From positions 8,408,058 to 8,472,057 of the forward strand of contig CM051034.1 in assembly GCA_027627225.1 (NCBI GenBank): a stretch of 64,000 nt of DNA, read 5' to 3'. Position numbers and translations under genes: made by a program. The notes under the pieces were generated by a model that saw nothing but the letters and a program-made list of their open reading frames with translations, was not told where the DNA came from and made no database searches. This DNA comes from Congeria kusceri (taxonomy: Eukaryota > Mollusca > Bivalvia > Myida > Dreissenidae). Shown one piece after another: positions 1-64,000 of this stretch. Every line of letters begins with the position of its first letter. The first letter of the stretch is position 1.

Positions 1-1787
1 AGGTTCTTACTTTTCGGGATGTAGACGGCTCTCAAACCCCAGCTAAGCCCTTGCGTCCGAGAGCGAACAAGATTCGCTATGTAGACCTGTTACGGGTTCC
101 TGCTCCATCAAAAGTCCATCCCGACTTACTTACGAACAAGGTCTATGTCCCCGCCCTACTCCAGTCTATGATGTCCTCTGAAAATAGAAAGCATAGGTTA
201 AGAAGTGATAAATGTAGGGGCGACTTGGTAATTGACGGCAGTGCTTCCATAAAGTGGGGCTTAGGCTGGGAGGAAAGGTTAAAATGTACAAGATGCAGAT
301 ATGTAGGCAAGCATTATAAGCTTTACAATGAGGTTCCATCAAGTACCAGGGCCAGAAAGGCAGCTCAGATCAATGTAGGCTTCCAAATAGGTGTTGCAAG
401 TACTTCTATTGGGAACACAGGTTCCCGCAGAATTCTCAACACAACCAATATCATTGCTCCCTCTCCACTTGCTATGCAAAAACAAGCAAATAAGGTCAAT
501 ACTGCCCTTAAATCCCTAAATGAGAGAAGCATGTACCAGATTAGAGAAAACTTAGTTGCTGAAAATGCCAAAATTGGTCAAAAAGATCCCTCTAAGGTAA
601 ATGTTGAAGGGGACACTTGCTACAACAATCCAATTTTTAACTCTGACGCGACACCCTTTCAAGCCGGAACTATTGCCATAAGCACTATGTGTGAAAACAA
701 TACCAGAAACAAGCAAATTGTAGTGGTACAAGTAGCAAATAAACTATGCAGGACTGCATCAATGCTTAGGAATAAGGGTAAACCTGTTCAGTGCCCCAAT
801 CATAGGGGGCATTGTTCTGCAAATGTTTCAGAGAGGGAACCAATAGGTGATGAAGGCAAATGGAATAGGTTGTTAGGTGACCAGATCTCTAAGGACATCA
901 AAATAGCAAATTTCACTTGTGATGGGGACAGTAGGGCATTCCAAGGTGTTCGTAACTCTCACGGTCACAATGTGGGTCATCTTAAGGATCTGAGGCACCT
1001 AGGCAACTCGCTGAAGCGCGAGCTCAACAAAGCGCCTTTCTCAAAGGGCATGCTCAAGGGTCATTCCAAGTCTAATATCAGGAGTCGGTTCGCTCTCTCG
1101 GTCAAAGCTAGGTGTATGGCTGAGCTTAAAGCTGCCCACAATAAACACCAGGGTGACATCAAGGTTCTAAAGAAGGTCATGGTTGATGTAATCGCAACCA
1201 TTGTTCTATGCTTCAGTGGTTACTGCGGTACTCATTGTGCAAAGTACAGTTATGTCTGTGCTGGTACAAATAGGCAAGCTAAGAATTTCATGCCAGACAA
1301 TGTCAAGGTTAAAATGGTTGACAGTGACCAACAAGTCCTTAAAAAATGCATTGAAATGGTTTTAGGTCCAGCTGCTCTTGACGCTACCAAACTTTTAACC
1401 ACAACCCAAAAAAGTGAAGCAGTAAACAGGTCGTACCAAGCTGTCAATCCTAAAACTGTGACTTTCTCACGCAACTGTGTAGGTCGAATTCACGGGCAGG
1501 TTCACAAATTAAACAATGGCTATGCTGACTCTGTAATTGCAAAAACCACTGAACTAAATGCTAACCTTACCCAGGGGTCAAAGATTATTAAGCAGATAGC
1601 ATATGAGGACCGCAACGACCTTAACCGAAAGCAAACATCCGCTACCAACAAAGCACGAGCTTTACGTGCCAGGACGCGGAATTATCGATACAAACTGCAT
1701 GAGGAATTACACTACGGCAAGGGCATGAGTGACCCCAAACCTGATTATGACAGTCTTCCACACCTTAAGCATCATAAATATGCTTAG
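1..1787 (+). CDS. Mutator-like transposase, copy 1 (5' end cut by window)
   Basis: Same reading frame as the complete copy at 3623-5581. Base 1 corresponds to base 3795, so about 57 N-terminal residues are missing and the first full codon starts at base 3. The rest is identical to the complete copies and ends with TAG. An AATAAA signal lies 18 nt after the stop (1805-1810) and recurs at the same place in the other copies (5599, 9393, 13185, 15381). The convergent endonuclease gene follows tail-to-tail. Confidence 0.85.
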   Translation, partial: VLTFRDVDGSQTPAKPLRPRANKIRYVDLLRVPAPSKVHPDLLTNKVYVPALLQSMMSSENRKHRLRSDKCRGDLVIDGSASIKWGLGWEERLKCTRCRYVGKHYKLYNEVPSSTRARKAAQINVGFQIGVASTSIGNTGSRRILNTTNIIAPSPLAMQKQANKVNTALKSLNERSMYQIRENLVAENAKIGQKDPSKVNVEGDTCYNNPIFNSDATPFQAGTIAISTMCENNTRNKQIVVVQVANKLCRTASMLRNKGKPVQCPNHRGHCSANVSEREPIGDEGKWNRLLGDQISKDIKIANFTCDGDSRAFQGVRNSHGHNVGHLKDLRHLGNSLKRELNKAPFSKGMLKGHSKSNIRSRFALSVKARCMAELKAAHNKHQGDIKVLKKVMVDVIATIVLCFSGYCGTHCAKYSYVCAGTNRQAKNFMPDNVKVKMVDSDQQVLKKCIEMVLGPAALDATKLLTTTQKSEAVNRSYQAVNPKTVTFSRNCVGRIHGQVHKLNNGYADSVIAKTTELNANLTQGSKIIKQIAYEDRNDLNRKQTSATNKARALRARTRNYRYKLHEELHYGKGMSDPKPDYDSLPHLKHHKYA

Positions 1788-1963
1788 TTGATTGTGTACC
1801 TGATAATAAATTGTTATTATTACCTGTTTTGGCATAAGAGACCTCTAACAAGTGGCCCTCGCGTCAGCATCAGGCGTTCCTCTACCTGAAAAAGGCAAAA
1901 ATACCCAATAGAAATAGATATAAAATGAAAAAAAACATGCATTTATGTATTTTAAGTGTATTT

Positions 1964-2386
1964 CTATGAATAAAAGGAAGTGATAAAGCTTGTTGTATTC
2001 ATGTTTTTACCAAATATGCAGGCTGGCTCAGTTCCATGCCCGCTGCACTGTCCGAACTGTAAACATGTCCGCCGTTCCATGTTGGTGGAATGGGGCTCTA
2101 TGTTTACATGTTCAGGCTTAACACACAAGCTATTGTTGCATAAGTGGCTCACAGAGTCCCTGGCGTTCAATTCTGACTTCATGTAGCACATTAACGCTAC
2201 ACGGTGAACCAAGTATGTCTCTGATTTTATGTCCGAAGGCAATTTAGCCCTCATTCGGCCATAATAGGGTAAGGAACTATTTGAAATACAACCATTCCAG
2301 ATCAAACAATCTGAATTGATGCATTTAATGCACATATTTTCTACTCTTTTGCTCAGAAATGACCAAAAATCTGCTTTCTCATCCAT
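1964..2386 (-). CDS. His-Me finger (His-Cys box type) endonuclease, copy 1
   Basis: A 140-residue single-exon protein read from the first in-frame ATG at 2386. The open frame reaches 2395, but that codon is GTG. It matches the zinc-binding loop of homing endonucleases of the I-PpoI type: catalytic His81 in the motif SHLCNNSLC, zinc ligands Cys83, Cys88 and His93, then Asn102 at the metal-binding position and Cys108. The tail Cys114-X2-His117 with Cys123 could bind a second zinc. In the family, the His activates water and the Asn holds Mg for DNA cleavage. No key residue is missing, so activity is possible. The gene converges on the transposase and begins 46 bp from the TR edge at 2433. An A/T-rich TATA-like stretch lies just upstream of the ATG. 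Confidence 0.75.
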   Translation of the reverse strand: MDEKADFWSFLSKRVENMCIKCINSDCLIWNGCISNSSLPYYGRMRAKLPSDIKSETYLVHRVALMCYMKSELNARDSVSHLCNNSLCVKPEHVNIEPHSTNMERRTCLQFGQCSGHGTEPACIFGKNMNTTSFITSFYS

Positions 2387-2432
2387 ATTTTGCACTTGCA
2401 GACGATATTTTATTTTAACCCAAAGTCAGTTT

Positions 2433-2905
2433 AGGTCACAATATACTAAAAGATTTCCTTAACAAATTCAATGTAAAAGCAATAAATTCAACAAAAAATA
2501 AACTCAACATTTTGCGCGTAGAGACCCTCATAACCATACCTTTTCTTAAAGAGCATTCCGAGCCGAATTGATTTAGACAATAAAAAAGATAGGTCATGTG
2601 ATATGTAAGAAAGAACTCGACGCGAATCAAAGTTCACTGTTTTACGGCCATCTTTTTACCGGATACTCTCCAGTTGAAGGTATACTGCCAACTGTCAAAG
2701 TCTCGTCATGTAGTCTCCAACCTTCAAGCGAAACAGTGAATTTTTAGTACACAACAATGTTTTTCCTACCACACGTACAAAGAAATATTCAAAAATAAAG
2801 TCATGGCAAGTGACTATACAGAAAATTGTGTCTTCAAATAAATGGTGTTGATTTATTTAGAGAGTATAGCATTGCACACCTGAAATATTTAGTATACTGT
2901 AACCT
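2433..2905 (+). repeat. 473-bp terminal-repeat block TR1 with inverted ends
   Basis: The left end reads aggtcacaatatacta (2433-2448). The right end tagtatactgtaacct (2890-2905) is its inverted complement with two mismatches, and the match runs on for about 18 bp. It contains no convincing coding sequence. It lies between the endonuclease start on its left and the transposase leader on its right. Confidence 0.8.
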
Positions 2906-3622
2906 ATAAGAGAAATTTGTTCTCATTAAAATTAGTTTTTCTTGCATATAATTATCTTCCCATGCATATTGCACCAATATATTAAGTTTGGCTTGTATAT
3001 CTGTCCATTTGGCCATTTTATTTCATATTTTCAAACACAGGTGATTTTGGTCGGAAGCCGGTGATTTCAAGCGTCTTGAAGCTTAAATGTCCCTCTAACA
3101 ATTAAAGCTGATATTTGCAATATTTGTGACAAAATACCCAAACAAACCAAACAAACATGTATGGGGGGCTTATGTGGGGTGAGGAGAGAATGACTTTGTT
3201 AGATATGTTTACTCTAAGCCATTTTGATAATGTATTTTTTGTGTATTTTTTAAAAAAAATCACCCCAAAAATGTAAATTTTATAGAAAAAAAATTCCAAT
3301 TTCATCCAAGACAATTAACAAATTAGTCAAAATGGGAGATCAAAGATACTTTGAAGTGTAGAAATCAATCAGCTTCCAGTAATTGCTTGTTTCAAACCAA
3401 TAAAGTGTAAAATCTTTAAAGCACCTTGTTTGTCGCAGCCTCTTTAATTACAGGCCACCAATTATATATTCTAGTATATAATGTCATGAGTGCCTTTAAA
3501 CTGCAGCAGGTGGTCAATTTGCATTGCCTGCTCACATTTAGAGGTTTAAGGGAATACAAAATTGCATATTTTGGGCACAAAATAAGTACTTTGACTTTTT
3601 TTAAGGTGGCAATCTGGTCAAA
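2906..3622 (+). other. Transposase leader region (about 0.7 kb, noncoding)
   Basis: This AT-rich stretch lies between the TR and the transposase ATG and recurs in each unit (6700-7416, 10494-11209). Small open frames on both strands show no domain and no typical codon use. TATA-like sequence (tatatattctagtatataatg region, about 3462-3482) lies some 140-160 bp before the ATG and could be the promoter. That is inference only. Confidence 0.4.
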
Positions 3623-5581
3623 ATGGGGTTCATAACCAAGCAAAAGAAAAAGTTGCTCAATGTTGGTTTTAAACGAGGTGGGACTAGTCCGGTGAAGGGG
3701 AAAAAACATAATTATGAAAGAAGGTCAAATTCCAACACAACCTATGTAAGGTTAGAAAGGTCATCCTTTGAAGCACGGGTAGCTTACAATGACAAGGTTC
3801 TTACTTTTCGGGATGTAGACGGCTCTCAAACCCCAGCTAAGCCCTTGCGTCCGAGAGCGAACAAGATTCGCTATGTAGACCTGTTACGGGTTCCTGCTCC
3901 ATCAAAAGTCCATCCCGACTTACTTACGAACAAGGTCTATGTCCCCGCCCTACTCCAGTCTATGATGTCCTCTGAAAATAGAAAGCATAGGTTAAGAAGT
4001 GATAAATGTAGGGGCGACTTGGTAATTGACGGCAGTGCTTCCATAAAGTGGGGCTTAGGCTGGGAGGAAAGGTTAAAATGTACAAGATGCAGATATGTAG
4101 GCAAGCATTATAAGCTTTACAATGAGGTTCCATCAAGTACCAGGGCCAGAAAGGCAGCTCAGATCAATGTAGGCTTCCAAATAGGTGTTGCAAGTACTTC
4201 TATTGGGAACACAGGTTCCCGCAGAATTCTCAACACAACCAATATCATTGCTCCCTCTCCACTTGCTATGCAAAAACAAGCAAATAAGGTCAATACTGCC
4301 CTTAAATCCCTAAATGAGAGAAGCATGTACCAGATTAGAGAAAACTTAGTTGCTGAAAATGCCAAAATTGGTCAAAAAGATCCCTCTAAGGTAAATGTTG
4401 AAGGGGACACTTGCTACAACAATCCAATTTTTAACTCTGACGCGACACCCTTTCAAGCCGGAACTATTGCCATAAGCACTATGTGTGAAAACAATACCAG
4501 AAACAAGCAAATTGTAGTGGTACAAGTAGCAAATAAACTATGCAGGACTGCATCAATGCTTAGGAATAAGGGTAAACCTGTTCAGTGCCCCAATCATAGG
4601 GGGCATTGTTCTGCAAATGTTTCAGAGAGGGAACCAATAGGTGATGAAGGCAAATGGAATAGGTTGTTAGGTGACCAGATCTCTAAGGACATCAAAATAG
4701 CAAATTTCACTTGTGATGGGGACAGTAGGGCATTCCAAGGTGTTCGTAACTCTCACGGTCACAATGTGGGTCATCTTAAGGATCTGAGGCACCTAGGCAA
4801 CTCGCTGAAGCGCGAGCTCAACAAAGCGCCTTTCTCAAAGGGCATGCTCAAGGGTCATTCCAAGTCTAATATCAGGAGTCGGTTCGCTCTCTCGGTCAAA
4901 GCTAGGTGTATGGCTGAGCTTAAAGCTGCCCACAATAAACACCAGGGTGACATCAAGGTTCTAAAGAAGGTCATGGTTGATGTAATCGCAACCATTGTTC
5001 TATGCTTCAGTGGTTACTGCGGTACTCATTGTGCAAAGTACAGTTATGTCTGTGCTGGTACAAATAGGCAAGCTAAGAATTTCATGCCAGACAATGTCAA
5101 GGTTAAAATGGTTGACAGTGACCAACAAGTCCTTAAAAAATGCATTGAAATGGTTTTAGGTCCAGCTGCTCTTGACGCTACCAAACTTTTAACCACAACC
5201 CAAAAAAGTGAAGCAGTAAACAGGTCGTACCAAGCTGTCAATCCTAAAACTGTGACTTTCTCACGCAACTGTGTAGGTCGAATTCACGGGCAGGTTCACA
5301 AATTAAACAATGGCTATGCTGACTCTGTAATTGCAAAAACCACTGAACTAAATGCTAACCTTACCCAGGGGTCAAAGATTATTAAGCAGATAGCATATGA
5401 GGACCGCAACGACCTTAACCGAAAGCAAACATCCGCTACCAACAAAGCACGAGCTTTACGTGCCAGGACGCGGAATTATCGATACAAACTGCATGAGGAA
5501 TTACACTACGGCAAGGGCATGAGTGACCCCAAACCTGATTATGACAGTCTTCCACACCTTAAGCATCATAAATATGCTTAG
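3623..5581 (+). CDS. Mutator-like DDE transposase, complete copy 2
   Basis: A 652-residue single-exon protein. The ATG is in good context (A at -3, G at +4). The N-terminus is short and basic, and a CxxC pair (Cys153, Cys156) could bind zinc. The core matches the Mutator-like transposase domain that is common in invertebrate genomes. Likely catalytic acids are Asp262 in GDTCYNN, Asp365 or Asp367 in CDGDSRAF, and Glu530 in KSEAVNRS. Between the second Asp and the Glu is a Cys/His cluster (Cys466, His469, Cys470, Cys477) typical of the MULE insertion region. The C-terminus is basic. All expected acidic residues are present, so the copy looks intact. The usual role is cutting at the inverted ends of its element and rejoining to target DNA. 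The DDE assignment is from motif spacing and remembered family members, not a structure. Confidence 0.85.
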   Translation: MGFITKQKKKLLNVGFKRGGTSPVKGKKHNYERRSNSNTTYVRLERSSFEARVAYNDKVLTFRDVDGSQTPAKPLRPRANKIRYVDLLRVPAPSKVHPDLLTNKVYVPALLQSMMSSENRKHRLRSDKCRGDLVIDGSASIKWGLGWEERLKCTRCRYVGKHYKLYNEVPSSTRARKAAQINVGFQIGVASTSIGNTGSRRILNTTNIIAPSPLAMQKQANKVNTALKSLNERSMYQIRENLVAENAKIGQKDPSKVNVEGDTCYNNPIFNSDATPFQAGTIAISTMCENNTRNKQIVVVQVANKLCRTASMLRNKGKPVQCPNHRGHCSANVSEREPIGDEGKWNRLLGDQISKDIKIANFTCDGDSRAFQGVRNSHGHNVGHLKDLRHLGNSLKRELNKAPFSKGMLKGHSKSNIRSRFALSVKARCMAELKAAHNKHQGDIKVLKKVMVDVIATIVLCFSGYCGTHCAKYSYVCAGTNRQAKNFMPDNVKVKMVDSDQQVLKKCIEMVLGPAALDATKLLTTTQKSEAVNRSYQAVNPKTVTFSRNCVGRIHGQVHKLNNGYADSVIAKTTELNANLTQGSKIIKQIAYEDRNDLNRKQTSATNKARALRARTRNYRYKLHEELHYGKGMSDPKPDYDSLPHLKHHKYA

Positions 5582-5757
5582 TTGATTGTGTACCTGATAA
5601 TAAATTGTTATTATTACCTGTTTTGGCATAAGAGACCTCTAACAAGTGGCCCTCGCGTCAGCATCAGGCGTTCCTCTACCTGAAAAAGGCAAAAATACCC
5701 AATAGAAATAGATATAAAATGAAAAAAAACATGCATTTATGTATTTTAAGTGTATTT

Positions 5758-6180
5758 CTATGAATAAAAGGAAGTGATAAAGCTTGTTGTATTCATGTTT
5801 TTACCAAATATGCAGGCTGGCTCAGTTCCATGCCCGCTGCACTGTCCGAACTGTAAACATGTCCGCCGTTCCATGTTGGTGGAATGGGGCTCTATGTTTA
5901 CATGTTCAGGCTTAACACACAAGCTATTGTTGCATAAGTGGCTCACAGAGTCCCTGGCGTTCAATTCTGACTTCATGTAGCACATTAACGCTACACGGTG
6001 AACCAAGTATGTCTCTGATTTTATGTCCGAAGGCAATTTAGCCCTCATTCGGCCATAATAGGGTAAGGAACTATTTGAAATACAACCATTCCAGATCAAA
6101 CAATCTGAATTGATGCATTTAATGCACATATTTTCTACTCTTTTGCTCAGAAATGACCAAAAATCTGCTTTCTCATCCAT
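5758..6180 (-). CDS. His-Me finger endonuclease, copy 2
   Basis: Identical protein to copy 1 (140 aa from the ATG at 6180). It converges on transposase copy 2 with 176 bp between the two stop codons. Its start lies 46 bp from TR2. The His81/Asn102 pair and the zinc ligands are intact. Confidence 0.75.
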   Translation of the reverse strand: MDEKADFWSFLSKRVENMCIKCINSDCLIWNGCISNSSLPYYGRMRAKLPSDIKSETYLVHRVALMCYMKSELNARDSVSHLCNNSLCVKPEHVNIEPHSTNMERRTCLQFGQCSGHGTEPACIFGKNMNTTSFITSFYS

Positions 6181-6226
6181 ATTTTGCACTTGCAGACGAT
6201 ATTTTATTTTAACCCAAAGTCAGTTT

Positions 6227-6699
6227 AGGTCACAATATACTAAAAGATTTCCTTAACAAATTCAATGTAAAAGCAATAAATTCAACAAAAAATAAACTCA
6301 ACATTTTGCGCGTAGAGACCCTCATAACCATACCTTTTCTTAAAGAGCATTCCGAGCCGAATTGATTTAGACAATAAAAAAGATAGGTCATGTGATATGT
6401 AAGAAAGAACTCGACGCGAATCAAAGTTCACTGTTTTACGGCCATCTTTTTACCGGATACTCTCCAGTTGAAGGTATACTGCCAACTGTCAAAGTCTCGT
6501 CATGTAGTCTCCAACCTTCAAGCGAAACAGTGAATTTTTAGTACACAACAATGTTTTTCCTACCACACGTACAAAGAAATATTCAAAAATAAAGTCATGG
6601 CAAGTGACTATACAGAAAATTGTGTCTTCAAATAAATGGTGTTGATTTATTTAGAGAGTATAGCATTGCACACCTGAAATATTTAGTATACTGTAACCT
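6227..6699 (+). repeat. Terminal-repeat block TR2
   Basis: Same as TR1, with ends aggtcacaatatacta and tagtatactgtaacct. TR1 through TR2 (2433-6699) would form one complete 4.27-kb element: TR, leader, transposase, endonuclease, TR. Confidence 0.8.
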
Positions 6700-7416
6700 A
6701 TAAGAGAAATTTGTTCTCATTAAAATTAGTTTTTCTTGCATATAATTATCTTCCCATGCATATTGCACCAATATATTAAGTTTGGCTTGTATATCTGTCC
6801 ATTTGGCCATTTTATTTCATATTTTCAAACACAGGTGATTTTGGTCGGAAGCCGGTGATTTCAAGCGTCTTGAAGCTTAAATGTCCCTCTAACAATTAAA
6901 GCTGATATTTGCAATATTTGTGACAAAATACCCAAACAAACCAAACAAACATGTATGGGGGGCTTATGTGGGGTGAGGAGAGAATGACTTTGTTAGATAT
7001 GTTTACTCTAAGCCATTTTGATAATGTATTTTTTGTGTATTTTTTAAAAAAAATCACCCCAAAAATGTAAATTTTATAGAAAAAAAATTCCAATTTCATC
7101 CAAGACAATTAACAAATTAGTCAAAATGGGAGATCAAAGATACTTTGAAGTGTAGAAATCAATCAGCTTCCAGTAATTGCTTGTTTCAAACCAATAAAGT
7201 GTAAAATCTTTAAAGCACCTTGTTTGTCGCAGCCTCTTTAATTACAGGCCACCAATTATATATTCTAGTATATAATGTCATGAGTGCCTTTAAACTGCAG
7301 CAGGTGGTCAATTTGCATTGCCTGCTCACATTTAGAGGTTTAAGGGAATACAAAATTGCATATTTTGGGCACAAAATAAGTACTTTGACTTTTTTTAAGG
7401 TGGCAATCTGGTCAAA

Positions 7417-9375
7417 ATGGGGTTCATAACCAAGCAAAAGAAAAAGTTGCTCAATGTTGGTTTTAAACGAGGTGGGACTAGTCCGGTGAAGGGGAAAAAA
7501 CATAATTATGAAAGAAGGTCAAATTCCAACACAACCTATGTAAGGTTAGAAAGGTCATCCTTTGAAGCACGGGTAGCTTACAATGACAAGGTTCTTACTT
7601 TTCGGGATGTAGACGGCTCTCAAACCCCAGCTAAGCCCTTGCGTCCGAGAGCGAACAAGATTCGCTATGTAGACCTGTTACGGGTTCCTGCTCCATCAAA
7701 AGTCCATCCCGACTTACTTACGAACAAGGTCTATGTCCCCGCCCTACTCCAGTCTATGATGTCCTCTGAAAATAGAAAGCATAGGTTAAGAAGTGATAAA
7801 TGTAGGGGCGACTTGGTAATTGACGGCAGTGCTTCCATAAAGTGGGGCTTAGGCTGGGAGGAAAGGTTAAAATGTACAAGATGCAGATATGTAGGCAAGC
7901 ATTATAAGCTTTACAATGAGGTTCCATCAAGTACCAGGGCCAGAAAGGCAGCTCAGATCAATGTAGGCTTCCAAATAGGTGTTGCAAGTACTTCTATTGG
8001 GAACACAGGTTCCCGCAGAATTCTCAACACAACCAATATCATTGCTCCCTCTCCACTTGCTATGCAAAAACAAGCAAATAAGGTCAATACTGCCCTTAAA
8101 TCCCTAAATGAGAGAAGCATGTACCAGATTAGAGAAAACTTAGTTGCTGAAAATGCCAAAATTGGTCAAAAAGATCCCTCTAAGGTAAATGTTGAAGGGG
8201 ACACTTGCTACAACAATCCAATTTTTAACTCTGACGCGACACCCTTTCAAGCCGGAACTATTGCCATAAGCACTATGTGTGAAAACAATACCAGAAACAA
8301 GCAAATTGTAGTGGTACAAGTAGCAAATAAACTATGCAGGACTGCATCAATGCTTAGGAATAAGGGTAAACCTGTTCAGTGCCCCAATCATAGGGGGCAT
8401 TGTTCTGCAAATGTTTCAGAGAGGGAACCAATAGGTGATGAAGGCAAATGGAATAGGTTGTTAGGTGACCAGATCTCTAAGGACATCAAAATAGCAAATT
8501 TCACTTGTGATGGGGACAGTAGGGCATTCCAAGGTGTTCGTAACTCTCACGGTCACAATGTGGGTCATCTTAAGGATCTGAGGCACCTAGGCAACTCGCT
8601 GAAGCGCGAGCTCAACAAAGCGCCTTTCTCAAAGGGCATGCTCAAGGGTCATTCCAAGTCTAATATCAGGAGTCGGTTCGCTCTCTCGGTCAAAGCTAGG
8701 TGTATGGCTGAGCTTAAAGCTGCCCACAATAAACACCAGGGTGACATCAAGGTTCTAAAGAAGGTCATGGTTGATGTAATCGCAACCATTGTTCTATGCT
8801 TCAGTGGTTACTGCGGTACTCATTGTGCAAAGTACAGTTATGTCTGTGCTGGTACAAATAGGCAAGCTAAGAATTTCATGCCAGACAATGTCAAGGTTAA
8901 AATGGTTGACAGTGACCAACAAGTCCTTAAAAAATGCATTGAAATGGTTTTAGGTCCAGCTGCTCTTGACGCTACCAAACTTTTAACCACAACCCAAAAA
9001 AGTGAAGCAGTAAACAGGTCGTACCAAGCTGTCAATCCTAAAACTGTGACTTTCTCACGCAACTGTGTAGGTCGAATTCACGGGCAGGTTCACAAATTAA
9101 ACAATGGCTATGCTGACTCTGTAATTGCAAAAACCACTGAACTAAATGCTAACCTTACCCAGGGGTCAAAGATTATTAAGCAGATAGCATATGAGGACCG
9201 CAACGACCTTAACCGAAAGCAAACATCCGCTACCAACAAAGCACGAGCTTTACGTGCCAGGACGCGGAATTATCGATACAAACTGCATGAGGAATTACAC
9301 TACGGCAAGGGCATGAGTGACCCCAAACCTGATTATGACAGTCTTCCACACCTTAAGCATCATAAATATGCTTAG
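7417..9375 (+). CDS. Mutator-like DDE transposase, complete copy 3
   Basis: Same 652-residue protein as copy 2, with no coding difference seen. The start context, catalytic acids, Cys/His cluster and downstream AATAAA are all kept. Such near identity over coding and noncoding parts points to very recent duplication or ongoing homogenisation, not to selection on the protein alone. Confidence 0.85.
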   Translation: MGFITKQKKKLLNVGFKRGGTSPVKGKKHNYERRSNSNTTYVRLERSSFEARVAYNDKVLTFRDVDGSQTPAKPLRPRANKIRYVDLLRVPAPSKVHPDLLTNKVYVPALLQSMMSSENRKHRLRSDKCRGDLVIDGSASIKWGLGWEERLKCTRCRYVGKHYKLYNEVPSSTRARKAAQINVGFQIGVASTSIGNTGSRRILNTTNIIAPSPLAMQKQANKVNTALKSLNERSMYQIRENLVAENAKIGQKDPSKVNVEGDTCYNNPIFNSDATPFQAGTIAISTMCENNTRNKQIVVVQVANKLCRTASMLRNKGKPVQCPNHRGHCSANVSEREPIGDEGKWNRLLGDQISKDIKIANFTCDGDSRAFQGVRNSHGHNVGHLKDLRHLGNSLKRELNKAPFSKGMLKGHSKSNIRSRFALSVKARCMAELKAAHNKHQGDIKVLKKVMVDVIATIVLCFSGYCGTHCAKYSYVCAGTNRQAKNFMPDNVKVKMVDSDQQVLKKCIEMVLGPAALDATKLLTTTQKSEAVNRSYQAVNPKTVTFSRNCVGRIHGQVHKLNNGYADSVIAKTTELNANLTQGSKIIKQIAYEDRNDLNRKQTSATNKARALRARTRNYRYKLHEELHYGKGMSDPKPDYDSLPHLKHHKYA

Positions 9376-9551
9376 TTGATTGTGTACCTGATAATAAATT
9401 GTTATTATTACCTGTTTTGGCATAAGAGACCTCTAACAAGTGGCCCTCGCGTCAGCATCAGGCGTTCCTCTACCTGAAAAAGGCAAAAATACCCAATAGA
9501 AATAGATATAAAATGAAAAAAAACATGCATTTATGTATTTTAAGTGTATTT

Positions 9552-9974
9552 CTATGAATAAAAGGAAGTGATAAAGCTTGTTGTATTCATGTTTTTACCA
9601 AATATGCAGGCTGGCTCAGTTCCATGCCCGCTGCACTGTCCGAACTGTAAACATGTCCGCCGTTCCATGTTGGTGGAATGGGGCTCTATGTTTACATGTT
9701 CAGGCTTAACACACAAGCTATTGTTGCATAAGTGGCTCACAGAGTCCCTGGCGTTCAATTCTGACTTCATGTAGCACATTAACGCTACACGGTGAACCAA
9801 GTATGTCTCTGATTTTATGTCCGAAGGCAATTTAGCCCTCATTCGGCCATAATAGGGTAAGGAACTATTTGAAATACAACCATTCCAGATCAAACAATCT
9901 GAATTGATGCATTTAATGCACATATTTTCTACTCTTTTGCTCAGAAATGACCAAAAATCTGCTTTCTCATCCAT
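9552..9974 (-). CDS. His-Me finger endonuclease, copy 3
   Basis: Identical to copies 1 and 2 (140 aa, ATG at 9974), with the same convergent placement and intact catalytic and zinc-binding residues. Confidence 0.75.
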   Translation of the reverse strand: MDEKADFWSFLSKRVENMCIKCINSDCLIWNGCISNSSLPYYGRMRAKLPSDIKSETYLVHRVALMCYMKSELNARDSVSHLCNNSLCVKPEHVNIEPHSTNMERRTCLQFGQCSGHGTEPACIFGKNMNTTSFITSFYS

Positions 9975-10020
9975 ATTTTGCACTTGCAGACGATATTTTA
10001 TTTTAACCCAAAGTCAGTTT

Positions 10021-10493
10021 AGGTCACAATATACTAAAAGATTTCCTTAACAAATTCAATGTAAAAGCAATAAATTCAACAAAAAATAAACTCAACATTT
10101 TGCGCGTAGAGACCCTCATAACCATACCTTTTCTTAAAGAGCATTCCGAGCCGAATTGATTTAGACAATAAAAAAGATAGGTCATGTGATATGTAAGAAA
10201 GAACTCGACGCGAATCAAAGTTCACTGTTTTACGGCCATCTTTTTACCGGATACTCTCCAGTTGAAGGTATACTGCCAACTGTCAAAGTCTCGTCATGTA
10301 GTCTCCAACCTTCAAGCGAAACAGTGAATTTTTAGTACACAACAATGTTTTTCCTACCACACGTACAAAGAAATATTCAAAAATAAAGTCATGGCAAGTG
10401 ACTATACAGAAAATTGTGTCTTCAAATAAATGGTGTTGATTTATTTAGAGAGTATAGCATTGCACACCTGAAATATTTAGTATACTGTAACCT
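10021..10493 (+). repeat. Terminal-repeat block TR3
   Basis: Same sequence and inverted ends as TR1 and TR2. Confidence 0.8.
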
Positions 10494-11209
10494 ATAAGAG
10501 AAATTTGTTCTCATTAAAATTAGTTTTTCTTGCATATAATTATCTTCCCATGCATATTGCACCAATATATTAAGTTTGGCTTGTATATCTGTCCATTTGG
10601 CCATTTTATTTCATATTTTCAAACACAGGTGATTTTGGTCGGAAGCCGGTGATTTCAAGCGTCTTGAAGCTTAAATGTCCCTCTAACAATTAAAGCTGAT
10701 ATTTGCAATATTTGTGACAAAATACCCAAACAAACCAAACAAACATGTATGGGGGGCTTATGTGGGGTGAGGAGAGAATGACTTTGTTAGATATGTTTAC
10801 TCTAAGCCATTTTGATAATGTATTTTTTGTGTATTTTTTAAAAAAAATCACCCCAAAAATGTAAATTTTATAGAAAAAAATTCCAATTTCATCCAAGACA
10901 ATTAACAAATTAGTCAAAATGGGAGATCAAAGATACTTTGAAGTGTAGAAATCAATCAGCTTCCAGTAATTGCTTGTTTCAAACCAATAAAGTGTAAAAT
11001 CTTTAAAGCACCTTGTTTGTCGCAGCCTCTTTAATTACAGGCCACCAATTATATATTCTAGTATATAATGTCATGAGTGCCTTTAAACTGCAGCAGGTGG
11101 TCAATTTGCATTGCCTGCTCACATTTAGAGGTTTAAGGGAATACAAAATTGCATATTTTGGGCACAAAATAAGTACTTTGACTTTTTTTAAGGTGGCAAT
11201 CTGGTCAAA

Positions 11210-13171
11210 ATGGGGTTCATAACCAAGCAAAAGAAAAAGTTGCTCAATGTTGGTTTTAAACGAGGTGGGACTAGTCCGGTGAAGGGGAAAAAACATAATT
11301 ATGAAAGAAGGTCAAATTCCAACACAACCTATGTAAGGTTAGAAAGGTCATCCTTTGAAGCACGGGTAGCTTACAATGACAAGGTTCTTACTTTTCGGGA
11401 TGTAGACGGCTCTCAAACCCCAGCTAAGCCCTTGCGTCCGAGAGCGAACAAGATTCGCTATGTAGACCTGTTACGGGTTCCTGCTCCATCAAAAGTCCAT
11501 CCCGACTTACTTACGAACAAGGTCTATGTCCCCGCCCTACTCCAGTCTATGATGTCCTCTGAAAATAGAAAGCATAGGTTAAGAAGTGATAAATGTAGGG
11601 GCGACTTGGTAATTGACGGCAGTGCTTCCATAAAGTGGGGCTTAGGCTGGGAGGAAAGGTTAAAATGTACAAGATGCAGATATGTAGGCAAGCATTATAA
11701 GCTTTACAATGAGGTTCCATCAAGTACCAGGGCCAGAAAGGCAGCTCAGATCAATGTAGGCTTCCAAATAGGTGTTGCAAGTACTTCTATTGGGAACACA
11801 GGTTCCCGCAGAATTCTCAACACAACCAATATCATTGCTCCCTCTCCACTTGCTATGCAAAAACAAGCAAATAAGGTCAATACTGCCCTTAAATCCCTAA
11901 ATGAGAGAAGCATGTACCAGATTAGAGAAAACTTAGTTGCTGAAAATGCCAAAATTGGTCAAAAAGATCCCTCTAAGGTAAATGTTGAAGGGGACACTTG
12001 CTACAACAATCCAATTTTTAACTCTGACGCGACACCCTTTCAAGCCGGAACTATTGCCATAAGCACTATGTGTGAAAACAATACCAGAAACAAGCAAATT
12101 GTAGTGGTACAAGTAGCAAATAAACTATGCAGGACTGCATCAATGCTTAGGAATAAGGGTAAACCTGTTCAGTGCCCCAATCATAGGGGGCATTGTTCTG
12201 CAAATGTTTCAGAGAGGGAACCAATAGGTGATGAAGGCAAATGGAATAGGTTGTTAGGTGACCAGATCTCTAAGGACATCAAAATAGCAAATTTCACTTG
12301 TGATGGGGACAGTAGGGCATTCCAAGGTGTTCGTAACTCTCACGGTCACAATGTGGGTCATCTTAAGGATCTGAGGCACCTAGGCAACTCGCTGAAGCGC
12401 GAGCTCAACAAAGCGCCTTTCTCAAAGGGCATGCTCAAGGGTCATTCCAAGTCTAATATCAGGAGTCGGTTCGCTCTCTCGGTCAAAGCTAGGTGTATGG
12501 CTGAGCTTAAAGCTGCCCACAATAAACACCAGGGTGACATCAAGGTTCTAAAGAAGGTCATGGTTGATGTAATCGCAACCATTGTTCTATGCTTCAGTGG
12601 TTACTGCGGTACTCATTGTGCAAAGTACAGTTATGTCTGTGCTGGTACAAATAGGCAAGCTAAGAATTTCATGCCAGACAATGTCAAGGTTAAAATGGTT
12701 GACAGTGACCAACAAGTCCTTAAAAAATGCATTGAAATGGTTTTAGGTCCAGCTGCTCTTGACGCTACCAAACTTTTAACCACAACCCAAAAAAGTGAAG
12801 CAGTAAACAGGTCGTACCAAGCTGTCAATCCTAAAACTGTGACTTTCTCACGCAACTGTGTAGGTCGAATTCACGGGCAGGTTCACAAATTAAACAATGG
12901 CTATGCTGACTCTGTAATTGCAAAAACCACTGAACTAAATGCTAACCTTACCCAGGGGTCAAAGATTATTAAGCAGATAGCATATGAGGACCGCAACGAC
13001 CTTAACCGAAAGCAAACATCCGCTACCAACAAAGCACGAGCTTTACGTGCCAGGACGCGGAATTATCGATACAAACTGCATGAGGAATTACACTACGGCA
13101 AGGGCATGAGTGACCCCAACCTGATTATGACAGTCTTCCACACCTTAAGCATCATAAATATGCTTAGTTGA
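11210..13171 (+). CDS. Mutator-like transposase, copy 4 (frameshifted C-terminus)
   Basis: Identical to the complete copies through the catalytic core and the KSEAVNRS glutamate. Near 13119 one A of 'ccccaaacc' is missing, so the last 17 or so residues are replaced by an unrelated tail and the protein ends at TGA 13169-13171 (653 aa). The lost tail is the basic/His-rich C-terminus, and the catalytic region is untouched. This could be a real mutation or a consensus error in a short homopolymer. Confidence 0.8.
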   Translation: MGFITKQKKKLLNVGFKRGGTSPVKGKKHNYERRSNSNTTYVRLERSSFEARVAYNDKVLTFRDVDGSQTPAKPLRPRANKIRYVDLLRVPAPSKVHPDLLTNKVYVPALLQSMMSSENRKHRLRSDKCRGDLVIDGSASIKWGLGWEERLKCTRCRYVGKHYKLYNEVPSSTRARKAAQINVGFQIGVASTSIGNTGSRRILNTTNIIAPSPLAMQKQANKVNTALKSLNERSMYQIRENLVAENAKIGQKDPSKVNVEGDTCYNNPIFNSDATPFQAGTIAISTMCENNTRNKQIVVVQVANKLCRTASMLRNKGKPVQCPNHRGHCSANVSEREPIGDEGKWNRLLGDQISKDIKIANFTCDGDSRAFQGVRNSHGHNVGHLKDLRHLGNSLKRELNKAPFSKGMLKGHSKSNIRSRFALSVKARCMAELKAAHNKHQGDIKVLKKVMVDVIATIVLCFSGYCGTHCAKYSYVCAGTNRQAKNFMPDNVKVKMVDSDQQVLKKCIEMVLGPAALDATKLLTTTQKSEAVNRSYQAVNPKTVTFSRNCVGRIHGQVHKLNNGYADSVIAKTTELNANLTQGSKIIKQIAYEDRNDLNRKQTSATNKARALRARTRNYRYKLHEELHYGKGMSDPNLIMTVFHTLSIINMLS

Positions 13172-13343
13172 TTGTGTACCTGATAATAAATTGTTATTAT
13201 TACCTGTTTTGGCATAAGAGACCTCTAACAAGTGGCCCTCGCGTCAGCATCAGGCGTTCCTCTACCTGAAAAAGGCAAAAATACCCAATAGAAATAGATA
13301 TAAAATGAAAAAAAACATGCATTTATGTATTTTAAGTGTATTT

Positions 13344-13766
13344 CTATGAATAAAAGGAAGTGATAAAGCTTGTTGTATTCATGTTTTTACCAAATATGCA
13401 GGCTGGCTCAGTTCCATGCCCGCTGCACTGTCCGAACTGTAAACATGTCCGCCGTTCCATGTTGGTGGAATGGGGCTCTATGTTTACATGTTCAGGCTTA
13501 ACACACAAGCTATTGTTGCATAAGTGGCTCACAGAGTCCCTGGCGTTCAATTCTGACTTCATGTAGCACATTAACGCTACACGGTGAACCAAGTATGTCT
13601 CTGATTTTATGTCCGAAGGCAATTTAGCCCTCATTCGGCCATAATAGGGTAAGGAACTATTTGAAATACAACCATTCCAGATCAAACAATCTGAATTGAT
13701 GCATTTAATGCACATATTTTCTACTCTTTTGCTCAGAAATGACCAAAAATCTGCTTTCTCATCCAT
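13344..13766 (-). CDS. His-Me finger endonuclease, copy 4
   Basis: Identical to the other copies (140 aa, ATG at 13766). It stays intact next to the frameshifted transposase copy. Confidence 0.75.
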   Translation of the reverse strand: MDEKADFWSFLSKRVENMCIKCINSDCLIWNGCISNSSLPYYGRMRAKLPSDIKSETYLVHRVALMCYMKSELNARDSVSHLCNNSLCVKPEHVNIEPHSTNMERRTCLQFGQCSGHGTEPACIFGKNMNTTSFITSFYS

Positions 13767-13812
13767 ATTTTGCACTTGCAGACGATATTTTATTTTAACC
13801 CAAAGTCAGTTT

Positions 13813-14285
13813 AGGTCACAATATACTAAAAGATTTCCTTAACAAATTCAATGTAAAAGCAATAAATTCAACAAAAAATAAACTCAACATTTTGCGCGTA
13901 GAGACCCTCATAACCATACCTTTTCTTAAAGAGCATTCCGAGCCGAATTGATTTAGACAATAAAAAAGATAGGTCATGTGATATGTAAGAAAGAACTCGA
14001 CGCGAATCAAAGTTCACTGTTTTACGGCCATCTTTTTACCGGATACTCTCCAGTTGAAGGTATACTGCCAACTGTCAAAGTCTCGTCATGTAGTCTCCAA
14101 CCTTCAAGCGAAACAGTGAATTTTTAGTACACAACAATGTTTTTCCTACCACACGTACAAAGAAATATTCAAAAATAAAGTCATGGCAAGTGACTATACA
14201 GAAAATTGTGTCTTCAAATAAATGGTGTTGATTTATTTAGAGAGTATAGCATTGCACACCTGAAATATTTAGTATACTGTAACCT
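13813..14285 (+). repeat. Terminal-repeat block TR4
   Basis: Same sequence and inverted ends as the other TR copies. It is the last TR before the assembly gap. Confidence 0.8.
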
Positions 14286-14503
14286 ATAAGAGAAATTTGT
14301 TCTCATTAAAATTAGTTTTTCTTGCATATAATTATCTTCCCATGCATATTGCACCAATATATTAAGTTTGGCTTGTATATCTGTCCATTTGGCCATTTTA
14401 TTTCATATTTTCAAACACAGGTGATTTTGGTCGGAAGCCGGTGATTTCAAGCGTCTTGAAGCTTAAATGTCCCTCTAACAATTAAAGCTGATATTTGCAA
14501 TAT

Positions 14504-14703
14504 NNNNNNNNNNNNNNNNNNNNNNNNNNNNNNNNNNNNNNNNNNNNNNNNNNNNNNNNNNNNNNNNNNNNNNNNNNNNNNNNNNNNNNNNNNNNNNNNN
14601 NNNNNNNNNNNNNNNNNNNNNNNNNNNNNNNNNNNNNNNNNNNNNNNNNNNNNNNNNNNNNNNNNNNNNNNNNNNNNNNNNNNNNNNNNNNNNNNNNNNN
14701 NNN
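14504..14703. other. Assembly gap (200 N) inside the array
   Basis: Exactly 200 N. The left flank is in the leader of the unit (691 bp after the start of TR4). The right flank resumes in transposase codon 434, which is 2,489 bp into a normal unit. At least 1,798 bp is therefore missing, plus any whole number of 3,794-bp units. The 200 N is a placeholder, and the true copy number is unknown. Open frames that cross the N run are artefacts. Confidence 0.95.
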
Positions 14704-15363
14704 AAAGCTGCCCACAATAAACACCAGGGTGACATCAAGGTTCTAAAGAAGGTCATGGTTGATGTAATCGCAACCATTGTTCTATGCTTCAGTGGTTACT
14801 GCGGTACTCATTGTGCAAAGTACAGTTATGTCTGTGCTGGTACAAATAGGCAAGCTAAGAATTTCATGCCAGACAATGTCAAGGTTAAAATGGTTGACAG
14901 TGACCAACAAGTCCTTAAAAAATGCATTGAAATGGTTTTAGGTCCAGCTGCTCTTGACGCTACCAAACTTTTAACCACAACCCAAAAAAGTGAAGCAGTA
15001 AACAGGTCGTACCAAGCTGTCAATCCTAAAACTGTGACTTTCTCACGCAACTGTGTAGGTCGAATTCACGGGCAGGTTCACAAATTAAACAATGGCTATG
15101 CTGACTCTGTAATTGCAAAAACCACTGAACTAAATGCTAACCTTACCCAGGGGTCAAAGATTATTAAGCAGATAGCATATGAGGACCGCAACGACCTTAA
15201 CCGAAAGCAAACATCCGCTACCAACAAAGCACGAGCTTTACGTGCCAGGACGCGGAATTATCGATACAAACTGCATGAGGAATTACACTACGGCAAGGGC
15301 ATGAGTGACCCCAAACCTGATTATGACAGTCTTCCACACCTTAAGCATCATAAATATGCTTAG
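14704..15363 (+). CDS. Mutator-like transposase, last copy (5' part in gap)
   Basis: In frame from the first base after the gap. It encodes residues 434-652 of the complete protein, including the Cys/His cluster and the catalytic Glu530, with the normal C-terminus and TAG stop. It is truncated by missing assembly sequence, not by visible mutation. Confidence 0.85.
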   Translation, partial: KAAHNKHQGDIKVLKKVMVDVIATIVLCFSGYCGTHCAKYSYVCAGTNRQAKNFMPDNVKVKMVDSDQQVLKKCIEMVLGPAALDATKLLTTTQKSEAVNRSYQAVNPKTVTFSRNCVGRIHGQVHKLNNGYADSVIAKTTELNANLTQGSKIIKQIAYEDRNDLNRKQTSATNKARALRARTRNYRYKLHEELHYGKGMSDPKPDYDSLPHLKHHKYA

Positions 15364-15539
15364 TTGATTGTGTACCTGATAATAAATTGTTATTATTACC
15401 TGTTTTGGCATAAGAGACCTCTAACAAGTGGCCCTCGCGTCAGCATCAGGCGTTCCTCTACCTGAAAAAGGCAAAAATACCCAATAGAAATAGATATAAA
15501 ATGAAAAAAAACATGCATTTATGTATTTTAAGTGTATTT

Positions 15540-15962
15540 CTATGAATAAAAGGAAGTGATAAAGCTTGTTGTATTCATGTTTTTACCAAATATGCAGGCT
15601 GGCTCAGTTCCATGCCCGCTGCACTGTCCGAACTGTAAACATGTCCGCCGTTCCATGTTGGTGGAATGGGGCTCTATGTTTACATGTTCAGGCTTAACAC
15701 ACAAGCTATTGTTGCATAAGTGGCTCACAGAGTCCCTGGCGTTCAATTCTGACTTCATGTAGCACATTAACGCTACACGGTGAACCAAGTATGTCTCTGA
15801 TTTTATGTCCGAAGGCAATTTAGCCCTCATTCGGCCATAATAGGGTAAGGAACTATTTGAAATACAACCATTCCAGATCAAACAATCTGAATTGATGCAT
15901 TTAATGCACATATTTTCTACTCTTTTGCTCAGAAATGACCAAAAATCTGCTTTCTCATCCAT
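15540..15962 (-). CDS. His-Me finger endonuclease, copy 5
   Basis: Identical to the other copies (140 aa, ATG at 15962). It is the rightmost gene of the array and starts 46 bp from TR5. Confidence 0.75.
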   Translation of the reverse strand: MDEKADFWSFLSKRVENMCIKCINSDCLIWNGCISNSSLPYYGRMRAKLPSDIKSETYLVHRVALMCYMKSELNARDSVSHLCNNSLCVKPEHVNIEPHSTNMERRTCLQFGQCSGHGTEPACIFGKNMNTTSFITSFYS

Positions 15963-16008
15963 ATTTTGCACTTGCAGACGATATTTTATTTTAACCCAAA
16001 GTCAGTTT

Positions 16009-16481
16009 AGGTCACAATATACTAAAAGATTTCCTTAACAAATTCAATGTAAAAGCAATAAATTCAACAAAAAATAAACTCAACATTTTGCGCGTACAGA
16101 CCCTCATAACCATACCTTTTCTTAAAGAGCATTCCGAGCCGAATTGATTTAGACAATAAAAAAGATAGGTCATGTGATATGTAAGAAAGAACTCGACGCG
16201 AATCAAAGTTCACTGTTTTACGGCCATCTTTTTACCGGATACTCTCCAGTTGAAGGTATACTGCCAACTGTCAAAGTCTCGTCATGTAGTCTCCAACCTT
16301 CAAGCGAAACAGTGAATTTTTAGTACACAACAATGTTTTTCCTACCACACGTACAAAGAAATATTCAAAAATAAAGTCATGGCAAGTGACTATACAGAAA
16401 ATTGTGTCTTCAAATAAATGGTGTTGATTTATTTAGAGAGTATAGCATTGCACACCTGAAATATTTAGTATACTGTAACCT
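16009..16481 (+). repeat. Terminal-repeat block TR5, right end of the array
   Basis: Same as the other TR copies apart from one G-to-C change at 16097. Its last bases tagtatactgtaacct end at 16481. The next base (A) still agrees with the other units, after which the sequence is unrelated. The array boundary is thus the same nucleotide as the TR boundary. Confidence 0.85.
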
Positions 16482-17299
16482 ACATGTTCAGGGTTATACG
16501 TTATTAATGTCCTGGTTTGTGGTGGTAGATCTAAGAACATTAAAGAAAAACAACTAATAAAATACAAAATAAAATATCGATGTTAACTATCCGGATATAT
16601 CTATTATCTGGAAGCATAGGCCGATAAATTCGGAGTGAATATATGAACTCGAGCATTTCGATTCAAAATATAGTTGAAGTTAACCTCTTAGATTTTCTTT
16701 GGGGTAATTGACTTGACAGGTCACGTGACACACGACCCTACGACGAAAATAATAAAATATTGACAGTTGCTCTGGCAGTCAATATCTCGTCTGAATGGTA
16801 TTAAAATGAATTGTCTGTGAAGTAACATTACTTGATACTTAATTCTTAACATCGACTATCAGATTTGATAATGGTTGCAAAACTTAGATACGTATTCTTA
16901 GCATACATCGACTCTACCGTCTCTATTCATACTCATAGCTAGTCTTTCTAGCCTTTTTTGCACTTGGTCTGTCTTATAGTTTCACTATAGCTATGTCTGA
17001 CATCTCTCGACAACCATATTCATAGTTCAAACTGTTTTTTGTAGAAAAAGCCTGGTGTGTCCTAAATTGGATGATGTTTTTGTATTGTTTTAACTTTAGT
17101 AGACGTACTTCCAATCATATAGTAATTTAAATGTTTTCTCGATGATTTGTATCTGAAAATCTCACATAATTTTAAATGTTTCAATAAAAACAAAACATTG
17201 TCAGATTTATGGTACATTGAATTTGGGTTGTTCTAGTATATTAAGTGATACATTAGTGTACAAAATCTATCAGCTGCTCGGTTATTGTAAAGTGATGGT
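16482..17299. other. AT-rich noncoding flank of the array
   Basis: I see no gene, RNA gene or recognisable repeat here. No open frame on either strand shows coding character. Confidence 0.5.
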
Positions 17300-19320
17300 G
17301 AGTCGGGCAGTGTTCTCAGTTTCGAAGGATTTCAGCTATATTTACAACTGAGAGCGGGGTTTCCCCGAACTGGTACCCAGCCTAGTATACCAACTACGCA
17401 TTTTGACCGGTTTCGCGGGGAAGCAAGCATAGATATAGACTATATGCATAGCTAAGTACAACTAGAACTACCCCAGATCGATTGTGAGTCGGACGATATT
17501 GATATTGAGTCGGACAGTAAGATAGATCAGTGTAAATGACCATAAACTAGATGTTTTTCATTATGTTTCATGCCAATTATGTAAATAATTATGTGTTTTA
17601 ATTATGTGTTTTAATAATTGATTTATATTTTAAGTAATTAGATCTACTTTAATCGTAAACAGAACTAAAATACACCTGTTTTGCTAGGAAGGTTATCATG
17701 TTTCGCCAAGTGAGCCTTTATTTAACCTTGCAATAATTAGCAACAAATATGAATTGTTCAACTATTGAAGGTTTGAAATATGAATATCTGATTTGTGTAA
17801 GTGAAAAACAAATGTAATGAAATGTGAAATTCAAATTACATTTACCTAATTACAACCCCAGAAGAATATATGGGACCCATATGGGTCCAGTATAGGTTTC
17901 CATATTTGCCCTGCATGGGCATGCAAAGCCATATGGGCCATTTGGGATTTTGCAAACTGTTTTATATGGGTCCCAGATGGGTTGCTAAAGGTCACTTTTC
18001 TGGTTCTCGTAATCACGATAAGTTAGCTGGCAGCCATCGGCAGATTGCTTTGAAGTGAAATTACGAATTTGGCACATAAAACTCACACCACAGCATATAT
18101 ATTCCGTTACCTACGGGGGTTTCGGCATTAACCATAAACTGCTAAACCACATGTAGGCACTGAAAACACCAACACGCATATAGTATTTAATTATTTGAAG
18201 TTAAATTCTACATAGGTCGTCAGAAATAGAATATTTCTAGAAACATCTCAATTTTGCTAGAAGGTAGCAGGGTCCTTGATATTGAATCAGTACGCGTCTT
18301 TGCAGCGAAGGTAACACCCATGCTGACACAGTCCTATGTCCTTGTAGTCTCCGACCGCAGTACAACAGTATTCACTTGAATTGTATATTGCAAAACGGCA
18401 ATGTAGGCTAATTATACTAATCACGTCCTTCATCCCATCAATATATTAACTATATTACTGTCAACCAAGGAAGCATGCTGGGTGAAGTTCAGTAGTGTTT
18501 TGTTGTATTGTTGGATGTTCATAAGCAATATTTTTTATGAATTATGTATATATTGTACAGTTACTTTATATAATATTGACGCATTTGTGTATACCGGTAT
18601 GTAATAAACTACCGGTAATTGGCAATTTGCACGTTACCAAGACCCTAGAATTTGTGCAAACGACTGTCATACTTTTAACATCTCTATTATAAGCCAGCTA
18701 TATAGAAATCATCACCTTTATAAAGGTATAATGTAAAAAATAGCCAGGTACTGAGTTTTAAAATGTAATTGGAGGCGTACTTGACATCTAGCTATACTTG
18801 TAAGCTGAGGGAAAAACATTGAGATACTTTTAATATATGGAAATTATGCATAACTATTGCCGGTTATTTAATTAAACAAGCATTTATAATGAGACTGGCA
18901 GTGTCCGACTCAAAATCAAATTTACATGTTTTGCTGTCCGACTTTATATCTAATGCGGTGCATTGTTTAATTTTTTAGAAATACTCAGTGAAACAACGAT
19001 TAAACGCATACTTAATACACAGATTTGTTATTAATCTGTAGAAAAAAGGCAAACTTTAAATAGTTTAGTAGAGCTTTATAAACTTTAGTCCATTCCAAAC
19101 GCAGACAACTCTTCCTTTTCTAGCGGTTTCAATTTCATTGTAGCTATTTATAGCAACGGCAATTGGGAATACCGGAAAAGACATCACAACAAATGAAACG
19201 ATTGATCCGATTAGTTGAAAAGTTTATTTCGGTTAAATTACACTTGTTTTCATACGGAAGAGGATATTGTCGGCAAAAAAGCAGTGTTAAAAATGTCAGA
19301 CTCTTGATAGTGTCCGACTC
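17300..19320. mobile_element. Possible element with mirrored GAGTCGGAC motifs
   Basis: GAGTCGGAC or a one-base variant occurs at 17300, 17486 and 17507. Its reverse complement occurs at 18903, 18936 (variant) and 19312. The three left motifs all face one way and the three right motifs face the other, as subterminal transposase-binding sites often do. No coding sequence and no clear terminal inverted repeat were found. A palindromic cluster built on 'tatgggacccatatgggtcc' lies inside at about 17870-17960. Confidence 0.3.
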
Positions 19321-19561
19321 GAGATCAGTTTACCCTATTCATTTCTAGTATCAATGAGCATAAGACACTTTTTCTTTTAGATTTGTCTTATTACTTCTGT
19401 GACCCCTTAAACTTCAGAGTTCCCTCTGGCAAATTTGTCACCACTTTTTTGCCAAATACTGGCATTATCTGTAGATTCTCCATCTTGCACATAGGCCATA
19501 ATTGTGTAGTACGGTGATGTATAAGGGACACTTATACTGCCTTGCTATATGAGTTAGTTCT

Positions 19562-19640
19562 TATAGCGACGCGGTAGAGCGTTTGCCTAGGAACGGGGAG
19601 GTCCCGGGTTCGATTCCCATTGTGGATTGGGATTTTTTCA
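19562..19640 (+). mobile_element. tRNA-derived SINE head
   Basis: An A-box-like stretch (gcggtagagcgtttgcc) is followed at tRNA-like spacing by a perfect B box ggttcgattcc (19607-19617). It lacks a convincing cloverleaf and a normal tRNA 3' end, so it reads as a SINE head and not a working tRNA gene. Confidence 0.6.
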
Positions 19641-20038
19641 GCTGGGTTACAATTGTATAAAAAAAAAATTATTATAATGAATGAGCAACAAAGGTTTTGA
19701 AATATTCCTGTAATTGTTATAAATAGCTGTATGTTTAGATGTACACTGATTCATTATTATTCTTCTACTGGTAATGTAAAATAAAAGAAACATTCATTCA
19801 TATTTAATTGTTTTTTGTATTATTAATTGCTGTATTGTTTTAGTATAAGTAATTCTTTTGCTGTTATCATGTTACTTTTTACACAGTGATCACCTGTTTG
19901 ATGGAGGCTGCAGCTGCTGCTTGTATATACCCGTACATTTGTCCGTATTTCAACTATGGCGATGTGGATAAAGGTAATTTTACCTGTGTAATCTCTAATG
20001 TTTCCAAAGTCACTTACGTTGAAATAATGCATATAAAG

Positions 20039-20221
20039 TCGCGGTGGCGAAGTGGATATGGTGTCCGCCTAGCGATCGGGAGGTCCCGGGCTCGATCCCC
20101 ACTCCGGGAGCGTTCTCAAGATCTCCCCTAGAGACACCAAGTACTGGTTCTACCCAGGAAACGGACTCGAGTGTCCCAATAAGCCTTAGGCTTTTGATGC
20201 AATCGAGCTAAAATAAACAGG
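20039..20221 (+). mobile_element. tRNA-derived SINE
   Basis: A box tggcgaagtgg (20045-20055) and B box ggctcgatccc (20089-20099) form the tRNA-like head. A body follows that ends in 'gcaatcgagctaaaataaa', a tail I associate with mollusc SINEs. It lies on the plus strand in gene-free DNA. Confidence 0.7.
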
Positions 20222-20517
20222 TTGAAATTAATGCTGATATAATGTGGATATTTAATGTTATACTTGACTTAATTCCATGTGTAAGCGATGTCTGATAAAA
20301 ATGTAGATTTATTGTATTTATTTCGTTTGACTTTGTTGTCGCAACCTGATAATTATATGATACTGTGGATATAGAGAAAGAATCACAGTAAAATCACAAA
20401 GTGCTGCATCCTTCTCCATTAGTCCTTCATTCAGCCCACTCTGAGTTGCTCAACTTAGGAATGTTGTAAATCTTCTGAACTTTAGTTTTTACATCATTGT
20501 GCAAATATTCAATTGCA

Positions 20518-22033
20518 GGGCCCTCAATCAGTTTTGGGGGAAGGGGCCCACCGCCCTCTGGAGGGGGAATTTTGACTGACCGGGGAATATTTTAATATGG
20601 AAGTTTTTACAGATTAACTGATTTAAAAACTAACTCAACCAGAACAAACTCGCTTCTGATTGTCGTTTGGTAAAAATGTCATGTAATCTTTACAGCAACA
20701 GAAAATCTTTTAAATATAACTTATTAATATTTTTTAGCACAAAAAAGCATAGCTCAGAATCTACCGATAACGCTTAAAATTTGGACTAGGCTGCGGTATA
20801 CATATAACATTGCAGCTATACACGCGTCATTTCCACGAGTTTTTCGTGATTTCGCTGGCGTTAATAAATAGTTAGCGCGTTTTTCTAGCCCAGCACGATT
20901 TTATAACGGAGATATGAAACTAATATAATTCAATATGCAACACATATTTTTTTGTAAAAGTAATTTGCAGTCCCGCTTTTTAAATTATTAATTAATTTAA
21001 TGTATTCATTTCGAAGACTGAACATGGAAATGCACTAAAACTCCATTATATCGCGATTCGCGGGGCCATGGATCGCAATCGCAATATAACTTGTCAGGTC
21101 ATTCATGTGCATATGCATGTAAATACAAGCCTATTTTCGCTATCTCAAAAAGTAAATGTAATTAAATCACCTTTTCATTGTTGTTAACATATGTAAAATA
21201 TTCTATTTGTATATAAAAAATATTATATAGTTCCTTGTAATTAATTTTAAATCAGTTATCACAACACATTGAATTGAAATGCGAAACGCCTATCCGAATT
21301 TTACTGTTCACACATCATACACACAAATTTTATTTACATTTAAAATACACATGTACTTCATGAAAAGACTCTGTTCGGCTAGAAAAGCGCGCGAAAATTA
21401 TGCTGACATGTACAACGTCCCGTCATCCGCATGGAAAGCGTGGGTGTATTGATGGCCATATAAAAACTTTGTAGCGCAGAGAACTGTGAGATCTTTACTT
21501 TTGATAAAAGTTTTGTAGCGCATACCAACCAAATTTTTTTATCGCCATCGAGGTGCAGTTAACATTTCTTCTTAAACAAAAAAATACTTTTGCCGTATTG
21601 ATAACATTATTGTCGTTCAGATAGGTCAGTATTGATTTATGACATACAGGTACTGTGTACACCCTCGACGTGGACAGCGTGTAATTCGGCTGCTATATAA
21701 AGCGTTGTGAAAGGACGTTGTCATGGGTGGCACGCGCGTTATAAGCTGATGACGTCAAACTGTTTCACTTTGATGTTGAACGGATCGGTTTATTGTTTAT
21801 CACACATAACATGTGTCAATGAAATATTAGCGATGTAGAGATCTAGACCAACACGGCTATACTAATGATGCGGACGATTATTGGCATCTTAACGAGGTTT
21901 TCTGTTATTTTTTTTGTATTTTTTTGCAGACCTCCAAGGGTGAATTTTTACATTTTTTATGGGAAAAAAACGTACTTTTCAGGTGGGGGAATGGGGCCGA
22001 TATTCGGCGGCAAAAATCGTAGATTGAGGGCCC
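20518..22033. mobile_element. 1.5-kb non-autonomous element with 12-bp TIRs
   Basis: It is bounded by gggccctcaatc (20518-20529) and its perfect inverted copy gattgagggccc (22022-22033). Subterminal G-rich stretches occur on both sides ('ttttgggggaaggggccca' near the left end, 'gggggaatggggccg' near the right end). No transposase frame remains. A related end-like stretch with 'attcggcaccattccccc' occurs at about 34120-34140. I could not define a clean target duplication. Confidence 0.55.
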
Positions 22034-24293
22034 AGAATTGTAAGAGACATATCATTGGTTAATACTATACTCTAGTTAAATAAAGAAGGATTGTGAAAAC
22101 AGAATTTTAAAATTGGTAGTCAATGCCAATAATTATGTTGGCATCCCCACCCCTGCCTCTTTTGAGCAGCACCCTATATCTTCTCTTATACGATATCTTA
22201 CAGCGATTTTTCGGCATAGCTGTTTAACCCAACTTTTGACCTTTTTCAACATCCAATCAAATGTTGTGAAAATTTCCCGCCGGTAGTCCCGAATGAATAA
22301 ATCCTAACATTGCATCAGCTAGTTTAAAACAAATGCCTACCACGGCCTGTAAACAATTGGCTCCATTTCTTTTCGGAGGTAAATGGAATAAATGAGCCAA
22401 TGTGGAAAAATCCAAACATACCTCTTCACTTTGTTTATGTTTTTGACTTATTTTCAGTTCTGAGCTCCCTACTCAGAAGTTGCATTGGTTCAATTTTCAT
22501 TTTCAATTTACATGCCAGTGTTTACAAGCCGTGTAACATGACCTTGGGAAAATCCCCCGTTAATATCGCATATTCAATAGGCAACATTCCATAGAATACA
22601 CTCGCTGACTAACCTGCGCCTATTAATAATATACATGTCAGCAACATTGATCGTTCTAACAAGCATCCAGAGAACGATAGACAATAAGATTAATAACGAA
22701 TGGAGAATTACTTATATGTATTTATAAACTGACCATGCATGTTTATTTTAATAACGGTTGGTAGATCTATTTATGAAGACTTATTTAGAATTGCATTTTC
22801 TCTTATCTATTCCTGTAGAGGCTATTTAATGTATAAATAGATTTTGCATCTTCCTATAACTAGACACGGGCGGAAACTTCGGACATAAGTAATTTAATTA
22901 CATTTAAATTTGGTATTTTTACTTTACGTGCGTTTTGTGAATGCGTTAAAACTATAATAGTTGTACACAAAAACGTTCCAGACATATTTTCCCAAAGGAA
23001 TATAAATATAATTTGCCACTGTTAAATATACATGTAAATTAACGTTTTTGTTATCACAAAATGAAGTCAAATAATACTTTTATTGCGATGAATGTTCCCT
23101 GTCGTGTGTTTTTATTTGGCACACATAGTATAAATGCTTAATCCATAATAAATATGATAAACGCTCATATTCATTCTCGTCATTATTTTCTTGGAAACAA
23201 TGTAACTTATATTAAATTTTGATTTGCCTGACAAATACTGTATACATTATTTAGATTTAAAAAAGCACGGATGAAAAATATGAGACGGTAAGATCAGTTA
23301 ATTGTACGGACATTACATAATTAAGATATCTTAAACATATGGAAAGTTCATAGTTTCCCGGCGCCTGATGATGCTCTGCATCATTGTTTTTTCTTGTGAA
23401 ATACTGATGTTTCTTACCAAATTCTTGTGTAGAGGCTATTCAATCTACAAATAGACATTCTTTTTATATAGACTATGAATAAATGCATTGTATACTAAAA
23501 TAATTTAATATTGAAAAATGCTTCAAATATATATATTTCGTTGTAATGGTGAAATGCATAGTTTTACTTTGTATTGATAAAAATACTGATGTTATGAGCA
23601 GACGAGTCTGACTTATTTGGGTTATTCAAGTAGAACTGATTTAAAACATGGGGCAGTTCATCAGTTCATTGCTTTGACATGAAATGATGATATTCTTTTT
23701 ATTTATTTCAAATATAGAAACATTTCATACTACTTTTTAGGAGTAGCCACATGAAAATATCAGTTAGCTATTTGATGATGAAAATTTACTTATTTATTTT
23801 ATTTTAATAATATCGAAAAATAATAGTAAATGCGTGTAGAATAACGATCTATGAAGATATGAGACTGTTCGTTTTATAAACCAAAGCAACATATGCATCA
23901 GTTTTAAATATTCATGTTGGATTCAATTTAGATTCCTTACAAACATTTATAACATAAGCCAAATATCTTTTTTAAAGATGTTTCTTGTTTTCACTGCTGT
24001 GTGAATGAGTCCGTTACACATCAAAGTGGGGAATTTCTCGACGTGAAAACTTGCAATTGGAAAAAATTTAAGAAAGAAGTTTAATTAATAAACAACGTAA
24101 ACTGATGTTTTATTGAATGAATTTGGTATTTAATGGTTTATCTATACACATACAAGTAAGTTCCTGATTTACAGCTTAGAATCACATTTCCTATGTATTT
24201 AGCATTTAAAGTGTTACTTCTGATTTGGGAATTTTTTTCTTTTAATTGGGGAAAAAAAACCAGTTGGCCTTGGGAATGGTTCCATTGACCGGA
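22034..24293. other. Noncoding DNA with a diverged dispersed repeat
   Basis: There is no gene. About 22620-24010 shares diverged blocks, in the same order and orientation, with about 52060-52830. Examples are 'ggagaatt..atttataaac', 'atttgcctgacaaat' and 'tttaaagatrtttcttgtt'. The block 'tagaggctatt..at..acaaatag' occurs twice here (about 22817 and 23432). The family is not recognised. Confidence 0.4.
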
Positions 24294-24312
24294 CCCTGTT
24301 ATATAAGGAAAA
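24294..24312 (+). promoter_or_regulatory. Possible TATA-type promoter, or a repeat end, before RNF103
   Basis: CCCTGTTATATAAGGAAAA includes TATATAA (24300-24306) about 50 bp before the proposed RNF103 start codon. The same 19 bases lie upstream of the zinc-finger gene at about 61356. This could be a core promoter or the edge of a transposon shared by both loci. Confidence 0.3.
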
Positions 24313-24351
24313 CAATCACTGTCTTACCCCACTTTGATAAATCTTTCAGTA

Positions 24352-24360
24352 ATGCACCTA
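24352..24360 (+). CDS. RNF103: RNF103 tentative start exon (Met-His-Leu)
   Basis: ATG CAC CTA is followed directly by a good donor, gtaagaac, and a 76-nt intron ending at ttttcag (24436). Joining it to the next exon gives M-H-L-L-A-L-L-L-I-Y, one residue shorter than the vertebrate start before the same Leu-rich membrane segment. Reading through without splicing loses the frame. An unseen upstream exon is the alternative. Confidence 0.45.
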
Positions 24361-27300
24361 GTAAGAACAATACTCTTATTTGAACAAGTTTCTTATTTTA
24401 GAGTATGCCATTCAAAAGCTATTGTTTCCTTTTCAGCTAGCGCTTCTCTTGATATACCTGGCAGTGTTGTTTATTCTCACAAGACTTCTGGAGGCCACAT
24501 TATGGTATGATCATGGACCCATCTCTCTCCAGTTCCTGGACCCAATGACCTTGTCTGTGCTCCGTTTGAAGGCAATCTTAGAGCAGAGAGGGGTCAGTTT
24601 CGAAAACCTGGTCGAGAAACATGAGCTCTCAAATCTTGTTGAGGCAACAGGTACTGGACTTGTAACTTAGACATGTAGGATTTCCGGAACTGGGACATGT
24701 TGACTGAAGTGGCTCAGGCTGTTAATACATATTACAACTTACACATGAAAAATCCTTGTGTTTGATCCAGTTTAAACCAACCTTTCATGGTTTATTTGAC
24801 TTGTTTATATGTACGACTGCAGATGGCGGAGCTTGTCAATTTGGCTTTAAATGTTGTTGAAAGAATGTGTATACATGTACATCTTGACCAGAATTGCTGG
24901 CCTGAGTTCTTAAAAAGTCTAAAGAACCATTGGGTACCACTCTATCAAAGTTGTTTTAAAACATTTGTTATAAGTACTGGCTCTTTTTGAAAAGAAAATT
25001 CTGGTATTAAATGGTATTTTGCTGATATTTTATGTATTTTATTTGCTTTTTAGCTCACCTGAGCACAAAGTGCTCATGGTGGGCTTTTGTGATCGCCCGT
25101 CGTCCCTGCGTTAGTGTGTGCGTGCGTCCGTCCATCGTCAAATTTTCATTCAAACAACATCTCCTAAACCACTTGTCAGATTTTCACCAAACTTCACAGG
25201 AATGATCATTGGGTGACCCTCTTTCAAAGTTGTTGAAATTGTTACGGTCCGCCGCATAAGTAGGTCACCAGAGCTAAAAATACATTTGAAAAGTGTAAAC
25301 TTTAAAAATCTTCTTTCATATTCGGTATGTAACATCCTATAGTTGTCCTCTACAAAGATTGTTCAAATTATGCCCCTGGGATCAAATCGGCCACGCCCCG
25401 GGGGGTCACACGGTTTATATAGAATATATAGCAAAATGACTTTAAAAATCTCCTCTGAAACCACCAGGCCCAGAGGTTTCATATTTGGTATGTAACATCT
25501 TATAGTGATCCTCTACAAACGTTGTTCAAATTATGCCCTGGGGTCAAAAATGGCCACGCCGGGGGGCTCACATGGTTTATATATAATATATAGCAAAATT
25601 ACTTTAAAAATCTCATCTGAAACCACAAGGCCCAGAGGTTTCATATTTGGTATGTAACATCCTATCGATTGTTCAAATTATGCCCCTGGGGTCAAAACTG
25701 GCCACGCCCCTGAAGTCACATGGTTTATATAAACCAAATAGCAAAATGTCTTTAAAAATCATCTTCTCTGAAGCCGCAAGGCCCAGAGGTTTCATATTTG
25801 GTATGTAACATCCTATAGTGGTCCTGTACAAATTTTGTTCAACCTATGCCCCTGGGGTTAAAACTGGCCACGCCCCGGGGGTCACATGATTTATTTAGAC
25901 TTAAATAGCAAAATGACTTTTAAAATCTTCTCCTCAGAAACCGCAAGGCCCAGAAGTTTCTAATTTATATGTAACATCATATAGTGGTCCTCTAAAAGAT
26001 TGTTCACATTATGCCCCATGGGTCAAAACTGGCCACGCCCTGGGGGTCACATGGTTTATATAAACTTAAATAGCAAAATGTCTTTTAAAATCTTCTCCTC
26101 TGAAACCGCAAGGCCCAGAGGTTTCTTATTTGGTATGTAACATCCTATAGTGTTCCTCTACAAAGATTGTTCAAATTATGCCCCATGGGTCAAAACTGAC
26201 CACACCCCAGGGGTCACATGGTTTATATAGACTTGAATAGCAAAATGACTTACAAAATCTTCTCTGAAACTGCAAGGCCTATAGGTTACATATTTTGTAT
26301 GTAACATCGTATATTGATCCTCTACAAATATTGTTTAAATTATGCCCCTGGGGTCAAAACTGGTCATGCCCCAGGGTCACTTGGTTAATATAGACTTAAA
26401 CAGCAAAATGACTTTTAAATTTTTCTGCTCTGAAACGGCAAGGCCCACAGCTTTCCTATATTTGGTACATAACATCGCATAGTGGTTGTGGTCCTGTACA
26501 AAAATTGTTAACCAAATTTTTGGAAGAATTCGGTTATTAGATTGGGGTATGTCGTTAGCGGGATGGGGGCGTCAGCTTTTTGTTTCCGCTCTCTAACAGA
26601 TTGAGCTATTGTAATGAAACTTCATACATAGATACCATATATCGAGACTTTGCTTGGGCTTTTATATGGGGTGGGTGGGGTCAACGTCAAGGTCACTGTT
26701 ACTTAAAATAAATTAAATGGTTTCCGCTCAATAACTTGAGAACGCATTGAGATATTTTAATGAAATTTAATACACAGGTACCTTAAATGAAGACCTCGCT
26801 TGGGATTTCATATGGGATGGGTGGGATCAAGGTCAAGGTCACTGTTTCTAAAAATAGAAAAACAATTACTACTCAATAACTTGAGAACGCATTAATATAT
26901 TTTAATGAAACTTAATACATAGATACCTTATATTGAGACCTCCCATGGGATTTCATATGGGGTCAGTGGGGTCAAGGTCAAGGTCACTGTTACTAAACAG
27001 TTTCTGCTCAATAACTTGAGAACGCATTGAGAAATTTTAATGAAACTTAATACACATATACCTTATATAAAGACCTTACTTGAGATTGCATATGTGGTGG
27101 GTGGGGACAAGGTCAAGGTCACTCTTACTAAAAATAGAAAAACGATTACCGCTCAATAACTTCAAGATGTTTTGATATTTTTAAATGAAACTTAATACAT
27201 AGATACCTTATATCGAGACATCCCTTGGGATTGTATATGGGGTGGGTTAGGTCAAGGTCAAGGTCACTGTTACTAAAAATAGCAAACGGTTTCCGCTCAA

Positions 27301-30300
27301 TAACTTCAGAACCCATTGAGGTATTTTAAACAAACTTAATACATAGATATCTTATATTGAGACCTCGCTTGGCATTGCATATGGGGTGGGTGGGGTCAAG
27401 GTCACCGTTACAAATAGACAAAACAGTTTCCGCTCAATAGCTTGAGAGCACATTGAGATATTTTAATGAAACATCATATGTACATTACTTATATCTAGAC
27501 CTCGCTTGGAATTGCATATGGTGTGGGTGGGGTCAAGGTCACCATTAATAAAAACTGTGTTTTTGTGCTTACTAATGCATTTCTTACGAAAAATTTGGTT
27601 TTCGGGGAATTTCCACGTTTCTTGTTCAAATTATGCCCCTGGGGTAAAATCTGCCCACACCCAGAGGGGTCACATGGTTTATATAGACTTAAATAGCAAA
27701 ATGACTTGAAAAATCTTTACCCAAGGCCCAGAGGTTTGTTCAAGATTGTTCAAATTATGCCCCTTGGATATAAATAAGCCACGCCTCGGGGATGCAAATT
27801 CCAATTGGGTTACAAGGTCTCAGGTGAGCGTCCTAGGGCCCTACTGGGCCCTCTTGTTTTAAGAACAATTTGTGGATATTTTGTATTGTTTGTGTAAAAT
27901 GTATTGATGGTTTGTACGTGTACAGTTGAACCGTACAGTGATGACATTGCAGGTGCGGTGAGGGAGGAAGAGTTGGATATGACAGTGGCCAGCGCAGGTG
28001 ACGATACTCCCATCACCAACTACACCAGTGACCTCGACTTCTATGAACAAGTATAGCAAAACTTTGTGGATAAGCATTTAAAAAGAAATTCAGCAAAATG
28101 CATTAAGCCATTCAAAAAATGTCTTAACATAGAACAGCTTCTCATATTCTAAAACAACGTTCCTTTACAGTAAAAGTGTACACAAAACAGCGTTCCTTTA
28201 CAGTAAAAGTGTACACAAAACAGCGTTCCTTTACAGTAAAAGTGTACACAAAAAGGTGTGCATGTTTATTGTGTTATCCTTTATGCAATTAAGGTTGCCG
28301 AAAAGTAAGAAGCAAATGCCATCTGTATGGAGCTATCACTCCATTTGGTGTTTGAAGCTTATATAGAGCTGTTTATTTATTTTCATATTTTTATGCCCCC
28401 GAAGGAGGGCATATAGTAGTCGCACCGTCCGTCTGTGGGTGGGGGCATGCGTGGGTGGGTGAGTGGGTGCGTGCGTGGGTTGGTGGGTTTGCGTGCATGG
28501 GTGGGTGGGTTTTCCGTCTGTCCAGATTTTTTTCCGCTCTGCAACTTTTTAATGCCTGGATGGAGTTTTAATATAACTTCCGATTATTATTCCCCATAAC
28601 TATACGATGTGTTGCGTACAACTCCCATGCTCGTCGGTCAAAGGTCAAGGTCACAATTCGAGGTCAAAGGTCTTGCATTTTTGTTTCCGCTCCATAACTT
28701 CTGAACGCCTGGATGGATTTTAATATATTTATTATTCCACATGACCAGACGATGTGTCGCATGCAACTCCCATACTCGTCGGTCAAAGGTCCAGGTCACA
28801 ATTCAAGGTCAAAGGTCATGAATTTTCGTTTCCACTCCATAACTTCTAAATGCCAAGATGGATTTAAATATAACTTCAGATTATTATTCCGCATGACCAG
28901 ACGATATGACACATACAACTCCCATGCTCGTCGGTCTAAGGTCAAGGTTACAATTAAAGGTCAAACGTCATGAATTTGTGTTTCCGCTCTGTAACTTCTA
29001 AAGGCCTGGAAGGATTTTAATATAACTTCAGATTATTATTCCCCATGACCAGACTGTTGTGTTCATCTCCCATGATGATCGGTTAAAGGTCAAGGTCACA
29101 ACTCAAGGTCAAAGGTCAATATTTTTGTTTGCACTTCATAACTTCTAAACGTCTGGAGGGATTTAAATGTAACTTCAGATTATTATTGTCTATGACCAGA
29201 CAATGTGTCGCATACAACTCCCATGCTCGTCTGTCAAAGGTCAAGGTCAAAGGTCAAGAATTTCTGTTTCTCCACCATAACTTCTAAACGTTTGGAAGAA
29301 TTCAGATTATTATTTCCCATGACCAGGCGATGTGTTGTGTACAACTCTCATGGTCCTCAGTCAAAGATCAAGGTCACAATTAAGGTCAAATGTCAAAGAA
29401 TTTTCTTTCTGCTCTATAACTTCCAAAAGCCTTGAAGGATTTTAATATTACTTAAGATTATTTTCAGCTCACCTGAGCACCTACCTAGTATAGGGGAGCT
29501 CTCCGGCGTCGTCCGGCGTCTGTATGCCGTCAACAATTAGGACCGTTATCGCGATAAAGACTACATATTTTATTCAATCTTGACTTAACTTGCACAGTTT
29601 GTGTATGACCATAAAATCTTGCATGGGATTGCTATTGGGTCAGATCACACCAGTAACACTAGAGTTATTGCCCCTTTTCCATGCAGTTAAAGTGCAAAAA
29701 TGCCCTTTTCCAATGTATAGACTTTATTTTAAATCCAATTTTAACCAAACTTTCACAGTTTGTGTATGACCATCAGATCTCAGCAGACGCCAAACATGGG
29801 CCGGATTGTGCAATTTCATAAGCACAGGTTGAAGTCGCGTAGTCTTAAGATATATTAATGAGGGGTGTAAATCGACCTTAATGAAAAAATTATTGATTTT
29901 CAGATGTTTAGTCATTTCGATAGAACATGCACTGATAACGTTGGCGAAAACTGTTTATTAATGCCTTAAAAAGTTATGATGTGTCAAATGATGTCACCTG
30001 CAAACCGTTTGAGAAGTTTTGACGTTGAAAAAATAACACGTGCTTTTGCTTCAGTGAAAAACACCCGTAGCACGACGATTTTATGCAGAAACAATATTAG
30101 TATTATTATTATTAGGGTAACAGAGCTTCTTCAGATAGTCTTTTATCTAGAAGAGCAGGCGCGTGGCGATTTATTAGTTGGTTACAGACTAATATGCCAA
30201 CATGCGCCATCATAATCAACAGATTAGCGGTCACGTGGCGCTCTTAATTACCCTTTAGGCCTACACTGATTGGCGGACATTAACACCTTGTCAACAACTT

Positions 30301-33300
30301 ATTTCCTATGTTGCCTACAGTGGACGGATAATATCTTAAGATGTACTGTATATGGGAAATTTACTCCCGAAAATGACACGTAGGCAGTGGGACGTCTTGA
30401 AGTGCGTTTGTGTAATTCTTGGGTGTTTGTCATAAAATGCATTTTAAGCCAGAGACAACTTAAATAAAAAAAGCAAAATTCTTAAATTGATAAAATTCAT
30501 TAAGTTAGTGGCTGTTTCATGTATATGTATTTGAACATCAAATTGTTTTAACATGGTAATTTTTTTCTTAGCTGTTTTGTAAAAAGAATTCATTGGCTTT
30601 CAAATAGAAAATTTTGTCTGAAATTTACACTGAATTGTAACTTAAGTAAGATTTCCTTTAGGAGCTTTGTTAATACACATGGGTCATAATCCAGAATAAT
30701 CTTATTTGTATCCTGAACTTCATCCTGCATTTCATTTAGCTTTCATTCGACGTGAACTGTACATTGCGCTTAGGATAAAATTGTATTAGATATTACCATA
30801 ATTATAGACAATTGTTTGTAAATGGATTAACAATTGTATAGGTAGCTTTATACGTAAAACACATAGATTTTTTTTTTTTTAAAAGAGAATTTGTTAAAAT
30901 AAATGCATTTTTTTCTGGAATATAACAAATCTTTTATTTTCAGGTATTTCAATCATAAGACATTTTTCGTAGCAATAATCCTTTTAAGCATCTTTGCACG
31001 TTGTTGTCTGCCTTTGAATTAAAACACAAGTCTTAAAATTGTAATTCCAGATACATTTGTAAATCTTTTGAAAGAAATGTATACATATTTAATCGATGAA
31101 TTGGCTTGTCGCAATATGCATCAAGTACAACAAATACGTGTCTGTGTATGCCTTTGTTGTAATATGACCTGTCTATGTCTGTGTTTGCACATTAGTGTTT
31201 GTTTTTATGCACCCACTTTAGAGGGGGGGGGGCATATAGATTTGCCCTTGTCCGTCCGTACGTCAATTTGTTGTGTCGCACATAACTCTAAAAGTATAAC
31301 TGCTAGAGTGATGAAACTTTATAAGCATATTCATCTGCATCGGGGCTTGTGCACCTGGATATTTTGGTGCATTTTTTTTTATATCAGCGGAGTTGCGGCC
31401 CTTGTTTAGCAAACATGATATTTTTGGACTTGTGTCGCGCGTAATTCAAAAAGTATTGCTGCTAGATGAAACTTTACAAACATATTAATCAGCATGTGAA
31501 CTTGTGCACCTGGGTATTTTGGTGCAGTTTTTCTGATATCAGCAGAGTTTTGTGACAACCAACGGAATGTGGGGGCATCCGTGGCCTACGGACACATGTC
31601 TAGTTGAATTGAAAACCTGGAAGAATAAAATGATTCTGAAGACAAATAGTGTACAAATTATAAATACAAAACCATTTATATATAAAAAACAAAATTATAA
31701 ACCATTTGTACTCGTAAATGTCTTTGTCTGTCTTTGATTGAAAACAAATGTAATTTAATTGATATTGCTAATGAATCTAATACAAATAATGCATTTAAAC
31801 ACATCAAAATTTACTTAATAGTGTCTAGGCATGTCTTTGTCGCAATATGTTGTGTCTTTGCATGTCTTTGTCTGTCTTTGCATATCTTTTGCAGTGTTTC
31901 GTAGGACCCCAGGGATTATCCTAGTGGGCAACATGGGCGAAATCGTCGCCCTATGGTGTCTGACTTTGCCCTGTGATCTGATCAAAGCGAAATCAAAATT
32001 GCCGAAAATTTCCAATACTAATGCTTATTCCTCTACTCTTATGCCCACTACTGTCATGGTTTATCTGATTGTGGAGATAACGATGCTACAATTATCCATA
32101 ATCAATCTGTAGACAGCGTGAGAAAGTTTGTTACACATCACTGACCTGGCATTGTGTTAATCAATCAACCAATCGGCTAAGGTTATTCCAATTGCAGTTC
32201 CCGACTTCGCTTACTTGCTTTCAAAGTAAATCTGTTATTAGCTAAGGCTGTCGGGAACCAAGAAAACGAGTGCACACTGGGCGATATGATCAGCCGGTTT
32301 ACACTAGAATTTACAGTAATTCAGAGTTATTATTACCGTTTTACGTACTGTCAAGGAACTTATATTCAGGCTATGAATATTTGCTGTGTGCTTAATTGCG
32401 ATGTTTGACCTTAGAACTGACAATTAATTTAAAATTAAAACAAAAAGATACACTGATCAATTATTTTCCATTTCCACAATTAACACAATCGTAACAAACA
32501 CCGCGTGTGAAAAGTAACCGGTAATCCAATTCCCATTTTGTAGTAAATGACGTCATCCAAACAAAAGCATTAAACAACACCCGACAACATTACAACGTTA
32601 TTTCATTCTCCTATGGTTTCTTTGTTCTGGAGCCGACTAACGGCTGGTAAATTATGTTGCACGATTTCCACGTGCAGCTTGCTGACAACCAAGTGGTGTA
32701 CAATACCGGTACTTGTCTACCTGAGCGATGTATAACATGAAGCGTTATTAGGAGAAATATCAAGGGCGTTAATAATTTACATTGTAACATTTACTCTTTA
32801 TATCATAACATTATTTTAAAGGAAACCAGTGACTGCCTTATGAAGTGTTAGTATCAATTGTCATAAACATAAACATGAGTACTTGTTTTTTTGAAAATAC
32901 TGTTTCTAATGCCAATAAAACTTATTAAGCTATTTTGTGTTTCTCTTTCATTACTACAGGTTGTAGTCTTTGTATTTAATTAATTATACATAATTCAATT
33001 GATTGATTGGCTAAATAGCTGCTTTACACGCCAGTGTCAGTTAGCGATAAACTTCTCCCTGAATTCGGCAAAAGGAGAAGTCACTTCTCCCTAAATTTTG
33101 GGCTAGGATGATCCCTGGACCCTATAGCACAGGCATCGCAATTACCGCTTGGCAACTACTTCTCCAAAACTGTTTGTGAAAAAGACATAAAAATCTGCTG
33201 TTCCTGCATTTTCCAGAATTGTCACTGACTTAATGAAAAAGGGTCAGGTAAGAATATCGAGAAAAATGATTTGAGAACCATTAGCAAAAAAACTGCACAT

Positions 33301-36300
33301 CCGATACCCAACTCGTACTTTAGTTAGCCTATTGCACTAACCAATTTTTTAAATCAAAATTGATCCTATCCCCCTTTGCGTATTGTTCAGATACCTTCAT
33401 TTTCAAACCTGTCACAACACAATGGTCATCTATACTAGTTTTCAGGTGAGCGCTTTGGGCCATCATGGCCCTCTTGTTTCCCATGATCAGATGATGTGTC
33501 ACATACCACTTACATGCTCCTTGGTCAAGGTCTGTGGGTTCAAGGTTACACTTAAAAGGTCAAATATTATAGTGAACTTTTTGTAGGAAGCATCATTTTT
33601 GCCAACATGTAAGGAATGTAATAACTTGGTGGGAATGAAGATCGTTATGAAACAGTGTGTTACAACAACAAACAGCTGTGTTGCGAAAATCTCAAGATAT
33701 TTGTCCAGGACATAATATTTTACTCTGACATTGTTTTGCCTTCCTCTAACAAGCATATGCTTCGGGGGCATATGTCACATCCTGTGACAAGCCTTGTTTA
33801 ACTCAGTAATTTTATTTATTTCTTATCATGTACGGGTAGAAGTAACTGTCACTGTTTCCAAATACTTGCTGAAATAAATTAAAGGTAATTGATGTAAATA
33901 ATTCAGAAGGTTGTTAATCAATTAAGGTTTTTTAGTCATTTCTAGGATTTTATAAAGAAAAGTTTGTAGCCACACTGATTTGTCTTAGACAGATTTATCA
34001 AAGTTTGTTGAAGTCAAGCCTGTCATGGTTCATTTTGGAATTTTATGAAAAAAATATTGTAGCCAAACAAACATTGATTTAACTAAACAGGGGTCTCGAT
34101 CTCCGTATTTTGATGCCGAAATTCGGCACCATTCCCCCAATGAAAAAGTATATATTTTTCCCCCATTTCAGACCAAAATTCCCCCTAAATGAACTGCCAT
34201 CGAATTTGTTTTCGTTTTGATTATGGGCGTAATTTTCGGGGATCAAATTTACTTAAGCACCGTTACAAACGGTTAACGATAAAATCCGAAGAACACCACA
34301 AGGTTAGAAACCAGTAAAAACAAATCCCATAGGGTCCCATTATAAAACTGCAAACTTTCCAAGCATTTTTCTAGCATTTCCTTTATTTCAGATTGTGCAA
34401 GCCCGGTATCAATGTAAAGATCAATCTGTCCTCTTCCAGAATTTGCAATAAAAAAAAATGTCATGTTACTTCTAAGAAAATGTATCTCACTTGAATGCAG
34501 GCACCGATAGAAAACAGGGTTTCGGCAGTCATATTTCGACAAAAGCCCCATACCACAGTAAACACACCCCAAAAGTTCACCTTTCAAGTTAGCCTTCAAT
34601 GAAATGCACCAAAATGTTGCAGACACGCATAGGATAATAGAAATAACCACAAAAGGCATGTCTGAGATACCTAAATGGCTTTTATGCCAGAGGAGAAGAG
34701 GAACTCTTTAGTAATAGGCACTACTTTTGAATGGACCACGGAGGGATACACAATGATTTACTGGTATCTAACCTTAAAGAAAGCTCAAAATTTAGCTATC
34801 ATGAAAAAATCTCTTCTACATCATTATTAACCTACTTGTACCACAAATGCAAAATGTCAGGTCGATCTGCTAAGTAGAAATGCCCCCAAAACGCATTTGA
34901 GAATGACACATGATAATTCATCTGGCTTGCGCTTCAGGACTGGGATTGTATGGGGAGCGTGAACTAAAATTCGCACCTAAATCACATAAACCAGTCAAAA
35001 TACCATTTCTTTAAACTTATTTTAATGCAATGGACAGTAATAAGGTATAAAACGTGTAATATTCACGTATAACATGATTCGATGTGCTGTGAGCTGCATA
35101 AGGCGAGTTTCCGTACTTTTTTTAATTTTTTTTTAACCCGAAAAAACAGGTTTCGCTTAAAAAAGTGTAGATAACGTGTCAGTTACGATATTATTCACAT
35201 TTATTTCCGTGAAAAGTAATAAACGCAATAAAATATCACAGTTACATGGTGATTTTATATATAAGTGGACCCTAAAAGGCCGGTCCCTGGTTTTCTTCAA
35301 GGTTAGAAACCAGTAAATCCAATTCCCATATGGTCCCATTATAAAACGGCAAACTTTCCAAGCATTTTTCTAGCATTTCTTTTATTTCAGATTGTGCAAG
35401 CCTGGTATCAATTTAAAGATCAATCTGTCCTCTTCCAAAATTTGCAATTAAAAAGATATGTCATGTTACTTCTTGTAAAATGCGTATCACTTGAATGCAG
35501 GCACCGGCAGAAAACAGGGTTTCGGCAGTCATATTTCGACAAAAGCCCCATACCACAGTAAACACACCCCAAAAGTTCACCTTTCAAGTTAGTCTCCAAT
35601 GAAATGCACCAAAATGTTGCAGACACGCATAGGATAAAAGAAATAACCACAAAAGGCATGTCTGAGATACCTAAATGGCTTTTATGCCAGAGGAGAAGAG
35701 GAACTCTTTAGTAATAGGCACTACTTTTGAATGGACCACGGAGGGATACACAATGATTTTCTGGTACCTAACCTTAAAGAAAACTCAGCATTTTGCAATC
35801 ATGAAAAAAACTCTTCTACATCATTATTGACCTACTTGTACCACAAATGCAAAATTTCAGGTCGATCTGCTAAGTAGAAATGCCCCCAAAACGCATTTGA
35901 GAATGACACATGATTTTTTTCATTTTTTTAAACCCGAAAAAACAGGTTTCGCTTAAAAAAGTGTAGATAACGTGTCATTTACGATATTATTCACATTTAT
36001 TTCCGTGAAAAGTAATAAACGCAATAAAATAACACAGGAACGAGTGGATTTGTTTACCCTCGGGACTTCGGTTATATACCATTGCCCGAGCACACTGCTT
36101 AACATATAGCTTTGCTTTTTATTTGATATCTGTACATCCCTTCTAAAGGGCTGGTCCCTGGTTTTCTTCAAGGTTAGAAACCAGTAAATCCAATTCCCAT
36201 AGGGTCCCATTATAAAATGGCAAACTTTCCAAGCATTTTTCTAGCATTTCCTTTATTTCATATTGTGCAAGCCTGGTATCAATTTAAAGATCAATCTGTC

Positions 36301-39300
36301 CTCTTCCAAAATTTGCACCGGTAGAAAACAGGGTTTCGGCAGTCATATTTCGACAAAAGCCCCATACCACAGTCAACACATCGCAAAAGTTCACCTTTGA
36401 AGTTGGTCTCCAATGAAATGCATCAAAATGTTGCAGACACGCATAGGATAATAGAAATAACCAGAAAAGGCATGTCTGAGATACCTAAATGGCTTTTATG
36501 CCAGAGGAGAAGAGGAACTCTTTAGTAATAGGCACTACTTTTGAATGGACCACGGAGGGATACACAATGATTTACTGGTATCTAACCACAATGGCCATGT
36601 TAAATGACCATTTTGAATTGTCTGGTTCCCGATTATTTGTGCTTTCATAATAAAACTTCATTTAGGTCACAATATACTAATTCTTTTGCTTATGAAATTC
36701 AATGTAAAAGCGACAACTTTAACCAAATATAAATGCAACATTTTGCGCATAGGGACCCCCATAACCATACCTTTTCTTAAAGAGCATTCTAAACTGAATT
36801 GATTCAAACAATAAAACAGGTATGTCGTGTTATGTAAGAGAGAACTCGACACTAAACAAAGTTGAATGTTTTCTCACCATCGTTTTACCGACTACTCTCC
36901 AATTGAAGGTGACCCGCCAAAAGTTGTGTTTTCATCCTGTAGTCTCTAATCTTAAAACATAACAGTGATTTATTAGTGCATACTAATACTTACCCTACCA
37001 TATGTCCAAAAAGAATATGAAAAAGAATATCATAGCAAGTGTTTAAACCCAAAAACATGTCTTCAATTGAAATGGGTTAATTTAATTAGAGAGTATAGCC
37101 CTACATCTTTATTTTATTTAGTGTATTGTAACCTTTATATACAGTTAACCACTAGCTTATTTGCCGGGAAGCGTAATTTCTGTTTTGGGAAAATGGCTTC
37201 TGCTTAAAAGTTATCCAAACAGGTGAAGCAAAAAGGCACAAATACCGTGTCTTACAGTCGAAAACACAGTTTATTACTGTATTAGAAATAGTTTAGTAGT
37301 TTAACAAAATTAATTAAGGTTAAAAATTGGAAGTTAAAAAACGATTTAAAAAATCGAAAGTGAAAATCTATTAAATTGCATGAAAAATTATCTGTTGCAC
37401 TGTTCCACCTTATAATGGTCAAGTGGTAGACCGTAGATGGTTAAATTTCGACTAGTTAATATAAGATTTAATTTATTGATATATTTTATGAATAAAGTTG
37501 TCAGGTAAAGAGTTAGACTAAATTAAGTGATTTGAAAAATATATTAAATAGTTTTTATTTTTGACTTGTTTGCTAGCTAGGCTGGTTTCCATCAAGCTCC
37601 TTAGTAAAAACAGTAAACAATACGTAGGTCTGTTACATGTCGTTTAAGTTTTTTTTGTATTTAAAGGTAAATAATCAACAGTTAAATCTTATTTGAACCA
37701 TTTCCAATATAAAGTATTAATTTTTTTCATCTAAATATAATTAGTGATTTTCTTAGTAGGTTTATGGGACTGGTCCCTGGGATGTTGCAGGTGGAGGATG
37801 CCAAGGACAGCATGTGGCTGGTGGAGATCGTGGTGGAGGAGCGCCCCCTCCTCGCTGACAGCGGCTGGCACACCATACGCAGCAGGTTGAGCAAGTTTGG
37901 AGTCAGATTTGGACGCTTTGATTGCCACCACCATACAAGGTTCACACTGAATATAGAACTACGTTATGAATTTATCAGGGGTGGCAAAATCAATTGGCCA
38001 GTTTGTCCCAGAGCAAGTATGGACACTTCTGCCAGATTTTTAGCTCACCTGAGCACAACATGCTCATGGTGAGCTTTTGTGATCGCTTTTTGTCCGTCCT
38101 GCGTCATCCCTTGTCAACATTCACCTTGTGAACACTCTAGAGGCCACATTTATTGCCGAGTCTTCATGAAAGTTGCTCAGAACATTTGTTCCAATAATAT
38201 CTTAGACCTTTTTGGAACTATGTCATGTGGGGTGAAAAACTAGGTCACTAAGTCAAATTGAAGAAAAAGCTCGTTAACACTCCAGACGTCACATTTTTTA
38301 CCCAATCAACATGAAACTTGCTCAGAACATTTGTTCTTGTAATATGGGGTCAAAAACTAGGTCACCAGGCCAAATTGAAGAAAAAGATTGTGAACACTCT
38401 TGAGGCCACATTTAAAGGCAAATCATCACAAAACTTGCTTAGAACATTTGTCCCAATTATATCTGGAACAAGTTCAAAACCAGATAATAGGGGTCAAAAC
38501 TAGGTCACCAGGCCAAATGGAAAAAAAAGCTTGTGAACACTTTAGAGGCCACATTTTTAGCTGAATCTTCATGAAACTTGCTCAGAACAGTTTAGTTCCT
38601 TAGCCCCTCAGGTCAGCAACCTAGGTCCTTATGGCCCTCTTGTTCTTGATTATCACTTTATGGACAAATTGCAAAGAGCATTTTCTTAAACAGACAAATG
38701 AAGACAATGCCAGATATTGCCAGCGCTGCTTTATAACTGTGATGGGTCATAAATCTATTTACAGATTTGGGTACTTTTATTGCCACTGTCATACAACTTT
38801 CACTCTGAATTATCAATACTGTGTACTGTTATTTAAATTTTATTCAAGATGCATTTATTATTAGAAAAAATAGAAGTAAACGAAAGTAGTACACATTCTT
38901 TATTTATGACCAAAATAACTTACGAAACCGTGTGAGGATTCAGCTTATATATTGTCTATTGTTAATTTAATGTGAGTAAAAATGTATTGACTATACATGC
39001 AAGTTTGCAAGGTGTTTTCTAAGTTGAACTATTTGGTTATGAGGATTTGTGGATGAAATAAGAACAGTGACTTTAGCCATTTTCCCTTTGTTGTGTTTGT
39101 CAATGGAATAACTAATTTTTTAAAGCATGGCATTTTTGGAAACTAATAGACCATTTTTATATTTTCTCCACTTACCCTCATACCTGGTTACAAATGTATG
39201 GTAGCTTTTATTTTCACATATTTTATAATCAGATGTTCTGTGTTAACAACATGCTTATTAAAACTGTATATGTTAACTGTTCTTGTGTTGTTTTGTTCAC

Positions 39301-40869
39301 AGGATGTGCACAAGAAAAGGCTGGTTTTCATCTCGACTGGTCCTCGCAGTGCCAGAAAACTTCCACAGTAAGGCCAATGTTGTTCTCTACACATATCCAG
39401 GCCCCATGAAAGTGAACTCCATATTTGATTGGATTAAACTGAATGCCAACCAGCAGGTGAAGGTCGTAGAAGACACAGAAGAACTGACAGAGAACTGGCT
39501 CAGCTTTACCGCAGCTCTGAGTCCCCAGGTCCGAGTGTTGTGTGTATCAACACTGACAAGCGTACCTTTGTTTTTGTCGTCTCTGAGCGTCAAATTTCCT
39601 GGAAGAGTAAAAATAGGGAGGGTGAATGCTGGCACTAAAAAGGGACAAGAATTCTTAAAGAACCTAGATTTAAAAATAACTCCATCTTATCTTGTTGTGA
39701 CAAAGCAAACGATTTACAGCTATGGTTATCAAAGAGGTGAAATTATGACATTTAAGGCATGGGAAATATTTCTCAAGTCTGCATATCCTAATATGAATGA
39801 TATATTCATATTGAGTGTAATATTAACAAATATTTCTGGCTGTTTTGAACTTTGTCTTGCAAATGGAGGATTATTGAGGAAGTTTGTAAAACTATTTTTT
39901 TGTCTTTTTCAGTATAATATAATGCTTATACTTGCATGGATATTGACGTTGGGCATATTGCAACTTCCTTTTGTAGAGTACATTACTATGACCGCATTGA
40001 AAGTTATTCGTATTTTCACCCTCGGTCCAATGTTCTCAATCGTCCGTATTGACATTCTGTATTACTCCAGCAGTTACACTGCTCCAGTCTGTGTTTTGTT
40101 GGTCCTGATAGTAATTATCAGCTATTTGAAACCATGGCCAACTCAGGAACCAGACCAGGAGTCGGACTGGTGGAATTTCTCCAATCTGAGAACCCTGAAC
40201 TATCACAACGGATGGGAAATGATGAGGCTCAGGCCCTTTGATCAGATTTTCAACCCTTCCTTTGGAGCTCCAGGCGCCAATGACATAGAACACCAGTCTT
40301 CAGTCACAGTGAATTCCATCGAATATATCAGTTTGCTTCCTGTGTGGGTACATACAAAACCAGCATGTAAATGTAGAAACAGTTGTATATCTGTTGGAGA
40401 AAATAAAGGTGACAATGCCTCTAGTATCTGTGGAGAAAACAATATTTTAGACAGTCTAGATCTGACACTATCAGACAATCATCCTTGTATGTGTGGACAT
40501 GACAGTACCGCAGCCAACTGCAGCAGTGTCAGTGAGATCACTTCAGATGTTGTGCCCGTGACTAGTAGGATGGGCTCCACAGCCCAGTTTCCATGGAACG
40601 GTCTGCCACATGCTGCAAGGCAAAGTGTTAAAAACAAGAACATACAGCAGTGCAAACCTCTTGGCTACATGGTGGACACCCAGTGCGTCATCTGCCTCGA
40701 GGCGTACGAGAACAGGACTCTGCTGCGCGGTCTGCCCTGCCGGCATGTGTTCCATGATAAGTGCATCCTGGCCTGGCTGCTCAGGGACAACCATTTCTGT
40801 CCGACGTGTCGCTTTCCTGCCTTCCAGCTGACTGACCAGAACGTGCATAATGATCTGCACAGTGAATAG
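24352..40869 (+). CDS. RNF103: E3 ubiquitin-protein ligase RNF103 orthologue (spliced gene)
   Basis: Proposed exons are 24352-24360 (start exon, tentative), 24437-24650, 27926-28050, 37791-37939 and 39303-40869. All junctions after the first are GT-AG with matching phases (0, 1, 0, 2), and the joined length is 688 codons, close to vertebrate RNF103 (685 aa). Shared features are an N-terminal membrane segment, the FYEQ-VEDAKDSMWLVEI region, a luminal thioredoxin-like stretch, several membrane segments ending near LQLPF and YYSSSY, and a C-terminal RING-H2 domain. In vertebrates the protein sits in the endoplasmic reticulum membrane and adds ubiquitin for ER-associated degradation. That function is inferred from orthology. 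The introns carry most of the transposons in this part of the window. No stop or frameshift was found. Confidence 0.9.
24437..24650 (+). CDS. RNF103: RNF103 exon encoding the N-terminal membrane anchor
   Basis: Acceptor ttttcag and donor gtactgg, ending in phase 1. It encodes a hydrophobic anchor of about 18 residues (LALLLIYLAVLFILTRLL), then the conserved EATLWYD and DPMTLSVLRLKAILEQRG stretches that align with vertebrate RNF103. The open frame upstream of 24437 (from a TTG) is intron read-through. Confidence 0.85.
25049..27860. mobile_element. Tandem-repeat MITE A1 in RNF103 intron
   Basis: It opens with agctcacctgagc (25052) and closes with ctcaggtgagcg (27830-27840) followed by 'gggccctcttgtttt'. 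The ends are inverted repeats of about 11 bp. The core holds about eight copies of a unit near 165 bp (with 'cccagaggtttcatatttgg' and 'caaattatgcccctggggtc'). Another element (26510-27621) has inserted into it. Tandem-repeat-containing MITEs are known from bivalves. Confidence 0.75.
26510..27621. mobile_element. Tandem-repeat element E1 nested in A1
   Basis: It begins aaccaaatttt (26510) and near its right side carries the inverted copy aaaatttggtt (27590-27600), with 21 further bases before the join. It is flanked by ttgtt on both sides (26505-26509 and 27622-27626), which fits a 5-bp target duplication that splits an A1 repeat unit. The core holds about seven units near 150 bp ('ccgctcaataacttgagaac', 'ggtcaaggtcaaggtcactg'). 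Confidence 0.6.
27926..28050 (+). CDS. RNF103: RNF103 exon 3 (acidic linker)
   Basis: Acceptor gtgtacag, donor gtatagc, phase 1 in and phase 0 out (125 nt). It encodes an acidic, poorly conserved linker ending in DLDFYEQ, which corresponds to the FYEL motif of vertebrate RNF103. Confidence 0.75.
28155..28254. repeat. 33-bp minisatellite, three copies
   Basis: The unit gcgttcctttacagtaaaag plus tgtacacaaaaca is repeated three times just after the RNF103 exon ending at 28050. It lies in an intron with no coding role. Confidence 0.8.
31205..31605. mobile_element. Small MITE C nested inside A2
   Basis: It opens with tatgcacccactttagaggg (31206), runs into a G-run and 'gtccgtccgtacgtc', and closes with 'gggggcatccgtg' and 'acacatgtctagtt'. 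Two internal units of about 170 bp ('ctttataagcatattcatc', 'cctggatattttggtgca') recur. There is no coding sequence. Confidence 0.5.
31911..33124. mobile_element. Element F nested inside A2
   Basis: The left end has aggaccccagggattatcct (31913) and the right end has ctaggatgatccctggaccc (33103-33122). These are inverted repeats of about 20 bp with few mismatches. The interior is AT-rich and noncoding. No clear target duplication was seen. Confidence 0.5.
34300..34775 (+). repeat. TR'-family block, copy 1 (476 bp)
   Basis: The left end is aaggttagaaaccagtaaa. The right end tttactggtatctaacctt is its inverted complement with one mismatch. A 128-codon minus-strand open frame inside it is not kept in the other copies and is not taken as a gene. 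Confidence 0.7.
34776..35298 (+). repeat. Spacer 1 between TR' blocks
   Basis: This noncoding spacer begins with 'aaagaaagctcaaaatttag' and ends with 'ccggtccctggttttcttc'. Both ends recur in the next spacer (35776-36169). The TR' blocks and spacers therefore form a tandem array. Confidence 0.65.
35299..35775 (+). repeat. TR'-family block, copy 2 (477 bp)
   Basis: Same inverted ends and length as copy 1, very similar throughout, and flanked on both sides by repeated spacer sequence. Confidence 0.7.
36170..36587 (+). repeat. TR'-family block, copy 3 (418 bp)
   Basis: Same ends as copies 1 and 2, with an internal deletion of about 60 bp. It closes this short array; beyond it is unrelated sequence. 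Confidence 0.65.
36664..37134 (+). repeat. Lone diverged TR of the 3.8-kb element (471 bp)
   Basis: The sequence matches TR1-TR5 with scattered substitutions over its full length, from aggtcacaatatacta (36664) to tagtgtattgtaacct (37119-37134). Neither flank matches the internal part of the array unit, so only the TR is present, as with a solo LTR. It lies in RNF103 intron 36587-37791. No clear target duplication was found. Confidence 0.8.
37135..37790. other. AT-rich end of RNF103 intron
   Basis: I see nothing beyond the acceptor region of the next exon. Confidence 0.5.
37791..37939 (+). CDS. RNF103: RNF103 exon 4 (VEDAKDSMWLVEI region)
   Basis: Acceptor gatgttgcag, donor gttcaca, phase 0 in and phase 2 out (149 nt). 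It encodes VEDAKDSMWLVEIVV and KFGVRFGRFDC, matching the VEDTKDGIWLV and RFGIRTGTFNC stretches of vertebrate RNF103. The codons are G/C-rich compared with the surrounding intron. Confidence 0.85.
38041..38645. mobile_element. Tandem-repeat MITE A3 in RNF103 intron
   Basis: It opens agctcacctgagc (38042) and closes 'cctcaggtcagcaacctagg' then 'ggccctcttgtt'. The core holds about four units near 130 bp ('cttgctcagaacatttgttc', 'aaaactaggtcaccaggcca'). It has the same ends as A1 and A2 but an unrelated core unit. Confidence 0.7.
39303..40869 (+). CDS. RNF103: RNF103 last exon (membrane segments and RING-H2)
   Basis: Acceptor ttgttcacag, phase 2 in, TAG stop at 40867-40869. It encodes about 522 residues: a thioredoxin-like luminal part (KVNSIFDWI, then SVKFPGRVKIGRVN and TPSYLVV), a set of hydrophobic segments (near ILSVILTNISG, IMLILAWILTLGILQLPF and VCVLLVLIVIISYL), a Cys-rich variable stretch, and a complete C3H2C3 RING-H2 domain (CVIC, CRHVFHDKC, CPTC) 61 to 20 residues from the C-terminus. 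All eight zinc ligands are present. Confidence 0.9.
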
Positions 40870-41272
40870 CCTGTGGAAATATGTCCAAATAAGCAACACA
40901 GACAACAAACTACAACAGCAAAAATAGTAATACTTTGATAGTAAGTGGGTGTCAAACAAACATGAAATGCAAAAGAAAAGTACATATTCGTGGAAAAAAT
41001 AGCAAATTAGAAAATATAAAACATAGCAAAAGTAGTAGATCTAAATGTGAAATTAACAATGAACTGGGAAAATTTAAAACATTGAGTTTTCCACTTTTTC
41101 TGACAGTTGAGGGTGTCATTTGTCAAACCAAAAGGCTTTTCAAAGAAAAAGACGCATTCATGGACAGAATTTGAAATAACAAATGAGAAAGTAGGGCAAC
41201 ACATGTAAGGAATGAACACTTATGGCATGCAGCATTCCAGTTTTTTTTTAAATCAGCAGAGGACCAACTGAA

Positions 41273-41278
41273 AAATAA
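41273..41278 (+). promoter_or_regulatory. Likely RNF103 polyadenylation signal
   Basis: The first AATAAA after the RNF103 stop codon, 403 nt downstream. No other canonical hexamer lies between. Confidence 0.45.
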
Positions 41279-41430
41279 AATCTTAGTAATTGAACCAAAT
41301 ATTACTTTAAATTTTGTTTATTGGAATCCTCGGTCATAGATCCCAACATAAAACTATCAGTAGTTACCTTTGAACCTGTTTGTACTGTTATGACATTAGT
41401 TTTTATTTTTTGTTCGATTGTGCATTTTTT

Positions 41431-42737
41431 AGCGCGACTTTTCGAAGACAAAGCAAGCTATTCTACTCGCCCCGGCGTCGGCGTCCGAGCTAGGTTTAAG
41501 TTTTTTCGGTAAGCTAGTTTCTTAGGTGTGGCTTGATGGATTTCTTTCAGTCTTAAAACATTTATTCCCCACATTAAAATTAACCTATAGGCCAAGTTTG
41601 GTAACTCTAGTTTGACATTTGTGAAAATATGGGTCTTTTTACACTTAAATTTTTTACGCAAGCTATATTGACAGGTTAAAGTTTTTTGGTAAGCTGGTTT
41701 CTCAGGAATGGCTTAAGGGATTTCACTCAAACTTAGAACACTTATTCCCTATATTAAAATGAACTCATGGGCCAATTTTGATAACTCTGAAATTTGTCAA
41801 AATTATGGGCCTTTTTACACTTAGAAATTTTACATATAAGCTATAGGTTATATGGACAGGTTAAAGTTTTTCGGTTAAGTCTAGTTTCTCAACTTTTTGT
41901 TTCCACTCTCTAACTCGAGAACGGATAAAGCTATTGTAATGAAACTGCAAACATAGATAACTTATAGCGAGACCTCCTTAGGGATTGCATATGGGGTTGG
42001 TGGGGTCAAGGTCACTGTTACTAAAAATAGAAAAATGGTTTCCGCTCAATAATTTGAGAACAAATTGAGATATTTTAATAAAACTTAATACATAGATACC
42101 TTATATCAAGACCTCACTTGGGATTGCATATGGGGTGCATGGATGGGGTAAAGGTGAAGGTCACTGTTACTATAAATAGAAAAACGGTTTCCGCTCAATA
42201 ACTTGAGAACGCATTGAGATATTTAATTGAAACTTAATACATAGATACCTTATATCGAGACCTTGCTTGGAATTGCATAGCGGGTGGGTGGGGTAAAGGT
42301 CAATGTTACTAAAAATAGAAAAAACGGTTTCCGCTCAATAACTTGAGAACGCATTGAGATATTTTAATGAAACTTTATACATACATACCTTATATTGAGA
42401 CCTCGCTTGGGATTGCATATGGGGTGGGTGAGGTCAAGGCCACTGTTACTAAAAATAGAAAAACGGTTTCCGATCAATAACTTGAGAATGCATTGAGATA
42501 TTTTAATGAAACTTAATACATAGATACCTTATATCGAGACCTCACTTGGGATTTTATATGGGGTGGGTGGAGTCAAGGTCAAGGTCACTTTTACTAAAAA
42601 TTTTATTGATGTGCTGACTTAAATGCATTTCGTTACACAAATTTGGTTTTCGTGGAATTTCCATATTTGTTGTTTTGAAAAAAAAACCCAGTAATTTTGA
42701 CATCACAAGAAAAGCTGTACTTCAACAGCTCTTGTTT
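41431..42737. mobile_element. Composite tandem-repeat MITE D
   Basis: It starts near tagcgcgacttttcgaagac, followed by 'gccccggcgtcggcgtccga', and ends at 'gtacttcaacagctcttgtt'. The first part has two to three units near 175 bp ('ttcactcaaacttagaacac'). The second part has five units near 150 bp of the same kind as in E1 ('ccgctcaataacttgagaac'). Confidence 0.55.
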
Positions 42738-43742
42738 ATAGTACCATTTATTGTTTGTTGTTCTGTTTGTGTCCTATTTTTATGGACATTTACTCAGCAG
42801 GCTGCGGTCTTTTCAATCCTGTAAGTTAAAATTTGAATGAAATAAAACAGAACATTTACTAAAGGTCATTGTACAGCTTTGGCTTAAAGTAAGGAAAGTG
42901 AAACTTACTTTTAGTTTCTTAAGTTTATTACTATAATCGTATTATATATATTTTTCATTAACATGTATAACATTTATTTTTATATTGAGTACATAGTTTA
43001 TATCTACCGGTACATGTTTATCTCCACAATGTTTGATAACAGTTTTGGTACACTTTCTGTGCCTACTGACGAAAATAAATGTATTTTCTCATAAAAAATA
43101 GTATCTTAAATAGTATGGTCTTTTGAGAAGTGATATTAATATTACCGGTAAGTACTCACTGCTAATGTTCACACAAGTAGTATGACTCGCAACACTTAAT
43201 GGGTGCAAATCTTGGTTTATCTGCTAATAATAGTAACACTTGTATAGAGCCAGTAGAGGTTCTAATCTACTCATATTATATTCCCGTGTTTCCATATTAG
43301 TACACTGTCATTATGGCATCCATTTAATCGAATTCAAATGTATTGACTTAAAACTGTTATAACTATGCTTTTGCTTGAAAATTTATGTTAGAATGGTATT
43401 GGTTTAAAAATGACTGACAAGAACGGATGAAAGTTTTAACACTATTTTTTCAGCACCTTTTAAATTGTCATGGTTTATTTTGCAAGCATGAAAATAAATA
43501 AAATGAAAAAGATGGAATTCTTTTGCGCATGTTTGTTAACTGGAAGTATTATTTAGAACTTTCACATTGTGGGCGACATTAAGATGGTGGTCAGATTATT
43601 GACTGCTAATATTTTCCACTAAACCAGGTCCCGAATCTTTTAAGGCAGCTAATCTTTCTATAACATAATCAGAAATACCTTGATTGACATATACATGACG
43701 ATAACCAATGGCAAGGACATCTTTTGGACATGTTTGGAGTGA
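42738..43742. other. Noncoding stretch left of the long-TIR element
   Basis: It is mostly AT-rich with no clear feature. An 88-codon minus-strand frame (43596-43862) runs out of the adjacent inverted repeat into this flank and is protein-like in composition. I could not assign it. Confidence 0.4.
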
Positions 43743-43893
43743 TTTAGTGATGGTCTTTTGGGAAAAAATTGCACTATTAATTCTAGAATTGAGCCATTTT
43801 GCATCGTGATAGTATGAGGTATTGCGGATATTTTGCAAGCCGGACCCCGAGCGACAGATCAAGGGGTCCCCTAAAAATCCAAGATGTCCGCCG
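43743..43893 (+). repeat. Left long terminal inverted repeat
   Basis: Outer edge 'agtgatggtcttttggg', inner edge 'ccaagatgtccgccg'. It pairs with 50872-51036. Confidence 0.7.
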
Positions 43894-44362
43894 ATTATAG
43901 TTAATTAGACAAATAAGTTCATTTCTAGGTTAGTATCATATATAAACAAATCCAATCAACAGCAATTTATTGTTTGTGAAAGTAGGCTTTAAAATAGAAC
44001 AACTAAGGTCAACTCAAGGTCAAGGTCATTATCAAGGTCAAATAATGAAAATTTTCGAAAAAATGTACTACATATCATAACAAATCATGCCATGTCAAGA
44101 TGATCTTTATGTTTGGTTTGCATAATATATCATACACTATATGCTCGCTGTAAACAATGTAGATAATATATTATGAAGATCACTTATATAACTCACGGCA
44201 ATACCATAAGCAATACAATAAGCAAATCGTGTAAAACAACTAACTATGAATTTACCTTAACCGAAGCTTACACAACAAAATATGCATAATATCAGACTGT
44301 CTTAGATATGCACACAATTATCCAATAGTGCTATAGTTGACTCTAATACTCTCCTAGTAAAA

Positions 44363-47300
44363 CTATATATATGAAATTAATAGTCTGTCACATTGCTCAT
44401 TGCATTTACATAAGGCTGTACACGGAAGATTAGCCTTCACACATTTGCATCGCCCACGACAGCCTTTGTCCTTATCACATCCACACTTCAGAAGTTACAT
44501 GCAAGACTTCGCTGCTGGTAACAATGGTTGCCATGATGAATGTGAGTCTACTTCCTTTGTCCAACCATGCGAAAATGGGGAAGGTAGAGTTGGCGATGGA
44601 CAGAGTGATTGGCCCCAACAGTAACCTGCCTGGTAAACCGCCCGTTGTGTATGGAGGTACAGAGCGTCAGATGTGGGTGGTATTGACTCAATGGAGCGAG
44701 CTTTCTGTGTAAACAGTTCCTGACAGGCACTTTTGGTAGTTTCACATTCACTTGAACTGTCATACATGAGAACTTCAAATCTTTCAATAATCGGCATACA
44801 CACATTGATTTGCTCATCATTGGGGCTGTTACCTAATATTTGAAATGCCTGAATTGCATCAGGAATTGACTGCAATGTGTTCCATGCTGTCCGCTTGCCT
44901 TTACCACCAAATGCAGACACCTGGTCGCAGCCAGTAAATGCATGGAATGCTGGTAGAGCCCGTGCCATTTCTTCACCCATATTTAATACCATAGTATGAA
45001 TTGGTATATATCTGAGAGATTTTCCAACACCAAATTCAATCCATAACTCGCCCACTTCACATTTGCTAAACATTCCAGCAGCTATGACAACAACATCAGT
45101 GTCAACTGTTTTGATCAATACCTTTCTCATTCCAGACTTGCCTACATGAGCAGCGAGAAGTAACAGCCTGGTGTCTGCTTGTTCATGTGTGCACGGTGCA
45201 ATTAGATGTTTGTTTAATATTGTTGTTCCAACAACGTCATCTCTATGTGTGGATATGACACATTGTCCACCCAAAACAGGCATGTGGCTGCATTCAATTG
45301 CAATGTATTCAAATAACTCATTCTTGTTGTCATTTCTTAGGAATGCTTCCCAATTCGGTGGAACTGTTGTTAACTCATTCTTGTTGTCGTCATTTCTTAG
45401 GAATGCTTCCCAATTCGGTGGAACTGTTGTTAACTCATTCTTGTTGTCGTCATTTCTTAGGAATGCTTCCCAATTCGGTGGAACTGTTGTTAACTCATTC
45501 TTGTTGTCGTCATTTCTAAGGAATGCTTCCCAATTCGGTGAAACTGTTGTTAACGCATTCTTCTTGTCGTCATTTCTTAGGAATGCTTCCCAATTCGGTG
45601 GAACTGTTGTTTCGGCCAGTACCCTTCTACGAATACCAAAGACTCGATTTTGTCTTGCCCCTTCTTTCAAACTGTTTGAAATGTATCTATCCCAGGTAAT
45701 ATCAACTCTACAGGCATTTGTTCATTGTCTTTGGATGTATGGCAGGAACACTGTTGCAGCATATTCCTGAAAAGTGTTGCATTTCTGTGGTCTTAACATA
45801 TTGATAATGGCAGCTCCATCAATCAACACAGCATCAACTATTGGCCTTTCTGAAGTTGGTTCAGGACAGAAGTTTTCTAGACATGGCATCAGGTCAGACT
45901 TTTTTCCACTGCGTAATTCACCAAACTGTGACAGCGAAGGAGGGTGGCTACTGTTTTCATGTGCAAAAAAACTCACTAAGGTCACCTTTCCTAACCTGAC
46001 AAGACACATACAGCCGTGAGAAGATAGCACAATTCTCTTTCAATGATAAAACTTCAAGCTTCTGTTTTGTTGGTTTGCGTACTGAACGTCTACTGAACAA
46101 GGGCAACTTGTTTTGTTTAATTGTATCAGCCATTGAGTTTGCTTGTGTTTCAAGTCTCTCATGAACGTATGTACTGTATTGGACTTTACCTAATTCTGTT
46201 CTAGTTTTGATGCTTTCTGCCACAGATTGATCAACGATATATCTAGTGTCAAGAACTAACAAGTCATTTGATTTTTCTGCAAATGGGTTTCCAAGGTCAT
46301 GTATTACAGATACCAGATCATTCACTTGCTGCTGAAACGTGACTTGAATGCTCCTTGTTTGTTCATGATGTGTATTACTAATCTCAGCTGCAGAAATACT
46401 GCTGGAATCTTCATGTTCATGAATTAGCCTGGCTATTTCAGGACCACTTTACATCCAACGTAATAATTGTGCCGGGTTTTCTGTCAAACCAACTGCCCCA
46501 CCATCATCTTTTATTAATTTATTATTTTGTTCATGCGCCTGGTCCAGTGGTAGTGCAGAAAATCTCCTTACTGTTTTCTTCAGACAAAAGTGGCCCTTCT
46601 CAAATTCATTTGCAACCTCAGGAACATTCATCTTGAGACCTATGTCCTTGATATGAACTGGAATCCAGCGGGCATAATTATTGTGATCAAGTGCGAAAAA
46701 CCAGGGTGCTAGTTCTATCAGTGAATTCACATACAACTGAAAGTTTCCCTCTCTAAGCGAGCGAATGAAGGTGAAAATTGTAAGCTCTAGATTTAAGATC
46801 AATGTCCAGAACAAAAACATAGGGCTTTCTTTACATCGTACATCACACCACATTTCAAAACTCATTTCAGGACCAATTTCGTCTTTTGTAATTTCAAGAT
46901 ATTCATCATACTGTTGCTTCATGAGCACATACAGAGCAGCTGCTGTCACCTGGTGTGCACGTCGGGTTCTGGAAATGTTAGTTGCTTTTACAAACGAATC
47001 TGCAGTACAAGGTGTAGCAATATTTGCCTGTGTGAGTACAGAGCTCCAGCCACTGTCTAGAAGTAAATCCCCGATAGTTTTCAAGGCTGCTACTTCAATA
47101 TGGAGACCACCAAACATCACAATAAACTTTTCCTCATTAAACTCATTTTGTCATGTCCGCTGAATTTATTTGCCAAGGGCATATAATGGTATCCGGCCTG
47201 GATTTAAGTAAGACAATGTTTTCTTGACTATTATCATGGAATGTCGTATCATAGCCGCAGATTTTGCTTGATCTAGAAACAGCGGTAACAGGGCACTGAT

Positions 47301-49416
47301 ACCAATATCATCATGGGTGGTTGGCTCTGAATCCGCAATACGTTGAGCATGAAACGCTGGCAAGGACAAGTTGGTGTCGTCTGCTGTGACATCTTCATGG
47401 AGACTGCCACCAACATGCTTTAACCACCTGTGCCAGAAAATAGGTAATGTACAATAATACACCACAATATACAAAAAAAACATTTACATGGCAAATTTAG
47501 TGCTACTCTTCTATGCATTTTATGATCTTAATATTGTAAACTGCTTACTGTTAATTGTGAAATGTTAGAATATTTAGCACAGGTAAACTGTCTTTAAATC
47601 AAGTACATGTATTTTTGTTTTTTAGACTATTGTTGTTTACAGAATGATCATAGACAAGTCTTAATAATAAATCACCCCCTCTCTATTTCCAGTGCATGCC
47701 TAATGTTACTTTCAATCACCATCGGAGCACCTCGCAGGGGACAGTCAGTCTGAAGCCTACCAGAGACAGGAGGAACCCGGCAATAATCATCAGGGAGGTC
47801 CTTGATTTTGTACCCAGAATAGATGTCGAACGCATTCCATTGTGGACGAGGACGTTCTTTGCCAGGTTTGCCAGGCTCAATATGCTGGAATATGGAAATA
47901 CCCGTGCCATGGAACGACCCCTTTGCCTGAACTGACGTAGGATTGTGGTCTATATTATCAACTGCAGCTGTAGTAAAGACACCAGTTTTCAAGTTAAACG
48001 GGCACACCGCACCCTCTGTTTCATAGCAGTCTGAGACATAGTTGCCAATGTTGGTGGAAATTTCTAACAGTCTTTTGTATGAAATGCAAATACCCAGTGC
48101 ATGAAACTTGTCAATGAGTGAACATTTGCGTGTTTCTGCGTGTATTAACAACCCAATGTACACTGGTAATGGCGTCTTCCTTATTTTCAGATTGCTAGTC
48201 TTGCATAACAGTGCGTTTGTACTTTGAGAAACACTGAACACAATTGGTTGCGATACATTCATGACTGTTTGTGATTCTACAAATGACTCAGTGGATTTCT
48301 GGATAGCACTTGGGCCGCCTTAAATCATTGCAATCAGTGTAACTAATGACTGTGGAACTGAAGCTTTTGACATGTCCTGGCTGAAATCACCTTGGAATGG
48401 CTTTGTCCTTGCTTCGAGTATATCTCGTCGCACAATCTTTGCAGCCTTTGGTAAAAAAAATGCCTTCGTGATTAAACGAACAATCACTGGCACTTTAATT
48501 ATATCACCAATGTCTTTTTGTGAACAAGTACGATTTCTTTTTCTTGTCGGTGAGCTTCTATGTATGGAATTCGCGCAAGTATTCGTTCTTTCAAATTATA
48601 TGTATTTATTCGCGGTGAAGCTTCGCTGAGCATTTCATTTATTCTGATTGTGTAAATTTTAGCTAGATCAGACAATTTATGAACTGGAATAGTAGTGTCA
48701 GACTCGTGCATTTCTTCAATTGATGATACCAGTTCAGCTAGGGCAATGTCTTGTGCTTGGGAGTAACTTGTCTCTGTTTTGCAGTCTTTTGACAACGCTG
48801 ATGCTTTATAATACAGCGAAGACAGGCATCCCAGATGATATTGTGCTTCCTGAGATATCAGATCACCACCACTCAGTTTAGCAAGAAGTACGGTGCCATT
48901 TATCGCCAATGCGCATTTCCGAATCTTTTCATCAATATCAAAGGTGCATACTTGATGCATTTGGCCAGTGTCACTATTACAGAACAAGCATTTTTTTCTA
49001 ACTTGTGCTGCAGCATCACCACTACTTAGACGGGTCACTTTTGGTCTTGGGTTTTCATCTTTTTCAGTGTTCGAGGATGATTGGCGTTTTACAGCTCGTT
49101 GATATTTCCACAATCCAACATTGTTTTTGCATATTTTATGCCATTTCGGATCGTGCACATTGAGTAATTCTTCAACTTCCTGACACTCACCAGTTAAGTA
49201 ACTATGCAGTTTATATGGACAAAGGCCCGACCTATCGTAACGCTCAATATCCTCTACAAATGATTTATATCCAGCTGGGGTAACAAGAGCAACATTGGTG
49301 TTTTCCTGGCATAATACACATTTTGTCCAATCAATGCTGAATTCCTTTGTACATGCAGCCTGCCTTTGTTTCAAATCAATATATTCAGGTTTACTTGCAA
49401 AAATCTTTTTTGACAT
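44363..49416 (-). pseudogene. Broken transposon gene: zinc-binding, PIN/XPG-like and CXC regions
   Basis: It starts at ATG 49416 and can be followed in pieces to TAG 44363-44365. The N-terminal part (49416-48499) has Cys pairs (CVLC, CLFC) like zinc-binding modules. Breaks seen: a lost base in an A-run near 48515, an in-frame stop near 48309, stops near 47166 and 47151, a stop near 46449, an extra base in the T-run at 45965-45971, a stop near 45722, and a stop near 44495. A probable real intron lies at 47428-47675. The later part has LIDGAAI, CTHEQADTRLL, TVDTDVVV and HAFTGCDQVSAF, which resemble the acidic motifs of asteroid/XPG-type PIN nucleases. The last about 35 residues are Cys-rich (CRGRCKC, CTALCKC), as in CXC/tesmin domains. 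The family recurs in invertebrate genomes; its function is unknown to me. The domain calls are by eye. Confidence 0.6.
45315..45611 (-). repeat. 60-bp in-frame minisatellite in the PIN-like gene
   Basis: There are five copies of a 60-bp unit (one is 57 bp), each encoding 20 residues of the type NWEAFLRNDDNKNELTTVPP. As I recall family members, they have this NW..FLR motif once, so this is a local expansion that keeps the reading frame. Confidence 0.85.
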
Positions 49417-50871
49417 TGTTATTTGGTAATTATGTTAGTAATACTATTTCTTGTTAGTAATGTTAGAAAGTTATGATATTTTCATTTAACACAAAATATT
49501 GCTCATTATTGGAACCATGTCTTGTATGCACATCCTTACATCCACCTGAAATGGAAAAAAAATGTAGCTCAGGAACATTTCAAATATCATACACACAAAA
49601 CAAGCTCACATGTTACCTAATGAATCTTTATTGAGACATAATAGTTAGAACATGATGACTTTGTTTTTGTGTTGTTTTTGAAAATAATATGTGCCATCAG
49701 TGTGTGTATTTGTAGTAAAAAAATAACATTCTAACCAAATCCGGTTATTGGTATACATGGGGGTACTACTAAAGTTTCAGAAAAATCGTGTGAATAGGGC
49801 CAATATAATACACACAAAATCAATTCGCATCAAATATATAATGTTAAATATAAGCTGCAGTTGTATTGTATTTATTGTATTTGTTATTACTTTACTTTCT
49901 ACGCGAAACAGAACCATTTAACTGCTTGGCAAACATAGTAGTCACATAGTAGTCAGATTTACGGAAGAAATTTATATATTTAACAAAGCTATACAATAAA
50001 TTTGCATTATATATTTATAAAACTGCACTGCTAAAACATACCTATTATGATTCGGCTACCATTCCCTCTGTCTTCTTTTGGAAAACGGCAATAAACACAA
50101 TGTTATTGAACAATGACTTTTGCTGACATAATGGCAAATTTATAGAAAAGGGGAGAAACTCTTGAACTTTAAAAAACAATCAAATGTCACAATTGTAAGT
50201 TCCTTAAATCATAAAATAACATGATATTTAATTGCTATATTTAAGAAAATATGCTTAAAGTTACATATTTCTAAAAAAAAATAAAAGCATAATTGTGTGT
50301 TTATTTTATTAATTTTATATACTTTTGCACACTTACATACTTACAGTCAGCCATTATTACACAGTTAATAGCTTAATTGGACAATTAAATATATGTTTAT
50401 CTGTCATGTTAATTGACCTAAATTGTTCTTGTCGTACTTATTATTTGAATTTTAAGATTAATGTAATAGCATGGGCCAGTAGAGAAGACGATACTAGCAT
50501 AAAGCAAATAGTTTGTCTCCATAGGGAAAATGATGGTCATCTTAGAAAGAATATTTGGTTGCCTTGGTTACCAACTAGAACACCACAAATGTCATACAAC
50601 GCAACAACCTGAATTGTGCTTTCAATATATAAATATTATATTCTTTTTTAATAACTGATTTCTTCAATACCAATGCTTATTCATGGTGATTTTTGTTGTT
50701 GTTGTTGTTTGACCTTGGTTGTGACCTTGATCTTGACTTATGATAATTTAGAAACATCACATTTTAATTATTGACTTATTACAAATAGGGTTTACGGAAA
50801 TTTTGTTTGAATGAAGTAAGATAATAGCACTAATTTCATCAATAATCCAGGTCATCCTCATGGCAAATGAA
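49417..50871. other. Noncoding part of the long-TIR element
   Basis: AT-rich sequence between the gene start and the right inverted repeat. It carries aaggtca-type motifs near 50710 and no coding sequence that I can support. Confidence 0.4.
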
Positions 50872-51036
50872 CGGCGGCCATCTTGAATTTTTAGGGGAAC
50901 CCTTGATGTGTCGCTTGGGGTCTGGCTTGCAAAATATCCGCAATACCTTATACTATCACAATGCAAAGTGGCTGAATTCTAGAATTAATAGTGCAATTCT
51001 ATGAAATATCCCCCCAAAAGACCCTCACTAATTTGA
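50872..51036 (-). repeat. Right long terminal inverted repeat
   Basis: Inverted partner of 43743-43893, slightly longer because of small insertions near its outer end ('gaaatatcccccc'). Confidence 0.7.
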
Positions 51037-52928
51037 ATAATGGTACAGTAAGGTGTTTGTAAATAAAATAATGAAGTTATTTTACTGAATTAATTACCAG
51101 TACCAAAGATGGATATTTATGACTGCAGCATATAAGTTTTAGAGTAACTTAAACTTTTTTCCTCTATACAAATTTTTTTGTAGTAACTTAATTTTTTTTT
51201 TTTTCTGAACAACAAATAACATATTTACAGATTACATAATGATGCTATGATCAGTGACTACTTTTCTATAGAAGACGACATGTATTACTGAATATTTATA
51301 TTTCCTTTCTTGTTGAACTACATACAAAAATTTAGATTAATAGACGGATATTTATTTTATCACAGGACATGGTTGTCCTGTGTGTGTTTGGGGGGGGGGG
51401 GGAGGGTACGAGTCGGAGGCGATGGATGGGGAAGGGTACAATGGTCATGAGCCTAGTAGCCATTGTAGGTCCATTAAATTTTATTCTTTCATTTATATGT
51501 AATCCACCGAAATATATCCTCCAATAATAAACACGAATCCTCCTCATATACGTCAGTAATACCCCTAAGGGAAGTCGTTTGAAAAGATTTTTTGCAAAAA
51601 CGAAGAAATATATAAATATTGAATACACACGTTCAAAATGTTTACATTATCGGCCATTTTTACCGTGAGGTCGCGCGTTACGTAAGCAAGAACCCACTCG
51701 TTAAAGTGGAGGTCGGTCGTTTTTCGACGTAGCTGTCTTAAGATCACTTTAATTTTGGCCTAGATTTCTTGCGATAATTTTATGCAGCGGGAAAATTGAA
51801 TGCCAATAGAATTGTGCAAATTTTCTAATTTCAGGGAATCAAAACTTACAACAATGGTTTGATGTTCACCAATAACTGTTGCATATTTTGGGGGAATAAA
51901 ATTTACATTTATCCAATTTTGTGAGAATTATTGCGCTCTGAGCCATACGTAGATATTCGGCGAAGATCGGTATGAAATGTCCTATTCTAGCGTATTCAAC
52001 ACACTCGGGATAAAGGGTGCATCATTCTAAAAATAGCGCGTGGTAGAGCTATGCTAATTATACATTCATCAATTAGCGTCCGGAGAATCATAAACCCAAG
52101 AATTTCAATTAATGGGGAATTTATATTTATAAACTTGCTGTGCATGTTAATTTATATTTGAAATGCGGTTGCGTTTTATTAAGAATTATTTATAATTGCA
52201 CCTTTCTATTAACATCTCCAGTAGATGTTATTAAAATTTAAAACATATTTAACATCTTTCTATAAATAAAAGGTGGTAAAAGAAGTCTCGTAATACGTCG
52301 AAATGTTACTTTTACTTCATTTGCGTAGCATGAATACAATATTTGCAAAACTTATGATACGTATAGTGTATTATTTAACATAATATGTACACTCCTCTGA
52401 TATATAATAATTTTCATTCATTTCCGCAATTATTTTCTGACAATGCTAATTTGTTAAATTTGCCTGACAAATTCATGTGACAATTATAGTAACGTAAATT
52501 ACTAGCATTTAGGTTAATCATTTATCACCGGTTAAAACATGGGAGGTATGATCGGTTTATTGACGGTAAACATCTTAATAATATTTAAGTTTATCTCCAA
52601 TTAATTGTGGGTCCGATAAGGTTTCTTATACAGTGTCCAAAAGAAGTCTCCTTAGTGGGGACCAAACAAGCTGGGATCCGAGAAGTCACGTAAACGATCA
52701 TCTTGTCCCTTTTGTATTACATTTCGGGTAAAAAAATGACATCTCAATATTAATTTCAACGCCGATCGTCTTTTTTAAAGATATTTCTTGTTCCTATTAA
52801 ACCAGTGTGTGATTCCTAACGTTCGCGCAGTAATCGTAATAGCAGGGTGGTAAATGTATTCGGCACCGCGCTACTCTGAATAGATTCTTGTAAATCGTAG
52901 TAAATTCTTGACAACATTCGTGCGATTC
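51037..52928. other. Noncoding DNA with second copy of dispersed repeat
   Basis: No gene is visible. A G-run follows tgtgtgtgttt near 51382-51402. The stretch of about 52060-52830 is a diverged relative of about 22620-24010. Confidence 0.4.
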
Positions 52929-53109
52929 CTACGGTGGCATAGACGTGACATGTTAGAAACATAATTTATCTCGTCGCCACGAGTTACGTAACTCATAACT
53001 TAGTATCACGTCCTCGACTCACGAGATACTAAGTCGTGGCCACTTGATAACTCGTGGCCACGAGATAAATGATTTCTCTCACATGTCACTTCTATAGATG
53101 CCACCGTAG
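52929..53109. mobile_element. Foldback MITE (palindromic, about 180 bp)
   Basis: It begins ctacggtggcat and ends atgccaccgtag, and the two halves are inverted copies for most of their length. Internal palindromes are built on ctcgtggccacgag. No coding sequence. Confidence 0.7.
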
Positions 53110-54826
53110 ATTACAGCCGAATCCCACGAATATTTGTAACACTATCGTTACTGTATCGATCGTAACTGAATCGTAGAGCGTGACAATTTGGACCCGAAAA
53201 GAATCCTAAAATTTATAAATTCTCGGCGATTCGTAATACAAAATAAGGTACCGGTATGGGGACTATGGGGCGAATGACACCATAAACCAGGTTATCAAAG
53301 CGACATTACATAAACATAGGAGAATTTCCATCCCACACCTTCAGCACCAGTGCTACGATGTTACTAAAGAAGTGTTATGAATACGCAATGAGGATCTATG
53401 AAATTTCCTAATTCAAGATACATGTTTTAATATATTCAATTTAGGGTCAGCTGCAACGGGGCACATGCCCCTTGCCCGCCCCCCCCTCCCCTTCGGTCCT
53501 GAATCTGTGCCTACGAGTTGCCTGTTGTCAGGAATAAGCTATCGCTTTGTGATGATCAACCACATGGGTTATAATTTAACATGATACGTTACAGAAATTT
53601 AAAAATTACATAAGATTATGGATCCGCTGGAAGTACGTTCCCCTTGTGCCCCCACCCTTGAGTCTGTACCTACGGCGATGTGGTCTACTACAAGCGATCA
53701 TAATCAGTTTAGCTGGCCGGGGCACCACATGTTTTCACAATGTGTTTTCCTATGATTTTTCGTTTTTTTTCCCGCTGTTTTCAATACTTAAGCTTTAGGG
53801 TCATCAGGAAATAACAATAAAAATGGTAATAAACCAATAACCATGGACAGTTGTATTTGACGTGAAAATGTCTAATCGCAGTCTTCGCAATAATATTTGG
53901 CAATGACTCGCATATTCGAACTTAAACCATACATTTTTCAAGTGCCCGTTTCTGCTTTATTCTTGTCCGAAAAGTTGGGGAAAAAAACAAGAGATCATTC
54001 CATTTGCGCAAATGATGGCGATTATGGTAAATCTGCAAACTGTACTCATATCCATGGAAAGAAAATCAGCTACGTGATTGTCATATATTTAAAGTAACAT
54101 ATCTGGACACTCGTGTATATTTTTTTGCAAACGCATTTTTTATTTTCTTAATTGTCAGTTACCCAGGCCGACATATCATAATTTTAATTTATGATCACAT
54201 ATATAAGCCCGAGCTTCCAGAAGACTCTCAATGTTTTAATCATAACAACAGCAACAATAATAATTTTATTATTATTACAGTAATAATAAATAATAATAAC
54301 CACTGAACTTGTTAGTCATTTGTGCAAAGAGAAATTATGTGCGAACATTCAGTGATGTGTAGCCTACTTTACTTGTTTCTCGTGTGGGTTATTTATTTTG
54401 TGGTTTCAATAACTGTTTCTGCTTGCGCCAAGTGGAATGGTGGTTCGTTGAATAAAACATCGAAACTTTGCAACCTTTAAAGGGTAAGCCGAGTACGCAG
54501 TTTATCAACAAAAGTATATGCTCGTTTTCTTTCTTTAAAACAAATGCCTATATACTCCAATTAGAATGGTGCAAAAGCAGATCGATTTAAAATGTTCATC
54601 AGGTAGATGATACGAATCAAGATGGCGGATTTGTTTGACTTGAAAGTCGAATAAAGTTGAATTTAAGTTTCTTATTTAAAATGTTTCTTCAATAGTAAGT
54701 AGTACATTTACTTGATGTTTTGTTCATTTATAACGTTTAAAACGGTTTTCTCTTTAATTGCTAAAATATGACTGCTTAGTCTATCTTGGGGTTACACTAC
54801 ACTATTTAATCATCAGCTGAAGTAGG
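53110..54826. other. Noncoding DNA
   Basis: AT-rich, with a short taa/att triplet run near 54255-54300. I see nothing else here. The short open frames have no coding character. Confidence 0.4.
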
Positions 54827-54899
54827 TTAGAAACCAATAAATCAAAACCCCATGGTAAAATAACAAAATATCCGGGCGTCGTTAACCACTTTTCTTTAT

Positions 54900-56280
54900 T
54901 ATGCTCCCTGAAAAATTTCATATTGTTGCCGCTTTGTCAGTCCTTCCGTCCCACTTTTTTGTCCGGGCTATTTCTCAGCAACTACTGGCTGGAATTTAAC
55001 AAAACTTGATGGAAAGCTTTATAACCAAGAGTAGGTGTGCATACTATCAGGGCGTTCCGCTTCAATGATTTTTCTCAGAATTATGGGACTTTGAAGATTT
55101 CTGAAATCATTTTATAGTGCACAATTCTTTACTTTTTTCTGGTGCTATTTCTCAGCAACTACTAGCTGGAATTCAACAAAACTTTATGGGAAGCTTCATT
55201 ACCAATAGGAGGTTTGCATATTACCAGGAAGTTCTGCTTCAATTATTGTTCTCACAGTTATGGGACTTTGAAAATGTCTGAAATTAGTATATGCTGCATA
55301 ATAGGGGTGTCGCGATATTAGAAATTCATATTGCAATATATTGCGATATTTTTTAATGTATCACAATATTTATTGCGATATATTGCGACTTTTGTATTTA
55401 TGTATTTAATAAGGTTAAAACTGATAAAATCAGTATGAACAGAGCAATGTTGTATAATTAGGTTTTTTTACTTTTGATTTTCACCGATATTGATGAGAGG
55501 CAACATAAACAGCAGATAGAAAAGCAAAACAATTATGAGCAACTCTATCAAACAGCCTGTCTTAGCTGTTAACTGTATTTATTGTATTACATACAGAGTG
55601 AGGTTTTACTTGTACAGTTACTCTATTCATTATGTATATTGGTTTTGTGCATAAACTATGTATGTATTTCACTCTTTATTTTAATTGGGAACAATGTATG
55701 AGGTTTAATGTATTATTAAGCATAAACATTTTAAGAGAAAACATGTATACCAAACATAACCTGAAATATTATTGGTTGCCAGTAAAGTCTATTATAATGA
55801 TCTGGCTTTTGAGCTTCACCCCTACACAACTATTAACTTAACAAAATGATATTTAATTGTTTATCCGTGACAATGAGCACATTTTAATTCAGTCAGACGT
55901 TTTTTAATGAAGGTAGATCTGACAGTAACAAGAAAAAACATAAAACTGTGAAAAAAAAAGACCACAAATTAATAATGCAATATATTGGTATGGCCATTCA
56001 TACTGCAATATTTTATTGCAGAATCAAATATTGTAATAAACCAATATACTGGTATATTGTGACACCCCTACTGCATAACTTCTTGTACGGGCTATTTGTC
56101 AGTAACTACATGTACTGGCCAGAGTTCAATAAACTTTTATGGGAAGCTTAATTGCCAAGAGGAGGTGTGCATTTTAGCAGTGTGTACCCCTTCAATGATT
56201 TTTCTTGGAGTTATGGGACTTAGAAAATTGTTGAATATAGTATATAGTACGCATTTATATTCATTTTTAGTTATTTTAAT
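54900..56280. mobile_element. Tandem-repeat MITE G
   Basis: It starts near 'tatgctccctgaaaaattt'. Three units near 177 bp begin with 'gctatttctcagcaactact' (54966, 55143 and a diverged one at 56090). The third is displaced by the hAT-type insertion. The right end was not defined. Confidence 0.5.
55302..56070. mobile_element. hAT-type MITE with perfect 8-bp target duplication
   Basis: Ends taggggtgtc (55302) and gacaccccta (56061-56070) are perfect 10-bp inverted repeats, and the similarity goes further inward. ctgcataa flanks both sides (55294-55301 and 56071-56078). The length is 769 bp with no transposase. An 8-bp duplication and this terminal type are typical of hAT elements. Confidence 0.85.
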
Positions 56281-56332
56281 ATCTTTGCCCTTGCATTTAT
56301 ATTGCTTGACAAAGCACATTGGGAAGCATCCA

Positions 56333-56617
56333 GCCGGGCCGGCAAGCTTAGTTGGACTACAAATCCGAGGATCGCAGGTTCGATTCCCAGCTCGGCCACA
56401 TAACTTGTGTGGGGATTGGTCATGAAATTATTTCTACGGCCATTCTCCCCCTACCTCTGATTCAAGTAGGGCAGTTGTCAGTTACTGGCATAAGTATGTG
56501 CACTTGTACTGGTAAAGCAGCTTACCCAGGAAAAGTGTGAGTAGGTTAACTGATCGCCGTTATATGACTGAAATACTGTTGAATACGGCGAAAAATCCAA
56601 ACAAACAAACAAAACAA
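56333..56617 (+). mobile_element. tRNA-derived SINE with V-SINE-like tail
   Basis: The head has an A-box-like 'caagcttagttgg' and B box ggttcgattcc. The tail has 'gaaatactgttgaatacggc' and ends in repeated caaa, like the conserved 3' part of V-type SINEs found in bivalves. Confidence 0.75.
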
Positions 56618-57144
56618 TCAGCTTTACTGATATCCTTGTTTCAGATGTTGCGAATCTGGTCTCTTTAGAAAGATGCTACTCCCTAGTTTTAAATAAAACG
56701 ATATGTTATCAGTCTCCACAAAAGTCCAAAATCCATTAATCTTTGGCGGCAATATCTGGTAATTTCTTAACTATTACTGGCACAAACTCCATTTAACTGG
56801 CCAGAATTGTTCACCAGCCATGAGGTCCGGTATTCAGCTTATTTTTCCTGGACCTTGTACAGTTTTACTGGCTTTGTCCGAGGTCTGATGGACTTTCGCG
56901 GCGGCTGTGTTATGTTACTTCTAAGAAAACGCATATTACTTGAATGTAGTCACCCATTAGAAGCACAGAATGTATTTTCTACAAAAGCACATGAAATAAA
57001 CTGCCCATGATTTTAAATTTCAAGTATTTTGGTGGCATGTGAAAGTTCTGTTTTAGCAGAAGAAAAAAAAAAAACTATTTTATATACAGCCTTCTTTCTA
57101 GTTGACCACCAGGGATTCCCAACTTTTTACTGGCATCTAACCTT

Positions 57145-57883
57145 GAGACTACGATACGGTATACCGGGTATATGAGAAACTTTATTTAACCTTTAATGAA
57201 GTGCGATTGAATGATGACACTACTTGAAAGAACTTCTTTGCAGTTTGTTATAGAGCAAGTATTAGTAAAATGCTTTTGACATTTAAACAAGCAACAAACA
57301 CAAGTTTTTACATTTTAGAATTCATTATAGATTTACATAGGTAAATCGTAGACAAAACATACTGTACATTAATACAGTTTTGCATCATAAATGATTTTTA
57401 TTTATTTGTACACTGTTGCAAATCAATGGTATGTTTTTGTAATGGAAATAATCATACACTGCTAGGCACCCAACTGTTTTATTTTCTATAGACTAACACT
57501 ATGATAAGCATTGGGACAGCGGTTGGAATCGGTCGCCATTTCCATGCAATTTCATTGATAATCATCAGTTTCAAAAGTAAATTTGTACTGTACAGAATCT
57601 TTTTTATTTAATGTATACATTTGGTTAATCACTACCCGTTATAATATATTCAAATATTTTCGATTACAATTTTTTTTTTTTTACATGCACACAATGAATT
57701 ATTAATTAAAGATTCTGAATTTTTACGATCACTCATTTAACAAGATTTATTCATGTGGCATATTTGTACTGTAGTGGTACTAGTCTACGAAGCGTAAAGT
57801 TATTGAGAAAAATGTCTTTATACTTCTGCTAAATTAATTACTTCATTATTTCAATAACAAACAACAAATTTATATATAGTATA
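57145..57883. other. Noncoding DNA
   Basis: AT-rich, with a T-run near 57670. I see nothing else here. Confidence 0.4.
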
Positions 57884-58488
57884 CTGGTGCAGTACCTAAA
57901 TCCGGACACTTCTGCTGGTTTTTGGACAATTTCTCAGGATAATAGCATCAAACGAAAATAAAAAGTTAAACATAATAAATTAGGATTAATCTTAGGCTTC
58001 GGTCAAAATCTTAGAGGGAATTGCTATCTTAAAGTAACAGTATGACATGTTTAAAAAAAGGCTTGTAACATGTATCAAAATACAGCCGGAGATAACCTAA
58101 ATCCAGACACTTAATTTTTTTTTTTTTTTTTTAAAACAGAAAGAATAAAAATAAGCATTAAACTACAACTTGTTTGTCAGTAATCATGTTTTCTTTGTTT
58201 ATATTGTTCTGGTGTTTACTTTAAAAAAAAATTCTGTACAGCTTTATTTAGCGGATCTACTGTTATGATTTCAATCCCCCTCGTGCAAATGTTTACATTT
58301 GAAAGAAAGAAAAAACAATAGTAAGTTAATTAATTAATACTCCATTGATTCTGTTGAAACTTGACAATGTTGATGAGACAGGTGTGTGTATCAACTGATA
58401 CCATAGAATTATGGGTCTTGTTCGTACAAATACATTTGTTTTCAGGTGTCCGGATTTAAGTACTGTCCAGATTTAAGTACTTCACCAG
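57884..58488. mobile_element. Tc1/mariner-type MITE (605 bp)
   Basis: The left end ctggtgcagtacctaaatcc continues to ggaca. The right end is its inverted complement (tgtccagatttaagtact then tcaccag), with few mismatches. TA flanks both sides (57882-57883 and 58489-58490). A second inverted pair, 'gtccggatttaagtact', sits just inside the right end. No transposase. Confidence 0.7.
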
Positions 58489-58490
58489 TA

Positions 58491-59744
58491 TTGTGTATAT
58501 TTGTATATAAACTGTACAAGTACAAATTTGTTTCGATACTTCAGAAAAATACTCCTTAAACAAGGACGTGCCTAGACATGGAAAATGCAGAAATGGATGG
58601 CAGCTGTTCAACCTTAGGTAAACATGGCAAGCCTCGTCTTTGCCAGTAGATATTTTAACTTTCTCAAGCCATTTAAATACATAATGGTAAGGAATGTCAT
58701 TTTGGCAAAATTGTTTTTGTGCACACTTAACCAATAGAATGTGTACTTTGCATGTCTATGGAAGGGTATATCCGCCACTACATGCATGTAACAAAATAAC
58801 AATTGCAGGTTGCTAAATGACAATTGCCTATTGCATTATGATATTCGTAATGGAACGACATATCTATCCACCAGTTAATGACATTGTTATGTTATTTACA
58901 TGGATATGCGTTCTGCTACGTGGTAACTGAATGCATCCTTATGCCAAGTTCTTGCTGCTTGCATGTAATTGACAAGTGCTTTCAGGTTTTTGTTTGCTTA
59001 CTGCAATATTGAAATGTTTATTCATACTTTTCCTTATTGCATTCCTATGCGCATTTCACTTTATTGTTGCTGACTGTCAAAAGCGATTAACTAACTAGTG
59101 GATCTTTCTAAGCATGTTAATGCATTATAAAATTACAGGAAACCAATACGAATTTGACTTTCTAGCGCAAATTACTGTATACGGTAGACAACTCTCGACA
59201 GCAAATTCAGATGTTCGATAGTTTCCGGAGATATGCAGACTGCTTTTGTCGAAATAACACTTTTGGAGTCCGAGCTAGTTTTGTTGAACGTACATTTCGT
59301 GTAAAAATGTAATCGTTTAGAATATTTATTAAACAAAGAATTTTAATTACAGAACAAACATGAAAACAAAATACGATATATAGACGAATAATAGCGATTT
59401 AATGTTGTTGTGGATCTCTGTTATCAATTTCATGAATATTCACGAGTAACCCAAGCATTAGATAGATCAACATTATTTTTTTTTGCATATGTATACACAG
59501 TCATGGACAGATGGCCGGACGGACACTCGGGCGGACGTGTGTATGTGTGTGTGTGTGTATTGAATGTGTGTATTTCATAGTTTGTGAGGTCCCTTAGTGC
59601 CGCTGCATTTCGTGGAGACCCGGGGTGTGTACTAGCACCCTGCCTTATTTACTTTTAAACTCATCGAAAGTTGGGATGAATCATAGCTTTTACTGTTGTA
59701 TTTTTTAATTTTGGTGTGGATTTGTGCTGTTGGGGGGGACAGGG
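58491..59744. other. Noncoding DNA
   Basis: There is a short tg-repeat near 59540-59570. I see no gene or other feature. Confidence 0.4.
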
Positions 59745-59896
59745 CGCTCAGTACACAGAGGAGGGTAGAGTACAAGAGGAAACTCCAGCTATCCGTTATG
59801 TTGACCACCAACCATACTCACATGCGCCGAGTAGGGAGTGAACCCGGGCCGCCTAAAGAAAAAGCGAGTCTACTAACCACTGAGCTAGCTGGACAG
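59745..59896 (-). mobile_element. tRNA-derived SINE on the minus strand
   Basis: Read on the minus strand, tagctcagtgg (A box, near 59885) and gggttcactcc (B box, near 59840) are spaced as in a tRNA. A body follows towards 59745. It lacks a proper tRNA 3' end. Confidence 0.65.
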
Positions 59897-60899
59897 TGCT
59901 TCAAGCTATTCAGAAGTTGTAGAACGGACAAGATGTATGTCTGAAAGTCATCCATACGGACAGACGGCCGGGAAGGCAGTTAATTAGTGGGCAAGCCGTC
60001 AGGACTGATACACTGTACACATAACACTATCTTTTTTCAATGAATTCCTTAAAAATGGTTAAAGCATATAGCTCGGACATGCTTTGTGACGGACAGGCAC
60101 CCGGACGAACGGACTGACAGACAAATTATTAGCTCAACATCGCCATGCTTGTGCTTACTAAGACTAGCTTTCCTCGGCCGTTTACTGATTCGCAGAGGCG
60201 GGACGTACAACGGGACCTTCTTTTGACCGAAATAGCCCGGAGCGTAACTAGTCAACAAGTAGCTTGGAGTTGGATATCTCCCAGCGATTTTACGGACACT
60301 GCCCCAATTTCTGGTTCCCGGTTACATATGAATTAGATTTTACAAATGGTCAAGTCGCATTTGATTAACTTGAACATGCGTAGAGCTTAGTGCTTATTGC
60401 TTTGGCCTTGCGGAACTTTCAATTTTTAATACATTAATCAGAATTACTTCTGAAGAATCCACTTCCTAAAGTAAAATGTACAAAGCAATACACACTTGTT
60501 TGAATAAACATGCTACTGAATGGATTAATTTGTCACTTACACACAAGAATATGTGATTTACAATTATTGAGTAATGACAGATGCAAGCTACGTGCCACTA
60601 ACTGATAGAAAGAAACACAAAGACGCACGGAAGTTGCAGTTAGTTTATAACGAACAGCACAATGCAATATTCAGTTGTCATTAAGCAGCATGCAATTTTC
60701 ATTTAGCAACATGCAATTATCATTTAGCAGCATGCATGTACAGGCGGATATTCCCTTCCATACATGGCAGCAAAACTTGTTAACATTGGATAAAGTTTGA
60801 ATTTGTCAGTTACTCTAAAGAAGAAAAATTATGACAGTATCACCCAAACTGTTAATATTTATTTACAATTCTACGCTGCAAACCACTACATGGCTTGTT
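59897..60899. other. Noncoding DNA
   Basis: Short imperfect repeats of 'catttagcarcatgcaatt' occur near 60680-60735. I see no gene. Confidence 0.4.
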
Positions 60900-61232
60900 T
60901 TCAGGGGATGGGGCGCAGGCCCTAGGTTTTTAGGGGCTGGGGATGGGGCCCAGGCCCTAGGTTTTCAGGGGCTGGGGATGGGGCGCAGGCCCTAGGTTTT
61001 CAGGGGATGGGGCGCAGGCCCTAGGTTTTCAGGGGCTGGGGATGGGGCCAGGCCCTAGGTTTTCAGGGGCTGGGGATGGGGCCCAGGCCCTAGGTTTTCA
61101 GGGGCTGGGGATGGGGCGCAGGCCCTAGGTTTTTCAGGGGCAGGGGATGGAGCGCAGGCCCTAGGTTTTCAGGGGATGGGGCCCAGGCCCTAGGTTTTCA
61201 GGGGCTGGGGATGGGGCGCAGGCCCTAGGTTT
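60900..61232 (+). repeat. G-rich minisatellite, ten copies
   Basis: Units of 29 and 35 bp share 'caggccctaggttttcaggg' and differ by the presence of 'ctgggg'. Every unit has several runs of three to four G on the plus strand. The array lies about 260 bp before the coding start exon of the zinc-finger gene and could form G-quadruplexes. Confidence 0.85.
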
Positions 61233-61355
61233 TGGGGGAAATTATCGCAACAAGTTTGGCGAAGGGGAACAAAAAATCCAGGGTTGAAGTCAATTTTTGT
61301 GAAAAACTTAATGATTTTGAAGAAATTTTGCTTGGAGATAGCACCTTTATTTAGC

Positions 61356-61374
61356 CCCTGTTATATAAGGAAAA
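61356..61374 (+). promoter_or_regulatory. Possible TATA-type promoter, or a repeat end, before the zinc-finger gene
   Basis: The same CCCTGTTATATAAGGAAAA as upstream of RNF103. TATATAA is at 61362-61368, about 130 bp before the ATG at 61497. Confidence 0.3.
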
Positions 61375-61496
61375 AAGCCCAGCACTAATGTTTACATATA
61401 TTTGCTAATTTTTCTCTTTTAGAAGCTGCATATAAGCTGCTGTATCAGTTAATGGCATGTTTTACATTAATTTTTTTAGAAGCTACAGAATTTGCC

Positions 61497-64000
61497 ATGG
61501 AAAACCCACCTAGCTCCTCTGAAGGAAGTGTTGTCTACATTGTCCAACAAGAGGTGCAGGTTAAATTTAGCCTTTCTGCTATTATTAATTTATTTCCTGC
61601 ATTTAGGTAACAGGTGTCTTGATTTTATTAGATAATATGACGTACTTTGCATTAACTATATATATGATTCTCAGTGGGGAAACAATTGAAATCTTTATGA
61701 TATTTGATTGACAATGTGCTTTGTCATTCAAAAGTCTGGAAATTTTTGACAGAGATGTCTTGGAAAAACAACTGCATTTTGTTAACAGCATCTGCCAGAG
61801 ATTGAGTAGGCATGGTTAGAAATCCAATAGAGAATATTGAAAGTAGCATTATATAGTACTAGTTGCAATTTATTTTCTTTAATTTCTTAACAAAAACATG
61901 TTTACTTGTAGAATATTGATGGGGTCACCTATGCAGTAGTGGAGAGTGGTGGTGAGCCCATTGAGGGACAGCATGTTACCATGGTTACCAGTGGAGAGCA
62001 GTTACAGGGCCTTGCAGGGGACCAGCTACAGGCCCTGCAGCAGCTAGGGGTCCTTGAGATTGGTACGGTAACAAGCAAGCGCCTCCTTTGCACCTCAAGA
62101 TTATACATGAAAATACAGAATGTACTCAAATTTGTTGGATTTGTTGGGAAATGATGAGCTTTTTATTCAGAAAAGACACATTATTTCCAATATATTTCTG
62201 TCAGAACTGTTATTTTGCTTCTTTATATGTAATGAATGTTTAGGCGGGGGGTGGGGGGGGGGGTGGGGGGTGATCTGTGGCAAACATTTAGGAAATGTTT
62301 AGTTTGGCAATACATAGTGAATATGTCCCATTTAAGAAATTAGTGAAGAATGTAGAGTAGTTTGGACCTCTGAAGTATTGCTAAAACCACACCCCTGCAG
62401 ATGATTTCATTAATTAAATGAAATACAGTATATAAATTCGATGGCATACTGTGATTTGGTGACATTGGTAAGTTAAATACATTAGACACAACATTTGTGA
62501 TATTTGTATAGTGGGAGTTACCCGGAGTTTGGATCCACTCACTTGTGGGTTATGGTTTTGAAGATAACTGACTCCTGATAGTCAGCGTGTTCTCTGATAC
62601 AATGTTCCCCTGATTGCAGCCCAAGATGGTTCCAGCCTGGCTGATGACCAGGTAGAGGTGGCCCAGTCAGCGGGACTTGTGTGCCATCTGTGTTCCCAAG
62701 TCCTCAACAGCTACGAGGGTAAGAATCAAACAACTTTAAATTATTCATATGTATAGTTTGAACTCCTGATCTCCCAATTGCAAGGTGGACACCATATCAG
62801 TAATACTCCACTGTGACTCCCAGCCCTTTAACTGTCAGGCTCAACTGAGTATAGAGTTTACCAAGCAATTGTTATGCTGTATTCAGTCTGTTCGGTGCCA
62901 GCACTTTATAGAATTAAAAACTAATTTTGGTGTTTAAACTCTTTTTTGAATCGAGTTCTTAAATAAATGTAACCACATGTAATTTAAATATATGGGTTGT
63001 AATTTATTTATTGTAATGTATGCTTTGTATTTTTCCTTTACAAGTACCGGGGTATAACACATGGAAATCTGGGCCACTAAACTAATGTTGCAAATAGGTG
63101 TTTTGACCACACATAGCTCAGATTTTTTTTATTGTACATTTTTTGTGGAACGTGCTTTATTTCTCCTTGTGGAGACATAGAGGTACATTCCTATGTGTAT
63201 GTACAAGTTACTAAGCTGCATAATATTTTGCATACCACATAAATATGAAAACACACACACAAAAAGGATATTGTTAGTTTACTATTTGATGATTATGATT
63301 TCAGATTACAAGGAGCACCTGCAGTCTGTGCACAATGCAAACGTTGAAGACTTCAGTGAAACTGATAGCTATGTGCAGAGTGCTTCTGGTGAACCGTTGG
63401 ACAGCCAGGCAGCAGACCAGGGGGGTGAAATTGTTGGTATGGCGGAGGATGTAGAAGGAGGGTTCTTGAAGTGCCCCTATTGCTCAAGAATGTTTTCCGT
63501 GAAGTGGCAGAATTCACTGATTGAACACCTGCGTGTTTGTCACCCGCAGCATACGGGTCCGATTGCTGTTGAACTTGTAAGAATGGAAGAATGTAAGGAA
63601 AATGCAGAAATGTACAATGACAAGTTTGAGTGTGAAGAGTGTAAGCAGGTTCTTGCTGATAAAGCTGAGCTGGTTAGCCACATGAGCAGTGTTCATAACA
63701 TCCAAATGAAGGCAAGTGCAAAAGGAACGGCAGTTTGTCCCGTTTGTGACATGTCCTTTCCACGCAAATCTTCGCTCGCTAAGCACATGAAGACCTGGCA
63801 TAACATGGGCGATGATGATCTGGAAAAGTATCTTGGGGCCGACTTTGATAGTGACACAAAGTTTTCCTGTCCACTGTGCGCAAAAATTTTCAACTGGCCG
63901 CGAAGTCTGAAGAAGCACATGACGGAAGCCCACGACCCTGCGGTGGAGAATGTGAACACGAAGGGCTGCTACTTCCGGTGTCTGTACTGCAGCCTGGTGA
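61497..64000 (+). CDS. C2H2 zinc-finger protein, 5' exons (3' end beyond window)
   Basis: Exons are 61497-61559, 61912-62062, 62620-62718 and 63305 to beyond 64000, with GT-AG junctions and phases 0, 1, 1. The ATG sits in a strong context (gccATGG) in an exon whose acceptor is at 61478-61479. The protein starts with an acidic, Gln/Gly-rich region without a known domain (VVYIVQQEVQ, GEQLQGLAGDQLQALQQLG). Then come C2H2 fingers: CHLC...H-X4-H split over the 62718/63305 junction, CPYC...HLRVCH, CEEC...HMSSVH, CPVC...HMKTWH, CPLC...HMTEAH and the start of CLYC at the window edge. Most have one or two extra residues between the histidines and linkers unlike the classic TGEKP. Probable nuclear DNA-binding protein; I cannot name the orthologue. 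Confidence 0.85.

Follow-up and report, generated by a model that had tools for sequence, protein, structure and literature searches.

A repeat array in the bivalve Congeria kusceri, very probably a multimeric insertion of a KolobokP-type composite-like DNA transposon

Long terminal direct repeats that enclose internal genes, also occur as solo repeats and occasionally form tandem arrays are found in LTR retrotransposons, and the element analysed here shares all of these traits. In bacterial composite transposons and in the pseudo-compound transposons of IS26 the direct repeats are complete transposon ends, and tandem arrays and single-repeat remnants occur as well. In these bacterial systems, partly following Kojima and Bao (2022, Mob DNA 13:24, PMC9587614), the transposase resides in the flanking IS, whereas the genes of the present element are internal. 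The element class treated here is already published in that paper, under the name KolobokP. As described there, KolobokP LTDRs are about 450 or 660 bp long (a 473-bp LTDR is cited for Corbicula fluminea), each has its own terminal inverted repeats of up to 18 bp with RR...YY ends, and the internal part (INT) encodes a DDD/E transposase in sense and, downstream and antisense, an I-PpoI-like His-Cys box nuclease. Solo LTDRs and (LTDR-INT)n-LTDR multimers with target duplications are reported, as are INT-INT joints with a micro-deletion at either tip. Each of these features has its counterpart in the element analysed here, whose terminal repeat (TR) measures 473 bp, and the monomer size of the oyster families (4.0-4.7 kb) was likewise counted as a likeness. 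The same source gives other Kolobok lineages a DDD/E transposase with C/DxxH, zinc finger(s) in most, and RR...YY ends, as here; it describes those lineages as without long terminal direct repeats and without this nuclease, and the superfamily as having 4-bp TTAA duplications, all unlike the present element. A literature search found no other classes of KolobokP design.

The window, the whole stretch of DNA that was analysed, is 64,000 nucleotides long. It contains most of an array of the form TR-(INT-TR)5 (C11:8406696-8424538; six blocks and five internal segments), which starts upstream of the window and has its last base at window position 16481. All features are on the plus strand unless stated otherwise. 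Positions 890-3321 of an INT occupy 1-2432 (blastn), the upstream part having been read from the contig. TRs follow at 2433-2905, 6227-6699, 10021-10493, 13813-14285 (the latter three by blastn) and 16009-16481. The original prediction of five identical 473-bp blocks holds for the first four of these; the final TR of the array differs by one substitution (G89C). The predicted 3.3-kb internal segments are 3321 bp long where complete, at 2906-6226 (blastn) and 6700-10020. The third, at 10494-13812, has two homopolymer deletions of one base each, which are probably sequencing errors; one of them alters how the transposase frame (11210-13171) ends. The last, at 14286-16008, is broken by a 200-N assembly gap (14504-14703). 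The complete segments encode a transposase of the DDD/E type (652 aa in the first copy; 3623-5581 and 7417-9375) and, on the minus strand, a nuclease (5758-6189 and 9552-9983).

Each 473-bp TR bears both transposon ends. Its own inverted ends, AGGTCACAATATACTA / TAGTATACTGTAACCT, are imperfect, with 2 mismatches in 16 bases and an 18-bp inverted match of 88.9%. A solo TR of an older subfamily at 36664-37134, flanked by TT on either side, is a 76.9% relative with both ends identical to those of the TR, as had been noted. The dinucleotide AC lies directly beyond either end of the array, at C11:8406694-8406695, upstream of the window, and at window positions 16482-16483, and constitutes a 2-bp target duplication.

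The two INT proteins gave Pfam matches to PF20700 (Mutator; transposase, E=8e-41) and PF05551 (nuclease, E=2.5e-10) only; domains of reverse transcriptase, protease or integrase were absent from both at E up to 1, which, with the 16-bp inverted ends of the repeats, sets the element apart from LTR retrotransposons. A motif scan of the transposase located EGDT at 260, a CCHC finger at 307-329, DGD at 365, DLRH at 387, CGTHCAKYSYVC at 466 and TQKSEAVN at 526, the choice of catalytic residues among these being putative. The KolobokP-type C/DxxH, the CCHC finger after the first D and a second finger before the E are all present. The spacing within nuclease residues 83-111 fits that of S97, H98, H110, E114 and N119 of I-PpoI and also that of its C100, C105 and C125; the numbers of the former five are those given in PMC9587614. 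Under the scheme of the same paper the transposase belongs to the Kolobok superfamily despite the Pfam domain name Mutator, which corrects the original Mutator-like assignment. The assignment to KolobokP rests on architecture, Pfam domains and the motif scan. Sequence comparison of the two proteins with solved structures gave no useful match, including none of the nuclease to I-PpoI; two structure predictions were of low confidence (mean pLDDT 32.8 and 34.9), and searches of viral contigs, of phage records and of prokaryote genomes gave no relatives of the transposase.

Within the genome, 2403 exact TR starts were counted against 0 for a reversed-pattern control, and 40 of the 41 matches listed, with 40 of 394 candidates scored, are whole-length at 100%; chance is therefore excluded. 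Single TR-INT-TR elements, (TR-INT)n-TR arrays and solo TRs were all found at scattered loci, in agreement with the architecture originally proposed; in most cases target duplications lie beyond the outermost TR ends. On contig C1, for example, 80 exact TR starts fall into 32 clusters, 19 of which are pairs with a spacing of 3745-3795 bp, which corresponds to TR-INT-TR. Many of the multi-unit arrays lie on contigs of chromosome scale, where they have host flanks with a matching 2-bp duplication, and unit number varies by locus. The repeats are a young DNA transposon with long end-repeats in direct orientation, a retrovirus-like layout without reverse transcriptase, and the suggestion of a composite-type element whose two mobile ends face the same way came close to the published description.

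Flanks match exactly over 2 bp at 20 of the 29 insertions (shuffle mean 3.8, maximum 12 in 20,000). Matches over 3 bp (4/29) and 4 bp (1/29) do not exceed those of the shuffles (maxima 5 and 3), and at 4/29 sites the flanks match over none of these lengths. The two 100% solo TRs that were read comprise one flanked by tt/tt and one without matching flanks. At two sites the sequence before insertion is known. An array on C5 is inserted into a TR of another array, with AT duplicated. The insertion at C6:34037006 lies within a 28-bp tandem repeat, and taking out the element with one TC preserves the repeat phase as read by eye. For the window array itself, a search of the assembly for an empty allele for 16481 gave no match across the joined flanks, with 40 of 107 candidates scored. 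A Tc1-like TA duplication, at first suggested by the window sites, was given up since different sites duplicate different dinucleotides (at, tc, ac, tt, gt, ta, gg, tg). Members of the Mutator (MuDR) superfamily make 8-11-bp target duplications, and those seen here are mostly 2 bp. Duplications of the KolobokP families examined in PMC9587614 are mainly 3-4 or 4-5 bp, in contrast to the mostly 2 bp here; in that paper the length depends on the family and does not define the class.

INT-INT joints were counted with two patterns that overlap each other, one matching exactly at 537 places and the other at 338, with no match for the controls. Of the joints listed, most have lost 0 or 2 bp from one tip, some lack 1 or 3, and some have gained 1-2, whereas 3 or 4 bp are almost always lost in the KolobokP joints described in PMC9587614. 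The main text of that paper has (INT)2 and (INT)4; here runs reach 14 consecutive INT-INT joints. Differing kinds of joint occur inside one locus at 5/21 and 9/25 loci (first 100 matches listed per pattern).

Taken together, the window array is read, with a probability of roughly 0.9, as an insertion, in multimeric form, of a composite-like DNA transposon of the KolobokP type. Counting against this reading are the difference in target-duplication length from the published KolobokP families, the sites without matching flanks, among them one of the two 100% solo TRs, and the missing empty allele. The predicted transposase would bring the left end of a TR together with a right end, either that of the same TR, by which a solo TR would be excised or moved, or that of a later TR, by which one or more whole units would be moved. 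Excision of a TR inside an array would leave an INT-INT joint, often with 2 bp gone from one of the tips. Arrays would lengthen in place when identical units, with or without a TR, exchange unequally, possibly aided by cuts of the predicted nuclease. We infer that a TR can be excised as a transposon in its own right and that arrays grow clonally. A more speculative and less probable extension has the TR with 2 flanking bases (475 bp) as the mobile unit of the repeat, which would leave and re-enter in circular or dimeric form, its spacer as long as the target duplication, in the manner of IS3-type elements, and the freed INT acting as a self-amplifying, gene-bearing satellite. If true, one DNA transposon would lead two lives, as a composite transposon and as a transposase-plus-homing-endonuclease satellite.

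Arrays might instead form prior to insertion or in the course of it, rolling or multimeric TR+INT circles integrating whole or recombining to solo TRs. This is possible, if the less probable course. Circles are one option named in PMC9587614, TR-TT-TR pairs (three loci) look like two ends brought together around a short spacer, and in 2/2 cases the two TRs of a single-unit element carry the same private variants; these last two observations count for the main reading as well. However, no circle was seen in the assembled sequence, array units carry common variants absent from the other loci read, and INT-INT runs have locus-specific spacing (e.g. 3279-3280, 3316-3319 or 3321), both of which fit local duplication without circles. 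Some variants weigh against the main reading: T346A and G2765A, shared along arrays, are not private since C5 has them too, while G89C in the window array is confined to the last TR, and G412T at C16:14877320 to the first. It is very improbable that the multi-unit arrays were created by misassembly of a dispersed repeat or of an episome: the N gap in the last window unit and arrays on six unplaced contigs with outer ends outside view (C842, C740, C706, C593, C541, C462) would suit this, but unit numbers and variants are specific to loci and many arrays have the chromosomal flanks and duplications noted above. Least credible is the earlier alternative, dropped with RTIR-LTIR junction readings once single-unit insertions with duplications at their outer ends had been seen at dispersed loci, that the block is an unrelated MITE inserted before amplification into an INT unit with other ends, to which block-free INT-INT joints, some without any base lost, and solo blocks would lend themselves; it fails because 2-bp duplications surround the composite and not the inner TRs (flanks ttt/ata), and moreover 57 of 60 INT ends (30 copies fetched of 31 listed, best-scoring first) adjoin a TR, 3 another INT and 0 host DNA, single-unit insertions end at TR ends, INT shows no convincing terminal inverted repeats, and two older-subfamily TR pairs, 3782 and 3786 bp apart, have INT-like inner flanks. 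The same INT ends show that the condition originally set for refutation, internal copies mostly lacking TRs or ending elsewhere, does not hold.

To the published picture of KolobokP this genome adds details of insertion, loss of ends and growth into arrays. Many nearly identical copies in one genome allow single events to be read with little mutational noise, among them excision footprints, TR-TR joints and array growth from one founder. The 2-bp target duplication matches the common 2-bp loss at INT-INT tips, which offers a quantitative test for the excision model. Long runs of INT units that lack TRs suggest that arrays can grow without these repeats.

The window array of 473-bp terminal direct repeats (TR) and 3321-bp internal segments (INT) begins before the window and, in full (C11:8406696-8424538, C11 being contig CM051034.1 and the window C11:8408058-8472057), comprises six TR and five INT, with AC immediately flanking it at both ends. 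Each block within the window starts with AGGTCACAATATACTA and ends with TAGTATACTGTAACCT. The five blocks of the original prediction are all in place, yet only four are identical, i.e. those at 2433-2905, 6227-6699, 10021-10493, and 13813-14285 (473 bp each), the last (16009-16481) displaying one substitution. The third INT carries two homopolymer deletions of one base each, 200 Ns (14504-14703) interrupt the last, and no convincing terminal inverted repeats of INT's own were seen when its ends were inspected. The lone diverged block at 36664-37134 was confirmed as a solo TR, a 76.9% relative, and has TT on both sides. An empty allele of the window array was also sought, and its joined flanks gave no spanning match in the assembly.

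Other features of the window include a 530-codon open frame (39277-40866, plus strand) whose C-terminus carries a RING finger (PF13639, E 1.6e-12) and which we take to resemble an RNF103-type membrane E3 ligase. A 60-bp repeat (45314-45611, five copies, 96% matches) stays open on the minus strand within a 408-codon frame that has no Pfam match above cut-off. Related tandem arrays with units of ~139-145 bp and GGGGTCAAGGTCA-like motifs lie at 26600-27541 and 41899-42589.

Within the assembly (1.549 Gb, 1071 contigs) the exact 26-base TR start has 2403 matches and the INT end plus TR start 1866 (control 0 for each); the patterns are not nested and their ratio is rough only. Whole-length matches at 100% make up 40 of the 41 listed for TR (40 of 394 candidates scored), an identity biased upward by lists of best-scoring copies only. 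Contig C1 appears complete for exact TR starts, as the match listing extends past it, TR with an altered 26-mer being missed. Its 80 starts fall into 32 clusters, of which 19 are TR pairs spaced by 3745-3795 bp. One further pair has a spacing of 7117 bp, which fits TR-INT-INT-TR in size, and another of 458 bp; five clusters are arrays of 5 to 8 TR each, and six are single TR. INT precedes the singles at 51426679 and 58495718, an INT-TR joint lies near that at 83167965, and the sequence read at 91334236-91334708 is a solo TR. With three singles tied to INT, exact solo TR of the young family account for at most 3 of the 32 clusters (one read, two further singles counted as possible). The predicted TR-INT-TR element, under which INT copies should be flanked by TR, is borne out by the C1 pairs and by the ends of 30 INT copies (of 31 listed matches; 29 of 448 candidates scored), where 57 of 60 ends adjoin a TR, three another INT (two distinct joints), and none host DNA, in a sample that favours whole copies and in which broken or truncated INT would escape notice. 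An INT with an internal deletion occurs in the array on contig C59.

The structure inferred in the original prediction holds, but elements of this kind have been known since 2022. KolobokP, as described in PMC9587614, has the structure LTDR-INT-LTDR, the LTDRs (corresponding to TR) being ~450 or 660 bp with their own TIRs and RR...YY ends; encodes a DDD/E transposase in sense and an I-PpoI-like nuclease in antisense orientation; also forms solo LTDRs, multimers, and INT-INT joints; and includes 228 families, being reported from 7 animal phyla and especially rich in bivalves. The C. kusceri element, at 4267 bp, is within the size range given there for autonomous oyster families (4022-4748 bp), but mostly has a 2-bp duplication where 3-5 bp is given in that paper. 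PMC9587614 was already known when the majority of the counts of joints, solo TR, and arrays were made. INT encodes a 652-aa protein matching Pfam PF20700 'Mutator' (E 8e-41), its frame identical in all 30 fetched (best-scoring) copies, and an antisense 143-aa protein matching PF05551 zf-His_Me_endon (E 2.5e-10). The transposase motifs follow the order expected for KolobokP (D, CCHC finger, DGD, DLRH, second finger, TQKSEAVN) and, by motif comparison, the His-Cys core of the nuclease is spaced as in I-PpoI; the catalytic residues are putative assignments.

Target duplications were counted at 29 insertions with both outer flanks read or, in a nested case on C5, both sides of the interrupted TR; the count leaves out C59, six unplaced contigs, and the outer array on C5, where at most one end was read. 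The last two left bases equal the first two right bases at 20 of 29 (shuffled pairing mean 3.8, maximum 12 in 20,000). The window array (AC) and the diverged solo TR (TT) both show a 2-bp match. Matches of 3 bp occur at four (shuffle mean 0.9, maximum 5) and of 4 bp at one (mean 0.2, maximum 3); four match over none of these lengths. One terminal TR base is missing or replaced in three of the 3-bp cases (C7:23339616, C8:27124501, C16:14877320). An alternative count on 27 rows also gives 20, two altered-TR rows there being trimmed by one base and scored as 2 bp. The pre-insertion site is known for the nested C5 array, inversely oriented inside another array's TR with AT duplicated, and for C6:34037006, within a 28-bp tandem repeat whose phase (judged by eye) is kept when the element plus one TC is taken out.

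INT-INT joints gave 537 matches to a pattern that requires the right tip to be intact and 338 to one that requires the same of the left tip (control 0 for each), the sets overlapping in joints without loss. Among the first 100 listed with an intact right tip, 61 lack the left-tip TT, 30 lack the TR alone, five have lost one base, and four have one or two extra; among the first 100 with an intact left tip, 35 lack the right-tip AT, seven have lost three bases, 49 are lossless, and nine have one or two extra. With joints <60 kb apart taken as one locus, the two-base loss is found in 15 of 21 and 13 of 25 loci, respectively; joints of more than one kind are present together in 5 of the former 21 loci and 9 of the latter 25. 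As the common loss equals the target duplication in length and joints vary within loci, the simplest reading is that single TR were excised repeatedly and independently. TR-TT-TR was found at three loci among the ten TR-TR joints whose spacer is no longer than 10 bases, and one of the three was read within an array on C59. It could be the reciprocal product of such excision; a TR inserted at TT just before another TR would give the same product. TR-TR joints at C10:7369705, C332:125091, and C859:18116 have the spacer ATAATTT, as if all of INT but four bases at its start and three at its end had been lost.

Units of one array share variants. Those common to all INT pieces of a locus and absent from other loci read include G2546T (4/4, C6:43.13M), T2992C (3/3, C4:66.94M), and C2049A and C488A (each 2/2, C4:99.89M); T346A (2/2, C4:66.94M) and G2765A (2/2, C4:99.89M) are not private, since C5 units have them too. 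Of the single-unit elements read, two have a TR substitution, and each carries it in both TR (G306T, C4:20674389; C403G, C8:27124502). As counter-cases, G89C is confined to the last TR within the window array, and is also in all three TR read on C740; G412T is in the first TR alone at C16:14877320. INT-INT joint spacing is locus-specific, e.g. 3316-3319 at C1:15.46M, 3279-3280 at C6:76.91M, and 3321 at C8:60.43M. The longest run among the joints listed (C8:14112979-14156155) has 14 consecutive joints 3316-3322 bp apart, or 15 INT by spacing alone. It lies within ~140 kb (C8:14105874-14246259) with at least 30 INT-INT joints and wider gaps also, satellite-like transposase and nuclease arrays that are largely TR-less. 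Given shared variants and locus-specific spacing, arrays look mostly grown from one founder per site, a process for which TR seem unnecessary. For KolobokP multimers, nuclease-induced unequal crossover or circles were proposed in PMC9587614; the present data favour growth in place, with circles a possible route, and suggest that terminal repeats are dispensable for multimer formation.

With the diverged solo TR as query (1534 candidates, 40 scored), the scored matches include an older TR group at 91-94%, two single matches at 88-90%, and a group at 83-84% with TR of ~462 bp. In the 91-94% group, TR are paired in two cases, at spacings of 3782 and 3786 bp, and the flanks on the inner side of these pairs are INT-like. 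Ends of 40-44 bases were read for 20 older TR, which represent 17 distinct insertions since the C187 and C13 flanks are identical and four TR end the two pairs. C187:298381 and C13:3068025 hold the same solo TR and flanks in opposite orientation, apparently two haplotypes, and unplaced contigs therefore seem to include alternate haplotypes. By eye and without shuffle control, an exactly 2-bp match is found at 11 of 17 (one with an altered TR end), 3 bp at two, no match at three, and one is unclear. Together with the INT-like pairs, these mostly 2-bp matches make the architecture seem older than the present burst. The family is of interest as young and abundant, with mostly 2-bp duplications and with products of both excision and amplification that can still be read.
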